From a virus, in IMG/VR virus record IMGVR_UViG_3300005253_000064, positions 1 through 46,400 of that record: DNA of 46,400 nucleotides; one strand, written 5' to 3'. The translations under genes were made by a program, and so were the position numbers. Positions within the stretch are counted from its first letter, which is position 1; the number at the start of each line of letters is the position of its first letter. Shown here in pieces: positions 1 through 46,400 of the stretch. A model generated the notes under the pieces. That model saw only the letters and a list, made by a program, of their open reading frames with translations. It was not told the DNA's origin and searched no databases.

Positions 1-121
1 AAATCAATATTATGGGGAAATATCAGCCAGCACGCCATCCAGTATGAAGGATACGATGTTTTGTACTTAGGGTGGACAGACCGTAGGAAGGAAGTTGCTG
101 AGAATATTTATAACTTTTTTC
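1..121. repeat. Direct terminal repeat, left copy
   Basis: These bases are identical to the last 121 bases of the window (46280-46400). An exact repeat at both ends means the contig closes on itself: circular DNA or a circularly permuted virion genome. The repeat lies inside the terminase open reading frame, which continues in phase across the join. That fits assembly overlap rather than a biological terminal repeat. The unique genome is 46,279 bp. Confidence 0.95.
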
Positions 122-1596
122 AGCTATGGGACCAGGTGGATTCCTCAACAAAAGTCTCTTCTCCATATCATTTCAAAACTAAGAATGGTGGAAGATTTGA
201 CACTTATTTGATTACTTCTAAGGAAACATTAGGGAAACATAGTGTAGGGCTATTAGACCGGTTTGACAAAATAACACCGGAAGATATTAAGCAATTGGGG
301 AAAGCCTTTACAGCGGTGGTTAAGAAGAAGTATATGGCAGGGCGTACTAAAGAAAGAAAGCTGCTTATCTTTATAGACGATCCAATAGACGAGACGTTTA
401 GGAAAGAACGCCATAAGGAATTAAAGGTGGAGACTAAGTACAATAGTACTATAGCCAATATCAACGCAGAGAAGGTTATTAACTCCGGTACACGCAAATT
501 TTCAGAGGATTTCTTTTACTTCTTAGACTTGAAATACAAGAAGAAGCTAAGGAAATATCTGCGTAGAACCCACCTATGCACGCCAAACGTGGAAGAGTTA
601 GATATCTTCGCGCATATAGACTTTACTAAGCTGGATACTAAAGCACCACGCTACCATGAGTTTATGGAGTTAGTTCTTAGTAAGGCTTTAGATCATCCCT
701 GCTATAATGGATTTTTGGAAGATCATGATCCGGGTTATCTTCCCGGCGGGTCTCCAGCAGAGAATCTATTATGCCCAGAGCGCTGGAATGAACAAAAGTT
801 TAAAGATAAACGTGAAGAGATTGGTGAGTACTGGTGGCACGCTGAGTATGAAGGCAATCCACATCCTATAACGGGTGCTGTGTGGGATAAAATATTCTAC
901 GTACCTCATTGGGATGATTGGACGCACTATGACCATTCTTTTGTCAGTGTAGACAGAGCCACCACTACTAATTTAAAGAGTAGTTGGACGGGAATTAGTG
1001 TTTTTATTAGAGACGGGCGCGATGGGAGTAAGATTGTATTAAAAGACTTAACCGGGCAGTATGATTTTGAGACGTGCTTAGAAATAGTGGAAACTCAAGT
1101 AGCATGGCTGAAGGATGTATTCGCCCACGCTAAGTGCCACGTGGTAATAGAGAAGCAAGGTGGTGGAGACGATTTCATAGCCAGCGCAGAACATAGAAGG
1201 TTTAAATTCGCTAAGTATATAGTGCCATTTTCCCAAACCAGAGACAAATTAGAGAGAATTAAGGATTATCTGAGATTACCAATTAAGAAGGGAGACCAGG
1301 CTAATGGTGTACGGTTTTTGGATTCTCAACGTAATACAGAATTGGTACATGAGATTTTGGAATTTCCTTATCCCGTGAGATTAGACGCAATAGACAGTTT
1401 AGCCACTGGGATTAAAGTAAGTGAGGATTATCCACTTGGCGATCGTATAGCCCAACTGGTTGCACTTAAGGTTAAACTGGGTGAGAGGCGTGCAGAGAGT
1501 GTACGTAGAAGTAGTAAGGTTTATAACAATCCAATTCAGAATCCTAAGTTTTACAGCAGGAACCGTGGGAGTAAAAGAGAGGTGCTAAGGAATTGA
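1..1596 (+). CDS. terL: Terminase large subunit (TerL), C-terminal 531 codons of a junction-spanning gene
   Basis: DNA-packaging motor ATPase and nuclease; the 5' part is at 45923-46400. Joined in phase, the protein is 650 aa. Walker A is PRDHGKS (about residues 115-121, spanning the join) and Walker B is LLIFIDDP (about 240-247). The RNase H-like nuclease domain has acidic motifs VSVDRA (about 434), VVIEKQ (about 501) and DAIDSLA (about 581), in the usual TerL order. An internal TTG at position 61 is not the start, because reading continues upstream through Walker A. It heads the late operon, and its stop overlaps the next tiny ORF as TGATG. No small terminase was recognised nearby. Confidence 0.95.
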   Translation, partial: KSILWGNISQHAIQYEGYDVLYLGWTDRRKEVAENIYNFFQLWDQVDSSTKVSSPYHFKTKNGGRFDTYLITSKETLGKHSVGLLDRFDKITPEDIKQLGKAFTAVVKKKYMAGRTKERKLLIFIDDPIDETFRKERHKELKVETKYNSTIANINAEKVINSGTRKFSEDFFYFLDLKYKKKLRKYLRRTHLCTPNVEELDIFAHIDFTKLDTKAPRYHEFMELVLSKALDHPCYNGFLEDHDPGYLPGGSPAENLLCPERWNEQKFKDKREEIGEYWWHAEYEGNPHPITGAVWDKIFYVPHWDDWTHYDHSFVSVDRATTTNLKSSWTGISVFIRDGRDGSKIVLKDLTGQYDFETCLEIVETQVAWLKDVFAHAKCHVVIEKQGGGDDFIASAEHRRFKFAKYIVPFSQTRDKLERIKDYLRLPIKKGDQANGVRFLDSQRNTELVHEILEFPYPVRLDAIDSLATGIKVSEDYPLGDRIAQLVALKVKLGERRAESVRRSSKVYNNPIQNPKFYSRNRGSKREVLRN

Positions 1597-1667
1597 TGGC
1601 AATTGCGGAAATTGTAGGGAAATTATATTTCTATTTATCATTTGTAAAAACGGAGTGGATACGTTAA
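1596..1667 (+). CDS. Possible 23-aa coupled micropeptide
   Basis: The ATG overlaps the terL stop (TGATG) and the ORF's own TAA overlaps the next ATG (TAATG at 1665-1669), so it bridges two genes without a gap. The product is short and partly hydrophobic (contains KLYFYLSFV). There is no recognised family. It may be a real micropeptide or only a device that couples translation of the next gene to terL. Confidence 0.3.
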   Translation: MAIAEIVGKLYFYLSFVKTEWIR

Positions 1668-1861
1668 TGGTGAGAATAATTGAAGATGTAATCGCTTATG
1701 TAAGGCATTTTAAAGATAAAGGGTTCAATGTAGAGTATAAACATCCAGAGAATCCAGAATTAGTGTTAGTTCATTTAGTTCCTAATAGGGCTGATATCGT
1801 AGTAGTAGAAGCCAATCAAGAAATTTTAAACCAAATTAGAGAGGGGATTAAACATAACTGA
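1667..1861 (+). CDS. Small alpha/beta protein, 64 aa, first of a tandem pair
   Basis: Function unknown. The start chosen is the ATG at 1667 with GGAG upstream (about 1652-1655), rather than the GTG at 1655. The predicted order is helix (IIEDVIAYVRHFKD), beta strands, then a helix (ILNQIREGIKH). The following gene shows the same layout and spacing, with an IIE/LIE beginning and a helix of type ILxxIxxxI near the end, so the two look like an old tandem duplication. The position between terL and portal would suit a packaging accessory or a small-terminase substitute, but nothing in the sequence shows this. Confidence 0.6.
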   Translation: MVRIIEDVIAYVRHFKDKGFNVEYKHPENPELVLVHLVPNRADIVVVEANQEILNQIREGIKHN

Positions 1862-2057
1862 TTTAAGCTGTTATGTTAAAGGTGCTAAGCTAATTGAGGT
1901 AATCAAGGGTTTGGTGGCGGAGGGTACTAAGATCATCTACAAATACCATGATTATGGGCGTTTGAAGGTTTACTCAATTCGCAAAAAGGAATTAATTATT
2001 AATGGACCAGGTGTAATTTTAGAAGAAATCAAACGGAGTGTGGAGAATGGAAGCTGA
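1854..2057 (+). CDS. Small alpha/beta protein, 67 aa, AUA start, second of the pair
   Basis: The open frame (stop at 1827-1829) has no ATG, GTG or TTG before a TTG at 1911, which would remove the first helix. ATA at 1854 follows a GAGGGG stretch by seven bases and overlaps the previous gene's stop, so it is the best start. The product begins (M)TDLSCYVKGAK and resembles its upstream neighbour: an N-terminal LIEVIKGLV helix, KIIYKY and LKVYSI strands, and a C-terminal ILEEIKRSV helix. Function unknown. The reading frame is likely real; the initiation codon is inferred. Confidence 0.55.
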   Translation: MTDLSCYVKGAKLIEVIKGLVAEGTKIIYKYHDYGRLKVYSIRKKELIINGPGVILEEIKRSVENGS

Positions 2058-2220
2058 AACAACAGTAAAACATTATAATTGTCTGGAATGTGACCATTAT
2101 AAAGATAATGGCTGGTCTTGCCCATTTACCGTTTGTATTTATCCAACTATGACCGTTTATGCTTTTAAGCCAACTATAGTTAAACACACATCAAATTCGG
2201 TGGTGGTATCTCTTGACTGA
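2047..2220 (+). CDS. Small zinc-binding protein, 57 aa
   Basis: The ATG at 2047 follows GGAGTGGAGA and was preferred to the GTG at 2038. The N-terminal half carries CLECDHY, WSC and VCIYP, a four-cysteine knuckle of type C-x2-C-x9-C-x4-C. The next ORF repeats this pattern (CKNCDFW, FC, LCIDDP), so the two form a tandem paralogous pair. No enzyme motif is present. It overlaps the preceding gene by 11 bases, as expected of coupled genes. Confidence 0.65.
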   Translation: MEAETTVKHYNCLECDHYKDNGWSCPFTVCIYPTMTVYAFKPTIVKHTSNSVVVSLD

Positions 2221-2314
2221 GTGTAAAAATTGCGATTTTTGGAGTTTTTGCACTTTATATTTATGTATAGACGATCCAGAAGAAACAGAGGAAGAGGCGT
2301 GTTATCTTGGCTGA
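2213..2314 (+). CDS. Tiny Cys-rich protein, 33 aa, TTG start
   Basis: The TTG start lies inside the end of the previous gene and the TGA lies inside the start of the portal gene, so the ORF fills the gap exactly. It keeps the C-x2-C-D, aromatic, C, C-I spacing of the gene before it (CKNCDFWSFC then LCIDDP) followed by an acidic tail. This is probably a truncated or minimal copy of the same zinc knuckle. It is below the size usually annotated. Confidence 0.45.
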   Translation: MTECKNCDFWSFCTLYLCIDDPEETEEEACYLG

Positions 2315-3893
2315 GGATACAGAAAAATTGCCACCGCCTTCAGCGGTATTTGTAATGGATTTTAAGAAATCAACTCAAGTAAAAACTCCACCAAAAAGCA
2401 CTGCAACCGAAGTTCGCACGCCATCAGCACTTAAACAAGGTGTAGCTTATCATTTGGTAAAATCAATGGAACACCGGAAATTTGTTAAACGTACTGATTT
2501 TGTACCTTATTACAAACCTTCGGATGATATTTATGGTTCCTCTACGGGTTTAGATGAGAGACCTTCGCTGGAAGACCTTTCTGCTATTACTAATACCCGT
2601 GTTGGGTGTGTGTTCTATGCTACTAATGGTGTAAGTGGAGATGCAATGCGCAACTGGCACGTTTTTGTTGATCCGGATTCTCAGAAAGAAGTTAGAAATA
2701 AAGACACGAAAGCTGCTTTAGATTTTGCATCTCTTTCTGATTTAAAAAACGCAGCACAGCAATATTTACGTTATGCTTTAGGTTATGGCACGTCTTGGTT
2801 AGTAAAGTATTGGGGAATTAAAAACGAGATTAAACACATGGAAGATCCACCAAAACTGGGTAAACCACCACGTAAATTCCGCGCTTTCTCCCCACGTTAT
2901 ATGCAACCCATTAATGTAGACAAATCAAATGAACTTAATTATGAGGAAGATGTTTGGAAATTCTCTGGTGGTGAGCTGAACTACAAATATGGTATTCACC
3001 AAGATAGAGTGGATGTTTTAACGTTATATCCAGAAGAAGGAAGCTGGCGCGGTCTTGCTATTGTAGAACCCGTTTGGATTCCTTTAATGGGTTATTTTAA
3101 TAGTTTTATTTATCTTACAAAAGGTCTACGACACTGGGGAGATGCTATTCCAGCAATGTTCACGGGTGATGGATTGCCGGAAGCAGGAGAAATTACTTCA
3201 GTATTAGATTTAATGGACGAGTACCAAATGAATTATAAATGGGCGCTTGGTAAGGATGATCGCTTAGAATTCATTCAAACTAAGATTGGCTCTGGTCTTA
3301 AAGAAGCATTTGAGATGTATAAGGAAGAACTTTCTTCCGCCTGGCGAATACCTTTAAACCAATTATTCGGGCGTTCTGTTGGTGGTGGTTTAATGGGCGC
3401 AGGTGCTTTAGTTTCAAAGGAAGATTATCTTCAAGAGATTTCCAATAAGCAAATGGCTATGACTGATAATATAAAGAAGATTTATATTGATGCCGGGTTT
3501 AAAATTGAGAGTTATGATCTTCTCTGGAATTTAGCAATCAAGAAAACTGATGAGCAACGCTTAAAAGAAGAAGGGATGGAAACACAGAATAAAATATTAA
3601 CTGAACAGTGGAGACAAGCTAAAGCGCAAACCAAATTAATTAATATGCAAGTAGAAGCAGCCGAGTGGCAATCTTTAATGCCAGAGCAAGAAGGAGGAGG
3701 AGCCGGTGAGGGTGGTGAGGGCGAGGGGAAAGGTGGTGGTGAGGGTGATGAAAACAAAGAGGAAATTGATGCTGATCAAATGGAAATTGCGGAACTAACA
3801 GATCTCCAGAAAGAAAAACGTAAACGCTTTTGGCAATCAATTCACATTGAAAATCACATTACATTTCCTTATGGAGGTGACCGGAGATACTAA
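2307..3893 (+). CDS. Portal protein (DUF1073-like), 528 aa
   Basis: Dodecameric head vertex through which DNA is packaged. Its position directly after terL and its length suit a portal. Recognisable regions are an N-terminal segment with PSDDIY (about residue 71), a central mixed domain, and the C-terminal helix-turn motif SSAWRIPLNQLFGRS (about 343) followed by a long helix and a Gly/Glu-rich acidic tail (about 455-495) of simple composition. The TTG at 2307 has GAGGAAGAGG upstream; no ATG precedes the conserved region. A second protein in this genome (43990-45423) shares PSDDIY and the IPxxQLF motif. Confidence 0.85.
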   Translation: MAEDTEKLPPPSAVFVMDFKKSTQVKTPPKSTATEVRTPSALKQGVAYHLVKSMEHRKFVKRTDFVPYYKPSDDIYGSSTGLDERPSLEDLSAITNTRVGCVFYATNGVSGDAMRNWHVFVDPDSQKEVRNKDTKAALDFASLSDLKNAAQQYLRYALGYGTSWLVKYWGIKNEIKHMEDPPKLGKPPRKFRAFSPRYMQPINVDKSNELNYEEDVWKFSGGELNYKYGIHQDRVDVLTLYPEEGSWRGLAIVEPVWIPLMGYFNSFIYLTKGLRHWGDAIPAMFTGDGLPEAGEITSVLDLMDEYQMNYKWALGKDDRLEFIQTKIGSGLKEAFEMYKEELSSAWRIPLNQLFGRSVGGGLMGAGALVSKEDYLQEISNKQMAMTDNIKKIYIDAGFKIESYDLLWNLAIKKTDEQRLKEEGMETQNKILTEQWRQAKAQTKLINMQVEAAEWQSLMPEQEGGGAGEGGEGEGKGGGEGDENKEEIDADQMEIAELTDLQKEKRKRFWQSIHIENHITFPYGGDRRY

Positions 3894-4069
3894 GAATTAG
3901 TATAACGATTGAGGAATTAATTGACGGAATGTTTAATATCACTGATAGTAGTAGGAGAGCTGTTAAAACTAAGGAAGTAGCAATAAATATCCTAAACCTT
4001 CAATATCTGAGAGCAAAAAAATTTTTAGAAGACAATTGGCATAACGGGAATGGTGAGGTAGAAGAATAA
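3887..4069 (+). CDS. Small helical protein, 60 aa, AUA start
   Basis: The frame opens after a TGA at 3878. A perfect GGAGGTGA (3873-3880) sits six bases before ATA at 3887; the only ATG (3929) would cut off a third of the protein. The ORF overlaps the portal stop, and its own TAA overlaps the next ATG (TAATG). It begins (M)LRISITIEELIDG, then a basic helix and an acidic end (GEVEE). No family was recognised. The strong ribosome-binding site, otherwise unexplained, is the main evidence for the start. Confidence 0.6.
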   Translation: MLRISITIEELIDGMFNITDSSRRAVKTKEVAINILNLQYLRAKKFLEDNWHNGNGEVEE

Positions 4070-7000
4070 TGGCTGCCGTAGCTAAAGATAATATCGCAGA
4101 TTGCGTAAAGGAAAAAATGCATAAAATTGCGCAAGAGAAAGGTGGTAAACTCAATAAGAAACAACAAAAAGCAGCATTGGGTAAAGCTTATGGAATTTGT
4201 CGTTCTGATTCGGTTAGAATCTGTGATGGTTGTAGAAAAGAGAAGCCACTTTATTATCAGAAGCTATGTAAGGAATGCTACCAAAAGAGAGTAAAGAATT
4301 ACGTAGATAAATACGATATGGATGAGGATAAACTACGTAAGGCGCTGGCAATTCTGGAGAGGGAAACTGTTAGTATGAACTCTTTAGAGAAAGAAACTTA
4401 TTTTCGCGCCCATTTAATGCCTTATTTTGCAACTGGTATGATTAAAGCTAATAAAGAAAAATTAAAAATTCGGCAAGATGCATCAATTGGGCAGATTTTA
4501 GGTGGTGGAATTAAACAGAAATTACAAGAAAAGAAAGAAAGAAGCATTTTCTTCAAACCTTTTAGACCATTGGAAACTCTGCATGAAATCACCGAAACAG
4601 CAGGAAAGAACTCTTCTTCCAATGTTATTGGAATGGAATACTCAGACGGTATGCTAAAGGTCACATTTAATTGGGAAAAACTGGGAGAGGTAGAATATGG
4701 TTATGATGTTGGACTGGGTTTCTATGAAAGAATGGCAAAAGCACCATCAAAAGGAAAATTTGTCTGGTCCGCCTTAAGAGGAAAGTCACCTGGTTATGTT
4801 ATTGATAATCCCGCAAAAAAGACGCCTGGTGGTGTTGGTGGTTCTATTGTACCATATACCAAAATAACTAAGAGAAAGATTCAAGGAAAGGAATTCAAGA
4901 AACTCCAGAAACATTATGCTGGAATGCTGAAAGGAAAGGTTAAAGTAGTGGCTCACATGCCATTTGTAAGGAAGAAACAAAAAATTTTATCCAGAAAAAG
5001 TAAACCATTCAAAAAAGTCCCTGATGGTGATTTTGTATTAATAAAAATTTCTTCCTTATCAGATTTAGACGTAGAAGGTCATTATCGTAATATTAATGGA
5101 AAGCAGGTTTGGATTCCAAAATACTCAAGAGCTGGAGAAGCCAAGAAAGCCATAGTAGAAGGTATTAGATCCGGAAAGATTAAAAAAACACCACTTCCCA
5201 AAACCAAATCTCAATTAGCGCAAGAAAAAGCAGAAACCAAGGAGAAGGTTTCTACTCAGAGGCGTGCGCAATCTTCAGAGGAAAAAAGAAGAAGAGAGAC
5301 TGAAAAACAAGCCAGAGGTATAAAAGCGATACCCGCACCAGAGCCAAGAGAAGCAGCAATCCAAAACCTTATTGAAGAAACGGGACTTGAGAGAAAGGAA
5401 GCTGAAAAACAAATAGCGAAACGCATGGGATTAACACCAGAGCAAGCCAAAAAGAAAGCAGAAACCAAGCAACGGGAAGAAACATTTAAGGCTAAGCATA
5501 AAGAATTAGGCGCAAAATTAACAGCTTTAAATGAACTTAATAAAAAAATTCAGTCAGCACCATTGAAAAATTTATTAAAACTATTATTGAAAGGTTTTAT
5601 GCTTATGGCGACAGGGAAGGATGCAAAAGTAGTTTTAAATAAATTTAAAAACTTTTACGGTAAATTACAGAAGGAGAAGAAACTGGATCAGAATCAAAAG
5701 AAAAAGCTTCTTCTCTATATTTTTAAGATTCATAAAGAAATGGAAGCATTATCAACTTCGAAAAAAGATTTTGAATATATCAGTGCTGCGGTGGATCAAT
5801 GTGCAAAACGTAAGGTTGCACAGTCTGGTGGAAAGGGAAACTATAGGCAATATGTTGCTGAGTGTATTAGAATCATTGGAATATCCAGAAGAAGTGCTGG
5901 ATTATCAAAGCGTTCTGGTGGTACAGCAAGCGAAGTCAGGCGCGGTCAGCGTAGGGTAAGAATGCAGAGAAGAAGCACTGCAAGACGCACAGTCAGAGCA
6001 CAAAGGAGTGAGACTATGCGCCTCCATAATCAAGCAGTCCAAAGACTCAATGAATTTGAAGTCACATTTCATAGGCAATTAAACAGTAGAGATATAACCA
6101 GCGCAAAACGTACATTAAGAGTAGCAGAAGGTTTGATTGATGCTTTAAGAGGTGAAACTTCAAAAGTGTTCTGGGAAAATCAGTTTATTGAATGGCAAGA
6201 AGAAATACAAACACATTTACAATTAATACAAGAAGAACAAGAACGTAGAATAACACAGCAAATTCAAGAAAGAAGGGAAGCCAGAGAAGGTGTAAGATCC
6301 GCACGCCAGAGACGCATTGAAGAGAGAGTAAGACGTAATAGTGAAGCAATCAGTGCAAGTAGCGGTGCAAATGAATCCGAAGCAAGAAGTGCAAGTGAAG
6401 TAATACATATTCAAATACCGGAACGTGAGCCATTGACACCTGCTCAATATTCAATGTTATATGGTGGACGTGAGCCACCAGTCTATGCACTTCTAAATGC
6501 GCCAGCAGGAACACAACAAACAAGACGCGGTTATTGGACTCAAGCTGGTGTTTGGAGAAACCCAGTCTTTAGAACAGCAGAGCAGATAAGCCTCACGCGG
6601 GCTTCTGTGAGACAAGCAAGAGCCAGACGTTCTACGGGTTCAAGGATTTCCGTAAGACGTGGTGGAAGCAGAATGGGTGGTGGATCATCAACAGAATCTG
6701 CCTCTGCACGTGAAGCCAGAGCAAGAAGGCGTAGCCATCCTGGTCCTAAGATTCGGTGGAGGACAAGAATTACATTTGATGGAAGAAGCTATAATTCACT
6801 TCAAGAAATTAAAAAATCTGATTTAAGAAGGGGACAGCACCTGGAACTCAATCCTATTGCTAAAAAAGATTATGATTTTGTAAACACGGATTTTAATCCC
6901 CGAAAACCAGAGAGAGAAGGTAATCGAAGAAGAATTCAAATAAGGAAAGGAGAATCTGCGGGGAGAGCTAATTTCGATGTACGATATCACGAAAGAACTG

Positions 7001-7467
7001 GAAATTATATTTATTTAAGCATATTAAGACAAAGACCAGATTTCAGAGGACGTGGTGCTTCAAGCATTCTTAAACCCGCAATAATGTGGGCAGACAGTCA
7101 AAATCTAATAATTGGTGGATCACCCGGTCCAATTGGGAGAGACGAAGAAGTTGCGCCAGCTCACCTGACAAGAGCAGAGCAGATGACTTGGGCAGAGAAT
7201 AACTCAAGAGATTTGGACAATTTTTATAGAAAACTTGAAGGAGAACCTAACTGGGAATATGGCGGTTCTTTTGCAAGATTTCCGCATCCCGAAAGAATTG
7301 GGAGAGCAAGAAGCAGTGACTTAGTTAGATCCATTAAAATAAAATTAGATTCCAGGAGAAAATTAATTTTCTTCAAAAATCCAAAAGTAAATATCGCTGA
7401 AATAGGTGGTTATCATTTCTATTATGATCCAGAAAAGGATCTGTTTTATCAATTAGATACGGAGTGA
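4069..7467 (+). CDS. Large multidomain head-region protein with KTSC and GNAT-like domains, 1132 aa
   Basis: The size and the position between portal and protease suggest an internal head, ejection or minor capsid protein (the MuF slot), but no MuF motif is visible. Parts in order: a helical motif ending KAAGK-like AALGKAYGIC (residues 10-44); a zinc knuckle with Cys at about 52, 55, 68 and 71; a KTSC domain (about 181-236: SSSNVIGMEY ... VEYGYDV ... APSKGKF); a basic linker with GKQVWIPKY; long Arg/Glu/Lys-rich coiled coils (about 380-800, with a second Cys-x-Gln-type helix at about 585); Arg/Ser repeats; and a GNAT-like region (about 964-1075) with the acetyl-CoA loop RGRGASS and a late NNSRDLDNFY helix. 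The acetyltransferase activity is inferred. Confidence 0.7.
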   Translation: MAAVAKDNIADCVKEKMHKIAQEKGGKLNKKQQKAALGKAYGICRSDSVRICDGCRKEKPLYYQKLCKECYQKRVKNYVDKYDMDEDKLRKALAILERETVSMNSLEKETYFRAHLMPYFATGMIKANKEKLKIRQDASIGQILGGGIKQKLQEKKERSIFFKPFRPLETLHEITETAGKNSSSNVIGMEYSDGMLKVTFNWEKLGEVEYGYDVGLGFYERMAKAPSKGKFVWSALRGKSPGYVIDNPAKKTPGGVGGSIVPYTKITKRKIQGKEFKKLQKHYAGMLKGKVKVVAHMPFVRKKQKILSRKSKPFKKVPDGDFVLIKISSLSDLDVEGHYRNINGKQVWIPKYSRAGEAKKAIVEGIRSGKIKKTPLPKTKSQLAQEKAETKEKVSTQRRAQSSEEKRRRETEKQARGIKAIPAPEPREAAIQNLIEETGLERKEAEKQIAKRMGLTPEQAKKKAETKQREETFKAKHKELGAKLTALNELNKKIQSAPLKNLLKLLLKGFMLMATGKDAKVVLNKFKNFYGKLQKEKKLDQNQKKKLLLYIFKIHKEMEALSTSKKDFEYISAAVDQCAKRKVAQSGGKGNYRQYVAECIRIIGISRRSAGLSKRSGGTASEVRRGQRRVRMQRRSTARRTVRAQRSETMRLHNQAVQRLNEFEVTFHRQLNSRDITSAKRTLRVAEGLIDALRGETSKVFWENQFIEWQEEIQTHLQLIQEEQERRITQQIQERREAREGVRSARQRRIEERVRRNSEAISASSGANESEARSASEVIHIQIPEREPLTPAQYSMLYGGREPPVYALLNAPAGTQQTRRGYWTQAGVWRNPVFRTAEQISLTRASVRQARARRSTGSRISVRRGGSRMGGGSSTESASAREARARRRSHPGPKIRWRTRITFDGRSYNSLQEIKKSDLRRGQHLELNPIAKKDYDFVNTDFNPRKPEREGNRRRIQIRKGESAGRANFDVRYHERTGNYIYLSILRQRPDFRGRGASSILKPAIMWADSQNLIIGGSPGPIGRDEEVAPAHLTRAEQMTWAENNSRDLDNFYRKLEGEPNWEYGGSFARFPHPERIGRARSSDLVRSIKIKLDSRRKLIFFKNPKVNIAEIGGYHFYYDPEKDLFYQLDTE

Positions 7468-7472
7468 AAATA

Positions 7473-8783
7473 ATGGAAAGAGAAGATATAGTTAAAGCAA
7501 TAGCAGAATACCATGAAGACATGAATCTGGCTGTAGCAGAAATAGCGCTGGATTATGCAGTAAAGCGCAAAACTGAAGATATGAAATCTGGAGAAGACTC
7601 TTCAGTATATTATGGAAGAATTACACGCGCGGGACCATTTCTATATCCCGAAGGGTGGAAAAAGAAGGATTATAATAATTTGAAACCGTTGTTTCAAAAG
7701 ACAAGCCATTTACCAATATTTGGCTCAACGGGCTTAGGCTCTCATAATGAGGACAGCCCAAATACGCATTTGGTTGGATTTAGTACAGATTGGGAATATG
7801 ATGATAAAGATAAGGATATTTACGGGTATCAATATTTTTTTGATGATGTAAAGAATTTATCCGCATTAAAGAATCCCGTAGAACTTCCCGTAAGTATTAG
7901 ATTTGACGATGCAGGTCACGGTAATCAGCAAGTCTTAACTGAATTACATCATTTAGCTGTAAGCCTCAATAAACTGGAAGATGACCGTTGTGGTCTTGAA
8001 GGTGGAAAAGCTTGCACTATTTCTCCCATAGGAGATGCAACTAAAGCCTATGGAATAAGTACAGAAATCGCGGAAGGTTCGACTGCGACAGCAGAGGGCA
8101 CCGCGTCCAGTGATATTGGAACTGGCTATCAAAAATTAAAAAATGAAATCTCAGAGGCTATTGATATGACAAATGATACAACAAAAAAAATTACCAGTCC
8201 TGGTGCAGGCAAGCCAACTCCCAGCAAAAATGAAATTGGTTCTTATGTTGAGACTTGCGCTAATGGCGCTAAGACTGAAGAAGAATGCAAAATGCAACAA
8301 AAAAGAGAAGAAAGAACTGGTAAAGGGTATGACAGGGATGATGGAAAGATGGGAAAGGATTTAGAAGATCTGGACATCACCTTAGAGGATCTCACAGCTC
8401 TAATTGAAGAAAGCGATGACTTGAGAAAGGAAAATAAAGATTTGAAACTCCAGATAGAAGATAACCGCAAGGAAACTTCAGACCTGGAATCGAAAGTAAA
8501 TAGCTTAGTTAAGTGGCAAGAGCAAGCATTCGCAGTAGAAAAAGAACGCCAAGCAGAGGAACTGGAAGTGCTAAAAAAAGATTTAGTTGAGAATCATAGT
8601 ACTTGTAAAAAGTTCATTGAAAACCACAATGAATATGATTTTTTGACTGAATTTCATAAAGGGCTTCCAGTACCAGCAAGCGAAGAAGAAGATCTGGACG
8701 GGTATATTCCTACTTCCTTAGCGGATATGGGAAAAGACCTTAAAGATATTAAAGAGAAATTCAGCTACATGAGGATGAGCTAA
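7473..8783 (+). CDS. Prohead maturation protease/scaffold, DUF2213-like, 436 aa
   Basis: Assembles and then matures the capsid. The N-terminal half has the DUF2213 signature YYGRITRAGPFLYPEG (about residues 46-61), a central LPVSIRFDD stretch, and TELHHLAVSLN with the RCGLEGG loop (about 150-182). The C-terminal half is acidic with a coiled coil (about 300-390), the usual scaffold part of a protease-scaffold fusion. The ATG at 7473 follows GGAGTGA and was preferred to the GTG at 7464. Decoration and capsid genes follow directly, the standard order. Catalytic residues were not assigned. Confidence 0.75.
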   Translation: MEREDIVKAIAEYHEDMNLAVAEIALDYAVKRKTEDMKSGEDSSVYYGRITRAGPFLYPEGWKKKDYNNLKPLFQKTSHLPIFGSTGLGSHNEDSPNTHLVGFSTDWEYDDKDKDIYGYQYFFDDVKNLSALKNPVELPVSIRFDDAGHGNQQVLTELHHLAVSLNKLEDDRCGLEGGKACTISPIGDATKAYGISTEIAEGSTATAEGTASSDIGTGYQKLKNEISEAIDMTNDTTKKITSPGAGKPTPSKNEIGSYVETCANGAKTEEECKMQQKREERTGKGYDRDDGKMGKDLEDLDITLEDLTALIEESDDLRKENKDLKLQIEDNRKETSDLESKVNSLVKWQEQAFAVEKERQAEELEVLKKDLVENHSTCKKFIENHNEYDFLTEFHKGLPVPASEEEDLDGYIPTSLADMGKDLKDIKEKFSYMRMS

Positions 8784-8785
8784 CC

Positions 8786-9310
8786 ATGACCGTCCCAAGC
8801 GATTTTGTAGCTCAAGGTATCTATAATATTTTTATCAAGAAAGAAAAAGGAGAGAAGAGAATACTGGTTAAAGCCAGCTCTGGAGCCGATACAATCTTTA
8901 TTAGCGCTATTGTCACCAGAAAAGGCGAGACTGCTGGAACTCCCGAAGTAGATCTATGTGCTAAGGGTGAACCAGTGTTTGGCGTTATCGTTGGACAAGC
9001 ATGGGCTGCACGGGATATGTCTAAAGATTCTGATTCTCCATTTACAGATGGAACATTTTTGTTTATGGAAAGATTAGAGGACGGAGACCAAGTCTGGCTC
9101 ACTGCTAAGACAAATACCACAATTACCTTCGGTGGTACTGTCCAAGTAGATGGTGGGTTTATCATTGACTTTGCTTACGTAGATGCGGCTGCAGCTACTG
9201 ATACACTCTCAAGTGCTATTGGTAATACGTTAGTTGGCTGTACTCTAACAGCAGGTCAAGAAAAGTTATGCTTAATTGAGATCTCCGGTACTGGAGTAGG
9301 TGCTGTCTAA
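8786..9310 (+). CDS. Capsid decoration protein, probable, 174 aa
   Basis: Lies between protease and major capsid genes, the usual place of head-stabilising decoration proteins. The sequence is beta-rich with Gly/Thr turns (KASSGADTIFISAIVTR, GEPVFGVIVGQAW, LEDGDQVWLTAK), like small beta-barrel or DUF2190-type proteins. There is no signal peptide or cysteine cluster. The stop overlaps the capsid ATG (TAATG). The assignment rests on context and composition. Confidence 0.55.
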   Translation: MTVPSDFVAQGIYNIFIKKEKGEKRILVKASSGADTIFISAIVTRKGETAGTPEVDLCAKGEPVFGVIVGQAWAARDMSKDSDSPFTDGTFLFMERLEDGDQVWLTAKTNTTITFGGTVQVDGGFIIDFAYVDAAAATDTLSSAIGNTLVGCTLTAGQEKLCLIEISGTGVGAV

Positions 9311-10284
9311 TGAGTTCATATTACGGAAACTTAACACCAAATCAAGTAAAATTTATCCAAGCGGAAATTGAAGAACAAACCTGGAATAATACCTTATTGA
9401 GAAATTTTTTCAATAATAAAGTTAATCCGGGTTTAACCAGAAGTATTCCAGAAGGGTTATTGACTTATGAAACTACTTTATGGGAAAAATTGAAGCCTGG
9501 TAAAATTGGCGCTGATATATACGATTTACCGCAAAACACACCTGGATTTAAAGTACAAGAAGCCAAAATCATGGTTTTAGGTACTAAGATCGTTTTAGGA
9601 TATACCGATGTTCTAAGATGGAAAAACAACCGCCAGATTAACGGTGGTGGAGAAATGATGGGTCGTGTTGTTAATCAGCAAATGAAAGCATTATACCAAC
9701 AAGTTGATCAATTCTTAGCCAGAGGCGATGCCTTTAAAAGTCCTGTTGCAGGTGACTTTATGGCTGGCGCTGGTGTATTTACGGGATTGTTTAATGGTGG
9801 TACTACGTTTGCAGGTGGCGGTGGTGATGACGTTATGACCGCGGCGGGAGACTATATAGCAACATTCGCCAGAGCCAAAAAAGCTCTGAAAAAGGCGGCT
9901 TTCGAAAAGAAAAAGTATATGATTTTCAGTGACGTAGACGTGGAAGAAGCAGCGCAACAAGGTACTAATCTGTATACCACTTATACTCCAATTACAGAGT
10001 ATAGGGCGATAATGGAAAGACCGGATGTTGCGGGTTGGATTGCTTCACATCAATTTATAGATCAAGCAGAGACCGATTATAAGATGGTTGTCACCACGCC
10101 CTACACGTCTGAAGGCAAACCAGCTTATCGTTTAATTCAAGGTTTTGATTTTAGAATGATTCCTCTATACGGTGGCGCGCTAAATGGCGCACTTCAATAT
10201 GAAGTGGCAGTTATTTGGTCTGGCGCATTAGAGTTTTTATTTACTGACGCTGCTCAAGTGACCGGAACTTTAACATTAATATAA
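9310..10284 (+). CDS. Major capsid protein, HK97-type, 324 aa
   Basis: Position after protease and decoration genes, length, and sequence character fit an HK97-fold capsid protein. There is an N-terminal helical arm (LTPNQVKFIQAEIEEQTW), a beta segment rich in charged strands (AKIMVLGTKIVLGYTD), a long helix ending VDQFLARGD, the P-domain helix with KKKYMIFSDVDVEEAAQQ, and a C-terminal beta region (YEVAVIWSGALEFLF). It ends about 25 bases before a T-tract, so a capsid-rich transcript may end here. I see no cleavage site with certainty. Confidence 0.8.
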   Translation: MSSYYGNLTPNQVKFIQAEIEEQTWNNTLLRNFFNNKVNPGLTRSIPEGLLTYETTLWEKLKPGKIGADIYDLPQNTPGFKVQEAKIMVLGTKIVLGYTDVLRWKNNRQINGGGEMMGRVVNQQMKALYQQVDQFLARGDAFKSPVAGDFMAGAGVFTGLFNGGTTFAGGGGDDVMTAAGDYIATFARAKKALKKAAFEKKKYMIFSDVDVEEAAQQGTNLYTTYTPITEYRAIMERPDVAGWIASHQFIDQAETDYKMVVTTPYTSEGKPAYRLIQGFDFRMIPLYGGALNGALQYEVAVIWSGALEFLFTDAAQVTGTLTLI

Positions 10285-10309
10285 AACTACATGGTTTTTG
10301 GTTTAATAA

Positions 10310-10318
10310 TTTTTTTTT
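10310..10318 (+). terminator. T-tract terminator after the capsid gene
   Basis: A run of nine T after a short AT-rich stretch downstream of the capsid stop. Archaeal RNA polymerase terminates at such T-runs without a hairpin. A TTTATA stretch (10331-10336) follows and could restart transcription, separating head from connector/tail genes. Confidence 0.45.
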
Positions 10319-10333
10319 AAACCTTTATTATTT

Positions 10334-10404
10334 ATACCTATGCGCAGGTGGTCTCCTACAAGTCAGATTGTACGGTGCAAGGGTTCGAATCCCTTCATGG
10401 GTAT
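10334..10404 (+). ncRNA. tRNA-like cloverleaf element
   Basis: A 71-base element in the only sizeable gap of the head genes. The ends pair as a 9-bp stem, ATACCTATG (10334-10342) with CATGGGTAT (10396-10404), with one G-T wobble. Inside is a textbook T-arm, AAGGG-TTCGAAT-CCCTT (10379-10395), and a 5-bp anticodon-like arm, TACAA-GTCAGA-TTGTA (10357-10372). The D-arm is poor (GG/CC only), the anticodon loop has six bases instead of seven, U8 and A14 are not clearly in place, and there is no CCA. It could be a degenerate tRNA, an unusual tRNA of unclear anticodon, or a tRNA-mimicking leader. Confidence 0.55.
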
Positions 10405-10450
10405 GCTATACTGAAAATAGTAAAAAAAAAAAAATAAGGAGAAAAAAAAA

Positions 10451-11089
10451 ATGGTTGATTATACGGGAAGTGAAACGGTTTTATTAAACGCTGCTTTAGG
10501 TCTCTATAAAAGGACGATATCACCAGATATACCCATTGATAGAACTAATAAGGATGTCATCATTGCTGCTCTGGATAATGCACATGCGGGTGGAAAGATT
10601 GTAGGGAATGTAATAACCCAACACGAATTAATGTGGTCTATTTTATCGAAAAATGGAGTTGAGACTGAATCTAATGAACATCGTCAGATTCGATTGAAAA
10701 AGGAGAGATTAGCAAAAATCAGAAAAATTAATGTCGGTGAACTTCAATCAAATGTAGAAGCAAAGAAAGCTGATTTGAAGAAAGCGCAAGACGTTGTTAA
10801 AGCAGAGGAACAGAGATTAAAAGACGCTGTGAAGAGAGAGAAACTGGTAAGCAAGAAAGAAGAAACTGCCATAAAAGCGCAAGCTGAAGCAGAAGCAAAA
10901 GCGAAGGACGCAGAAACGCAAATGGAAGAAATGAAGAAAAAAATGGCGGCAATGGAAGCCCAATTGAAAAACGGATCCGCAAAAAAAACAGAGTCAATAA
11001 TCGTTAAAGAACCGCCAAAAGAGATTAAAGAACCAGAAACTCCCACAGAAGAAAAAACAATAGACGAGCTAATTGAAACTCTGAAATAG
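10451..11089 (+). CDS. Coiled-coil protein, 212 aa
   Basis: Strong AAGGAG ten bases before the ATG. The N-terminal 80 residues look globular (VDYTGSETVLLNAALGLY, then NKDVIIAALDNAHAGGK). Residues about 85-180 are an uninterrupted Lys/Glu/Ala coiled coil, and the tail is Pro/Glu-rich. It follows the capsid gene, where some viruses place a head-tail or neck fibre component; no family was recognised. The internal AAG/GAA richness explains several antisense open frames here, which are shadows. Confidence 0.6.
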   Translation: MVDYTGSETVLLNAALGLYKRTISPDIPIDRTNKDVIIAALDNAHAGGKIVGNVITQHELMWSILSKNGVETESNEHRQIRLKKERLAKIRKINVGELQSNVEAKKADLKKAQDVVKAEEQRLKDAVKREKLVSKKEETAIKAQAEAEAKAKDAETQMEEMKKKMAAMEAQLKNGSAKKTESIIVKEPPKEIKEPETPTEEKTIDELIETLK

Positions 11090-11108
11090 ACCAGGAGGAG
11101 ATAACCTA

Positions 11109-11477
11109 ATGGTTTATTCAGAAGATGACGATTACGCATTGGCAAATAACTATGATACTTGGATTCTATATAAGGCAAAAAAAACCTTTCCAACTGAGAA
11201 GAAGTTAGCAAAAGATCGGATATGGGCTAACTCAATCATTAATCGTTGGATTGGCTGTAAAAACGTGGATATTACGGATGCAAGTTATTTCATATATTTG
11301 GAAGAGCTTGAAGTGGAAGTAATAATGCGGATGCATGATAAAGGGAAAGAACGGAAAGCGGGAGAAGCAAAAGGAATCTATTCGCCACATGACCATTTAT
11401 ATCAAGCAGAACGTAATTATCTTATCTCAATTGGGAAAGATACGGGATATAGAATTAGAAGAGGTGTACGCGCATAA
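11109..11477 (+). CDS. Head-tail connector, probable, 122 aa
   Basis: An excellent ribosome-binding site (AGGAGGAGATAA) precedes the ATG. The protein is mainly helical, with LAKDRIWANSIINRWIG followed by a long charged helix, resembling the small helical head-completion (gp6/gp15-type) adaptors found after capsid genes. The assignment is from position, size and helix content only. Its stop is shared with the next gene through an ATAA overlap. Confidence 0.5.
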   Translation: MVYSEDDDYALANNYDTWILYKAKKTFPTEKKLAKDRIWANSIINRWIGCKNVDITDASYFIYLEELEVEVIMRMHDKGKERKAGEAKGIYSPHDHLYQAERNYLISIGKDTGYRIRRGVRA

Positions 11478-11851
11478 CCTTCGAATTTTTTTCAGACGAT
11501 TTCATTTTAATTATCCAAGCGGGACCATTCACAAATTTAAATCGAACACCAGTGGTTATATTGGGCGGGGACGAGAATGAACGTGGCAATCCAGACGAGG
11601 GTATTAGGGTTATGGACAGTGACGTTGAGACGGGCGAAGGAAGTGACGCTTATGGAAATATAATTTATGAAAGGCAAGACGGGATCATCCGTGCGTGGAC
11701 ATCCAGCAGACCAGATCGAAAGAAACTTAGGGACGACCTGGTATATATTATTGAAAACTCCGGCGAAAATGTTTTAATTACCGGATGGGGAGTTATAAAT
11801 TTTTTAGATTATCATGCATTTGAAATTAGGCTAAGAAGGTGTGAAGCATAA
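11474..11851 (+). CDS. Head-tail joining or tail-completion protein, probable, 125 aa, AUA start
   Basis: The clear coding frame reaches back past the first conventional start (GTG 11552) for 26 codons, (M)TFEFFSDDFILIIQAGP..., to ATA at 11474. This ATA overlaps the preceding TAA as ATAA and has GGTG seven bases upstream. The remaining part is beta-rich (VVILGGDENERG, IIRAWTSSRPDRKKLRDDL, ENVLITGWG). The position before the tail tube and the size suit a head-closure or tail-terminator protein. Function inferred from order. Confidence 0.55.
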   Translation: MTFEFFSDDFILIIQAGPFTNLNRTPVVILGGDENERGNPDEGIRVMDSDVETGEGSDAYGNIIYERQDGIIRAWTSSRPDRKKLRDDLVYIIENSGENVLITGWGVINFLDYHAFEIRLRRCEA

Positions 11852-11919
11852 TGGAAATTTTGACGGTGAGAGAAAGTGATACGAAATATGCTACGGTAGT
11901 ATTCAGTTGTACTCTATAG
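11851..11919 (+). CDS. Possible 22-aa micropeptide
   Basis: The ATG overlaps the previous TAA (TAATG). The 22-codon product starts MEILTVRESD and ends FSCTL. Its only support is the coupled start; no family or clear composition. It ends just before the AT-rich gap ahead of the tail-tube gene. Confidence 0.25.
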   Translation: MEILTVRESDTKYATVVFSCTL

Positions 11920-11932
11920 AATAAAAAATTAA

Positions 11933-11951
11933 TTTATGAAAATTTCATAAA
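11933..11951. promoter_or_regulatory. 19-bp palindrome before the tail-tube gene
   Basis: TTTATGAAA-A-TTTCATAAA is a perfect 9+1+9 inverted repeat followed by an A-run and then AGGAG before the ATG at 11975. It may be a regulator-binding site, or an RNA hairpin that ends the connector transcript or sets expression of the tail-tube gene. The surrounding AATAAAAAATTAATT could include a TATA box. Confidence 0.5.
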
Positions 11952-11974
11952 AAAAAAAATAGGAGAAAAAAAGC

Positions 11975-13051
11975 ATGGGAAAATATTTTATTGATCATAT
12001 CTATTGGGCTTTAGAAAACGGTTATCTCAATCTGGCAACTGGCGTACCAGATCCTATGGATGGTTCTGATGTACATCAAGGTTTTAATGTATGTCATGGA
12101 GACATAGAAGTCCCGAAACCCGCAAAAGAAACGCAAGTAGAAACTTCTTCAGACAGTTTAAATCCAGATCCAGCTCTTTCTTATACCAAGGACGAAGCAC
12201 CTGGTTCGGGTTCATTTCCAGGTGGAGATGGAATGACTTACAGAGATATATTCTTAATGGCTGCTGCGTTTCCACATAAAGAAACTTCGGGTACGTGGGG
12301 AGGTGGTGTTGGAACTTATGGAAAGATACTGGGGAATTTTTCTGCTGAAGATGATCGATCTTCAATAATGATTCAAGCGGGAATAACAGATGGAAGCACA
12401 CCAATAAACCGCTGTTATAATGGCATACTCCCTACGGGATACCAACTTGGCTTTAAGAAAGGTGGAGTATTAAAAGAATCAGTGGAACTCTCAATTGCAA
12501 CCTATATTGCTAATACGCAAGCATTTGTCACTAATGCGAATTTTGATGATGGGCGTTGGAGTTTATGGGCATTAAAAGGTGCTACTCCAAAACTGTATCA
12601 TGCCACAGATTGCAAATTATATTGGGATGAGTCACATGCAGCGGAATTAGCAGGTTTGGCTATTGAAGACTGTCAATTAAAGGTTGGCTTACCACATGAC
12701 GTAGAAGCTGATTCAAGTCAATTATACCATGAACACGAATGGAGTAAAAAACGTACATTTGGCGCAACTGTGACGGGAATAATGACGGGTGATACTGAAT
12801 TTCTGGAAGCAGAAAAACTTTTTGCTGCTAAAACTAAGAAGGATTTGCGATTAAGCTGGGACCAAACTGTAAATGAATTAAAATGGCTTCAAGTTGATGA
12901 CGCATGGGTGGAATCTTATGGTGCTGAGAAAATACCACATAAGGAAAACGCCAGACGCTTGGAACTTAAATTTATTGGTGTTGCTGCTAATTTTGAAGGA
13001 AACTATAATAATTTACCAGATCCAACTTCAAGGCTGGATCTAAGTCCATAA
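11975..13051 (+). CDS. Major tail tube protein, probable, 358 aa
   Basis: The protein is beta-rich and abundant-looking, located between head-tail connectors and the tail-assembly chaperones, where the tube protein of long-tailed viruses lies. Features include Gly-rich turns around residues 70-130, a LPTGYQLGFKKGG segment (about 150) and an ending EARRL-type beta strand (NARRLELKFIGVAANF). It has its own leader with A-rich spacing and AGGAG. Because only a tube and no sheath gene is seen, the tail is probably non-contractile (siphovirus-like). Confidence 0.6.
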   Translation: MGKYFIDHIYWALENGYLNLATGVPDPMDGSDVHQGFNVCHGDIEVPKPAKETQVETSSDSLNPDPALSYTKDEAPGSGSFPGGDGMTYRDIFLMAAAFPHKETSGTWGGGVGTYGKILGNFSAEDDRSSIMIQAGITDGSTPINRCYNGILPTGYQLGFKKGGVLKESVELSIATYIANTQAFVTNANFDDGRWSLWALKGATPKLYHATDCKLYWDESHAAELAGLAIEDCQLKVGLPHDVEADSSQLYHEHEWSKKRTFGATVTGIMTGDTEFLEAEKLFAAKTKKDLRLSWDQTVNELKWLQVDDAWVESYGAEKIPHKENARRLELKFIGVAANFEGNYNNLPDPTSRLDLSP

Positions 13052-13069
13052 AAGGAGGTGAAAAAACAA

Positions 13070-13339
13070 ATGGTGAAAGAAATAAGAATTGGAGATAAGG
13101 TATATACTTTCAAGGAAAACATGATGGGATTAGATTTACTTGCTACATTCGAAGAAGGATGCCCAGAGTGGAAAGCACTAAAAGCCACTGGTGGTTTAAT
13201 TGCAAGAGCTTCAGTGAATCCTAAGTTAAGCAATAAGGATGTATTTATGATGCCTTATGGGGAATTCATTCAAATGATCCGAAAATTTTCAGATTTATAT
13301 GGTGCACCTGGCGAATTCGATTTTTTAGAAAAAGAGTAG
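13070..13339 (+). CDS. Tail assembly chaperone, short form (gpG-like), 89 aa
   Basis: Binds the tape measure during tail assembly. The ATG at 13070 follows a perfect AAAGGAGGTGA. The small acidic/helical protein sits between tail tube and tape measure, and near its 3' end GAT TTT TTA (13319-13327) contains the slippery heptamer TTTTTTA in the correct phase. Ribosomes that do not slip stop at TAG 13337-13339. Those that shift -1 read on to 13605. Both the position and this signal match the G/GT system of lambda-like tails. Confidence 0.8.
   Translation: MVKEIRIGDKVYTFKENMMGLDLLATFEEGCPEWKALKATGGLIARASVNPKLSNKDVFMMPYGEFIQMIRKFSDLYGAPGEFDFLEKE
13321..13327 (+). promoter_or_regulatory. -1 ribosomal frameshift site TTTTTTA
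   Basis: The sequence reads T TTT TTA in the zero frame (X XXY YYZ), twelve bases before the stop. A -1 slip gives TTT TTT then AGA AAA AGA GTA GAG and continues without a stop into the frame of the next ORF. That ORF has no good start of its own. Confidence 0.75.
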
Positions 13340-13605
13340 AGATTTTATTCTCAGAAGGGAGATATCCTTTAGATTTGATCCTTCTGGAGAATACATCAAT
13401 GACACTGACCGAACTGGATAACCTTAAGAAAAACAACCCAAAAAGATATTATAGGTTTGTATTTTTTATCCAAGAAAAGTTTAAGAGAGAATCTGTAGCA
13501 TTGGAAAAAATCAAGGACCAGGCAAGTGGAAATAGTGGTTCAAAAGATGTTTTTGTTATGAATGAGAGAGACGATTTTGTATCAGAAATAGGTGAAATGA
13601 AATAA
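13327..13605 (+). CDS. Frameshift extension of the tail assembly chaperone (T part of gpGT-like)
   Basis: This part is read only after -1 slippage, giving a fusion of about 182 aa (90 codons before, 92 after). The frame begins RKRVEILFSEGRYPLDLILL, so the coding character extends upstream of the TTG at 13375 that a start-codon search would choose. The rest is charged and helical (LTELDNLKKNNPKRYYRFVFF ... DDFVSEIGEMK). The extension normally interacts with tail tube and tape measure; the tape measure follows with an ATAA overlap. Confidence 0.7.
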   Translation, partial: RKRVEILFSEGRYPLDLILLENTSMTLTELDNLKKNNPKRYYRFVFFIQEKFKRESVALEKIKDQASGNSGSKDVFVMNERDDFVSEIGEMK

Positions 13606-14462
13606 GCGAACGTGAAAAGGAAGAAGAACAACTTCCAGATAAGAAGAAAATAAAGGGCTTAACGGGTATGTTTAAATCCATTAAGAATGCTGCGCTTTCT
13701 TCGGGACCACTTGGCGCTGTCTTTAGTGCAATGGAGTTATTACAGCCTTTACTCAAGCCTTTAGAAATCATTATGACTATTATTGGCAGTTTATTTACTG
13801 CCATGGCTGCTGAGATATTACCACCATTGATGGATGCTTTAGCTCCCGTTTTTGAAATGCTTATTGAACTTACACCGCTGTTTCAAGAAATTGGTACGAA
13901 TATCGGGGAATTAATAACAGAATTTCTTCCGCCACTTGTTAATATTCTCAAAAATTTTATGATTTCTTTAAAACCATTGATACCCGTAATAATGAAAATT
14001 ATTAAACAGATTATGGATCTTGCATTAGTTGTACTTCCTATTTTAATTAATGTATTTATGACTATTGCTAATGTAGCTTTAGCTGTTTTGAAACCTATTT
14101 TGGAGTGGTTAAGTAGTTTAAATGCTGGGCAGTTAAGTGCAGTTATTTATGCTTTTGGGTTGGGATTATCCGCGCTGTGGGGTTTTCTGCACATGGGTGG
14201 TCCCTGGGGCGCAGCTATTGGTGCTGGTCTATGGGCGGGATTTATGACGGGACCATTATTAATGGGATTTGGTCAAGGTGGAGTTGCTATGGAACCACAA
14301 GTAGCGATGCTTGCTGAAAATGAACCCGAATTAGTAGCACCATTAAGTCCATTTAATAGACGGATGGATGATATGATAAGCGCGCAAGAAGAAACAAATA
14401 CCTATTTACGGTTAATGTATGAAGATAAGGTTTTTAGACATGAATTAAGGAGAGGTTTCTAA
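13602..14462 (+). CDS. Tape measure protein, 286 aa, AUA start
   Basis: Sets tail length and enters the cell envelope. The start is ATA 13602, overlapping the previous TAA as ATAA with GGTGA six bases upstream. This adds 22 charged codons ((M)SEREKEEEQLPDKKK...) before the ATG at 13668. The body is very hydrophobic (about residues 40-215: repeated LLQPLLKPLEIIMTIIG-type segments, then GGPWGAAIGAGLWAG). The C-terminal motif GGVAMEPQVAMLAENEPELV is the common tape-measure ending. It is very short for the family; at about 0.15 nm per residue the tail would be near 40 nm. Confidence 0.8.
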   Translation: MSEREKEEEQLPDKKKIKGLTGMFKSIKNAALSSGPLGAVFSAMELLQPLLKPLEIIMTIIGSLFTAMAAEILPPLMDALAPVFEMLIELTPLFQEIGTNIGELITEFLPPLVNILKNFMISLKPLIPVIMKIIKQIMDLALVVLPILINVFMTIANVALAVLKPILEWLSSLNAGQLSAVIYAFGLGLSALWGFLHMGGPWGAAIGAGLWAGFMTGPLLMGFGQGGVAMEPQVAMLAENEPELVAPLSPFNRRMDDMISAQEETNTYLRLMYEDKVFRHELRRGF

Positions 14463-14911
14463 TGACATTAAATTATGGAAATGTGTATATTGAATACGGT
14501 GAGACTGCTGGTAATGGAGAAATGAGGCTGGCTTGTAGGGAAGAGCCAAAAGTAGATATTAAGGAAGACGCAGGTAAAAATATTTTTCACATGCCAGGAG
14601 ACAGGCGCGCAGAAGTTCATGGTATAGAAACCATTATTCGAAAAGTCATTATTAGAGAAGCTTTATTTAAAACTGAAGCAGATTGGCTCTTATGTCAAAA
14701 GAATCTCAGAAAATTAAATAAAGCAGGTACTATGACGCTACAATGGGCGAAGAATTCCACTCCTACATTTATTTACTTCTGGAGTGATGGTACTACTGAT
14801 TATAATGAAATGGAAGTTAAATATATTACTTGTAAAGGCGGAACGCGCGTTTCACATGGTACGCAAGAGAAATTTATGATTGATCAAATCCAATTTGAAC
14901 AAGCAGGGTGA
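14462..14911 (+). CDS. Distal tail protein, probable, 149 aa
   Basis: Follows the tape measure with a stop-start overlap (TAATG). The sequence is beta-rich with an N-terminal strand NVYIEYGETAG, a charged middle (RRAEVHGIETIIRKVIIREA) and a C-terminal FMIDQIQFEQAG strand. This is compatible with a Dit-like baseplate protein that links tube to receptor-binding protein. No motif proves the function. Confidence 0.5.
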   Translation: MTLNYGNVYIEYGETAGNGEMRLACREEPKVDIKEDAGKNIFHMPGDRRAEVHGIETIIRKVIIREALFKTEADWLLCQKNLRKLNKAGTMTLQWAKNSTPTFIYFWSDGTTDYNEMEVKYITCKGGTRVSHGTQEKFMIDQIQFEQAG

Positions 14912-14917
14912 TACCAC

Positions 14918-17900
14918 ATAGCTACACTAACAAACTTAGATATTAGCGAAGGTGTCATTATCTATGAAAGAGGTGGTTATCCCGAAGCAAAACTGGTTAT
15001 TAAGGATGGTGTGACCATTGCATCTGGGGATCTAATTCAAATAAATGGGAGATTTACTACTGCGGGTACTACTGAAGTTGTTTCCAGTAATGATGGTTAT
15101 ACTGTAAATGGCACTAAACAATTTAAGGATGATAACGCTACTTTTCAGACTAATAATGTTGCTGTGGGTGATATATTATGGATTATGGAAGATAATTTTG
15201 AAGGTTTTTATGTTATAGCTTCCGTTGATTCTCAAACCCAAATAACTGTCACCGCAGCAGGTAATTTCACAAGTACAACAGTATTAAATTATGAAATCTG
15301 GACCTCAATTATATTTAAGGGAAGAATTGTAGACCGGAATTTTGAGAAAGTAAAGACTGTTTTATGTGAATCTGAAGCAGAGGAGATTGACAAACAAATT
15401 GAAACGGATTTCTACTGTGGTAGATTAGGTGGATTAGTGCAAGAATTATTGGACCATGAATGCGCTTTTATTAATCATAGCTTTACACAGACCAGCCCAT
15501 ATAATTATCGCGCGCCTCATAACTTTAGGAATGAAGCGGATGGAACATACGCAGGCGATTCTTATTGGAATAATCTCTATAAGACTGGAACTGCTACAAT
15601 TGAAGTATTAGCCAGTCTGTCTGGTCATAAAAAAGTAATGGAATTAGATTCTGGAACGGGTGCTGCTCAATTCTCAACTTCACTTTGGAATAAACTCTAT
15701 GATACAATGGAGTTTTACATAAGATTTGCGCAGAATAATAAAAAATGGCAATTACAACTTGATGATGATCAAATCACATTTTATCCTGGAGTACGCCTTA
15801 AATGGGATACTGATGGAAACCTAAAATATTTAACGGGTGATTTTGCCACACCGGTATGGAATACAATTGAAGCCTATTCTGCAAATATATGGTATAAACT
15901 TAAAATAAAGTATGATATTACCAATGAAGATGGTATTGGAGACGACACACATGATTGGCATTTCTGGATTGATGATGTAAGTAAGGATGGTGGTTCTGGT
16001 TATGCTTTTTGGCACACAGCATATCTTGAAAATAGAACTATGAAAAACTTTTATTTTGCATCTGCTGCTACTGCCGCGGGTATTGCTTATTTTGATGCAT
16101 TTGGTTCTGTATATGATAATAATTATATCTTAGGCGTAAATGCTGACGTAGAGTACAACGAACTAATCTACACCACTGAGTTCTTGAAATATCCAATGAC
16201 AGAGAAGACAATGAGGCTTTACTTTAATTCTTATGCAGATAAACACCTAAAGGTCTGGTATATTACACCTACTTATGAAATTCTATTCAATGACGGAGAC
16301 GTGGATTCGGGAATTGATCTTAATGCAAGTTCTAATTATAAAAATGCTGAAGGAAAAAAGCAAGTAAAAGCTATTGACAAGGTGCATCTAAAAGGTGGAA
16401 TTGTAGACGGAGTAAGAATATTTTCTACTTATGGCGCTGGTGATGTGATTGCTAAAGATACTTACGCACATATTTTAGACCAATCTGATTTAGACGATAT
16501 GGCTCAGCAAGTATTTTCCAGGCAGAGTGCGGGGATATTAAATGTTGCTCTGGATTATCAAGAACTTAGTTATGGTTATATTCAAATTGGAGAAGAAATG
16601 ACTATTGTTGGTAATACCATTAGATTTAGGCGCTCAGATGAGTATATCGCTACTGTGAATACTCAATTCAAACTGAGGGGAGAAAGACTCCAATTGGGTG
16701 AGAATGCGGTAATTATTTACAGCGAACTATATTTAGATGATGTTTTGCTATTTCAGAGGAGTGAACAAGCAGATACTCAGAAAGCAACCGAAGAAAACTC
16801 ACAGTTAATAAGCGAAGTTGGCATTGGTACAACCGTAGTAGGTGGTGTTAGCGGTGGTGGTGCGGATAACACTATTACTAATATAGGTGCTGCTGGTGTT
16901 GGTGTCTATAAGCAAAAGGTTGGTATTCAATTTCAGTTAAAGAATATAAATGCGGGAAGCAATAAGATCACCATTACTGACGACACCACTAATGACGAGG
17001 TGGATATTGATTTAGACATTAGCCAAATATTAGAAGACACGCCTTCTGATGCACAGGTTCTTAAAGCGCCCACTTCAAACTGGGCTTTTGATCACCAAGC
17101 CAGCCCAACAAACATAAAACATTTGACAGACCTGCAATTAGCAGCTTTACATGCTAAATATACAAATGCCGAGGCTGTTGCAGCAGTAGCAGCTGGAGAT
17201 GATTACCTTAAACTTGTTGGGGATACTATGGGTGGTGCTATTAATATGGGTACTTATAATATCACCAATGTTAATATTATATCAACTCGAAGCATAGATA
17301 GTTATGACAAACTTAGGGTATGGAACAGTAATTTATATACTATTGGTATGCGTAGTGCAATGTCCTATGGAGGTCTTAATAGCTATGCTATGACTTTTAC
17401 TATGAATAATGATGCCGCCAGAGGTTTTGTTTGGAGAGATTCTGATGATGCCCAAAATGATGGTGCTATGAGTCTCACTACGGGCGGAATATTAACCGTT
17501 AAAGAAAGTATTACAATAGGTACTGGAGCTATTACTTCTGATGATGGAAATTTATTATTTACGTTTGGAAGGGGAGCAATTGGTTCACCTATCACTACAT
17601 TTGCCGCTTTTGCTCATAGATATAATATGAATTCTACTGATTATGGTTTTATGCAAGCTTCTGATGGGCGAACATATATTAATGCTATGACAGGAAAAAC
17701 AATTTCTTTTAGTATTAATGCTGTCGATAAAATGAATATGAATGTTTCTGCTTTAACTATGTCGCTTCCAATAGCTATGGGCACTAATAAGATAACTGGA
17801 TTAGCAGCACCAACTGCTAATGGAGACGCTCTCAGATATGAAAATATAAGCAATTTGGATTACGATCCACTCCTCTGGACTCAAACCAATGTTGCAGCTT

Positions 17901-19696
17901 CTAAGAGAGCAATTAAAGACGCTTTAGTGCCCTTAACCGGTGCATTGATATATTCGGGTACATGGACACCCGGAACTGATCCTTATCCAGAACCTCAAAC
18001 ATCTGGTACAGTAGGTTCTACTGCTGGTACTTCTGTTTTTACTGATGCAACTAAAAATTTTACTGCTTTAGGTGTAGAAGTGGGTGATATATTAAATATT
18101 CGTGAAGGTGTAGATTTAGGATTTTATATTATTGATATAGTTGGAACTACTACAGTCACATGCACGGGTGATACTTTTGGAACAGTAAGCAATCTTGAAT
18201 ACCAGATATTTAGATCTGTAAGCGGAGAATATTGGATATGTGATGCAGATGGTAATTATGACACCATAGCCTATGAAGTGAGTGATTGGTTAGTTTGGAA
18301 TGAAACAGAAATAGAATGGAACAGACTTAGAAATAAATATGGTGATAATGTTATTTCGGTTGCACCCGGAGACAGTATTCAGAATGCGATTAATGAGATT
18401 GCATCAATTGGTGGTGGTACGGTATTTCTTTTAGCTGGAACACATAATGACTCAACGGATACATTTCCTATTACTATTAATAATACAAATAACCCTTATA
18501 GCAGCCCAATAGTTATACGAGGCGCAGGGGAATCAACCATAATAGACCCTAATAGCTACGTTCAAGTTTTTGATATTGATAAGACCGATATTTGCATCTT
18601 ACAAAATTTTAATATTGATATCACCGATTACACCGGAAATGTAAAGGGTGCAATTGATATTAACGAAATAGGAGCCCATAAAGTTGTTTGTAATAATTTA
18701 CATATATATGGGGATGGAACTAATGGAGTAGGTGTATGGTCTCAATCTGCGGGTGTCGAGATTCTAAGTTGTATATTCACATCTATTTCTGTTGGCGTGA
18801 CTTTACAGGGTAATTATTCCATTGTTTCTCATAATCAAGGTTATGGTTTGGCTTCTTGTCTTGTGGCTTATAGTGGCGTTGGTAATATTGTTTCTACCAA
18901 TATAGCTTTTAACTGTGGACTGGGTATTATCTCAAATGGTGCAACTTATTACGTTCTTGATGGTAATGTTATTTATAATCCCGGTGTGTATGGAATAAAG
19001 ATCATTAATGCGAGTTCTTATGGTGCTATAAGTAATAATGTCATACATTCCGCTGGTAATGATGGTATAGAAATCACGGGTAGTTCTCTACGTAATAATC
19101 TAAACGGTAATGTTATAGTTAATGGCTCAGCTTACGGAATTAATATAGAGGCTGGTAGTAATTATAATAGTATTGGACCAAACATAATTTATAATAATGC
19201 TTCTGGAGATATAAATAATAATGGAACTGGAACAATCGATTATGATTCTCTTCATGCCATTGGTACAGCAAATGCAAAATGGAAACCATTAAGTGCTGGA
19301 CCTTCAAACCCACCCAGTGCGGCACAATCTGACGGATATAATATATCCAATACTGGAGCTACGAATTTCTTTATAAATTGGTATATTCCTTTATCACCAA
19401 CATTAGGTGCATTAAAATTATATATTAAAAGTGTGGAATTAGGTTTACAAGATGCAACTGGTACTGATTATGTAGATATAATATATTTATTTAACATGAC
19501 TACTCATGCAGTTCGAAATACATTGATGTCGAATGGTGCTAATCTAATTGCCGCGGGTACATATACGTATGTTTCAGGAGCACCTTACGATATGAGTGCT
19601 TCAAAAACTATGTGGTTATTTATGGGTTGTGCTGTTAATAATGCTCAACGACTTGATATATCAGTAGTAAGGGTAGAATATTATTATGATACATAG
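14918..19696 (+). CDS. Tail tip/receptor-binding protein with beta-helix, 1592 aa, AUA start
   Basis: The frame is coding back to ATA 14918 ((M)ATLTNLDISEGVIIYERGGYPEA...). GGTGAT lies five bases upstream, and there is no conventional start until GTG 15011. Regions in order: an N-terminal beta domain (about 36-129) of type VGDILWI...GFYVIASV; a baseplate-hub-like part to about 620; a Gly-rich hinge; fibre segments with TGGILTVKESITIGTG (about 850); a second copy of the VGDIL...GFYIIDIV domain (about 1031-1102); a right-handed parallel beta-helix of pectate-lyase type (about 1147-1432: PGDSIQNAINEI ... GGTVFLLAG, then Asn/Gly rungs); and a C-terminal beta domain. It probably binds or cleaves host surface glycans. 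Confidence 0.8.
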   Translation: MATLTNLDISEGVIIYERGGYPEAKLVIKDGVTIASGDLIQINGRFTTAGTTEVVSSNDGYTVNGTKQFKDDNATFQTNNVAVGDILWIMEDNFEGFYVIASVDSQTQITVTAAGNFTSTTVLNYEIWTSIIFKGRIVDRNFEKVKTVLCESEAEEIDKQIETDFYCGRLGGLVQELLDHECAFINHSFTQTSPYNYRAPHNFRNEADGTYAGDSYWNNLYKTGTATIEVLASLSGHKKVMELDSGTGAAQFSTSLWNKLYDTMEFYIRFAQNNKKWQLQLDDDQITFYPGVRLKWDTDGNLKYLTGDFATPVWNTIEAYSANIWYKLKIKYDITNEDGIGDDTHDWHFWIDDVSKDGGSGYAFWHTAYLENRTMKNFYFASAATAAGIAYFDAFGSVYDNNYILGVNADVEYNELIYTTEFLKYPMTEKTMRLYFNSYADKHLKVWYITPTYEILFNDGDVDSGIDLNASSNYKNAEGKKQVKAIDKVHLKGGIVDGVRIFSTYGAGDVIAKDTYAHILDQSDLDDMAQQVFSRQSAGILNVALDYQELSYGYIQIGEEMTIVGNTIRFRRSDEYIATVNTQFKLRGERLQLGENAVIIYSELYLDDVLLFQRSEQADTQKATEENSQLISEVGIGTTVVGGVSGGGADNTITNIGAAGVGVYKQKVGIQFQLKNINAGSNKITITDDTTNDEVDIDLDISQILEDTPSDAQVLKAPTSNWAFDHQASPTNIKHLTDLQLAALHAKYTNAEAVAAVAAGDDYLKLVGDTMGGAINMGTYNITNVNIISTRSIDSYDKLRVWNSNLYTIGMRSAMSYGGLNSYAMTFTMNNDAARGFVWRDSDDAQNDGAMSLTTGGILTVKESITIGTGAITSDDGNLLFTFGRGAIGSPITTFAAFAHRYNMNSTDYGFMQASDGRTYINAMTGKTISFSINAVDKMNMNVSALTMSLPIAMGTNKITGLAAPTANGDALRYENISNLDYDPLLWTQTNVAASKRAIKDALVPLTGALIYSGTWTPGTDPYPEPQTSGTVGSTAGTSVFTDATKNFTALGVEVGDILNIREGVDLGFYIIDIVGTTTVTCTGDTFGTVSNLEYQIFRSVSGEYWICDADGNYDTIAYEVSDWLVWNETEIEWNRLRNKYGDNVISVAPGDSIQNAINEIASIGGGTVFLLAGTHNDSTDTFPITINNTNNPYSSPIVIRGAGESTIIDPNSYVQVFDIDKTDICILQNFNIDITDYTGNVKGAIDINEIGAHKVVCNNLHIYGDGTNGVGVWSQSAGVEILSCIFTSISVGVTLQGNYSIVSHNQGYGLASCLVAYSGVGNIVSTNIAFNCGLGIISNGATYYVLDGNVIYNPGVYGIKIINASSYGAISNNVIHSAGNDGIEITGSSLRNNLNGNVIVNGSAYGINIEAGSNYNSIGPNIIYNNASGDINNNGTGTIDYDSLHAIGTANAKWKPLSAGPSNPPSAAQSDGYNISNTGATNFFINWYIPLSPTLGALKLYIKSVELGLQDATGTDYVDIIYLFNMTTHAVRNTLMSNGANLIAAGTYTYVSGAPYDMSASKTMWLFMGCAVNNAQRLDISVVRVEYYYDT

Positions 19697-19705
19697 GTGA
19701 AAAAA

Positions 19706-19921
19706 ATGGATAAAGAACAACTTAAAAGTAGAATAGATTTTAATAACATACAAAAAAAAAGTATTGAAACTGTAAAAGGAATTCCAGAAACAGCAAGAAA
19801 CTATGATTATTTAGTGGATTTTGAAGGTAACTTTATTATTCCTTTAACTCCTTTAGAAGTTAAGTTGATTGAGAAAATAAAAGAATTAGAAGCAAGATTA
19901 AAAATACAAGAAGAAAAATAA
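19706..19921 (+). CDS. Small helical protein, 71 aa
   Basis: The ATG at 19706 has AGGTGA five bases upstream; the GTG at 19697 lies within that site and was rejected. An N-terminal basic helix is followed by a short strand part (YLVDFEGNFIIPLTPLE) and a C-terminal coiled coil (KLIEKIKELEARLKIQ). The segment resembles short fibre-associated or anchoring peptides, but no family was recognised. The stop overlaps the next ATG (TAATG). Confidence 0.55.
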   Translation: MDKEQLKSRIDFNNIQKKSIETVKGIPETARNYDYLVDFEGNFIIPLTPLEVKLIEKIKELEARLKIQEEK

Positions 19922-20160
19922 TGAATACTAAAGAATATATTATTGGGTGTGTTGCTCTATTTGGTTTTGTCGTACTTGAGATTTATATTTGGACGGTTTT
20001 CGTTGCATATCTAACACATGGGGTTGATTTCCGTATCATCATTCAATTTAATAATTATAATGAGTTTTGGTTTGAATTTATAGCATTTAACTTAATTACG
20101 ACCCTATTATTAATTAATTTAATTTTAAGCACAAAAGCCTATTTAAGGAGCAAACCTTAA
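19921..20160 (+). CDS. Two-pass membrane protein, 79 aa; candidate lysis protein
   Basis: Two hydrophobic segments (about residues 8-32, IGCVALFGFVVLEIYIWTVF, and about 53-71, FNLITTLLLINLIL) separated by a polar loop, with a basic C-terminus (KAYLRSKP). Size, topology and position after the tail genes fit a holin-like protein. No peptidoglycan- or pseudomurein-cleaving partner was recognised, so a lysis role is inferred. Confidence 0.5.
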   Translation: MNTKEYIIGCVALFGFVVLEIYIWTVFVAYLTHGVDFRIIIQFNNYNEFWFEFIAFNLITTLLLINLILSTKAYLRSKP

Positions 20161-20235
20161 ACAAGGAAGTAATAATTTTCAAGCTAATCTATTTAAAAGA
20201 AAAAAGAAATAGTAATAATAAAAGAGGTGTAAAAA

Positions 20236-20535
20236 ATGAATTTAGACTTAGTAAAAGAACTACAAAAATATGAGAAAGAAAGACAAGACCTGATCAACGC
20301 CGTGAATCAAGCACAGCAGCGGGTTAATGAAATCCAGACTCAACTTATTAGAAGAGAAGGGATTATCGCATGGATGAAGGAGTCTCTCCAAGAAGAAGCG
20401 CAGAAAAAAGTACCAATAAAAAAAGGAAATATTAAAGCGCAAAAAGAAGCACTAATGGCGAGAGCAAAAAAAGAAGTTGATAAGGCACAGAAAACCGAAA
20501 AGGGAGAGGGGAAGCCTGCGGAAACTGGCAATTAA
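20236..20535 (+). CDS. Coiled-coil protein, 99 aa
   Basis: GAGGTG precedes the ATG. Almost the whole protein is a Lys/Glu/Gln coiled coil (VKELQKYEKERQDLINAVNQ and on), with a polar C-terminus. Function unknown; it could be a virion or lysis accessory. Two antisense frames over it have no start signals and are shadows of the A/G-rich coding strand. Confidence 0.55.
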   Translation: MNLDLVKELQKYEKERQDLINAVNQAQQRVNEIQTQLIRREGIIAWMKESLQEEAQKKVPIKKGNIKAQKEALMARAKKEVDKAQKTEKGEGKPAETGN

Positions 20536-20551
20536 GGTAAGTTGGTGTAGT

Positions 20552-20950
20552 ATAAAGAAATTCTTTAACACAAAAACATTTTCAAAACTGGATATGCTGA
20601 TTTTTTTAAGTTTTATTCTCTTTTGGGCGTTTATGAATACAGAGCTTTTTAGAAATTGGAAGGATTATTTTCAATTTGTTTATTTCTCTGGCGGTCTTGC
20701 TGTCGGTTGGATCTCTGGGCATCTTAGCCTTAGAAAGATTAGGAGTGCATTAGAAAAGGCGGAAAATATCATTAGAAGCCCAAAAAGTAATATGGACCAA
20801 AAATATCATGCGGCATGTGATGCCATTGACGAGAGTTGTTTTTATTTAGGCGTAGTTTTCGAAAAATACAACAGAAAGCAGAGGACTGCGCCCGGTTGGA
20901 AAGAAGCAAAAACAAAAGAAGAGAATATAGAGGAGGTGAAAAAAAACTAA
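20552..20950 (+). CDS. Membrane protein, about 132 aa, possible AUA start
   Basis: The start is uncertain. A TTG at 20477 would overlap the previous gene by 59 bases in an Arg/Lys-rich shadow. ATA 20552, with GGTG four bases upstream, gives a natural beginning (M)KKFFNTKTFSKLDMLIF. One or two membrane segments (LIFLSFILFWAFM and FVYFSGGLAVGWISG) are followed by a soluble charged domain with paired cysteines (AACDAIDESC). Candidate lysis or envelope protein. It ends one base into the next gene (TAATG). Confidence 0.55.
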   Translation: MKKFFNTKTFSKLDMLIFLSFILFWAFMNTELFRNWKDYFQFVYFSGGLAVGWISGHLSLRKIRSALEKAENIIRSPKSNMDQKYHAACDAIDESCFYLGVVFEKYNRKQRTAPGWKEAKTKEENIEEVKKN

Positions 20951-21204
20951 TGGACGCATTTATCAAAAAAAGGTTTGGAATTCTCTTATTGATTGTTATT
21001 GGTGGCTTAGCGCTTCCACTTGGAGAATTGATTGTTGCTTCGCCAATACCAATAATGTGGAAATGGTATATGGGGACTATTTTAACAGCAGGCTTGCTCT
21101 TCGGTGAAGAATATGTTAGACATCAATTTAAAATCGCAAAAGAAGACGTTCCAGAGAAGCCAGAAAGATCATTACCAGCACTGCCGGTATTACCACCACA
21201 TTAA
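20950..21204 (+). CDS. Small membrane protein, 84 aa; candidate holin
   Basis: The ATG overlaps the previous stop, with GAGGAGGTGA upstream. Two hydrophobic segments (FGILLLIVIGGLALPLGELIV and WYMGTILTAGLLFG) with a proline-rich polar tail (ERSLPALPVLPPH). Last gene of the late operon, a common place for lysis genes. No enzymatic motif. An earlier start in the same frame at 20836 would read through the previous gene and is not supported. Confidence 0.6.
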   Translation: MDAFIKKRFGILLLIVIGGLALPLGELIVASPIPIMWKWYMGTILTAGLLFGEEYVRHQFKIAKEDVPEKPERSLPALPVLPPH

Positions 21205-21222
21205 GATAAAAAAAAATTATTT
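21205..21222. terminator. Convergent-operon boundary
   Basis: Late + operon and early - operon meet here with about 16 bases between stops. The - strand gene ends in an A/T-rich stretch (AAAAAAAAATTATTTATTTC), and T-runs on both strands are present around 21207-21236. These would stop polymerase from either side. Confidence 0.4.
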
Positions 21223-21385
21223 ATTTCTTTTTTTTAGATTTATAACACACTTTAACTTCTATAATTTCAATGTTAAAGAAATCGTTGAGTTCTGCTTCAA
21301 ACTTTTGATAATTCTCTAATAAAGCGCTTTTTTCGCTAATATTTAGTTTGCTTTCCAAGATTCGCTGTTTTGCTATTCTAATCAT
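21221..21385 (-). CDS. Small charged protein, 54 aa
   Basis: Last gene of the long - operon. It begins MIRIAKQRILESKL, is helical, and ends in CYKSKKKK. The ATG comes shortly after the stop of the upstream gene, without a clear ribosome site. Function unknown. It was missed by simple ORF length cut-offs, but the frame is open from start to the T-rich operon end. Confidence 0.45.
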   Translation of the reverse strand: MIRIAKQRILESKLNISEKSALLENYQKFEAELNDFFNIEIIEVKVCYKSKKKK

Positions 21386-21391
21386 GTTATA

Positions 21392-21526
21392 TTATTTCTT
21401 TTTCCTTCTTTTGCAATTATCTTCCTCAATTAAATCAATATTAACTTGGTATGCTTTACAAAACCATCCAATTCTATGCATACAAGCATCACAACGATGT
21501 TCATAACTATCAATTATATCAGACAT
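21392..21526 (-). CDS. Small Cys-rich protein, 44 aa
   Basis: Begins MSDIIDSYEH; contains CDACMHRIGWFC and a last cysteine near the basic tail (NCKRRKKK), so it could hold one zinc ion. No family was recognised. It lies seven bases after the upstream stop in the same direction, as do all its neighbours. Confidence 0.5.
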   Translation of the reverse strand: MSDIIDSYEHRCDACMHRIGWFCKAYQVNIDLIEEDNCKRRKKK

Positions 21527-21533
21527 TATAATA

Positions 21534-21743
21534 CTAATCTATTAATCCCCACTTTTTTAGTAATTTCAATACATAATCTTTATGGTGCCATAAAGACTGA
21601 TCCCAACAATATCGACACTCCCAATTTCCAAATTGATTCTCAACTAAATCCCGATTACAATTAGGACATTTACCTTTTTTTTTAAAACAATAAACAATAA
21701 CTCCTTTTAATAACCAGTATTTAATATAATCAAATTCTTCCAT
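21534..21743 (-). CDS. Zinc-ribbon protein, 69 aa
   Basis: The ATG at 21743 has GGTGA five bases upstream. A hydrophobic N-terminal stretch (IKYWLLKGVIVYCF) precedes a four-cysteine ribbon, CPNCNRDL ... WECRYCW, and a basic helix. This is the typical treble-clef or ribbon layout for small nucleic-acid-binding or adaptor proteins. Target unknown. Confidence 0.6.
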   Translation of the reverse strand: MEEFDYIKYWLLKGVIVYCFKKKGKCPNCNRDLVENQFGNWECRYCWDQSLWHHKDYVLKLLKKWGLID

Positions 21744-21748
21744 AATAC

Positions 21749-21919
21749 TCACCTATTATCATTTATGAATTGTTTGGTTAAATTATTCAATTCTCCCATT
21801 AATTTGAATCCTTCTTCTGATTGTTCCTTAAATAAGTCTGGATTATCTGGATTACATCCAATCCATAACATCCTTTCTATTATTTCTGATCGTGTTTTCA
21901 TATATTCTTCAAATTTCAT
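21749..21919 (-). CDS. Small acidic helical protein, 56 aa
   Basis: Begins MKFEEYMKTRSEIIERM; overlaps the upstream gene by an ATGA junction and ends six bases before the next start. Single cysteine. No recognised domain. Support comes from exact coupling at both ends. Confidence 0.5.
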   Translation of the reverse strand: MKFEEYMKTRSEIIERMLWIGCNPDNPDLFKEQSEEGFKLMGELNNLTKQFINDNR

Positions 21920-22206
21920 AATCTTTTATATCTTTCATAAAAATCTCCATGAAAAAAATCTAAACCTTGAAAAACAGAATCACTTCTTTTCTTTAATTCT
22001 TTAACATAATCCGAATCCGGAAATTGTTTTATGATTTCATAAATCAGATTATTTACACCAGAAACTATATTTTTAAATGATTCTTCCCATGTAAAACTGT
22101 TTAAATCGTCTCCTAATTTAAATATCCAAATATCATCATAGAAATATGATATTGAGAAATTTATTTCATTCTTCCCTATTCTCATTAATTCTCTTATCAA
22201 ATTCAT
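21916..22206 (-). CDS. Hypothetical protein, 96 aa
   Basis: The ATG has GGTGA seven bases upstream. An alpha/beta-looking protein with an aromatic strand region (NFSISYFYDDIWIFKLGD) and a C-terminal helix pair. No cysteine motif or catalytic pattern. Function unknown. Confidence 0.6.
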   Translation of the reverse strand: MNLIRELMRIGKNEINFSISYFYDDIWIFKLGDDLNSFTWEESFKNIVSGVNNLIYEIIKQFPDSDYVKELKKRSDSVFQGLDFFHGDFYERYKRL

Positions 22207-22219
22207 TATTTATTCACCA

Positions 22220-22369
22220 TCAGGGACTTTTTATTTTTTCTAAAATTTCAAATGGGATGCAAACTACTTGAGGTATAGTCACAGGCGTTTTCCAAACTAC
22301 TTTAATGAATTCTTTATAGATTACTATATCCCATTCTTGATCTTTATCTTCAAAATGCAATTTCTTCAT
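22220..22369 (-). CDS. Small protein, 49 aa
   Basis: The ATG overlaps the stop of the HNH-like gene (TAATG). It begins MKKLHFEDKDQEWDIVIYKE and is beta-rich with a hydrophobic end (TIPQVVCIPFEILEKIK). No family was recognised; the placement in a gap that it fills exactly supports it. Confidence 0.5.
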   Translation of the reverse strand: MKKLHFEDKDQEWDIVIYKEFIKVVWKTPVTIPQVVCIPFEILEKIKSP

Positions 22370-22689
22370 TATCTATTCTCCAGGTGGAATTTTTTATGAC
22401 ATGAAAAGTGTGAAAACCGGGTATAACGTGCTTTAAAGAGCTTCTGCCAGTTATAGATTTTATGATGTAATACTATAGATTGCTTGTACTTAATAGGTTT
22501 TTTACAGAAAAAACATTTGAGAAATTTTCGGTGATTCCTGGTCTTTTTTTCAATTAGGATTTTTTTAGCTCTTATCCAGAGAGGTGTTTTCTGTAAATCC
22601 CTATAGTATCTTCCTTCAAAATCTCTGCGCCGCATGAAATTATAGGCTTTACCGCTTAATCTCCATAACCTAAAACGTTTAAATTTCAT
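22369..22689 (-). CDS. HNH-like nuclease-type protein, 106 aa
   Basis: The ATG at 22689 (MKFKRFRLW) with AGGAG upstream is preferred to a longer start that would overlap the membrane-protein gene. The C-terminal half has the HNH zinc-cage pattern: CFFCKKPI (C-x2-C), VLHHKIY (paired His) and HFSCHKKFH. The N-terminal half is basic. HNH proteins of this size act in phage packaging or as homing/nicking enzymes; here it is in the early operon, away from terL. Nuclease activity is inferred. Confidence 0.6.
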   Translation of the reverse strand: MKFKRFRLWRLSGKAYNFMRRRDFEGRYYRDLQKTPLWIRAKKILIEKKTRNHRKFLKCFFCKKPIKYKQSIVLHHKIYNWQKLFKARYTRFSHFSCHKKFHLENR

Positions 22690-22850
22690 AAAACTACTCC
22701 TATTATCATTATAATAACTATAATTATTATCCAAATAACCGCAATGTCCATAGTTCTTTCATAATCCAGGTGTATCTGATAATGAATTTCGCATACCAGG
22801 ATCATTGCAAGAATTAGAACTACACCGACCAGTATAATAATAGTATTCAC
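22686..22850 (-). CDS. Two-segment membrane protein, 54 aa, GTG start
   Basis: The GTG overlaps the upstream TAG by one base, with GGAG upstream. Two almost uninterrupted hydrophobic segments (TIIILVGVVLILAMILV and AVIWIIIIVIIMIIGVVL) are joined by a short polar loop (EIHYQIHLDYERT). It might act in the host envelope, superinfection exclusion or lysis timing. The stop overlaps the next ATG (ATGA). Confidence 0.6.
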   Translation of the reverse strand: MNTIIILVGVVLILAMILVCEIHYQIHLDYERTMDIAVIWIIIIVIIMIIGVVL

Positions 22851-23152
22851 TATAATATCTCCTCTCTTAACTTCATTGCACTTTCCCGACTAATTTTTAA
22901 AATCTCAACCGTTCTTTTTATATAGAAATTAAGATTGGTGGAGACGATTTCATACCAAAAGGCAGACTCTGCATGCGCCAATTTCAATTCCAAAAGCATT
23001 CTTGTAATCTCATCGAAAAACTGCTCTATAACCTCATTCTTTTCTTCGGAAGAAGAAGCAGAATTGAAATCTTTCATTGTTTTTAAGTCATTGATATATA
23101 CGGTTTTTATTCCATTACTCAATTTTTTAAATATAGCTTCTAAATCACTCAT
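22850..23152 (-). CDS. Helical protein, 100 aa
   Basis: All-helical, amphipathic (LEAIFKKLSNGIKTVYINDL; MLLELKLAHAESAFWYEIV). No cysteines, no recognised domain. Its start overlaps the previous gene by eight bases, and the pattern suggests a small oligomeric or adaptor protein. Function unknown. Confidence 0.6.
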   Translation of the reverse strand: MSDLEAIFKKLSNGIKTVYINDLKTMKDFNSASSSEEKNEVIEQFFDEITRMLLELKLAHAESAFWYEIVSTNLNFYIKRTVEILKISRESAMKLREEIL

Positions 23153-23429
23153 GTTTATCCACCCAGTCTATTTTCATTTTGGTTTTATTGTTTTCCTTCG
23201 CTGTTGCTGCTTCTTTCTTCTGTTCTTCTTCTCTTTTATATCTTTCTAATATATATAGATAATTAGAATACCTGGCTTTCTTAATTGGATCTTTCACATT
23301 TTCCACCATTTTCCTTAAGTCATTAAGGTTCCGTATACCCTTAATAATACGCCCATTATCAAGAACTATACCTAATTGATATAGCGAGCAAGTAAGTCTA
23401 TTGCCACAGCTCTTACAGTCATGTACCAT
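23145..23429 (-). CDS. Cys-containing coiled-coil protein, 94 aa
   Basis: The N-terminal CKSCGNRLTCSLY pattern (three cysteines plus a nearby His) is a likely small metal site, followed by a basic helix with Glu/Lys coiled coil and a KMKIDW ending. The ATG overlaps the upstream TAA (TAATG). Function unknown. Confidence 0.6.
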   Translation of the reverse strand: MVHDCKSCGNRLTCSLYQLGIVLDNGRIIKGIRNLNDLRKMVENVKDPIKKARYSNYLYILERYKREEEQKKEAATAKENNKTKMKIDWVDKHE

Positions 23430-23653
23430 TATTTACCACTTACTATTTTTTTTATATATTTTTTCAATTTTTCTTCAGTATTCTCAAGGATTGGTAATAA
23501 ATAAGCCTTAATGTATAGTTCTACTTCCATGTGGTCATGTTTAGAGAGCTTCCCAATTAATTCTTTAGCACATTCTATATCATTTGGTAAATCATTGCTT
23601 TCATACTTTAGAAATTCAAAATTGCCAAGATTTATAGTCACACCTATTTTCAT
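23429..23653 (-). CDS. Small conserved-looking protein, 74 aa
   Basis: GGTGG precedes the ATG. The N-terminus MKIGVTINLGNFEFLKYESND reads as a beta-hairpin followed by helices (IECAKELIGKL; EEKLKKYIKKIV). The VTINLGNFE opening is of a type I associate with small phage proteins of unknown role, but I cannot name the family. Confidence 0.6.
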   Translation of the reverse strand: MKIGVTINLGNFEFLKYESNDLPNDIECAKELIGKLSKHDHMEVELYIKAYLLPILENTEEKLKKYIKKIVSGK

Positions 23654-23660
23654 AAACTTA

Positions 23661-23924
23661 TTACCACCTACTATTGTTATAGTCTATTGGTGTGAAACAT
23701 TTACAATATTTTTGCCTTCTAAAAAAATGCACTGGCATTCCGCGATATTCGCTACATTGATAATCGTCAATAAGCCATTCACATTGTAAACATTTAGCCA
23801 TTAAAGAATAATGAAGCTCATCTGCTCTCTGTTGGTCTTCTCCCATCATTCTATTACAGTCACTACATACTCCACCTACAAGATCGGTGTACTTTCCACA
23901 CTCGCCACATGGATATTCATTCAT
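23661..23924 (-). CDS. Multi-zinc-ribbon protein, 87 aa
   Basis: Two cysteine pairs at the N-terminus (CGECGKYTDLVGGVCSDC) form a classic ribbon. A second set (CLQCEWLIDDYQC and YCKCF) forms another site. With GAGGAATTAATT before the ATG it is well supported. It is probably a nucleic-acid or protein adaptor. Confidence 0.6.
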   Translation of the reverse strand: MNEYPCGECGKYTDLVGGVCSDCNRMMGEDQQRADELHYSLMAKCLQCEWLIDDYQCSEYRGMPVHFFRRQKYCKCFTPIDYNNSRW

Positions 23925-23926
23925 AA

Positions 23927-24121
23927 TTAATTCCTCTTTAAAACGTAGTTTGCCTTATCGCAGGTACAGTCTGGATATTGAATATGCACCATGTGTCTTT
24001 CAAAATGTTCGCCAGGTGTGCATTCGCAGCAGTGAGTTTTTGGCTCTAAAGAATCCGCCATTGCTTCTAATTTCTTTTCAATCAAATTTTTATCCAAATC
24101 CGGATCATATTTCTTAGTCAT
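23927..24121 (-). CDS. Small Cys/His-rich protein, 64 aa
   Basis: The stop-start overlap with the upstream gene is four bases. The middle holds THCCECTPGEH and HIQYPDCTCDK, enough ligands for one or two zinc ions. An N-terminal acidic helix precedes it. Function unknown. Confidence 0.55.
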   Translation of the reverse strand: MTKKYDPDLDKNLIEKKLEAMADSLEPKTHCCECTPGEHFERHMVHIQYPDCTCDKANYVLKRN

Positions 24122-25470
24122 CTTTCATAATCACCCAATGAATCTCCGAATTTCTTTAGAGATGCCCATTCATTTAACATCATCAATGCTTCTTTCAGCT
24201 CAACGTGCCTCTTTAATTCATTATCGTAGAAATACATTCCAAATTTCCCCGTTTTAATCTCATAGCGTTTTATTGCTTCTGTTGGCTCTACGGAATTATC
24301 TTTTGATTTACTATAGTTATTCAAAAGATCCTTCTGGGAATCTTTCCCATCAAGCTCTTGCTCCGATGGTTTTTTATTTATGATGTCGAAACCTGTGCAA
24401 TTACATACAGGACACATTAAGTCCCCTTTATCATTTTGGTCTAATTCCAATGAATCCCAAATTCTATTACAATCAAGACATCTATACCTCGGAGGTTTCG
24501 AGTCTTGCCCATTGGCATAGAGTTCATTACACCATTTACCTTTTATTTTATAAGCCCCTTGATGATCACATAATCCCCAAGAATCACATCCATCACAGCT
24601 CGGTTTTGGTTCTTTCTCCGTTGGATTACATGGAGTATTTTGTGCTGTTTGGAAATTTGCACCGCATTTAGTACAAGTTCCATCTGAACCAACAACCTCA
24701 AAATTATGTATCATTAGAAAATCTTCATAGCTCGGAAGTTTCTTATTTGGATAACCTGCTTGCTCTTTATTATAATATACTTTCTCATCAATCCGTGATT
24801 TATTGCTTGGCGGTTTCGAGTCTTCCTTTAGTAGTTTGAGTTTAAGTGTTTCTTCATGGTTTCTTTCCCAGAAGCCCTCTGGCATCTGAGGTTTCGGATC
24901 GCCACCGAGCTTCTTTAACCCATTCTCCCATGCTTCAATATACATTGCCTCATCATCCTTTTTTATATTTAATCCATAAGTAAATGCTTTTAGGTTTTTA
25001 AATAACTCCCGCAGAACCTCATGATCTATTTCCCGTAATTTATCCACACCTTCATTTATTTTATTCTGACTTATCCATGATCGTTTGGTTCTCTCTTGAA
25101 GATTATCAACATGATCCGGAGATATTCCGTGTACGGTCTTAAATAAGGTTTCATACTTCTTTTTCAGTGAGTCCATTCTCTTAGGTAATGTATCAGTCCC
25201 AATAGCTGTTGATGTTGCAATTGTATCTGTAAGTCCAAGCTCTTTTTCCAATCTTTCGATTCTCTCTGCTTTAATCCCATTTAAGTTCATTTCAAGCGCA
25301 TTGCAAATGTTCTTAATTCTATTATTTATTGCTTTATGATATACACCATGAAAAGCTACAGTAGATTCACTTTCGAGTGCTTCATTAAGTTTTTTTTCCA
25401 GCTCGGTTATCTTATCCTTCATACCAGAAGCTTCCTCTAAAAAAGCTTCCACTGTTAGTTTATCACTCAT
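24118..25470 (-). CDS. Coiled-coil plus multi-zinc-finger protein, 450 aa
   Basis: The largest protein of the early operon. The N-terminal 250 residues are coiled coil (EEASGMKDKITELEKKLNEA). The C-terminal part carries at least three zinc sites: CTKCGANF, CDGCDSWGLCDH, and CLDCNRIW paired with CPVCNCTG. Linkers repeat the phrase DSKPP (in SNKS and RYRC contexts), which suggests internal duplication. The ATG at 25470 is preferred to 25488. Compatible with a scaffold-like nucleic-acid-binding protein; no catalytic motif. Confidence 0.65.
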   Translation of the reverse strand: MSDKLTVEAFLEEASGMKDKITELEKKLNEALESESTVAFHGVYHKAINNRIKNICNALEMNLNGIKAERIERLEKELGLTDTIATSTAIGTDTLPKRMDSLKKKYETLFKTVHGISPDHVDNLQERTKRSWISQNKINEGVDKLREIDHEVLRELFKNLKAFTYGLNIKKDDEAMYIEAWENGLKKLGGDPKPQMPEGFWERNHEETLKLKLLKEDSKPPSNKSRIDEKVYYNKEQAGYPNKKLPSYEDFLMIHNFEVVGSDGTCTKCGANFQTAQNTPCNPTEKEPKPSCDGCDSWGLCDHQGAYKIKGKWCNELYANGQDSKPPRYRCLDCNRIWDSLELDQNDKGDLMCPVCNCTGFDIINKKPSEQELDGKDSQKDLLNNYSKSKDNSVEPTEAIKRYEIKTGKFGMYFYDNELKRHVELKEALMMLNEWASLKKFGDSLGDYER

Positions 25471-25712
25471 GGCTCTTTCTCCACCCACTTCGGTACATAT
25501 CCTATATTTGCGATGACTGCCTCATTATTCCCTTTCCATAAAGCGATTAATGTTTCAGTCCGTCCATTAAATACATAATTACCACATTTTTGACACCAGG
25601 CTTCTATTGAATAGCCATCCGAAATTGGCTTAAATCTAACAACATCATTACAACATGCTGATTTCATGTGGTCCGTTTCAAATCCATCTTTTCTATTTCC
25701 CATCTTTTCCAT
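25467..25712 (-). CDS. Lar-like zinc ribbon protein, 81 aa
   Basis: The core SACCNDVVRFKP ... WCQKCGNYVFNGRTETLIALW matches the layout of Lar (restriction alleviation) family ribbons: two cysteine pairs, then a Thr/Glu helix ending in Ala-x-x-Trp. In phages these can modulate type I restriction and may cooperate with the virus methyltransferase. ATG 25712 or ATG 25703 could start; the latter has GGAG at better distance. Family membership is likely, activity inferred. Confidence 0.55.
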   Translation of the reverse strand: MEKMGNRKDGFETDHMKSACCNDVVRFKPISDGYSIEAWCQKCGNYVFNGRTETLIALWKGNNEAVIANIGYVPKWVEKEP

Positions 25713-26052
25713 ACTCCGTTATATCTTTAATTTTATTAAACACTGTAAAAAATCCCCAGTGCTCAAGGTTTTTGATACTATTAATTTCTATAATTCCTTT
25801 TCGGAAGGCTTCTATGGAATCAAACCCATCTAATTTAGCTTCTGTCTCTCCTACATTTCCAAACTGTTTTGGGTAAATCTCTTTAATTAATGCTGTATAT
25901 AGCGTTTCCCTGATTTTGTTTTCGCCTCCCCTAAAGTCAATCTTTACAATATCCCCAACAACATAGTTAGGGATAAAAATCACTCTATATGTGCGCTGCT
26001 TTTGCTTGTTAAGCAATTTTTCCTTAAAATGTGTAAACAATATTGATTTCAT
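25693..26052 (-). CDS. ASCH/PUA-like domain protein, 119 aa
   Basis: The ATG at 26052 (MKSILFTHF) has GGTGA close upstream and overlaps the previous stop (ATGA); a start at 26064 is less good. The body fits an ASCH-type RNA-binding beta-barrel: KQRTYRVIFIPNYVVGDIVKID, then ALIKEIYPKQFGNVGE, GFDSIEAFRKGI and a final HWGFFTVFNKI strand. ASCH proteins bind RNA or cleave modified nucleosides; which applies here cannot be told. Confidence 0.6.
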   Translation of the reverse strand: MKSILFTHFKEKLLNKQKQRTYRVIFIPNYVVGDIVKIDFRGGENKIRETLYTALIKEIYPKQFGNVGETEAKLDGFDSIEAFRKGIIEINSIKNLEHWGFFTVFNKIKDITEYGKDGK

Positions 26053-26507
26053 TCTCTCACCCATTTTTTATAGAATGGCTCTAAAACATTCTTAATAATA
26101 ATGTATTCAATTTTTTGTCCTTCCAATGCTCTAAAGACCTTTTCAAGCTCTTTTCTATTAACAGAAATCATTTCTTCTTTAGCCACTATATTAGTATTAA
26201 GCATGGCTAACTGTTTCTCTATAGACTCGTCAAAATCAACAAACACAGTTAGTTGATCTACATTCCTAAGTTGATCCCGTGAGACTTTTACATGGGCTTC
26301 AAGGTGTTCCTTTAGAATAGTCTCAGCATTCATAAATTCCTTAGCCCAACTTGTTGTATAATCTAAAGCTGCTTTAAGATCTTTTTTTAGATTTTCCAAA
26401 TAATCTTCTCCGTTATTATGTGCAATCTGCCAAGCTGGCTTCATACATATAGTACAATGCGTTTCTTCATTGTTAAAAACATGCTTACATTTCTTTTTTT
26501 CACTCAA
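26049..26507 (-). CDS. Zinc-knuckle coiled-coil protein, 152 aa, TTG start
   Basis: The TTG at 26507 has GGTGA six bases upstream. The N-terminal CKHVF ... HCTICMKPAWQIAH provides a Cys/His site; the rest is coiled coil with a C-terminal basic helix (KNVLEPFYKKWVRE). It is the first gene after an internal terminator/promoter. Function unknown. Confidence 0.6.
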   Translation of the reverse strand: MSEKKKCKHVFNNEETHCTICMKPAWQIAHNNGEDYLENLKKDLKAALDYTTSWAKEFMNAETILKEHLEAHVKVSRDQLRNVDQLTVFVDFDESIEKQLAMLNTNIVAKEEMISVNRKELEKVFRALEGQKIEYIIIKNVLEPFYKKWVRE

Positions 26508-26512
26508 GATTT

Positions 26513-26546
26513 TTCACCTATATAATTTTATTAAAATAAAAAAAAA
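26513..26546 (-). promoter_or_regulatory. Internal T-tract terminator followed by TATA-type promoter
   Basis: Read on the - strand, nine T are followed by ATTTTAATAAAATTATATAGG and then GGTGA. The T-run would end the transcript of the radical SAM gene, and the ATTATATA stretch could recruit TBP for the genes below. The same T9-ATTTTA motif occurs at 30030-30066. Confidence 0.5.
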
Positions 26547-27299
26547 CTAAGTTAGAACTAATCTTTCACCCGTTTTAGCTTTAAATAAATTCCTTATTGA
26601 ATCTTTAAATCTGATTTTATTTTTGATCTCAGGAGGTAGATTTTGAACTTGAAAAATAATTTTTTTAATATTACTCCAGGTGTTAAAGTCAGTTTGCATG
26701 TAATTTAGCTTTCCAAGCCAAATTGATTCAGTACAATAAGGAATAACTTTCATAATTAATGGGACCGGATTTAGATCCAAAAAAGGTTCTATAGAAACGC
26801 TTGTTTTCCAGTGTGCTTTATATGCTAATATTAGCGCGCCCATTCTTTCTATGAATGGTGGTGCGCCAGGTTCATAGTGCTTAAGTATAGCGTTATTATC
26901 CGAAGTAATAGTAAAGCGAAATTGGATTTGGTCTTTGAAAGCGCCAAATATATTTATAATCTTATGTATGCATATAATAGATGGTTTTGTTGTTAACAAG
27001 ATCTCATTCTCCGCCATTACTAACTTTCTGATAACTTCAAGACATGCTGCCAGAGAGTCTTCTGTAATATCATGGGACGTAGGAAACATAATACGTCCTT
27101 TCCGCTTTCTATATTCTTTATTATACGCAGTGAGATTCAATTTCATATTTTTCCATTCTTTACTGGTGGTCCGCCCGAATCGTACAACTGCCATCCTCTT
27201 AGCATAACAATAGATACAATCGTTAGAGCAACCTAAAAAGATATTTATGTTGGAATCAGCCCACTCTTTAGTCCCGCTTGTAATCTTATTTGCTGACAT
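26547..27299 (-). CDS. Radical SAM protein, DUF5131/Gp37-like, 250 aa
   Basis: The cluster motif CSNDCIYC (C-x3-C-x2-C, about residues 23-30), followed by YAKRMA, is the 4Fe-4S site of SplB-like and DUF5131 (phage Gp37/Gp68) radical SAM enzymes. Typical later signatures are MFPTSHDIT (about 93), ILLTTKPS, RFTITSDN and the SVSIEPFLD (about 168) strand. The length is normal. Substrate unknown; members may act on nucleic acids. The ATG at 27299 is used, TTG 27302 being weaker. Confidence 0.8.
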   Translation of the reverse strand: MSANKITSGTKEWADSNINIFLGCSNDCIYCYAKRMAVVRFGRTTSKEWKNMKLNLTAYNKEYRKRKGRIMFPTSHDITEDSLAACLEVIRKLVMAENEILLTTKPSIICIHKIINIFGAFKDQIQFRFTITSDNNAILKHYEPGAPPFIERMGALILAYKAHWKTSVSIEPFLDLNPVPLIMKVIPYCTESIWLGKLNYMQTDFNTWSNIKKIIFQVQNLPPEIKNKIRFKDSIRNLFKAKTGERLVLT

Positions 27300-27444
27300 C
27301 AATCCCCGCCTTCATATCTTTTAAAACCGCTTCAAAATAGTTTATTAATCGTTGTAATACTTCTTCTTTAGTTTTCACGATTTTTTTATTCCACCACATA
27401 TCAGTCCCCTTAGTAGTCATTTTAATCTTAGCAATTCGCGTCAC
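27286..27444 (-). CDS. Small basic protein, 52 aa, GTG start
   Basis: The GTG overlaps the upstream TGA (GTGA), with AAGGTGAT at ideal spacing. The product begins MTRIAKIKMTTKGTDMWWNK and is basic with a C-terminal helix; its end overlaps the radical SAM start. It fills the gap exactly. Function unknown; nucleic-acid binding is possible from charge. Confidence 0.5.
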   Translation of the reverse strand: MTRIAKIKMTTKGTDMWWNKKIVKTKEEVLQRLINYFEAVLKDMKAGIDVSK

Positions 27445-27650
27445 TTTTTAATCACCTTCAAGCCTATAGTAAAGGTTCCATCTTTAGTATAATAATGGCA
27501 ATAAACGGGTTCAATCTCAGCTTTATTCATATTACTCAAAAGTTCCTTAACTTCTTCTTCCTTTCCAGAATGTATAACAGTCACCACGTCAGCTAAATCT
27601 AAATCTGAATCTATTTCTTCTTTAGTGGGATCAGTTATAATCTCAATTAT
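27441..27650 (-). CDS. Small acidic protein, 69 aa, AUA start
   Basis: ATA at 27650 overlaps the previous TAA as ATAA. No ATG, GTG or TTG lies before the middle of the frame, yet the codons read as protein: (M)IEIITDPTKEEIDSDLDLADVVTVIHSG ..., ending FTIGLKVIKK. The ribosome site is weak (GAGG thirteen bases upstream). An alpha/beta protein of unknown role. Confidence 0.55.
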   Translation of the reverse strand: MIEIITDPTKEEIDSDLDLADVVTVIHSGKEEEVKELLSNMNKAEIEPVYCHYYTKDGTFTIGLKVIKK

Positions 27651-27943
27651 TTTTGTAATTTTTCCTCAACTCCTTTAAATCCATTACATTCTTCTAACCA
27701 TGTAGGATCAAAACTTAAGGGATGATTAAACCATCCATTTTTTATTCCATGTGGATCTCCCCTTACTTTAATCCCATCTGTGTGGATTTGTAGCGGTGCT
27801 GATCTCCCCACACTTGCAAACATTCCCATCAATTTAGCCATAGGATTATTATGAATTTCCTTAAAGGCTGGATGGTGACATGATATATTAGCATTTCCAG
27901 GTATATCCCTACTATAACTACATTCAAAACAATTTGGTTTCAC
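27647..27943 (-). CDS. Cys/His protein, 98 aa, GTG start
   Basis: Begins MKPNCFECSYSRDIPGNANISCHHPAF, a C-x2-C ... C-H-H zinc pattern often seen at the N-terminus of small phage proteins. A Gly/Pro-rich middle (GDPHGIKNGWFNHP) and a C-terminal WLEECNGF follow. The GTG overlaps the upstream TGA (GTGA). Function unknown. Confidence 0.6.
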   Translation of the reverse strand: MKPNCFECSYSRDIPGNANISCHHPAFKEIHNNPMAKLMGMFASVGRSAPLQIHTDGIKVRGDPHGIKNGWFNHPLSFDPTWLEECNGFKGVEEKLQK

Positions 27944-28107
27944 TTTTCAATCAACTCCTTTATGTGCTTAAATTTAGAATAAGGCATAGAGTCATGTAAA
28001 AGATTAAGGATTCTCTCACGTTCTTCTGCAATACCCTCTTCAATTCCTTCCCCTCTCCTTTCAGCGTCATAATCAGACTTAGCATCCATCTGGTCTTCAT
28101 AGCTCAT
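27940..28107 (-). CDS. Small charged helical protein, 55 aa
   Basis: Begins MSYEDQMDAKSDYDAERRGEG; helical with Glu/Arg-rich centre and IKELIEK end. Overlaps both neighbours by four bases. The opening MSY is shared with the next upstream gene, which may only reflect composition. No family was recognised. Confidence 0.5.
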   Translation of the reverse strand: MSYEDQMDAKSDYDAERRGEGIEEGIAEERERILNLLHDSMPYSKFKHIKELIEK

Positions 28108-28280
28108 TTCCGTCTAGCCTCCCATTTCTTTTCTTTTCTTTTTAATCTAATATTTGTTTCAGAATCAAAAGGTAATTCATTTTTACTCCATCCCATCACT
28201 TCTCGCAAATCGTCAAGAACATCTTTAATAATTCTTTGTTCTGTTTCTCTCATTAATTCTGCTGTTTCTTTATAACTCAT
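28104..28280 (-). CDS. Small charged helical protein, 58 aa
   Basis: Begins MSYKETAELMRETEQ and ends in a very basic stretch (RLKRKEKKWEARRK). The start follows the upstream stop by two bases, and the stop overlaps the next ATG (ATGA). Possible nucleic-acid-binding tail; otherwise unknown. Confidence 0.5.
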   Translation of the reverse strand: MSYKETAELMRETEQRIIKDVLDDLREVMGWSKNELPFDSETNIRLKRKEKKWEARRK

Positions 28281-28282
28281 CT

Positions 28283-28705
28283 TTAAGCACCACCTTTCTT
28301 TCCATGTGTAGCGAATTCAATCTTCTCTTCAAACAAGTGTTCCAGCATTTTAGTAAAGAATCGCAATTCTCCACCCTTAAAATTTTTTCCGTAGTCACCT
28401 ATATTTATCCATATTGCTTTTTGGTCCACAGCCCATTTTATGCTTATTGAGGTGGAAACTCCGTCCTTACGCTTATGAACTGTTTTCCATTCCGTTTCAT
28501 TATGTTCAAGTACTTCCAAAATGCTGCCTAACTCTATAAGGCTTATATTAACAACCTTTCCTTCATTAAGACTGGGCTTCTCCCAAACACCATTTTGCTT
28601 CACCTTAATCATACGTACAAATATGCTGGGATCTGTCATTGAACTACTATTCATAAGCATTGCGTTTTTCTGTCCAAAAAAGCTAATACTATGCTGGTCC
28701 GCCAT
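28283..28705 (-). CDS. Hypothetical beta-rich protein, 140 aa
   Basis: GGAGACTTC precedes the ATG. A beta-rich protein with IFVRMIKVKQNGVWEKP, TSISIKWAVDQKAIWINIGDY and a final helix (GGELRFFTKMLEHLFEEK). The layout of strands plus a long helix, with a Lys/Gly tail, is like some single-strand nucleic-acid-binding proteins. That is a guess; no family was recognised. Confidence 0.55.
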   Translation of the reverse strand: MADQHSISFFGQKNAMLMNSSSMTDPSIFVRMIKVKQNGVWEKPSLNEGKVVNISLIELGSILEVLEHNETEWKTVHKRKDGVSTSISIKWAVDQKAIWINIGDYGKNFKGGELRFFTKMLEHLFEEKIEFATHGKKGGA

Positions 28706-28707
28706 AT

Positions 28708-29016
28708 TCAGAAGTCTCCTCTTTCAAGTGCGTCATCAACCATCATATCTGCTATAGATTGATGATCATCATCCTTCTTGGATTCGGATTTCGAGTCGGT
28801 TGTTCCGGCAGCCACTAATCCGTCTTGGGCTGGGTGCTCAACCACAGCAACCCCTTTCTCGCCAGAATCCAATTCGAATTCATTTAGATATTTTATTATG
28901 TGTTCCTTCAGTTCTTTCCAAAAGCGTTTATGCACAGAAAAATCAATCATCATTTCATTAGTAGTGCGGTCCATCAATTGGACAAATACCCAACCGTTTT
29001 TCTCCCAAATCTTCAT
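28708..29016 (-). CDS. Small protein with acidic tail, 102 aa
   Basis: Overlaps the upstream stop (ATGA). A compact N-terminal domain (KNGWVFVQLMDRTTNEMMIDFSVHK) with a helix is followed by an acidic tail (KSESKKDDDHQS ... DDALERGDF). An acidic C-terminus next to a possible nucleic-acid binder is a usual trait of virus single-strand-binding systems. This is inference only. Confidence 0.5.
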   Translation of the reverse strand: MKIWEKNGWVFVQLMDRTTNEMMIDFSVHKRFWKELKEHIIKYLNEFELDSGEKGVAVVEHPAQDGLVAAGTTDSKSESKKDDDHQSIADMMVDDALERGDF

Positions 29017-29999
29017 TTTGGCGTTTCCCCAGACGTTTCTTGCTTATTTGGATCTTCCTTTTTTTCTTTAACTTTAAAAATAGGAACTTTTGTTCTAATA
29101 GCTTCCTTCATAGCTTCCTTAACTTCTTCTGGTGTTATTTCCTTAACTGTTATTAATGGAGAGGTGTTCAATTCTTCCAATAATTCATTCTTAATATTAT
29201 CTTTCATGGGTTCTTCTTTTTTCATTCTCTCTGTGACCTTAACTAAAAGGCGATGTTCATTCTTAACAGTTTTTCCAGGTGAAAATAATGTTTTATAGCC
29301 ATGTGTGATTAAATATTTGTCTATTAGACTTAGTGCATAGCTTTTTCCACTCATAGGTTTTCCATCCGCAACTATAGAGAAATCATAATTTTCCAGATTT
29401 TCTTCTTTCTCCATAAAAGCTTCTCCTTTCTTATCAACGTATTTTTGAAGTTCAGCTATATATTTTTGATGGATCTTTCCAAGTTCAAAACAAATTTCCT
29501 TAACAGAGTTTGCATGATATACTGGTAAAAAGCCAATTCTTTCAAGTATTCCCCACATCATGTCTTCAAGGGGATTAGCATCACCCATTCTATAGCTATA
29601 GGCTTGCATAGGGCGGTTTGCTTTTATTTCTCTTGGAATTTCATTATATTCCTTCTCAGCGTACTCTCCACCGCCAAATGAAACTTCTTTTTTTAGGCTC
29701 TCATTCTCATTAGTAAGCTGTCTAATTTGGTCATCTGCCAGTTTAATTACCCTATTCTTACTCTCTATTTCTTTTATTCTTCTGGCTTCCATCCGTTCTA
29801 ATGTCTTCTTTACTGTCAATGGAAGTGGGCTAACAAACTCTTTTTCAAAAGCATCATTAGCATTAGCACCAGCCCATAACTCATTTTCTTCCATATATTT
29901 CTTTTCTTCAGCTTTCCATAGGTCTAACTCCTCTTTACTTGCGGGAGATGCGCCTTTAAACTCTTCTTCTTTTTCTTCTTTTTCTTCTTTTTTATCCAT
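29013..29999 (-). CDS. Coiled-coil protein with P-loop-like motif, 328 aa
   Basis: Starts with a Lys/Glu-rich disordered stretch, then coiled coil (about residues 65-105). The central region contains FSIVADGKPMSGKSYALSLI (about 208-227), which matches Walker A (G-x4-GKS); YKTLFSPGKT follows. No clear Walker B was found, so it may be an incomplete ATPase or a gripping protein for replication or recombination. The tail is again charged. CGGAG before the ATG; it is the first gene after an internal terminator-promoter. Confidence 0.6.
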   Translation of the reverse strand: MDKKEEKEEKEEEFKGASPASKEELDLWKAEEKKYMEENELWAGANANDAFEKEFVSPLPLTVKKTLERMEARRIKEIESKNRVIKLADDQIRQLTNENESLKKEVSFGGGEYAEKEYNEIPREIKANRPMQAYSYRMGDANPLEDMMWGILERIGFLPVYHANSVKEICFELGKIHQKYIAELQKYVDKKGEAFMEKEENLENYDFSIVADGKPMSGKSYALSLIDKYLITHGYKTLFSPGKTVKNEHRLLVKVTERMKKEEPMKDNIKNELLEELNTSPLITVKEITPEEVKEAMKEAIRTKVPIFKVKEKKEDPNKQETSGETPK

Positions 30000-30029
30000 T
30001 TTTTTTACAACTCCGGGAATGACAGTTTA

Positions 30030-30066
30030 ACCCATCTAATCCCCATTATATAAAATAAAAAAAAAT
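30030..30066 (-). promoter_or_regulatory. Internal T-tract terminator plus TATA box
   Basis: On the - strand, nine T are followed by ATTTTATATAATGGGG. This separates the 30068-33549 part of the operon from the 29999 gene. It closely resembles the site at 26513-26546. The TATATAA element lies about 40-50 bases before the next ATG, leaving a short leader with CGGAG. Confidence 0.5.
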
Positions 30067-30067
30067 T

Positions 30068-30331
30068 TTAATTATACCAGGTAAATTGTTTATTTAATTC
30101 TGGAAATATCGCAGCAGCAATGTGTTTATCTAACTTAGTCCCCCATTCTTTTACGGTCCGCCATTCTTCATTATGGCTTGTACCACCAACAATACCAATG
30201 TAAACAGTCCAATCTCCTACGGTTCTATTGACAGAAGCGACAACTAAGATATACATATCTAAAGGTACAATCCTATAGTAATGATTCTTAGCTTCTACTT
30301 CAAAACTGCCATCATAGCTTACTTTACTCAT
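30068..30331 (-). CDS. Hypothetical beta-rich protein, 87 aa
   Basis: Strand-rich sequence (GSFEVEAKNHYYRIVPLDMYILVVASV; WTVYIGIVGG) with a C-terminal helical segment. The start overlaps the upstream stop (ATGA). No family was recognised; a small barrel fold is possible. Confidence 0.55.
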   Translation of the reverse strand: MSKVSYDGSFEVEAKNHYYRIVPLDMYILVVASVNRTVGDWTVYIGIVGGTSHNEEWRTVKEWGTKLDKHIAAAIFPELNKQFTWYN

Positions 30332-30477
30332 TTCTTTAACATCTCCAATATTTCTTTTAGTAATTTAAATGATTGAAGCCTATAGCATACTTCCATGTGT
30401 GCATTTGCTTTCGCAGCGCTTGACATTTCAAGGTATTTATTGCAGTAAGGGCAGGTTTTTTTTTCCTTTTTACTCAT
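30328..30477 (-). CDS. Small C2HC zinc-finger protein, 49 aa
   Basis: MSKKEKKTCPYCNKYLEMSS ... NAHMEVC gives C-x2-C-x14-H-x3-C, close to UBZ4-type fingers. A helical tail (LLKEILEMLKK) follows. It overlaps both neighbours (eight bases upstream, four downstream). The upstream protein has a similar N-terminal finger (CEFCGKEF ... HYPHC), so the two may be related modules. Confidence 0.55.
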   Translation of the reverse strand: MSKKEKKTCPYCNKYLEMSSAAKANAHMEVCYRLQSFKLLKEILEMLKK

Positions 30478-31273
30478 TATCTGCAATCACCGAATTCTTT
30501 ATTAAAACCCAACTGTCTATTATAAAGGTCTGTGGTTTTGCGCCGTCTCCTTTATTGCTCTCATCAGTAGCACTATGCACCGTTGATTTAGGAATCCATG
30601 CTTCCTTTCCAGTAGCAAAACTAAGTTGGAATGCTTTTTCAGTAGCAATCAATATTGTAGCTTTTAATTGTCGGGTATGTTCTGGAAGTGTGTCATCATC
30701 TTTATAAGAAATTACTTCTGTGGGTGCTTGCTCTTCTTGTTTCAGTTCTTCATAATTTTGCAAATCAGCGTCATCTTGGGTTTGCGGTACTGGTTTCGCA
30801 GGGACCAATTTAAAGCCAGGATCAACTTTTCCAATTTCTTTAATTCGATCCTGGTCTGTTATTTTTCCACTCTGTGTTATCTCTATAAGGTCCGCCATTC
30901 CAACATTAAGTGCAATTAATTGCTGTAATATCTCTGTATGGGTGGTGAATGAGTTTCCAGCGTTATTCCTCAATTCTTCCATTGTTTTATTTAAGTTTCT
31001 TAATTCTACTTGTATCCCCGTAAAGCTGTCTATAATAATACCAATCTGAAGTCCTAATCCTTCGGTCCATGCCCAAAAACGGTCTGGTGTAATCTTCAAG
31101 CCTTCTCTAACTTCAAGAACTTGCGTTTTTCCTGCTTCATGTATGTTTTCACCAGAAGCTATTTTCGCGTCTGCTTCTAAGGTCATTTTCCTAACTGGAC
31201 AGTGAGGATAATGGTTTGCTACAGCTTTAAACTCCTTTCCGCAAAATTCACACAATTCTTTATCCGTTACCAT
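30470..31273 (-). CDS. Zinc-finger N-terminal protein, 267 aa
   Basis: The N-terminal finger CEFCGKEFKAVANHYPHCPVR (C-x2-C-x9-H-x3-C type) precedes a helical middle (GIQVELRNLNKTMEELRNNA) and an acidic linker. The C-terminal domain (about 200-267) has LKATILIATEKAFQLSF ... AWIPKSTVHS ... VLIKNSV, a beta layout with an AWIPKS phrase that I associate with small phage DNA-metabolism proteins. Role not known; a single-strand-binding or recombination accessory is possible. Confidence 0.6.
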   Translation of the reverse strand: MVTDKELCEFCGKEFKAVANHYPHCPVRKMTLEADAKIASGENIHEAGKTQVLEVREGLKITPDRFWAWTEGLGLQIGIIIDSFTGIQVELRNLNKTMEELRNNAGNSFTTHTEILQQLIALNVGMADLIEITQSGKITDQDRIKEIGKVDPGFKLVPAKPVPQTQDDADLQNYEELKQEEQAPTEVISYKDDDTLPEHTRQLKATILIATEKAFQLSFATGKEAWIPKSTVHSATDESNKGDGAKPQTFIIDSWVLIKNSVIADNE

Positions 31274-31502
31274 TTTTCACACCTTTTTTATCGTCTATTT
31301 TCTTTAATTTAGTCATTAACTCTTCATCTTGCATCATTTTTAGCGACATATTTGTTATAAAAGCTCTCGTTTCTGTTAATTCTGGATTATCTAAGTTCAA
31401 TATTTCTTTAGCAACTGAAGCTAAATTATCTATAATTTTAGGATTGTCATCTATATGTTTCTTAAACTTAACAAATTCTTTTTCCGCTTCTTCTTTATCC
31501 AT
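31260..31502 (-). CDS. Helical protein, 80 aa
   Basis: The ATG at 31502 has GGTG nine bases upstream and was preferred to GTG 31514. All-helical and charged (KEEAEKEFVKFKKHIDD; MSLKMMQDEELMTKLKKI). Overlaps its downstream neighbour by 14 bases. No recognised family. Confidence 0.55.
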   Translation of the reverse strand: MDKEEAEKEFVKFKKHIDDNPKIIDNLASVAKEILNLDNPELTETRAFITNMSLKMMQDEELMTKLKKIDDKKGVKNGNG

Positions 31503-31707
31503 TCTTTTTCGCACCTTTTGCTGCTAATAACATTTTGATTTTTGTTATCCACCATCTACAGCGGGGAATTGAGTCTTTCCATTCTTCCAAGTCTTCTAAG
31601 AGCTGCACATATTTACCAATCGGAGTCAGTCCATTATCTACAGCGAATACAATGGTTTCATACGTTCCCTGCGGTAAATTTATCTTAATTTCCTTTATAG
31701 GAATTAT
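31495..31707 (-). CDS. Small protein, 70 aa, AUA start
   Basis: ATA 31707 overlaps the previous TAA as ATAA, and GGAG lies eight bases upstream. There is no conventional start before mid-frame, but the codons read as protein: (M)IPIKEIKINLPQGTYETIVFAV ... VQLLEDLEEWKDSIP ... WWITKIKMLL. An alpha/beta protein. Missed by start-codon-based ORF finding because of the AUA. Confidence 0.6.
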   Translation of the reverse strand: MIPIKEIKINLPQGTYETIVFAVDNGLTPIGKYVQLLEDLEEWKDSIPRCRWWITKIKMLLAAKGAKKNG

Positions 31708-31871
31708 TTATCACTCTCCTTTATTTTTCCATCAGTTGTTTCTAAGCTATGATATTCTTCATGGGATATACGTTCCAAACTAAAATATTCAAGACAGTAG
31801 CCACATTTTTCTGGAACACCAGAAGTTGTAGCCATACCATACCCACACTGTTTACATTTGAACGCAAACAT
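31704..31871 (-). CDS. Rubredoxin-like zinc ribbon protein, 55 aa
   Basis: MFAFKCKQCGYGMATTSGVP ... KCGYCLEYF has two C-x2-C knuckles with a short loop, like archaeal ribbon-helix proteins and rubredoxin-like domains. An acidic tail follows. The ATG overlaps the preceding TAA (TAATG). Confidence 0.6.
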   Translation of the reverse strand: MFAFKCKQCGYGMATTSGVPEKCGYCLEYFSLERISHEEYHSLETTDGKIKESDK

Positions 31872-32095
31872 TATTTATTCACCTCATAATAGCAACCTTC
31901 AAAAGTCTTCATTAAAGATCCTTTCTCTAATTTATGGATTGCAAAAATAATGTAATCTCCGAAGTCAAGTCTCGTCTTGCATTCCGTGCAGTCAAACATA
32001 GCGCCTACGATGGCATCTACTATATGTTCAAGCTTTCCGCCGCATTTCGGGCATTTGCTATATTTGGTCAGATAAAACGCTTTTACGTTGCTCAT
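31871..32095 (-). CDS. Zinc ribbon protein, 74 aa
   Basis: The ATG at 32095 (MSNVKAFYL) follows GGAGAGATAACC; a longer start at 32152 would run into the upstream gene. The ribbon is KCPKCGGKLEHIV ... MFDCTECKTRLDFGDY, four cysteines in the classic two-knuckle form. Probable RNA- or DNA-binding accessory. Confidence 0.6.
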   Translation of the reverse strand: MSNVKAFYLTKYSKCPKCGGKLEHIVDAIVGAMFDCTECKTRLDFGDYIIFAIHKLEKGSLMKTFEGCYYEVNK

Positions 32096-32097
32096 GG

Positions 32098-32487
32098 TTA
32101 TCTCTCCTTTATATTTAGTCTTGGTGTTCCTTCCGCTGTTATATCTTCCCATGCTTCTGGGTGTTTTTCCTTAATGATCTTCTTGGCGTCCTTAGAGATA
32201 ACATCAATCGTAGTGGTTTTAATCTCTTCTTTAATAAACATTTTAGCCAGATCCTTATGATACATTTTCAGCATGGCTATATCAAATGACTTAGGAATAA
32301 CCAGTTTAACTGATTCGAATATTTCATTTGTTAAATAGTTCATTTCATTGTCAATCATAACTCCCCTAACTTCTTCTTTATAGCGATCCATTTCCTCAGT
32401 ATCATTTTTAATTCTCCGCTTAAGCGCCTGGATCTTCACACAGAGATCTGAAACAACTTGCTCTGGTGGTGGAATCTTAGCGTTCAA
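32098..32487 (-). CDS. Hypothetical protein with coiled coil, 129 aa, TTG start
   Basis: The TTG at 32487 has GAGGTG seven bases upstream; a TTG at 32508 and an ATA at 32490 are alternatives. The coiled coil VKIQALKRRIKNDTEEMDRYKEEV is followed by an alpha/beta domain (FESVKLVIPKSFDIAMLKM ... KDAKKIIKEKHPEAWEDIT). The EAWEDIT phrase is near its C-terminus. Its length and shape resemble phage host-nuclease inhibitor (Gam-like) proteins, but I cannot confirm it. Confidence 0.5.
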   Translation of the reverse strand: MNAKIPPPEQVVSDLCVKIQALKRRIKNDTEEMDRYKEEVRGVMIDNEMNYLTNEIFESVKLVIPKSFDIAMLKMYHKDLAKMFIKEEIKTTTIDVISKDAKKIIKEKHPEAWEDITAEGTPRLNIKER

Positions 32488-32767
32488 TATAAAACACCTC
32501 ACCTTCAATGGCTTTAAATACCAGTTCCATCAATGACCACACCCGTTCACCTCTCAACGTAATACAAATCTTACGTCCCAATCCCCTGCCAGTGATCTTT
32601 ATTAGTTTGGCATCTAATAAAGCGCGTTTAACTCTAAAGAATGCGTTATAATAGGAATCTTCCCTAAACTTCACATAAAAGAGTTTAAGCGTAATTTTAC
32701 CGCGTTCCGGGATTGAACTTAAAAGGCGTAGGGTACTATAAAACCCTGTTTTGTTTAATAAATTCAT
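32477..32767 (-). CDS. Winged-helix DNA-binding protein, 96 aa
   Basis: Helix-turn-helix plus wing: LRLLSSIPERGKITLKLFY ... YYNAFFRVKRALLDAKLI (recognition helix), then ITGRGLGRKICITLRGERVW (wing). Early in its operon, it is a candidate transcription regulator. The ATG overlaps the upstream TGA (ATGA). Confidence 0.7.
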   Translation of the reverse strand: MNLLNKTGFYSTLRLLSSIPERGKITLKLFYVKFREDSYYNAFFRVKRALLDAKLIKITGRGLGRKICITLRGERVWSLMELVFKAIEGEVFYIER

Positions 32768-32931
32768 TTTTGATCCTCTTTTTTTATTTTGTAAGTTTCT
32801 AAAGCCTGGTTGATAACTTCTTCTATACTTACGGTACGATCTTCTGATACTGATGCATTTAATGCATGCTGTTTATACCAAGAATGAAGTCCTTTATCAA
32901 TCCAGATACTTTTCTTGTTTTTTCTACTCAT
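32764..32931 (-). CDS. Small regulator-like protein, 55 aa
   Basis: Begins MSRKNKKSIWIDKGLHSWYKQH. A short strand (KSIWID) is followed by two helices (LHSWYKQHAL; SIEEVINQALETYK). This is the RHH arrangement, with IEEVINQAL in the place of the second helix. Spacing to both neighbours is coupled. Not in typical ORF size range. Confidence 0.55.
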   Translation of the reverse strand: MSRKNKKSIWIDKGLHSWYKQHALNASVSEDRTVSIEEVINQALETYKIKKEDQK

Positions 32932-33022
32932 AATTTTCACATTTAGAAATGTAGATTTTTTTAAAGTTCTACAAATAGATAAAAGAAAAAAAAGAATTTA
33001 AACTTAACAGTGTGTAAATTTA

Positions 33023-33289
33023 TTAATGCATTGCTAAGTCTTGATTTTGCCTTTTCTGTTGTGTTTCTCTGACAAGTCTTCTTATTTTGGTCTCATCTGA
33101 TTCTGTGAATTGCGCTATAGGAGTAGGTTTATAGTTGGCTTTTGAATGTTTTATGATTTCTCTTAATCTGTCATCAATAGCCTTTCTTATCAATTCCGAA
33201 CGTGAGAAATACAAACTGTCTTCTCCGGTCAGTTTTTCTATTGCTGCAATCCATGATTCTGGTACATTTATGGTGACAATGCGCGCCAT
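33023..33289 (-). CDS. Ribbon-helix-helix regulator, 88 aa
   Basis: RIVTINVPESWIAAIEKL with SRSELIRKAIDDRL is a textbook RHH (CopG/NikR N-terminal type): a strand, then helix, then the SRSEL(I/V)R helix. The C-terminal basic tail is polar. RHH dimers typically bind short inverted or direct repeats; those at 33683-33740 are the nearest candidates. Starts inside the upstream RHH gene. Confidence 0.8.
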   Translation of the reverse strand: MARIVTINVPESWIAAIEKLTGEDSLYFSRSELIRKAIDDRLREIIKHSKANYKPTPIAQFTESDETKIRRLVRETQQKRQNQDLAMH

Positions 33290-33549
33290 TTAGGGTGTCG
33301 CCTCCTCTCTTCTAATTCTGGATGGTGTACTATAATTTTATGGAATTCTTCCAGGTCCTTGTAATGTGGTAAATATTTCTTTAGAAAGTCTTTTAAGCTC
33401 TGTCTAATAAATGCGCTTCGGGATTGTGTTAGATTATAGCCTATAAGGATTTTTATTGCGTCATAGTACTGGTTTGGAATATTCAGAGTTATATTAATTA
33501 ATTTTTGTTTTTTTTTTGGTCTTTCCTGCTTATATTCCGTTGTTGGCAT
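33268..33549 (-). CDS. Ribbon-helix-helix regulator, 93 aa
   Basis: First gene of the long - operon. ATG 33549 (MPTTEYKQ) is taken, because a TATA-type box (33569-33579) would start the transcript almost at the ATG, giving a leaderless message. LINITLNIPNQYYDAIKILIG and SRSAFIRQSLKDFL form the RHH unit. A basic C-terminal tail ends RRRHPKWRALSP. Paralogous to the following gene; likely autoregulator of the divergent promoter. Confidence 0.75.
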   Translation of the reverse strand: MPTTEYKQERPKKKQKLINITLNIPNQYYDAIKILIGYNLTQSRSAFIRQSLKDFLKKYLPHYKDLEEFHKIIVHHPELEERRRHPKWRALSP

Positions 33550-33568
33550 AATTTTCAATAAATTAGAA

Positions 33569-33579
33569 ATTTATTAAAT
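33569..33579 (-). promoter_or_regulatory. TATA-type promoter of the long - operon
   Basis: On the - strand ATTTAATAAAT lies about 20-30 bases before the first ATG at 33549, the spacing expected for leaderless archaeal transcripts. Confidence 0.5.
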
Positions 33580-33651
33580 GATTAATATCTTTTTACCTTC
33601 TTAAAACTTACTCTAACTGTGTAAAATTAGAAAATTAGAATATTCGCAACA

Positions 33652-33659
33652 TTTAAATA
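33652..33659 (+). promoter_or_regulatory. TATA box TTTAAATA of the 33.75 kb operon
   Basis: A canonical archaeal TATA box, about 100 bases before the ATG at 33753. It would give a leader carrying the inverted repeat and the 10-bp repeats described next. Confidence 0.55.
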
Positions 33660-33682
33660 AGAAAAACAACTCTTGTCACTTA

Positions 33683-33713
33683 GGATAACATTAAATAACA
33701 AAAAATATTATCC
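33683..33713. repeat. Inverted repeat GGATAA...TTATCC
   Basis: Two 6-bp arms (33683-33688 and 33708-33713) bracket an A/T-rich centre with AAATAACA, downstream of the TATA box. It is a candidate operator for the RHH proteins encoded just to the left. Confidence 0.4.
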
Positions 33714-33740
33714 AATAATACCAAATAACACCAAATAAGA
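33712..33740. repeat. Three 10-bp direct repeats, CCAAATAANA type
   Basis: CCAATAATA, CCAAATAACA and CCAAATAAGA follow each other at about 10 bp, one helical turn, so their bases face the same side of the DNA. A partial fourth copy (CCAAATAAAA) starts inside the ATG of 33753. This is the geometry of an RHH operator. Confidence 0.55.
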
Positions 33741-33752
33741 GGATCAAAAAAA

Positions 33753-33941
33753 ATGCCAAATAAAATAGAAGTTGATGTTTCGGATGTCATAGAACTCCGA
33801 AATTTTATGATGTGGGTAAAGCGGGAGATGTCGATTTTTAAAGACAATCCAGTTATGCAGAAACAAATTGCGCAACACTTAGATTCAGCCACCACATTAC
33901 CCTTAGAGGAAATAGCGAAAGAAGTTGGTTTTCGATTATGA
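33753..33941 (+). CDS. Small helical protein, 62 aa
   Basis: GAGGATC precedes the ATG. An N-terminal strand (KIEVDVSDV) is followed by three helices (LRNFMMWVKREM; MQKQIAQHLD; LEEIAKEVG). The last resembles a short DNA-binding helix. Overlaps the next gene by four bases (ATGA). Function unknown; an early regulator is plausible. Confidence 0.55.
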   Translation: MPNKIEVDVSDVIELRNFMMWVKREMSIFKDNPVMQKQIAQHLDSATTLPLEEIAKEVGFRL

Positions 33942-34159
33942 ATTTAATGGAATTAAACTTAGACAGATATTTACCAGCAGCATTAAAATTTGAAGTTAGA
34001 CAATCAGCAGGAGATCCTAACATAATGCACATAACAATTAAACATTTTACAATAGGCAAAATGGCTTTAATCAGAATTAGTCATGTCCATTACGCTTATT
34101 TGAAGCAAGCAATAGAGAAATTTGAGACAGAAAAACTTGAGAGTGATAAAGAAGAATGA
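33938..34159 (+). CDS. Hypothetical protein, 73 aa
   Basis: Beta-rich centre (ALKFEVRQSAGDPNIMHITIKHFTIGK; ALIRISHV) with a C-terminal amphipathic helix. Coupled to both neighbours. No recognised domain. Confidence 0.55.
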   Translation: MNLMELNLDRYLPAALKFEVRQSAGDPNIMHITIKHFTIGKMALIRISHVHYAYLKQAIEKFETEKLESDKEE

Positions 34160-34371
34160 ATAAAACAGAAACAATTCAATGGCTTGTAGGTCATATTTTT
34201 GATGCACACCCTAACCCGGATTTTGCTATAGATGACCTCTGGATTATTCTAAGTACTCTCATAGAATTCTTGGAAAGAGAGAAAAATGACCGCATTCGCG
34301 CAGACGTTATGTATAATATAAGAAGTATGTTAAAAGGAGTGGTCTATGCAGAATCACCAACACCACCCTAA
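34156..34371 (+). CDS. Helical protein, 71 aa
   Basis: Helical, with conserved-looking FDAHPNPDFAIDDLW loop and LSTLIEFLEREKNDRIRADVMYN helix. Stops at 34371, where a T-tract begins, so this is the end of the first + transcript. Function unknown. Confidence 0.55.
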   Translation: MNKTETIQWLVGHIFDAHPNPDFAIDDLWIILSTLIEFLEREKNDRIRADVMYNIRSMLKGVVYAESPTPP

Positions 34372-34420
34372 TTTTTTTTTAATCATGCCTGGTCGGACCT
34401 TCGTAGGTCCAACGGGCGGA
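34372..34420 (+). promoter_or_regulatory. T-tract, then leader element with 6-bp hairpin
   Basis: Nine T (34372-34380) end the previous transcript. ATGCCTGG (34385-34392) and GGGCGGA (34414-34420) bracket a perfect hairpin, GGACCT-TCGT-AGGTCC (34395-34410), just before the ATG of the DUF932-like gene (34426). The same ATGCCTGG...GGGCGGA frame occurs at 35655-35691. It may act as a promoter and leader structure controlling translation. Confidence 0.5.
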
Positions 34421-34425
34421 GAATT

Positions 34426-35604
34426 ATGTCAAATACAAAAATTAGTGAAATGGAACTGTATAATCCGCAGTTTGAGAAGGGTAAAACCTTCATGGATTTG
34501 GACGAGACCATTAACTTCTTAGAAGATCGCGAAAAGTTTACTTTTCAAATCTCTGATATTACTGGTTTAGACATCATAGACAAGGGAATTAAAATGCGCT
34601 TAGATGTCGTGGAAGTGGATGACCACCTTATTAGCAATGGTTCTGCTAAAGAAGAGATAAGTTTCTTTATTTCCCGTAAGGTCTTTAGCCATTTAGCAAG
34701 CTATTTGAAGATCCCGGTGACCATGTATGACTTTTACCAGCGATTTCTACAGCTTGACTGGGATGACTTTAGTGCTTGCTGTGAAAAGGAAGGTGAAATC
34801 CTTCAAGTGCTTTTTAGCGACAGATATAAATCTGGCGATAAAACAGATTATATCACCGCTTTCAAGGACGGATGGGGATTTTATCCAAGAGTTATTCATT
34901 CTAAGGTTTATTTTCCCTATGCAGACGGAGACGCGCTTAGTAAAATGGTTTCTGGCTTCGATTCAATCAACCGAAGATCTGAGTTAGATTATTATTTCTA
35001 TAAAGCATTCTTAACTCCTTACAAAAGTTCATTGTATTTCAATGACCGCAGCCAATCAATTATCCCTAAGAGCCAAGCACACGTGGGTGACGTTATCGAA
35101 GCGGGTTTATGCATTCAGAACTCAGAGTGTAAGGAAGCCAGCTTTAACTTTAGGACCAGCGTTGTTAAGTTAATTTGCGATAATGGCAATATTTCAGCGT
35201 TTAACAAGGACCTGGCAGTTAATCATTACGCTAAGTTTTTTGAGCAAAAAGTTCAAAAGGCTTTTACTGAAGCACTCAAACTTCCAGAGCTTCACGCCAA
35301 GAAATATTTAGATGCTATGAGTTATGACGAGGATATCTCAGATGACTGGGCGGATTTTATAGAAGTCCCTAAGAAGTATGTTTCAATGAAGCCAGCAGAG
35401 AGGAAGGAAATTGCTGAAATTGGAAAACGTGAAGGCTATAAGTTCAGTCCAAGCGGAGTAATTGATGCTATAACTTACAAGAATGCGCACAGAGTTTATG
35501 ATGACCAGAATTTTGACAGACTTAATGAAAAGGTTAATCTTATCATTGAGACCGCACCACAGCTTCAGAATTGGAGACCCAAAAGGCTAAAAGCATTATC
35601 ATAA
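34426..35604 (+). CDS. DUF932-like protein, 392 aa
   Basis: Contains the DUF932-type core GDVIEAGLCIQNSECKEASF ... VVKLICDNGNI (about residues 222-264), and before it a strand-rich part (ALSKMVSGFDSINRRSELDYYFYKAF). DUF932 proteins occur in many phages and plasmids; some are linked to DNA metabolism, with no established biochemical role. GGGCGGA provides the ribosome site. It is the largest and best-expressed-looking gene of this operon, with its own leader hairpin and terminator. Confidence 0.65.
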   Translation: MSNTKISEMELYNPQFEKGKTFMDLDETINFLEDREKFTFQISDITGLDIIDKGIKMRLDVVEVDDHLISNGSAKEEISFFISRKVFSHLASYLKIPVTMYDFYQRFLQLDWDDFSACCEKEGEILQVLFSDRYKSGDKTDYITAFKDGWGFYPRVIHSKVYFPYADGDALSKMVSGFDSINRRSELDYYFYKAFLTPYKSSLYFNDRSQSIIPKSQAHVGDVIEAGLCIQNSECKEASFNFRTSVVKLICDNGNISAFNKDLAVNHYAKFFEQKVQKAFTEALKLPELHAKKYLDAMSYDEDISDDWADFIEVPKKYVSMKPAERKEIAEIGKREGYKFSPSGVIDAITYKNAHRVYDDQNFDRLNEKVNLIIETAPQLQNWRPKRLKALS

Positions 35605-35614
35605 ATAATTTTCA

Positions 35615-35649
35615 AATGCCGTCACAGTGATGGCATTATTTTTTTTTCT
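35615..35649 (+). terminator. Hairpin-T terminator after the DUF932-like gene
   Basis: AATGCC-G-TCA-CAG-TGA-T-GGCATT (35615-35637) forms a 10-bp stem with one G-T pair and a 3-base loop, followed by A and a run of nine T. This is the shape of an intrinsic terminator, unusual for a genome where other ends are plain T-runs. Confidence 0.7.
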
Positions 35650-35654
35650 TAAAT

Positions 35655-35691
35655 ATGCCTGGATTGAGGCGATAAAGCTTCTCTGGGCGGA
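35655..35691 (+). promoter_or_regulatory. Second copy of the ATGCCTGG...GGGCGGA leader element
   Basis: ATGCCTGG (35655-35662) and GGGCGGA (35685-35691) are separated by 22 bases (21 in the first copy, 34385-34420), again directly after a T-run. The inner part differs and lacks the perfect hairpin. The ATG at 35702 follows. Confidence 0.45.
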
Positions 35692-35701
35692 TGTGAAAAA
35701 A

Positions 35702-35875
35702 ATGGCAATACCAAAAACAAGAAATTATAAAAAATTAGTTTTAGAAGTTTCTTTAGATATAAAAGCAATGGGAAAGCCTTCAATGAATCCTAAGTTCAAA
35801 AAGGAAATTTGTAGTATCATAAATAAATATTATCCTAATTGGAAAACCGTGTCTTATGAATTTATGGAGGCGTAA
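35702..35875 (+). CDS. Small basic protein, 57 aa
   Basis: The ATG at 35702 (MAIPKTRNYKK) follows GGATGTGA; a longer frame from 35627 would start inside the terminator hairpin. Basic, with helices (KLVLEVSLDIKAMG; KKEICSIINKYYPN). Function unknown. Confidence 0.5.
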   Translation: MAIPKTRNYKKLVLEVSLDIKAMGKPSMNPKFKKEICSIINKYYPNWKTVSYEFMEA

Positions 35876-35879
35876 AAAA

Positions 35880-36029
35880 ATGGTAAAGATAATTCAATCT
35901 AATTTTAATTTCCCTTGTGATGGCTGTGGAAAGAACGGAATAACTGTAAGATTTGAAATCGATGGTGCTGCAATGCTTATTGATTTATGTAAAGCCTGCA
36001 TAAATGAACTCCGGAAGGAGGCGATCTAA
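35880..36029 (+). CDS. Small zinc protein, 49 aa
   Basis: FPCDGCGKNGITVRFEID ... LIDLCKACINEL has two C-x2-C pairs separated by a beta-hairpin, so one zinc site. GGAGGCG is upstream of the ATG. Ends one base before the next ATG. Not a known family to me. Confidence 0.55.
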   Translation: MVKIIQSNFNFPCDGCGKNGITVRFEIDGAAMLIDLCKACINELRKEAI

Positions 36030-36030
36030 A

Positions 36031-36243
36031 ATGGCTGTAAATATATCAGAAAGAACAAAGAAAAAGAATATGGTTATATTGATTGAAGTTGAGTGTGAGA
36101 GTAAAAATCATTGGAAACATATTAAAAAGATTGTTTCAAATAATCTTTTAGATAATAAGATTTCATATAGGATGGTTGATCAACGTTATGGACAGCTTCC
36201 AAGAACTTTTGATTTAGAAGTAAAAAGTTATAAGGTGGATTAA
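36031..36243 (+). CDS. Small alpha/beta protein, 70 aa
   Basis: The ATG at 36031 follows GGAGGCGATC; a start at 36004 would overlap the previous gene. Strand-helix-strand layout (NMVILIEVECESKNHWKHI ... KISYRMVDQ ... RTFDLEVKSYKV), ferredoxin-like in shape. Function unknown. Confidence 0.5.
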   Translation: MAVNISERTKKKNMVILIEVECESKNHWKHIKKIVSNNLLDNKISYRMVDQRYGQLPRTFDLEVKSYKVD

Positions 36244-36247
36244 AGAA

Positions 36248-36619
36248 ATGTCTGAAAAAATGTATAAGTGTCCTAACTGTTCCAAGACTTATAAAAAGAA
36301 CGGTTCTTGGCTGAGGAAACACATGATTGAGAAGTGTCACGTCATGTACCTTAAGCCAATGGTTCTTACAACGGACGTAGACTTGCAAGATATTTTATTT
36401 CGGATCATTAACCTGGAAAGAATTTTTAACGGTACCGCAGCAGAAAATTTCCATGATATTTCCATAGAACGGATCAAGCAAGAAGAGGCAAAAAAGATTG
36501 TAGACCCAGTTTTAGCGGATTATCGAAAGGCTTTCGGTGACTGTATAACAGAGCTTCAAGAGGTTCTTGGAATAAGGAAGGAACGCTTAGAATTAATAGA
36601 AGTGGAGTTGGCTAACTAA
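36248..36619 (+). CDS. Zinc-finger protein, 123 aa
   Basis: N-terminal YKCPNCSKTYKKNGSWLRKH then KCH is a C2H2-like or C2HC finger with a long interval. A C-terminal helical domain (RIKQEEAKKIVDPVLADYRKA) follows. The stop overlaps the next ATG (TAATG). A DNA-binding role is plausible. Confidence 0.6.
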   Translation: MSEKMYKCPNCSKTYKKNGSWLRKHMIEKCHVMYLKPMVLTTDVDLQDILFRIINLERIFNGTAAENFHDISIERIKQEEAKKIVDPVLADYRKAFGDCITELQEVLGIRKERLELIEVELAN

Positions 36620-36765
36620 TGTGTGAAATTTGTACTTCTCACCCATGTGACCGCTGTGGTTTAGATATATGTGATTCATGTGGCGAAGGGACCAATTCTG
36701 GTGAATGGCTCTGCATTCCATGCTTTATGAATGACCCTAATATAAAAAGTGAAGGTGAGCTTTAA
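36619..36765 (+). CDS. Cys-rich double-knuckle protein, 48 aa
   Basis: MCEICTSHPCDRCGLDICDS, then CGEG and LCIPCF, gives eight cysteines in a RING-like or cross-brace order. Coupled to both neighbours. The order C-x2-C ... C-x2-C ... C-x2-C resembles B-box or ZZ fingers. Likely a zinc adaptor. Confidence 0.55.
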   Translation: MCEICTSHPCDRCGLDICDSCGEGTNSGEWLCIPCFMNDPNIKSEGEL

Positions 36766-37017
36766 ATGTTGGTATGTATCCTATGCGGCAGAACGGTTAT
36801 AATGAATAATAACCCTATGCGCTATTCAGTTTGCACCCACTGTGACGTTTCCAATCTTACTGAAGAGCAGAGAAAGATTATAACAAATGCGAGACTTACA
36901 GAACACATGATTGCAATAGGTGTGGGCAGTTTTGACATTGGAAAAGCAACGGAAGCCCAGAAGCAAGCGATTTATAAAATTCTGAAAGACGAGGTGGACC
37001 AAGACGCTAATAAATAA
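36766..37017 (+). CDS. Zinc ribbon protein, 83 aa
   Basis: CILCGRTVIMNNNPMRYSVCTHC is a four-cysteine ribbon. The rest is helical, with EAQKQAIYKILKDEV at the end. Starts one base after the preceding stop. Probably an accessory in nucleic-acid metabolism. Confidence 0.6.
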   Translation: MLVCILCGRTVIMNNNPMRYSVCTHCDVSNLTEEQRKIITNARLTEHMIAIGVGSFDIGKATEAQKQAIYKILKDEVDQDANK

Positions 37018-37378
37018 AGATAAATTACCAACCACAATTAAGAAGCTATATGAAGGATTCATTCAAGCTCACTTCAGATGGGTGCATTTTGAGCAGGTCC
37101 GCAGCAGCTTTCGCAGAGCTTTCTTAGAAGCTCTGGCTAAACAGAAGATTAATGAAAGCGTGAAGCTTGTAGACTTCGATTTAAATCTATTGACGCACAT
37201 AAAATGGTATAGCACTGCGCCAGGTTCTTGGAGATATGATCCAGAAGCACCGGGTTATTTTACTCAGATTACACCCTTACCTTATGAGTGTATAACTGAA
37301 CCGAAGGTTTTTAAGCGTAATCGTAAAGCTACAAGAAATCCCCTAAAAATTTTAGAAAAAAAAAAGAGAGTGATATAA
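37010..37378 (+). CDS. Basic helical protein, about 122 aa, possible AUA start
   Basis: A GTG at 37082 is the first conventional start, but the frame is coding for 24 codons before it: (M)NKDKLPTTIKKLYEGFIQAH ..., from ATA 37010. GAGGTGG lies twelve bases upstream, a little far; ACG at 37004 is another candidate. The C-terminus is basic (FKRNRKATRNPLKILEKKKR). Function unknown. Confidence 0.5.
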   Translation: MNKDKLPTTIKKLYEGFIQAHFRWVHFEQVRSSFRRAFLEALAKQKINESVKLVDFDLNLLTHIKWYSTAPGSWRYDPEAPGYFTQITPLPYECITEPKVFKRNRKATRNPLKILEKKKRVI

Positions 37379-37666
37379 ATGAAAAATGAAAAGAAAAATG
37401 GTTTAGTTTGGATCTCTATTAAGGTGACTCCTCAGTTTAAGGAATCAGTGAAAGAGAAATCTATAAAAGAAGATCCGCTTGGGATGGGTAATCTTTCAAA
37501 TACCGTAAGAAAGGCAATTCAGTCCTATTTAACTGGTGATTTTATAGGGAATGAAGATCTAAAATTTCTCTATAGACTTATGGAAGATAAATTTACATTA
37601 AAAGTTGCATTAACGGATAATGAGAAGCAACGATTAATGAGAATGGACGGTGATATAAATGGCTAA
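37379..37666 (+). CDS. RHH-like protein, 95 aa
   Basis: GLVWISIKVTPQFKESVKEK, then LSNTVRKAIQSYL, fits an RHH strand-helix-helix unit. A C-terminal helical part follows. The start immediately follows the previous stop. Possible regulator. Confidence 0.55.
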   Translation: MKNEKKNGLVWISIKVTPQFKESVKEKSIKEDPLGMGNLSNTVRKAIQSYLTGDFIGNEDLKFLYRLMEDKFTLKVALTDNEKQRLMRMDGDING

Positions 37667-37949
37667 AAAGCTCTATGAAATGACGGTGGATGATCCAGAA
37701 GCACCAGTTATTAAGGAAGAAAAGAAAACCCAGATTATCAATAGAACTCAATATACTTTCAAGTCTGAAGCCTACACCTTTCTAAAGAAGAATGTTGGTG
37801 ATCTCATAACTGTAGTAGATCATTATCTTAGAACATACACCAACCCAAAAAGACAGCCAGCACCACTGGGCGGTATAACAGACAGAAGAAACAAACGCAT
37901 AACTAAGATCCATGAATTTCTCAAGAATTTTGAAAAAAAATGGGAATAA
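37659..37949 (+). CDS. Basic protein, 96 aa
   Basis: Overlaps the previous gene by eight bases. Begins MAKKLYEMTVDDPEAPVIKE; it continues through TQYTFKSEAYTFLKKNVGDL with a basic C-terminus (DRRNKRITKIHEFLKNFEKK). No recognised family. Last certain gene of this operon. Confidence 0.55.
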   Translation: MAKKLYEMTVDDPEAPVIKEEKKTQIINRTQYTFKSEAYTFLKKNVGDLITVVDHYLRTYTNPKRQPAPLGGITDRRNKRITKIHEFLKNFEKKWE

Positions 37950-37982
37950 AAGCAAGAGGATCAAATTATGCCAAAAATTTAT

Positions 37983-38276
37983 CTACTTTTTGCTTTTATT
38001 CCTTATCCTATTTTTATTTTTAAATTTTTTAAACTTGTCTATTAGCACTTTAGTATGGTGCTTCGCAGGCTTGTAGATAACAATAGCTTCATAGATATTG
38101 TAATATACATATCCCTTATTTCCTTTCTCATCTATGAAATTCACCTTAGATTCTGGTGCGCTATATAACAGAACTGTTTTTATCTTTCCATCAAGATTTG
38201 CTGTGAAATCGTCCATCTGTTTGGGGAACTCGTCTGCGCTAATAGATAAAATGGTCTTGGTCCGATATTTTCCCAT
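37983..38276 (-). CDS. Small alpha/beta protein, 97 aa
   Basis: Strand-helix sequence (KTILSISADEFPKQMDDF; KTVLLYSAPESKVNF; YEAIVIYKP) with a basic end. The ATG overlaps the upstream stop. Convergent with the + operon ending at 37949. Confidence 0.55.
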   Translation of the reverse strand: MGKYRTKTILSISADEFPKQMDDFTANLDGKIKTVLLYSAPESKVNFIDEKGNKGYVYYNIYEAIVIYKPAKHHTKVLIDKFKKFKNKNRIRNKSKK

Positions 38277-38554
38277 TATTCCGCCACGTCATCAATTTTT
38301 TTTTGGGGATTATCCCCTATATTAATAATGATCCTGGCATCCAATCCCACATCATTAAGGGGATTAAGATAATTTAGCGGATGATCTACCTCCGGTGCTG
38401 AAATAGACAACGAATATATACCACCATCAGACTTATCTTTCAGCGTGACCGTAAGCATTTGTTTAGTTTCCTTAGCTTTCTTATAGTACTTACTTACGGT
38501 CTTTATCTCAGCCACTGCAAGCTGAACGTCAAATTTCTTTATTTTCTTAGCCAT
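38276..38554 (-). CDS. Beta-rich protein, 92 aa
   Basis: KKIKKFDVQLAVAEIKTVSKYYKKA, then MLTVTLKDKSDGGIYSLSISAP and ARIIINIGDN. GGAG precedes the ATG. Beta-sheet protein of unknown role, forming a two-gene set with its downstream neighbour. Confidence 0.55.
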   Translation of the reverse strand: MAKKIKKFDVQLAVAEIKTVSKYYKKAKETKQMLTVTLKDKSDGGIYSLSISAPEVDHPLNYLNPLNDVGLDARIIINIGDNPQKKIDDVAE

Positions 38555-38566
38555 TATAATTTCTCC

Positions 38567-38734
38567 TTAATATATTTTTTTTTTTTTAATATCGTCAATA
38601 TATTTTTTATAACGTGTTATGATTAATTCCTCTACAATATCCTTAAAGGTCTTTTTTAACTCCATTTTGAGAAAATCCAGATATTTTGATACATCTTTAT
38701 CTAAATTAATCTTTAATTGGTCATTTAGAGGCAT
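38567..38734 (-). CDS. RHH-like protein, 55 aa
   Basis: MPLNDQLKINLDKDVSKYLDF, with LKKTFKDIVEELI as second helix, matches the RHH unit closely. First gene of a short - operon, facing the AT-rich region 38735-39036; a good candidate for binding the palindromes there. Confidence 0.6.
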   Translation of the reverse strand: MPLNDQLKINLDKDVSKYLDFLKMELKKTFKDIVEELIITRYKKYIDDIKKKKIY

Positions 38735-38852
38735 TAAATGTTAAGATTATCGCAGTGAATAAATACTTAAGTACAAAAATACCTTTTCCCATAATAATGG
38801 ATTAATAAAAAAAGAAAAAAATATTAACTGGATAATATCTATAGAAATTTTT

Positions 38853-38871
38853 TTTGTTGAATTTCAACAAA
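38853..38871. repeat. Palindrome TTTGTTGAATTTCAACAAA
   Basis: A perfect 9+1+9 inverted repeat centred on T at 38862, beside the divergent start sites. It shares three end bases with the next palindrome, so two binding sites may overlap. Confidence 0.6.
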
Positions 38872-38887
38872 TTAAATAATTTAATTT
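38869..38887. repeat. A/T palindrome AAATTAAATAATTTAATTT, copy 1
   Basis: A perfect 9+1+9 inverted repeat. Its 17-base core recurs exactly at 39199-39215, after the gene at 39037. Confidence 0.5.
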
Positions 38888-39036
38888 TAAATCCTATTTT
38901 TTTTTTTAACTTTTTTCTAATTTTAAATGACCTGGGAATTAGGAAGATTTATATACTATTTTTTTAATAAAAGATTGAGCCATATCTTTAATTAGATTAA
39001 CCCAAGCTTAAAATGTGATGCTACTTTCCCCCCATT

Positions 39037-39204
39037 ATGATTGAAAATGAGTGTAAAGCCGGAAACGAAAAAGATTGTAAAAATAATAGGGAAGAAAAGA
39101 AATGTGTAATCACTTGTGGGTGTGGTAGATTATTTGCCTTAAAATTAAGAAAACTGATAGGGATAGAAAATAAATTTACATTAGCAGCAACAGGACAAAA
39201 TTAA
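39037..39204 (+). CDS. Small Cys-rich protein, 55 aa
   Basis: Starts MIENECKAGNEKDCKNN and has CVITCGCGR, with a helical tail. No ribosome site (CCCCCC precedes the ATG). It stands alone on the + strand between two - operons and is flanked by the two copies of the A/T palindrome. It may be a small regulator; support is moderate. Confidence 0.45.
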   Translation: MIENECKAGNEKDCKNNREEKKCVITCGCGRLFALKLRKLIGIENKFTLAATGQN

Positions 39205-39215
39205 ATAATTTAATT
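39199..39215. repeat. A/T palindrome, copy 2
   Basis: AATTAAATAATTTAATT, identical to the core of 38869-38887. Lies at the convergent gene end, where it could also serve as a bidirectional transcription stop. Confidence 0.5.
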
Positions 39216-40569
39216 AAAAATCAGTGATCCGTTTATACCTGGTCTTGGATAAATTTCTCTCCGCCATTTCACAGTATTCTTCAGACGCTTCAAATCCTAT
39301 ATAGTCTCTCCCCAGTTTCCATGCTTCTAATAGAGTAATTCCAGTGCCAGCGAAAGGATCAAGTACAATTCCTCTCTTAGATTTACCACCACACTTGCAC
39401 TTGGAATATCCTATAAACTTTCTATACGTATGATGATGCAATCCATCTCCACCCTGTATTGTTTTTGGTCCCAATCCTATAGACTTTCTTCCAGGTTCTA
39501 ATTCTTTAATAATTTTATATTCTTTTATGGCAAGTTTTCCACACCCACCACATACATAACGTGGGCTTCCTGCTTTTATCATAGGCTGTACCAGTTTTGG
39601 TGGAAATGTGGCAAAATGAAACTCTTTATTTGCCTTAGTATTGATGGACCATACAGCACGCTTATTTTTATCTAATGACCAATATTCATTAAAAGCCAGT
39701 GGTTTAGTGTTATCTGTTTTATTTTTTTTTGAATATTTTCCAGAATCTACTTTTCCAGGTTTATGTTTTCTCCTACTTAAATTAGCTTTAGTCTGTGCAA
39801 TTGGCTCTTTAAGCTGTTCGAAATAATATTTCTCTGGAACAGACCAAACGGTGCGCATGGGTTTCCCATCTGGGTGATATTCTCTGGTTCCTTTAGAAAA
39901 CATTTTATTCCCCAAAACTCCTTCCTCTGGATTATCATATTTATTTCCTCTATTCTCTTTTTCTCCAGTAGACCTTTCTGGTTCTTTATGTGGTATTCTC
40001 TGTAGTGAAAAATTATATTTCTTTCGCTTAACAAAAAAATAGATATATTCAAAATCCACAGTGAAGCGGTCTTTAGCGCTGGAAGGCATAGCATTTGGTT
40101 TATGCCATACAATCTTGTTTCTAAGTGTCCAGCCATGATTATCAATCATTTCAATAACAAAACGGTCTGGAATCATTAGAAGGCATTTAATATAATTCTT
40201 ATTAGAACCATAAGAGTCTCCAAGATTCACCCAACAAGTCCCGGTTGGCTTTAAGACTTGCCAAATAAGGTCATATATATCACAGAGATGTTTTATGAAT
40301 AATTCAAAATTAGGTTCTAATCCCAATGCACCAAACCAAGCACCACAGTGAACACAGAAGACTGGCTCTTTAGCAAGATTGAAGGAATTAAAATCATTCC
40401 AGAGATGGTCACAGTTTGGATCATCATCCCAAATAGAACCATCTAAGCCATAATCTCTTAGATTCCAATAGGGTGGAGATGTAATAACGCAATCAACTTG
40501 CTGCTGGTCCGCAATCATTTGGTTTAAGCCAATGCGGCAGTCTACATTATGTAGCATATTAATTTCCAT
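39214..40569 (-). CDS. DNA methyltransferase, N4-cytosine/N6-adenine type, 451 aa
   Basis: Motif IV TSPPYWNLRDYG (about residues 30-41) precedes motif I LDPFAGTGITLLEA (about 405-418), the beta order. TSPPY fits N4-cytosine MTases, although N6-adenine enzymes can have it. Two extra zinc sites are visible, CVHCGAWFG and CGGCGK with KCKCGG. It may protect viral DNA from host restriction. No restriction enzyme is adjacent. The ATG at 40569 has GGAGGA about nine bases upstream; the last gene of its operon. Confidence 0.85.
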   Translation of the reverse strand: MEINMLHNVDCRIGLNQMIADQQQVDCVITSPPYWNLRDYGLDGSIWDDDPNCDHLWNDFNSFNLAKEPVFCVHCGAWFGALGLEPNFELFIKHLCDIYDLIWQVLKPTGTCWVNLGDSYGSNKNYIKCLLMIPDRFVIEMIDNHGWTLRNKIVWHKPNAMPSSAKDRFTVDFEYIYFFVKRKKYNFSLQRIPHKEPERSTGEKENRGNKYDNPEEGVLGNKMFSKGTREYHPDGKPMRTVWSVPEKYYFEQLKEPIAQTKANLSRRKHKPGKVDSGKYSKKNKTDNTKPLAFNEYWSLDKNKRAVWSINTKANKEFHFATFPPKLVQPMIKAGSPRYVCGGCGKLAIKEYKIIKELEPGRKSIGLGPKTIQGGDGLHHHTYRKFIGYSKCKCGGKSKRGIVLDPFAGTGITLLEAWKLGRDYIGFEASEEYCEMAERNLSKTRYKRITDF

Positions 40570-41335
40570 CTATAAAATCCTCCATTGTTTTTTGGAAACA
40601 TGGCAAACCAGCTCTTACTGCTGCTTTTGAACTTAGATAATACTGGGCTGTATCATACATTCTAAAAGCTATTATTATTGGACATGCTGTGCAGCCCGAA
40701 TGCTTAATTTCCTTAAAATCTTTAGAAAATAAATATTCTCTAAAAGGCTTCACGCTTCTTGCATCCCTAAAAGGATAACCAAACCAGATATCACCAGCTT
40801 TTTTATGTAAGCGAAGGAATGTATCTTTTTGCCTAAGTTCATGCAAGTGCATATTTCTGAAGCGGGATTCATAAGGACAAATTGAGCTTATGATTATAAA
40901 ACTTTTAATTTCTTCCCCATCAGGGACTTTTCTTATTTTTCTATAGAACTTTTTTGCGGGAAACTTCTTGAGTTTATTACAACATTCAAATTTACTTCGG
41001 TCATATTTCTTATTTTTAATATCCTCTCTTACTTCTGGTATTCTTAGAAAACTCCGCCTTAGAATATCCCACACATTTTCCTTCTTTAGGTTTGGAGTTG
41101 TTTCTAAATATTCAAATTTAGTAATCGCCAGGAGTTTTTTCATTGTATCAAGTGAACTCTTTAGCTCTAAAAATGTTTTGTTATGGACCAGCTTTACATT
41201 GGTAAAACCATAATACCATAATAGAAGTGCTGCTGTAGTAGAATGATAACCACCGGAGATTAAGCAATAAATAATATCAAATCTTTTAATCTCTTCAATA
41301 AACTTAGTGCTTAATTCCACAGTCATCAGTGTCAT
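40559..41335 (-). CDS. PAPS-reductase-like PP-loop protein, about 258 aa
   Basis: The N-terminal FDIIYCLISGGYHSTTAALL carries the PP-loop (SGG-x2-S/T) but with Tyr-His where the common form has x-Asp. Two Cys regions follow, CCNKLKKFP and CTACP, as in CysH-like and DndC-type proteins that bind an iron-sulfur cluster. In phages, such enzymes often lie beside methyltransferases, and a role in DNA modification or sulfur transfer to DNA is possible. The start is uncertain (ATG 41335, ATG 41326 or TTG 41350); it overlaps the upstream gene. Confidence 0.65.
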   Translation of the reverse strand: MTLMTVELSTKFIEEIKRFDIIYCLISGGYHSTTAALLLWYYGFTNVKLVHNKTFLELKSSLDTMKKLLAITKFEYLETTPNLKKENVWDILRRSFLRIPEVREDIKNKKYDRSKFECCNKLKKFPAKKFYRKIRKVPDGEEIKSFIIISSICPYESRFRNMHLHELRQKDTFLRLHKKAGDIWFGYPFRDARSVKPFREYLFSKDFKEIKHSGCTACPIIIAFRMYDTAQYYLSSKAAVRAGLPCFQKTMEDFIDGN

Positions 41336-41705
41336 CCATTTGAAATTCAATTAGCTTTAAGATTTGGTCACTTGACAAATTCAGCCTTTTTGAGACCTCT
41401 ACAATTCCCTTAAGTTTCGGGCATATTACAATACATTCAGCAGAGATTTTCTCTAAGTGTTTTTCTCTTGTCCTTCGATTATATGGATTCTCTACACACC
41501 AACTTTCGTGCTGCGAAAGTGAATGCCTACTTGGAATTTTCTTGACTACGCCTAAATGTTCAAGTGTCGTACATCCACAGAACTGACAAGATAAGGCTTC
41601 CTCTTTTTCCCTCTTAGCCATATAAGCGTTCATTTTAGCACTTTTTTCTAATATCTTTTCCCTACGCTTTAGTGCTTCAGCACCTTCACGATATTCATTT
41701 TCCAC
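41304..41705 (-). CDS. Zinc-finger helical protein, 133 aa
   Basis: CQFCGCTTLEHLGVV ... QHESWC is a C-x2-C ... H-x3-C zinc unit in the middle; helices flank it. The C-terminus has LNLSSDQILKLIEFQ. Its gene overlaps the PP-loop gene by about 30 bases, suggesting coupled synthesis. Confidence 0.55.
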   Translation of the reverse strand: MENEYREGAEALKRREKILEKSAKMNAYMAKREKEEALSCQFCGCTTLEHLGVVKKIPSRHSLSQHESWCVENPYNRRTREKHLEKISAECIVICPKLKGIVEVSKRLNLSSDQILKLIEFQMDDTDDCGIKH

Positions 41706-41722
41706 TTTTTATCACCAATTTA

Positions 41723-43369
41723 TTAAAATCTATTAGGATCTGAATAATCAACATCATTTAGAATCTTTTCTTTCTCTTTTACTGTTCTATAATCTTCTTT
41801 CTCATCCAGTGCTTCTACTAAATAACGGTCTATACCTTCAGCTTCAATTTCCTCAAGCTCTCCGTCTATAACTTTATGTGCAATCTTAATGTTAAGATAA
41901 TGTTTACGGTCCTTACTCCGTTCTATTTTACTATAGGCTTTCCTCAGAGATTGAGTCACCATAGTGGAAGTAATTGCCTTAGCACCATGCTGGGCGCGAA
42001 ACTCATTAATAGCATCATTCATAGCATAATATTCCGTGCGTGCACCGTCTACAACTTCACAGCACTCATCCAGAAATAGTTTCACGGGATTTATATCTAT
42101 TTGCCATAATCCTTTTAGTCTCTCTACGTCATCCCATTCTTTAGGGAATCCACCGCGCTCATCCAGTCGCTTATAGGCTTGTAGAGCTTTATTCAGTAGA
42201 CCAGAGAATTCTTGAGAAGTACATATTATATCTAAAATACGTGGTTTCTTTACTTTAACATTTGGATTTGACTCGTCCTCTATGGTCATCTTATCTTTAG
42301 TTTTAAACTCGCAAAAACAGCTTTCTAATATCCATCTGCGCCAGAACTCAGTCCCCATATCTTTTTCCACTGGCGGAAGTGTGTTACAAGTAAATAATAG
42401 TTTACATCTATTATACCAGCTTACATTATCTACTACATATTTAACACGCCCGCTTAATACTTTATTAGTTACAATCAAGCGAAACATATCAGAAATACCA
42501 ACTTTTGATTTTGGTAAATCATCCCAAATGTTGAGGATTTTTCCTTTGGTCTTTATAACTTGAAATTTTCCACTTAAACTCTGAAGTCTAAGCTGAGAGA
42601 TTAATGTACCATATCTTTTTCCTTCAAGGAAACTCATTAAGAGCTGAATAAAAGTAGTTTTTCCAGTAGCAGGTGGACCATGAATAATAAAAGCTTTTTG
42701 ATGTTCAATAGTACCATATAGAAAATAGCCAATCATTTCATATATTAAAGGAACAGCTTCGAATCCAAATACATCTGAAAGAAACTCGTCAATCTTTAAG
42801 CATTCTTTTTCTGAGTCATAGGTCACAGGGAATTGAATAAAACTCTTATATATATCTCCATGAAAGTCTGGTGTTGGATGTTCTTTAAAGTATACGGTCC
42901 CTAAGATCCATTCCGGGTTATTATGTGGAAACTCTGAATCAAATTTAATTGAAGGATCATAACCGGGATTTCTTACCATGCCTTCAGTGCCATTTAGATA
43001 ATATAGCCCATTCAATACATTTATTACAGTTGGTTCTATGTCAAACTCCGTCATACTACAATATGTTAGATTGCGTATAAATTCAAGTATCATATTCTGT
43101 CTTGAGATCGTTAAAGCGTAATGTTTCTTTATGCCTTTAGAATCATATAAGACCAAGATCCCCGCTAAGTCTGTAATAAATGCATGTATCCGGGTTTCTG
43201 CGTCATTCCCACTTATGAATACACCATTTCTGTAGAGACAAAACTCTTTATTCTCTCTTAAAGTGGCGATTCTATTCTCTTTACAAATGGCTTGAGCAAT
43301 GATTCTTTCTATCTGGCGTTCTTCTTCCTTCTTCTCTGGCTCTATAGGTGCATCCATCTCTTCCATCAT
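41723..43369 (-). CDS. D5-type primase-helicase (SF3 helicase), 548 aa
   Basis: Replication helicase. Walker A is GPPATGKTTF (about residues 230-238), Walker B ILNIWDDLP (about 275-283), and sensor LLFTCNTLPPVEKDMG (about 326-341) with the arginine finger region WRRW. D5_N is visible upstream as INVLNGLYYLNG (about 117-128). A C-terminal winged-helix-like part (about 440-510) follows. No TOPRIM or AEP primase domain is apparent, so priming may need another protein. Overlaps the upstream stop (ATGA). Confidence 0.85.
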   Translation of the reverse strand: MMEEMDAPIEPEKKEEERQIERIIAQAICKENRIATLRENKEFCLYRNGVFISGNDAETRIHAFITDLAGILVLYDSKGIKKHYALTISRQNMILEFIRNLTYCSMTEFDIEPTVINVLNGLYYLNGTEGMVRNPGYDPSIKFDSEFPHNNPEWILGTVYFKEHPTPDFHGDIYKSFIQFPVTYDSEKECLKIDEFLSDVFGFEAVPLIYEMIGYFLYGTIEHQKAFIIHGPPATGKTTFIQLLMSFLEGKRYGTLISQLRLQSLSGKFQVIKTKGKILNIWDDLPKSKVGISDMFRLIVTNKVLSGRVKYVVDNVSWYNRCKLLFTCNTLPPVEKDMGTEFWRRWILESCFCEFKTKDKMTIEDESNPNVKVKKPRILDIICTSQEFSGLLNKALQAYKRLDERGGFPKEWDDVERLKGLWQIDINPVKLFLDECCEVVDGARTEYYAMNDAINEFRAQHGAKAITSTMVTQSLRKAYSKIERSKDRKHYLNIKIAHKVIDGELEEIEAEGIDRYLVEALDEKEDYRTVKEKEKILNDVDYSDPNRF

Positions 43370-43710
43370 TTCAGCTTCAACCTCTCCAAGTCTGGTTTAT
43401 CTACTTTTAAAGCATTTATTAATGAATTCCAGCTTTCAATGTCTATGCACTTATTCATAGTATCTGCTAATTGTTGTTTAATCCCACCTAACTCAGCCTT
43501 AAGAAACTCTACAATAGACCATTTACTCATTGTAAAATCGTGACAGTGTTCTAAGAATTTAGGATTTATCTCGTCATTAGCGTCACATACATAACAGTTC
43601 TTATATTCTTCTATAAAGAAATCATCGTTTAGGAGATGTTTACACAGCCTACAATGAAGCGGTGGTAATTTATAGCGTACTTTACCTTTTCTTTTTCCTT
43701 TTTTTGCCAT
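43366..43710 (-). CDS. Zinc protein in replication operon, 114 aa
   Basis: The ATG at 43710 (MAKKGKRKGKVRYK) is chosen over 43746, which would run well into the upstream gene. Basic N-terminus, then CRLCKHLL ... CYVCDAND, a two-knuckle zinc ribbon, with an HCHDF nearby. The C-terminal helix includes NALKVDKPDLERLK. Probably binds DNA and assists the D5 helicase; inferred from position. Confidence 0.6.
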   Translation of the reverse strand: MAKKGKRKGKVRYKLPPLHCRLCKHLLNDDFFIEEYKNCYVCDANDEINPKFLEHCHDFTMSKWSIVEFLKAELGGIKQQLADTMNKCIDIESWNSLINALKVDKPDLERLKLK

Positions 43711-43993
43711 GCACCGTCCTCCATTGGACTCTGCTATACTTTTCAATCTCCCCTTCTGATTCCAAGCGTACTAATACATAACGTATTCTATGGCATAATG
43801 TTTTTTTACTCTTGAAGAAGGGATCATCCTGGCGTTTGGCTGATTGCATAACACTCTTTAAAGGTATGTTATGATAATCTGCAATAACGTCACATGCTAA
43901 AGCAGCACTACTGAAATACCTACTATGTTCTGTGCTTATTAGCTCTACACACTTATCATATAATTCTGGTCCTGCTAAATTTACTTCCATCAT
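43682..43993 (-). CDS. Winged-helix protein, 103 aa
   Basis: AALACDVIADYHNIPLKSVMQ, then TLCHRIRYVLVRLESEGEIEK (recognition helix and start of wing), and basic tail GKKRKKKR. It could bind the origin or regulate the operon. Overlaps the portal-like gene by four bases (ATGA). Confidence 0.6.
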   Translation of the reverse strand: MMEVNLAGPELYDKCVELISTEHSRYFSSAALACDVIADYHNIPLKSVMQSAKRQDDPFFKSKKTLCHRIRYVLVRLESEGEIEKYSRVQWRTVHGKKRKKKR

Positions 43994-45423
43994 AATTTTA
44001 ACCTTTCTTTCTCTTTAATTTCGGCACTCCCAAAGCAATCGCAGCAATATAACACTATATGCTTAGAAACCCATATACGCTTTAAATCATAATATTCTAT
44101 ATAGGTGTGTGGTGGATTAACTGAAACAAAACCGTTAAAATCTAATTCTTCATTACAACTATCTCCATAGCATTCGTACAGCTTGGCTTTTTTAGAATAG
44201 CTTTCTGCTTTACCCATTAAGTATCCATCCAAATAAGCTTGCAGCTTTCTCTTTTTGCTTGCCGCTAATGCTTCCTTTTTCTGTTCCTCAAAATATTTAG
44301 CCCATGGAATCTTACTTCCATCCTTTTTAACAACCCACTTGCTTAAATCATAAGGTTGAGCTTCTGCTACATGATTCATTTTATTCAAGAAGTCTCCAGC
44401 CTCATTTGTCTCAAATAGCCTAATTGAGGGTGAAATTGCCTTAAACATTACATTTGTTATATCTGCAACAGGTTTTGAAATAACTTCCAACATTTCTCTC
44501 AACTGTGCTGCGATTTTTTCTTGCTCAAATTTTAAAAACTCTTCCTCTACAAGTCTCTGTTCCAATAATATTAACTGTTCACGTGTCATTCCAGACCTGC
44601 GTGTAAATAACTGGTCTACTGGAATCCCCATACCTGCGCTAATGTCTTGCTTCAGAAATTCTATATATTCTGTGTATCTTCCCGGTGAACGGGCGCGGGT
44701 GCAAAACTCTAAATTATTGCCAGCATTTTTTTCAATCATAATTTTTTGCCAGGCGAATAATTTTCTTTCGTCTATAGAAATATCACCTGGTTCTTCGCAA
44801 AAATTCTCGTCAATTTCTGAACCTGGTCCAGCGATAAATACCGGTTTCTGCCATTTATTTAACATATCCATACTTATTGAAATAGGTAATCCCTCTCCTA
44901 ATCTTGCTGCTGCTATTCTTCCTTTTAACTCTCGCTGAATTGCTTCTGTTTGTTCTGGTGTAAACAGTTTCTTATATTCTTCTTCAGACACTTCTGCGCC
45001 CGTTTTTATAAACCCAAGTTTATCAAGTGGATAACCTAATATCGTTGGTACATTATTCCAATCAAATAAGACTGGTGGTGGTGGTGTTTGGTTTACTTCA
45101 GCTTGAAATGGTGCAGAATTATTTTCTATATCATGGCATCGTGTCACTGTTGCGGCGACAAATATATCTTCTCCTTGCCCTTCTGGTCTATAAGCTGCTT
45201 CGATCTTAGCTGGATCAAAACTGTATATATCATCTGAAGGCTGGAAAAATGGAACTTGGTCTCCATAAGCTAAGAAATGGTCCATTTGATTGGAGAGTTT
45301 GGTCATTTGCTCTCTAACCCTCTCTTCAAGTCTATTCCAAGAACGGGGAAAGAAATGCTTCCAAACCCAGTTTCTAATCTTTCTGAAAGTAATATTTCTA
45401 ATTAATAATAAGATCTTATTCAT
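43990..45423 (-). CDS. Second portal-like protein, 477 aa
   Basis: Two segments match the main portal in order: VPFFQPSDDIY (about 57-67; FVPYYKPSDDIY in the main portal) and GMGIPVDQLFTRRS (about 262-275; AWRIPLNQLFGRS in the main portal), the latter followed by a long helix as in portals. The middle differs, with LGEGLPISISMDMLNKWQKP. A C-terminal Cys-rich region (CYGDSC ... CCDCF) is absent from the main portal. It heads the replication operon rather than the head operon. It may be a diverged paralogue with another role. Confidence 0.6.
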   Translation of the reverse strand: MNKILLLIRNITFRKIRNWVWKHFFPRSWNRLEERVREQMTKLSNQMDHFLAYGDQVPFFQPSDDIYSFDPAKIEAAYRPEGQGEDIFVAATVTRCHDIENNSAPFQAEVNQTPPPPVLFDWNNVPTILGYPLDKLGFIKTGAEVSEEEYKKLFTPEQTEAIQRELKGRIAAARLGEGLPISISMDMLNKWQKPVFIAGPGSEIDENFCEEPGDISIDERKLFAWQKIMIEKNAGNNLEFCTRARSPGRYTEYIEFLKQDISAGMGIPVDQLFTRRSGMTREQLILLEQRLVEEEFLKFEQEKIAAQLREMLEVISKPVADITNVMFKAISPSIRLFETNEAGDFLNKMNHVAEAQPYDLSKWVVKKDGSKIPWAKYFEEQKKEALAASKKRKLQAYLDGYLMGKAESYSKKAKLYECYGDSCNEELDFNGFVSVNPPHTYIEYYDLKRIWVSKHIVLYCCDCFGSAEIKEKERLKL

Positions 45424-45922
45424 TTCTAATTAACTCACGATAAATTTTTGGTTATAATTTATTTATGTGCAATTCTTTAAAAAGGTGAGACCACAGTGGA
45501 TTAATAAAAAATAAAGCTGTAAAAGTGTAAAAAATCAAGAACACAACTTGCAGTTTTGCATCCCCTCCCCTATCTTCTAATTATCTTATCACGTTAATAT
45601 AATACCATCTCTCTATGCATAAGGGTAAATATTATCTTGTAAAATTGAAACATACTCGTATTAGTATTACAATATTACATCTTTTATTTCGATAAATACT
45701 TAATAATATCAAATATTAACACGCTGTCACATTATCCCAAATACCCATAGACAACCTTAAATAATCTAAAAAATACCTTCTTTAATAAAGGGATTTAGCC
45801 TATAAGGTGCTGCTGAAACAAGAATGGGGAACTCACCACTCCTCATTCACTCAGCCCCCCTAATCCCAGTATACCATTTTGCCCGCAATTATAATATAAC
45901 ATCTCCCCGCGAATAGCAAATT
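45424..45922. promoter_or_regulatory. Divergent control region between portal-like gene and terL
   Basis: About 500 bases without an ORF. On the - strand, a TATA-type element (about 45452-45465) lies 29-42 bases before the portal-like ATG. On the + strand, TATAATATA (45890-45898) lies about 25-33 before the terL ATG, and there is no ribosome site, so both messages are probably leaderless. The stretch about 45792-45880 is C/G-richer (GGGGAACTCACC, CAGCCCCCC) and could be a packaging or origin element. I see no long repeats. Confidence 0.5.
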
Positions 45923-46400
45923 ATGAGCCAATCCACCTCAGAAAAAAAGGAGCCAACTGTTCGAGAATTGGTCGATACCTTCTTGAAACGCAATCCAGAT
46001 GCGGATAATAATTTGTTATATAAAACATTTCCAAGTCGTGGTGTAAGTACACTTCGTGCCTATCATGCTGACTTTCTAAGACAGCTTAAAAGTGCCAGGG
46101 GCGTAAAAAAGAAAGCTAAAAAAACAATGCTTTCATTACCAAAAAAGTTAGATTTCTTAACATTCTGTCGCACTTTATCATTTCCGCCCTATTATGGCTT
46201 ATTCAATTGGCAAAAGGAGTGTTATCGCGTGGTATGGAATAACAAGATTTCGATGGTGGTGATACCGCGTGATCATGGGAAATCAATATTATGGGGAAAT
46301 ATCAGCCAGCACGCCATCCAGTATGAAGGATACGATGTTTTGTACTTAGGGTGGACAGACCGTAGGAAGGAAGTTGCTGAGAATATTTATAACTTTTTTC
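45923..46400 (+). CDS. terL: Terminase large subunit, N-terminal part of junction-spanning gene
   Basis: The ATG at 45923 starts MSQSTSEKKEPTVRELVDTF; 119 codons lead to 46279, and the frame continues through position 1 in phase to 1596 (650 aa). The last 121 bases duplicate the beginning of the window. The N-terminus contains LSFPPYYGLFNWQKECYRVV and then VVIPRDHGKSIL, the adenine-binding and Walker A region. The start was chosen because the upstream frame has stops and a TATA box lies at the right distance. Confidence 0.95.
   Translation, partial: MSQSTSEKKEPTVRELVDTFLKRNPDADNNLLYKTFPSRGVSTLRAYHADFLRQLKSARGVKKKAKKTMLSLPKKLDFLTFCRTLSFPPYYGLFNWQKECYRVVWNNKISMVVIPRDHGKSILWGNISQHAIQYEGYDVLYLGWTDRRKEVAENIYNFF
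46280..46400. repeat. Direct terminal repeat, right copy
   Basis: Identical to 1-121; see the left copy. It marks the overlap of a closed molecule. Confidence 0.95.

Follow-up and report, generated by a model that had tools for sequence, protein, structure and literature searches.

Initiation at a near-cognate codon is exemplified by E. coli infC, which starts at AUU. The genes described here resemble it in that a near-cognate codon is putatively decoded as Met at initiation; unlike them, infC is a single autoregulated gene, and its start codon has another third base. In S. aureus, AUA is the start codon of infC, ccpN and citZ, the first and second of these behind extended Shine-Dalgarno (SD) sequences, and AUA reporters give ~10–30% of the AUG yield (PMC13009471). 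A review of archaeal initiation gives only AUG, GUG and UUG as start codons (PMC7531240), while a reconstruction of >60,000 prokaryotic AUG starts recovered switches to GUG, UUG, CUG and AUU and none to AUA (PMC5622118). AUA starts are already known but rare, and the frequency found here appears to be unreported.

The window, by which we mean the whole 46,400-nucleotide stretch of DNA analysed, comes from a tailed virus (Caudoviricetes) in which terminase large subunit, portal and tape-measure-like genes are all present (Table 1). Judging from sequence, at least six of its ~70 genes (six to nine if contested sites are included) very probably start at AUA, led by an SD and adjacent to a stop codon. 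The likeness to S. aureus lies in the strong SD, which aids AUA initiation there, and in the S. aureus result that an AUG-to-AUA change lowers but does not abolish yield. Those genes are bacterial, with four non-canonical sites reported genome-wide, whereas here many sites occur in one viral genome and in Lokiarchaeal genes, mostly as stop-start overlaps and in an archaeal setting. The geometry is that of ATGA/TAATG coupling in phage operons, and ten 4-nt ATGA/GTGA overlaps are found in the window itself; the overlap of interest, however, is ATAA, which combines an AUA start with a TAA stop. Mitochondrial codes with AUA = Met likewise have AUA at gene starts, but AUA inside genes is still Ile here.

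Table 1. Genes of the window discussed in the text, with proposed start sites, SD duplex energies and coding scores (LL) of the stretch that runs from ATA to the following canonical start
Gene	Positions	Strand	Proposed start	SD duplex energy (aligned spacing)	Extension score	Remarks
67-aa gene	1854..2057	+	ATA; 8-nt overlap with preceding gene	-10.6	+6.8	earliest canonical start TTG 1911
Portal gene	2307..3893	+	TTG			PF06381, 2.3e-12; upstream partner of the 3887 site
60-aa gene	3887..4069	+	ATA; 7-nt overlap with portal gene end	full GGAGGTGA, -17.6 (4)		two open codons before ATA; next canonical ATG 3929
125-aa gene, head-tail/tail module	11474..11851	+	ATA; ATAA overlap with preceding stop	-12.0 (4)	+0.1 (neutral)	next canonical GTG 11552, 26 codons in, without SD
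286-aa tape-measure-like gene	13602..14462	+	ATA in ATAA overlap	AGGTGA, -12.0 (4)	+10.9	later ATG 13668
1592-aa tail protein, C-terminal beta-helix	14918..19696	+	ATA 6 nt past TGA of preceding gene	GGGTGAT, -13.6 (4)	+14.0	two open codons before ATA; next canonical GTG 15011
132-aa membrane protein gene	20552..20950	+	ATA possible (weak)	-7.6	+0.4	possible alternative starts ATG 20594 or in-frame TTG 20477
Radical-SAM protein	26547..27302	-				closest genome match: Lokiarchaeota MAG
69-aa gene	27441..27650	-	ATA in ATAA overlap	-10.0	+14.8 (strongly coding)	rival start ATT 27659
70-aa early-region gene	31495..31707	-	ATA in ATAA overlap	GGAGAGTGAT, -10.7	+7.3	first canonical codon 33 codons in
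122-aa gene	37010..37378	+	ATA possible (weak)	-6.6, too far upstream	+2.1	
N6/N4 DNA methylase	39214..40569	-				DNA-level match, 68%, in Asgard genome
DUF5906-type primase/helicase	41723..43369	-				closest relatives among surveyed archaea Asgard (43%, 4e-96)

All nine ATA codons named in the original prediction lie at the positions and in the frames given for them, the four ATAA stop-start overlaps are real, and the perfect SD is located six bases before the ATA at 3887. The further statement that these frames lack any ATG, GTG or TTG ahead of the ATA, judged from the upstream in-frame stop to the ATA, holds for eight of the nine and fails for 20552. An SD at normal distance is present at the six strong sites (3887, 11474, 13602, 14918, 31707 and 1854), while 20552 and 37010 are weak. 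The site at 27650 is good, yet contested by the ATT three codons upstream, which has the better-placed SD. The original prediction named 27650 and 37010 as the weakest sites; 20552 belongs with them. Two of the strong sites merit separate mention. At 31707 the ATA is the exact first codon of the open frame, and the product of the 13602 gene matches a PHROG tape-measure family (5.9e-8) from residue 11, ahead of ATG 13668. The 14918 product, with a Pfam Beta_helix match at residues 1295–1440, is a probable receptor-binding protein or depolymerase; single-sequence AlphaFold gave no usable model of its N-terminus (pLDDT 29).

Several properties support AUA initiation at these sites. The enrichment analysis, which made no use of the predicted site list, considered codons that are in frame, lie ahead of the first canonical start and follow a strong SD at suitable spacing. 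Across 49 coding frames, ATA made up 7 of 29 such codons against 0.98 expected (7-fold, p=4e-5), and ATT, ATC and CTG were not enriched at these positions. It should be noted that the count of seven includes some ATA codons with ATG directly after; when these are dropped, six remain (14918, 13602, 27650, 31707, 11474 and 3887) against 1.06 expected (p=5e-4). No ATA enrichment was detected in 15 other viral contigs or in three phages, where the ATA cases mostly proved to be followed directly by ATG or to be internal Ile codons. The nine stretches from ATA to the next canonical start (195 codons) together score +60.7 bits as coding, compared with 49 +/- 13 for true coding segments and -55.6 +/- 15 for off-frame stop-free segments (0/5000), and the chance of meeting no stop across all nine is P=6e-7. 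SD strength equals that of canonical coupled genes (Mann-Whitney p=0.81), and the previous stop lies -8 to +16 nt away in 9/9 ATA genes versus 32/60 others (p=0.006).

Similar starts are found outside the window. In a Lokiarchaeota MAG (G001, 1.06 Mb), ATA was counted 19 times against 7.4–8.2 expected (p=1.6e-4 to 5.8e-4). Its HypA matches TIGR00100 from residue 1 and profile position 1 when read from ATA; its ribosomal protein S4e passes the NCBIfam cut-off, with the family match starting ~40 codons ahead of the first canonical codon; and the family N-termini of its CheY, beta-RFAP synthase, RHH and zinc-ribbon proteins likewise run from ATA, before the canonical start. SD use is lower in the sampled Lokiarchaeon than in the virus, and no initiator tRNA was found in the searched stretches of the MAG. 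An ATA candidate for SAM synthetase in G128 was rejected, as an ATG 20 codons in better suits the family N-terminus. A further virus that shares genes with the window, G796, has the SD AGAGGTGA followed by an ATA that opens ADRYWVGVDTNW..., a protein of the MADRYWVG type whose next canonical codon is 54 codons in. In the homologue from phage P19250A, the annotated start codon is the one immediately ahead of ADRYWVGG, and a scan of IMG/VR for proteins whose (M)A[DN]RYWVGG motif opens with ATH returned two records only, G796 (ATA) and L169 (ATT). The original prediction would have been contradicted by homologues that start only at the later ATG or GTG; in G796 and the Lokiarchaeal genes the comparison favoured ATA. 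Close homologues of the nine ATA-started window genes themselves were not found.

A Lokiarchaeota-type Asgard archaeon is the probable host. The radical SAM protein is 62% identical to its Lokiarchaeota counterpart, both this gene and the methylase have DNA matches in Asgard genomes, and the primase is closer to Asgard (43%) than to Bathyarchaeia (31%). Since the nearest homologues are Asgard, the AUA trait is probably the host's.

It could be argued that the true starts are the next ATG, GTG or TTG and that the open sequence upstream, together with its ATA, is coincidental: a canonical codon follows 14–33 codons on in every one of the nine genes, and ATAA arises at many TAA stops by chance. 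We consider this improbable, as the extensions score as strongly coding as true genes, most of the canonical codons further on are without an SD, whereas one precedes the ATA at standard spacing, ATA alone is enriched among near-start codons, and later starts would trim family N-termini in the Lokiarchaeal examples. Somewhat less probable still is production of the downstream frames as fusions, by frameshifting in the overlaps or by readthrough of the TGA at 14909. Several overlaps are short, frameshifts near the tape measure gene are known from tail-assembly genes of other phages, and readthrough is conceivable at 14918, because this site and the gene before it share a reading frame, with the TGA between them. 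At 31707 and 14918, however, the frames have no open overlap, and at 13602, 3887 and 11474 they have one of only 9–18 nt; an SD spaced for initiation precedes every site, and no single recoding event explains them all. Sequencing or assembly errors turning ATG into ATA might be suspected in one metagenome assembly, but the start-codon cases come independently from three unrelated assemblies (the window, G796 and the Lokiarchaeota MAG), and random G-to-A errors are not expected to favour SD-led starts, which makes this source very improbable. Reassignment of AUA to Met in virus or host would account for AUA starts, as in mitochondria. We reject it as having next to no likelihood: internal ATA codons of the window align in homologues with Ile at 31% and with Ile, Leu or Val at 54%, but with Met at only 1.7%, below the 5.4% of ATT/ATC. 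Internal ATA is still Ile, and the use of ATA described here is therefore a matter of initiation rather than recoding.

A stronger challenge is that the AUA starts are real but private to the virus, with no host connection. Their frequency in the virus is far above that in the Lokiarchaeota MAG (order of 1%), and ATA is not enriched in two of the three Asgard MAGs. Set against this are the occurrence of the feature in both the Lokiarchaeota MAG and the gene-sharing virus, and the absence of tRNA genes from the virus; in our opinion a purely viral habit is unlikely, but considerably less so than the alternatives above.

Under the favoured reading, AUA initiation permitted by the host, AUA would be brought into the P site either by ribosomes that have just finished the preceding gene or by fresh small subunits recruited through the SD, and the initiator Met-tRNA would be tolerated although the third position is mismatched. 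The protein would begin with Met and yield would presumably be lowered. At the four ATAA sites, one G-to-A change in ATGA could have turned TGA into TAA and AUG into AUA together. Initiation by coupled ribosomes had been predicted to be routine; in numbers, this amounts to ~6–9 of ~70 genes, and translational coupling is suggested by the gene spacing. The host may also start at AUA, occasionally at CUG, AUC and AUU, and the virus may exploit such permissive initiation. We tentatively put forward, as a possibility short of an even chance, that Lokiarchaeota-type archaea employ AUA as a functional fourth start codon, owing to altered anticodon modification of the initiator tRNA or to less stringent proofreading by aIF1/aIF2; S4e and other essential genes would use it, and their viruses would do so in about one-tenth of genes, where stop and start are coupled. 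If AUA starts recur in a Lokiarchaeota genome and in two viruses that share genes, start recognition there would be relaxed. Asgard archaea are the nearest prokaryotic relatives of eukaryotes known to date, and the choice of start codon is central to comparisons of archaeal with eukaryotic translation. Because such starts seem to occur in both the virus and the Lokiarchaeon, standard gene finders misplace or miss the genes concerned, and table-11 gene callers would at present cut short or overlook many genes of Asgard archaea and archaeal viruses.

Single-sequence scans of IMG/VR with the portal, TerL, tail protein and primase gave no relatives, an alignment search with the primase gave relatives at 24–26% only, and phage records yielded only remote TerL and primase matches. 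The portal had no match in 227 Asgard genomes, hence no provirus by this marker, and no clear spacer-like match emerged from partial DNA searches. Among 379 genomes of the phylum of the Bathyarchaeota MAG, the portal had a single match, at 22%. Relatives carrying the methylase have few or no further window genes in common; one of them, G482, adds a radical SAM protein at 50%.

The original prediction, which had read nine ATA codons as routine starts of coupled ribosomes, named codons that are all present in frame in the window. A test blind to that list looked at window codons that have a strong Shine-Dalgarno (SD) sequence and come before the first canonical start (ATG, GTG or TTG). ATA accounts for 7 of these 29 codons (0.98 expected, p=4e-5), and ATT, ATC and CTG show no excess. 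Under stricter rules, which leave out ATA closely before ATG, 6 ATA codons are found versus 1.06 expected (p=5e-4). The nine extensions from ATA to the next canonical start, 195 codons in total, have gene-like codon usage: they score +60.7 bits, while genuine coding segments score 49 +/- 13 and off-frame ones -55.6 +/- 15 (0/5000); taken singly, those of 11474, 20552 and 37010 score near neutral. For none of these nine genes was a homologue found that extends over the N-terminus.

Pairing with the anti-SD GAUCACCUCCUUA was scored for each in-frame codon. At 3887, 11474, 13602 and 14918, the ATA has an aligned spacing of 4, within the range of the window's ATG genes, and energies of -12 to -17.6; energies at 31707, 1854 and 27650 are -10 to -10.7. 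Sites 27650 and 37010 had been thought the weakest: 37010 is indeed weak, 27650 is instead contested by a rival start, the ATT at 27659, and 20552 is also weak.

Features of the window and of other DNA stretches
Feature	Position	Strand	Remark
Terminal repeat	1-121 and 46280-46400		exact, 121 bp
Terminase large subunit (TerL)	across join of ends		phrog_38
Portal			PF06381
Beta-helix tail protein
N6/N4 methylase
DUF5906 primase
Candidate ATA starts	1854, 3887, 11474, 13602, 14918, 20552, 37010	+
Candidate ATA starts	31707, 27650	-
Tape-measure-like protein	13602-14462	+	286 aa
Radical-SAM protein	26547-27302	-
Gene with G796 homologue	34426-35604
Portal-like stretches	43990-45423	-	477 aa; PSDDIY, IP-x-QLF-x-R; BLASTP 3e-4
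Reverse-transcriptase-like gene	L045 (G101:C88) 1416-2879	-	Asgard MAG contig
Tail-type protein	L169:10512	+	IMGVR_UViG_3300020003_000015
Rubredoxin	L180:6335	+	Lokiarchaeota MAG
MinD/Mrp-like ATPase	L204:14596	-	Lokiarchaeota MAG

In a hand-curated list of 71 genes, whose nine ATA starts were taken from the original prediction, all nine lie -8 to +16 nt from the previous stop; of the 60 canonical starts, 32 do (Fisher p=0.006). In SD strength, the ATA genes match coupled canonical genes (p=0.81). Four-nucleotide overlaps involve TGA in 10/10 canonical cases and TAA in 4/4 ATA cases. A single G-to-A change turns ATGA into ATAA, with stop TGA becoming TAA and start AUG becoming AUA at once, and would be the simplest origin of the four ATAA sites. 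Most likely, AUA supports SD-guided initiation or reinitiation of the ordinary kind, with the initiator Met-tRNA tolerating the third-position mismatch and ribosomes terminating at the same spot assisting. We infer, rather than observe, that the proteins begin with Met, that translation is coupled and that yield is lowered, and likewise how the host tolerates AUA. Because AUA gives about 10-30% of the AUG yield in S. aureus (PMC13009471), AUA could plausibly keep down the amounts of proteins needed in few copies (tape measure, tail fibre). That no reports turned up argues only weakly for novelty, since the literature searched comprised open-access papers only.

AUA as a recoded codon was rejected: where homologues exist, internal ATA aligns to Met in 1.7% of cases, to Ile in 31% and to Ile/Leu/Val in 54%. 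Judged from these alignments, AUA is unusual only in start use and retains its elongation meaning. The same scan gave no ATA excess in 15 other viral contigs (585 ORFs; 4 versus 4.6 expected), in archaeal phage psiM2, a Streptococcus phage and an Oceanotoga phage, or in the Asgard MAGs G101 and G128; inspected ATA sites of the comparison viral sets are mostly before ATG or internal.

A gene-sharing virus, G796 (IMGVR_UViG_3300017963_000058), was reached through an alignment of the radical-SAM protein; it has in common with the window this protein (53%), a homologue of 34426-35604 (34% identical), the beta-helix tail region and a small early gene. In nearly all G796 genes, a canonical codon lies close to the frame head. 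One frame lacks any in its first 75 codons; there, AGAGGTGA precedes an ATA that lies 539 codons before the stop, and ADRYWVGVDTNWHDNNNWAS comes next. In the phage P19250A homologue, ADRYWVGGTGTW begins one codon past the annotated start codon, which aligns with the G796 ATA, so that the proposed comparison of homologous N-termini came out favourably in this related genome. Separately, the tail-type protein at L169:10512 (ANRYWVGGTGTW) has ATT at the start-codon position, with no canonical start ahead of it.

In 1.06 Mb of a Lokiarchaeota MAG, where SD use is lower than in the window virus, ATA occurs 19 times at strong-SD sites ahead of the first canonical codon versus 7.4-8.2 expected; the first 260 kb alone falls short of significance, whereas the larger sample is significant. 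In HypA, ATA-CAT-GAA forms the conserved MHE start, and the TIGR00100 match begins with residue 1 aligned to profile position 1. The family N-terminus of ribosomal protein S4e likewise lies at ATA, 48 codons before the next canonical codon, as do those of a CheY receiver, beta-RFAP synthase, a ribbon-helix-helix and a zinc-ribbon protein. Because ATA is enriched and recognisable family N-termini begin there, this Lokiarchaeon appears to accept AUA starts in its own genes. CTG is also enriched in this MAG (4 versus 0.3), and the rubredoxin and MinD/Mrp-like ATPase have family N-termini near SD-led CTG.

Gene similarity makes an Asgard host probable for the window virus: its radical-SAM protein is 62% identical to a Lokiarchaeota MAG protein, its primase has matches at 43% and 39% in Asgard contigs and no higher than 31% in Bathyarchaeia, and at the DNA level Asgard genomes match both its methylase gene and its radical-SAM gene. 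The latter gene, matched in several such genomes and with relatives in other viral contigs, appears common to Asgard viruses and hosts. The missing ATA excess in G101 and G128 and the lower SD use of the sampled Lokiarchaeon limit the host assignment.

Because its ends are identical over 121 bases and the terminase gene crosses the join, the window, which is the entire 46,400-base IMG/VR record, is probably a full genome closed into a circle. No tRNA genes were found in it, nor close relatives in phage records or IMG/VR. The tape-measure-like protein is short for its kind; a short tail is one possible reason, a split tape measure another. The 477-aa protein is possibly a second portal-like protein or a diverged duplicate in the early region. 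The reverse-transcriptase-like gene of L045 (group II intron type, by eye) adjoins a truncated viral-type primase, and the two are possibly a broken integrated element.

What the first reader, a model, noticed from the sequence alone, without database searches (positions are those of the whole stretch)
43990..45423. Second portal-like protein in the replication operon
The 477-aa product keeps PSDDIY and the IPxxQLF helix region of the main portal, but has a different middle, a Cys-rich C-terminus, and heads an operon of winged-helix, D5 helicase and modification genes. A head-tail virus normally needs one portal. A paralogue expressed with replication genes could act in a different complex, in initiation of packaging from replicating DNA, or replace the portal under some conditions.
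Basis: partly seen in the sequence, partly recalled or inferred. Interest (0 to 1): 0.75.

Follow-up and report, generated by a model that had tools for sequence, protein, structure and literature searches.

The report
Divergent portal-like protein in early operon
A tailed virus with no known close relatives carries, besides its normal DNA-entry ("portal") gene, a second gene that keeps two short pieces of a portal protein but has a different middle and a cysteine-rich tail, and sits first in its DNA-replication operon; it is probably a portal relative put to another use, but nothing here shows what it does.

Summary
Observation confirmed, with one addition: the gene is on the MINUS strand (43990-45423). 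It heads a tightly coupled minus-strand operon (ATGA overlap with the next gene) that includes a D5-type helicase and a DNA methylase. The main portal, 2307-3893+, is a real portal (PF06381, 2e-12). The second protein shares two collinear blocks with it: aa 43-68 (LSNQMDH..VPFFQPSDDIY; E 3e-4) and aa 236-275 (..LEF..IPVDQLF; E 0.004). The two-block score beats 4000 of 4000 shuffles and every other gene of the virus. Independently, the lambda-portal model PF05136 matches only this gene in the whole genome (aa 230-278, E 5.5e-4 for the genome), exactly over the second block. So portal ancestry of at least the core is probable, not chance. The middle (aa 69-229) and a CxxxxC...CCxC tail match nothing. 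The fold could not be tested: AlphaFold fails on it (pLDDT 36) and equally on the true portal (34). No homologue of either portal was found in the collections searched. Best reading: a diverged, rebuilt portal homologue made with the replication genes that docks to a shared partner, not the packaging portal itself. Function is unproven.

The parts
43990..45423 (-). 477-aa portal-like protein (P0002), first gene of the minus-strand replication operon
45220..45297 (-). shared N-terminal block, aa 43-68 (LSNQMDHFLAYGDQVPFFQPSDDIYS), matching aa 50-77 of the main portal
   Evidence: BLASTP E 3e-4; PxxDDIY pattern 2 in genome vs 0.02 expected
44590..44736 (-). portal core signature, aa 230-278 (..NNLEFCTRARSPGRYTEYIEFLKQDISAGMGIPVDQLFTRRSG); stem/tunnel region of portals (structural assignment from general knowledge of portals)
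   Evidence: PF05136 E 5.5e-4, only place in the genome; BLASTP/hhalign to main portal 0.004 / 6e-4; lambda B aa 336-373
44737..45219 (-). middle, aa 69-229, unlike the main portal and any family
   Evidence: no match in Pfam or PHROGs; no alignment
44035..44172 (-). Cys-rich tail C418-x4-C423 ... C460-C461-x-C463, zinc-ribbon-like by inspection only
   Evidence: sequence; no profile match
43682..43993 (-).
41723..43369 (-). D5/P4-type helicase, same operon
   Evidence: TIGR01613 1.6e-26; phrog_864 2e-36; PF19263 2.6e-14
40559..41350 (-). weakly PAPS-reductase-like protein, same operon
   Evidence: phrog_424 E 0.0027
39214..40569 (-). N4/N6 DNA methylase, same operon
   Evidence: PF01555 5e-42
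2307..3893 (+). main portal protein (528 aa, P0001), in the structural module
   Evidence: PF06381 2.3e-12, over cut-off; phrog_146 1.2e-6
2454..2537 (+). N-terminal block of the main portal (aa 50-77) matching the second protein
3258..3383 (+). core signature of the main portal (aa 318-359) matching the second protein
45452..45459 (-). AATTATAA, 28 nt upstream of the portal-like gene's ATG (possible core promoter); the same 8-mer lies 28 nt upstream of the divergent terminase gene (45887-45894 +)

Best explanation
The gene encodes a strongly diverged, internally rebuilt homologue of the portal protein. Supported by sequence: it keeps an N-terminal peptide and the portal core signature, lacks a recognisable portal wing, ends in a Cys-rich tail, and is encoded first in the replication operon, divergent from the terminase gene. 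Inferred: it is not the packaging portal of the virion but an accessory, portal-derived protein. Through the shared N-terminal peptide it docks to a partner that the true portal also binds (terminase, scaffold/capsid protein or the portal itself). Through the retained helical core and possible zinc tail it oligomerises or contacts DNA, linking newly replicated DNA to packaging. Confidence in portal ancestry of the core is about 0.8, in 'not the packaging portal' about 0.7, and in the linking role about 0.2.
For: Two collinear blocks shared with the main portal; 0 of 4000 shuffles and no other gene reach the two-block score. hhalign independently picks the core block, E 6e-4. PF05136 rings only here in six frames of the genome, E 5.5e-4, and is the best Pfam hit of the isolated segment (0.011), while the reversed protein gives no portal. 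The best local match to lambda portal B is the same block. The main portal is separately present beside the terminase. The ATGA overlap couples the gene to the replication operon.
Against: Each single similarity is weak: below Pfam's cut-off, and lambda B alone ranks it second among the virus's proteins at E 0.6. About 160 aa of the middle match nothing. No homologue was found in which conservation of the blocks could be tested. The fold could not be predicted (pLDDT 36). The docking and linking role rests on location and a shared peptide only.
Confidence: 0.45

Rival explanations
1. A conditional or alternative portal: it forms a dodecameric ring and can replace or mix with the main portal, for example in early or aberrant particles.
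For: Retains the N-terminal block and core signature of the main portal.
Against: Recognisable portal wing missing; the stretch between the blocks is about 75 aa shorter than in the main portal; encoded with the replication genes, not the structural ones; Cys-rich tail absent from the main portal.
Confidence: 0.12
2. A portal-derived interference protein: a subunit that poisons or titrates portal assembly of competing satellites or superinfecting viruses, made early.
For: Partial portal with shared docking peptide, position in the replication operon.
Against: No competitor known; nothing in PADLOC matches; the shared block is with its own portal, which it would also poison.
Confidence: 0.1
3. 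A decaying relic of a portal gene duplication or acquisition with no function.
For: Divergent, with no relatives found.
Against: Intact 477-aa frame, first in a compact coupled operon, both signature motifs kept.
Confidence: 0.08
4. Not a portal homologue: an orphan replication protein whose two short motifs resemble the portal by chance or by convergence on a shared binding partner.
For: Only about 65 of 477 residues align; single matches are weak; an HK97-type portal (L008) carries FNPSDDIY at a different position, so that peptide can recur.
Against: Collinearity, 0 of 4000 shuffles, and an independent portal profile on the same block.
Confidence: 0.2

Closest known systems
Phage_portal_2 (PF05136), lambda portal B family
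   Same: core signature aa 230-278 aligns to profile positions 285-333; the best segment with lambda B is the same block
   Different: score far below the family cut-off (13.9 vs 32.9 bits); no match to the rest of the 354-position profile; different middle and tail
Phage_portal_3 (PF06381) as represented by this virus's own main portal
   Same: N-terminal PSDDIY block and the IPxxQLF core, in the same order
   Different: PF06381 itself does not hit the second protein; wing region not recognisable, Cys-rich tail added, different operon
Two portal genes in Wolbachia WO-like islands (PMC11376236)
   Same: two portal proteins in one element
   Different: those are prophage islands with portals next to ankyrin-repeat genes; no rebuilt portal in a replication operon is described in the passage read

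Membership tests
tailed-virus portal protein | sequence profile match over the portal core | tested here: inconclusive
   PF05136 unique in genome, E 5.5e-4, but 13.9 bits against a cut-off of 32.9
tailed-virus portal protein | N-terminal wing domain and both stem helices | tested here: inconclusive
   no match of aa 68-235 to any family; the fold is unknown
tailed-virus portal protein | portal fold (wing, stem, clip, crown) | tested here: inconclusive
   AlphaFold single-sequence pLDDT 36.4; the genuine portal also fails at 34.5, so the test says nothing
tailed-virus portal protein | gene in the packaging/structural module | tested here: not met
   divergent from the terminase and first in the replication operon; the main portal holds the structural position
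tailed-virus portal protein | dodecameric ring at one capsid vertex | not testable with these tools
   needs biochemistry, microscopy or virion mass spectrometry
zinc-ribbon protein (tail) | two CxxC-like knuckles on a beta-ribbon binding zinc | tested here: inconclusive
   Cys at 418, 423, 460, 461, 463; no zinc-ribbon profile matches

The most novel reading that the evidence does not exclude
A portal core has been turned into a DNA-encircling or DNA-binding component of the replication machinery, made with the D5-type helicase, so that a ring protein of packaging serves in replication or hands replicated DNA to the terminase.
Probability: 0.08. Interest if true: 0.85.

Novelty: new variant of a known kind. 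Interest (0 to 1): 0.45.

Why it matters
Tailed viruses normally have one portal, and it is a strictly structural protein. A second, rebuilt portal homologue in the replication operon would be a rare case of a portal being reused and would offer a direct handle on how replication and packaging are connected. The papers searched here hold no such case, but those searches were narrow and the evidence comes from one orphan genome.

Tried and rejected
Homologue hunts gave nothing. For the second protein: IMG/VR, INPHARED, PLSDB and GTDB. For the main portal, terminase and capsid protein: IMG/VR and INPHARED found nothing closer than a terminase match at E 5e-4. The [VIM]-P-x-[FY]-x-P-S-D-D-I-Y pattern had no match in IMG/VR or GTDB. 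The relaxed F-x-P-S-D-D-I-Y pattern hit ten contigs, none related; one is an HK97-type portal with the peptide at another position, taken as recurrence because it was selected by the pattern. Phages with the closest D5 helicases have no equivalent gene in that neighbourhood by their annotation. Structure prediction was useless for both proteins, so no fold search was run. PF04860, PF05133 and PF07230 do not hit the genome (PF07230 rang in no control, so it is uninformative). Defence families: none for this protein. Literature: no second portal in an early operon found. A MAFFT alignment of four portal cores misaligned the HK97-type row and was not used.

Full report
The window is, as far as can be told, a complete virus genome: the two ends share a 121-base direct repeat, and the terminase gene runs across the junction. 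Its portal, terminase and putative capsid genes are very divergent. Searches of IMG/VR and annotated phages with these proteins return nothing closer than a terminase match at E 5e-4. The tools warn that very near records may be left out.

The finding is real. On the minus strand, 43990-45423 is an intact 477-codon frame. It begins the minus-strand gene run that faces the terminase gene across a 500-base gap. Its stop overlaps the next start as ATGA, and the genes that follow (103 aa, 126 aa, D5-type helicase, 133 aa, PAPS-reductase-like, DNA methylase) mostly overlap or abut. The helicase and the methylase are firm; the winged-helix label is not supported by any profile. The same 8-mer AATTATAA lies 28 nt upstream of both divergent ATGs, which supports the two starts but says nothing certain about timing.

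The main portal at 2307-3893 is firm (PF06381, E 2.3e-12, over the cut-off). The second protein and the main portal share two blocks in the same order: aa 43-68 with 50-77 (E 3e-4) and aa 236-275 with 318-356 (E 0.004). These E-values are for one comparison, so I tested the pair as a whole. The sum of the two block scores is 117; none of 4000 shuffles of the second protein reaches it (largest 115), and the best other gene of the virus scores 89 (a Gumbel fit gives p about 7e-4). With profiles, hhalign chooses the second block at E 6e-4.

An independent line does not use the main portal. Pfam's lambda-family portal model is the only family that the whole protein matches below E 1 (0.064) and the best for segment 215-345 (0.011); the reversed protein matches no portal. 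Scanned over all six frames of the genome at E up to 10, this model rings at one place only, aa 230-278 of this protein, E 5.5e-4. That covers the second shared block. In lambda portal B the corresponding block is aa 336-373, GDSLNLQTAQDTDNGYSVFEQSLLRYIAAGLGVSYEQL. From general knowledge of portal structures this lies in the stem/tunnel part of the subunit; that placement was not computed here. The score is far below the family's cut-off, so this is ancestry evidence, not formal membership. The lambda sequence alone is a weak guide (E 0.6 among the window's proteins, ranking second).

The rest of the protein is unlike the main portal. Residues 68-235 match no family, and the stretch between the two blocks is about 75 residues shorter than in the main portal. 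The tail carries five cysteines at 418, 423, 460, 461 and 463 in a zinc-ribbon-like arrangement that no profile recognises. The two proteins answer to different portal models: PF06381 hits only the main portal and PF05136 only the second protein. This fits an old duplication or a separate acquisition better than a recent copy.

The fold could not be tested. AlphaFold without an alignment gives pLDDT 36.4 for the second protein and 34.5 for the genuine portal. Because the positive control fails too, the failure says nothing. No structure search was run on these models.

Interpretation. That the core derives from a portal is probable (about 0.8). That it works as a second packaging portal is not supported: it lacks a recognisable wing, has an added tail and sits with replication genes. 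My preferred reading is an accessory protein that keeps the peptide for a shared partner and the helical core for assembly, and links replication to packaging. The steps 'homologous core', 'shared peptide' and 'replication operon' rest on results; 'docking', 'oligomerisation' and 'linking' are inference. Nothing in the papers searched describes such a gene, although two portal proteins in one prophage island are reported for Wolbachia (PMC11376236).

Noticed in passing
10335-10404 (+): tRNA-like element between the putative capsid gene and the next gene: by eye a 7-bp acceptor stem, a 5-bp T-arm with GTTCGAATC and a 5-bp anticodon stem with a 6-nt loop; ARAGORN calls it only in relaxed modes with anticodon '(ca)' and Rfam has no tRNA match. 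Possibly a decayed tRNA or tRNA mimic.
   Followed up: partly
33023-33289 and 33268-33558 (-): two overlapping neighbouring genes whose products resemble each other (37% over 46 aa, E 3e-6): a small tandem duplication.
   Followed up: no
45452-45459 (-) and 45887-45894 (+): the same 8-mer AATTATAA sits exactly 28 nt upstream of both divergent ATGs (second portal and terminase); possible shared core promoter with short leaders.
   Followed up: partly
38500-46400: intrinsic-terminator-like sites are fewer than in shuffles (1 vs mean 4.9) and sigma-70-like sites are at chance level; compatible with an archaeal host, not proof.
   Followed up: no
26547-27302 (-): radical-SAM / spore-photoproduct-lyase-like protein, phrog_13321 E 2e-15.
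   Followed up: no
L008:4568-5923 (-): a portal that looks HK97-type (by eye) in IMG/VR carries FNPSDDIYGLSP in the middle of the protein, close to the PSDDIY peptide but at another position.
   Followed up: partly
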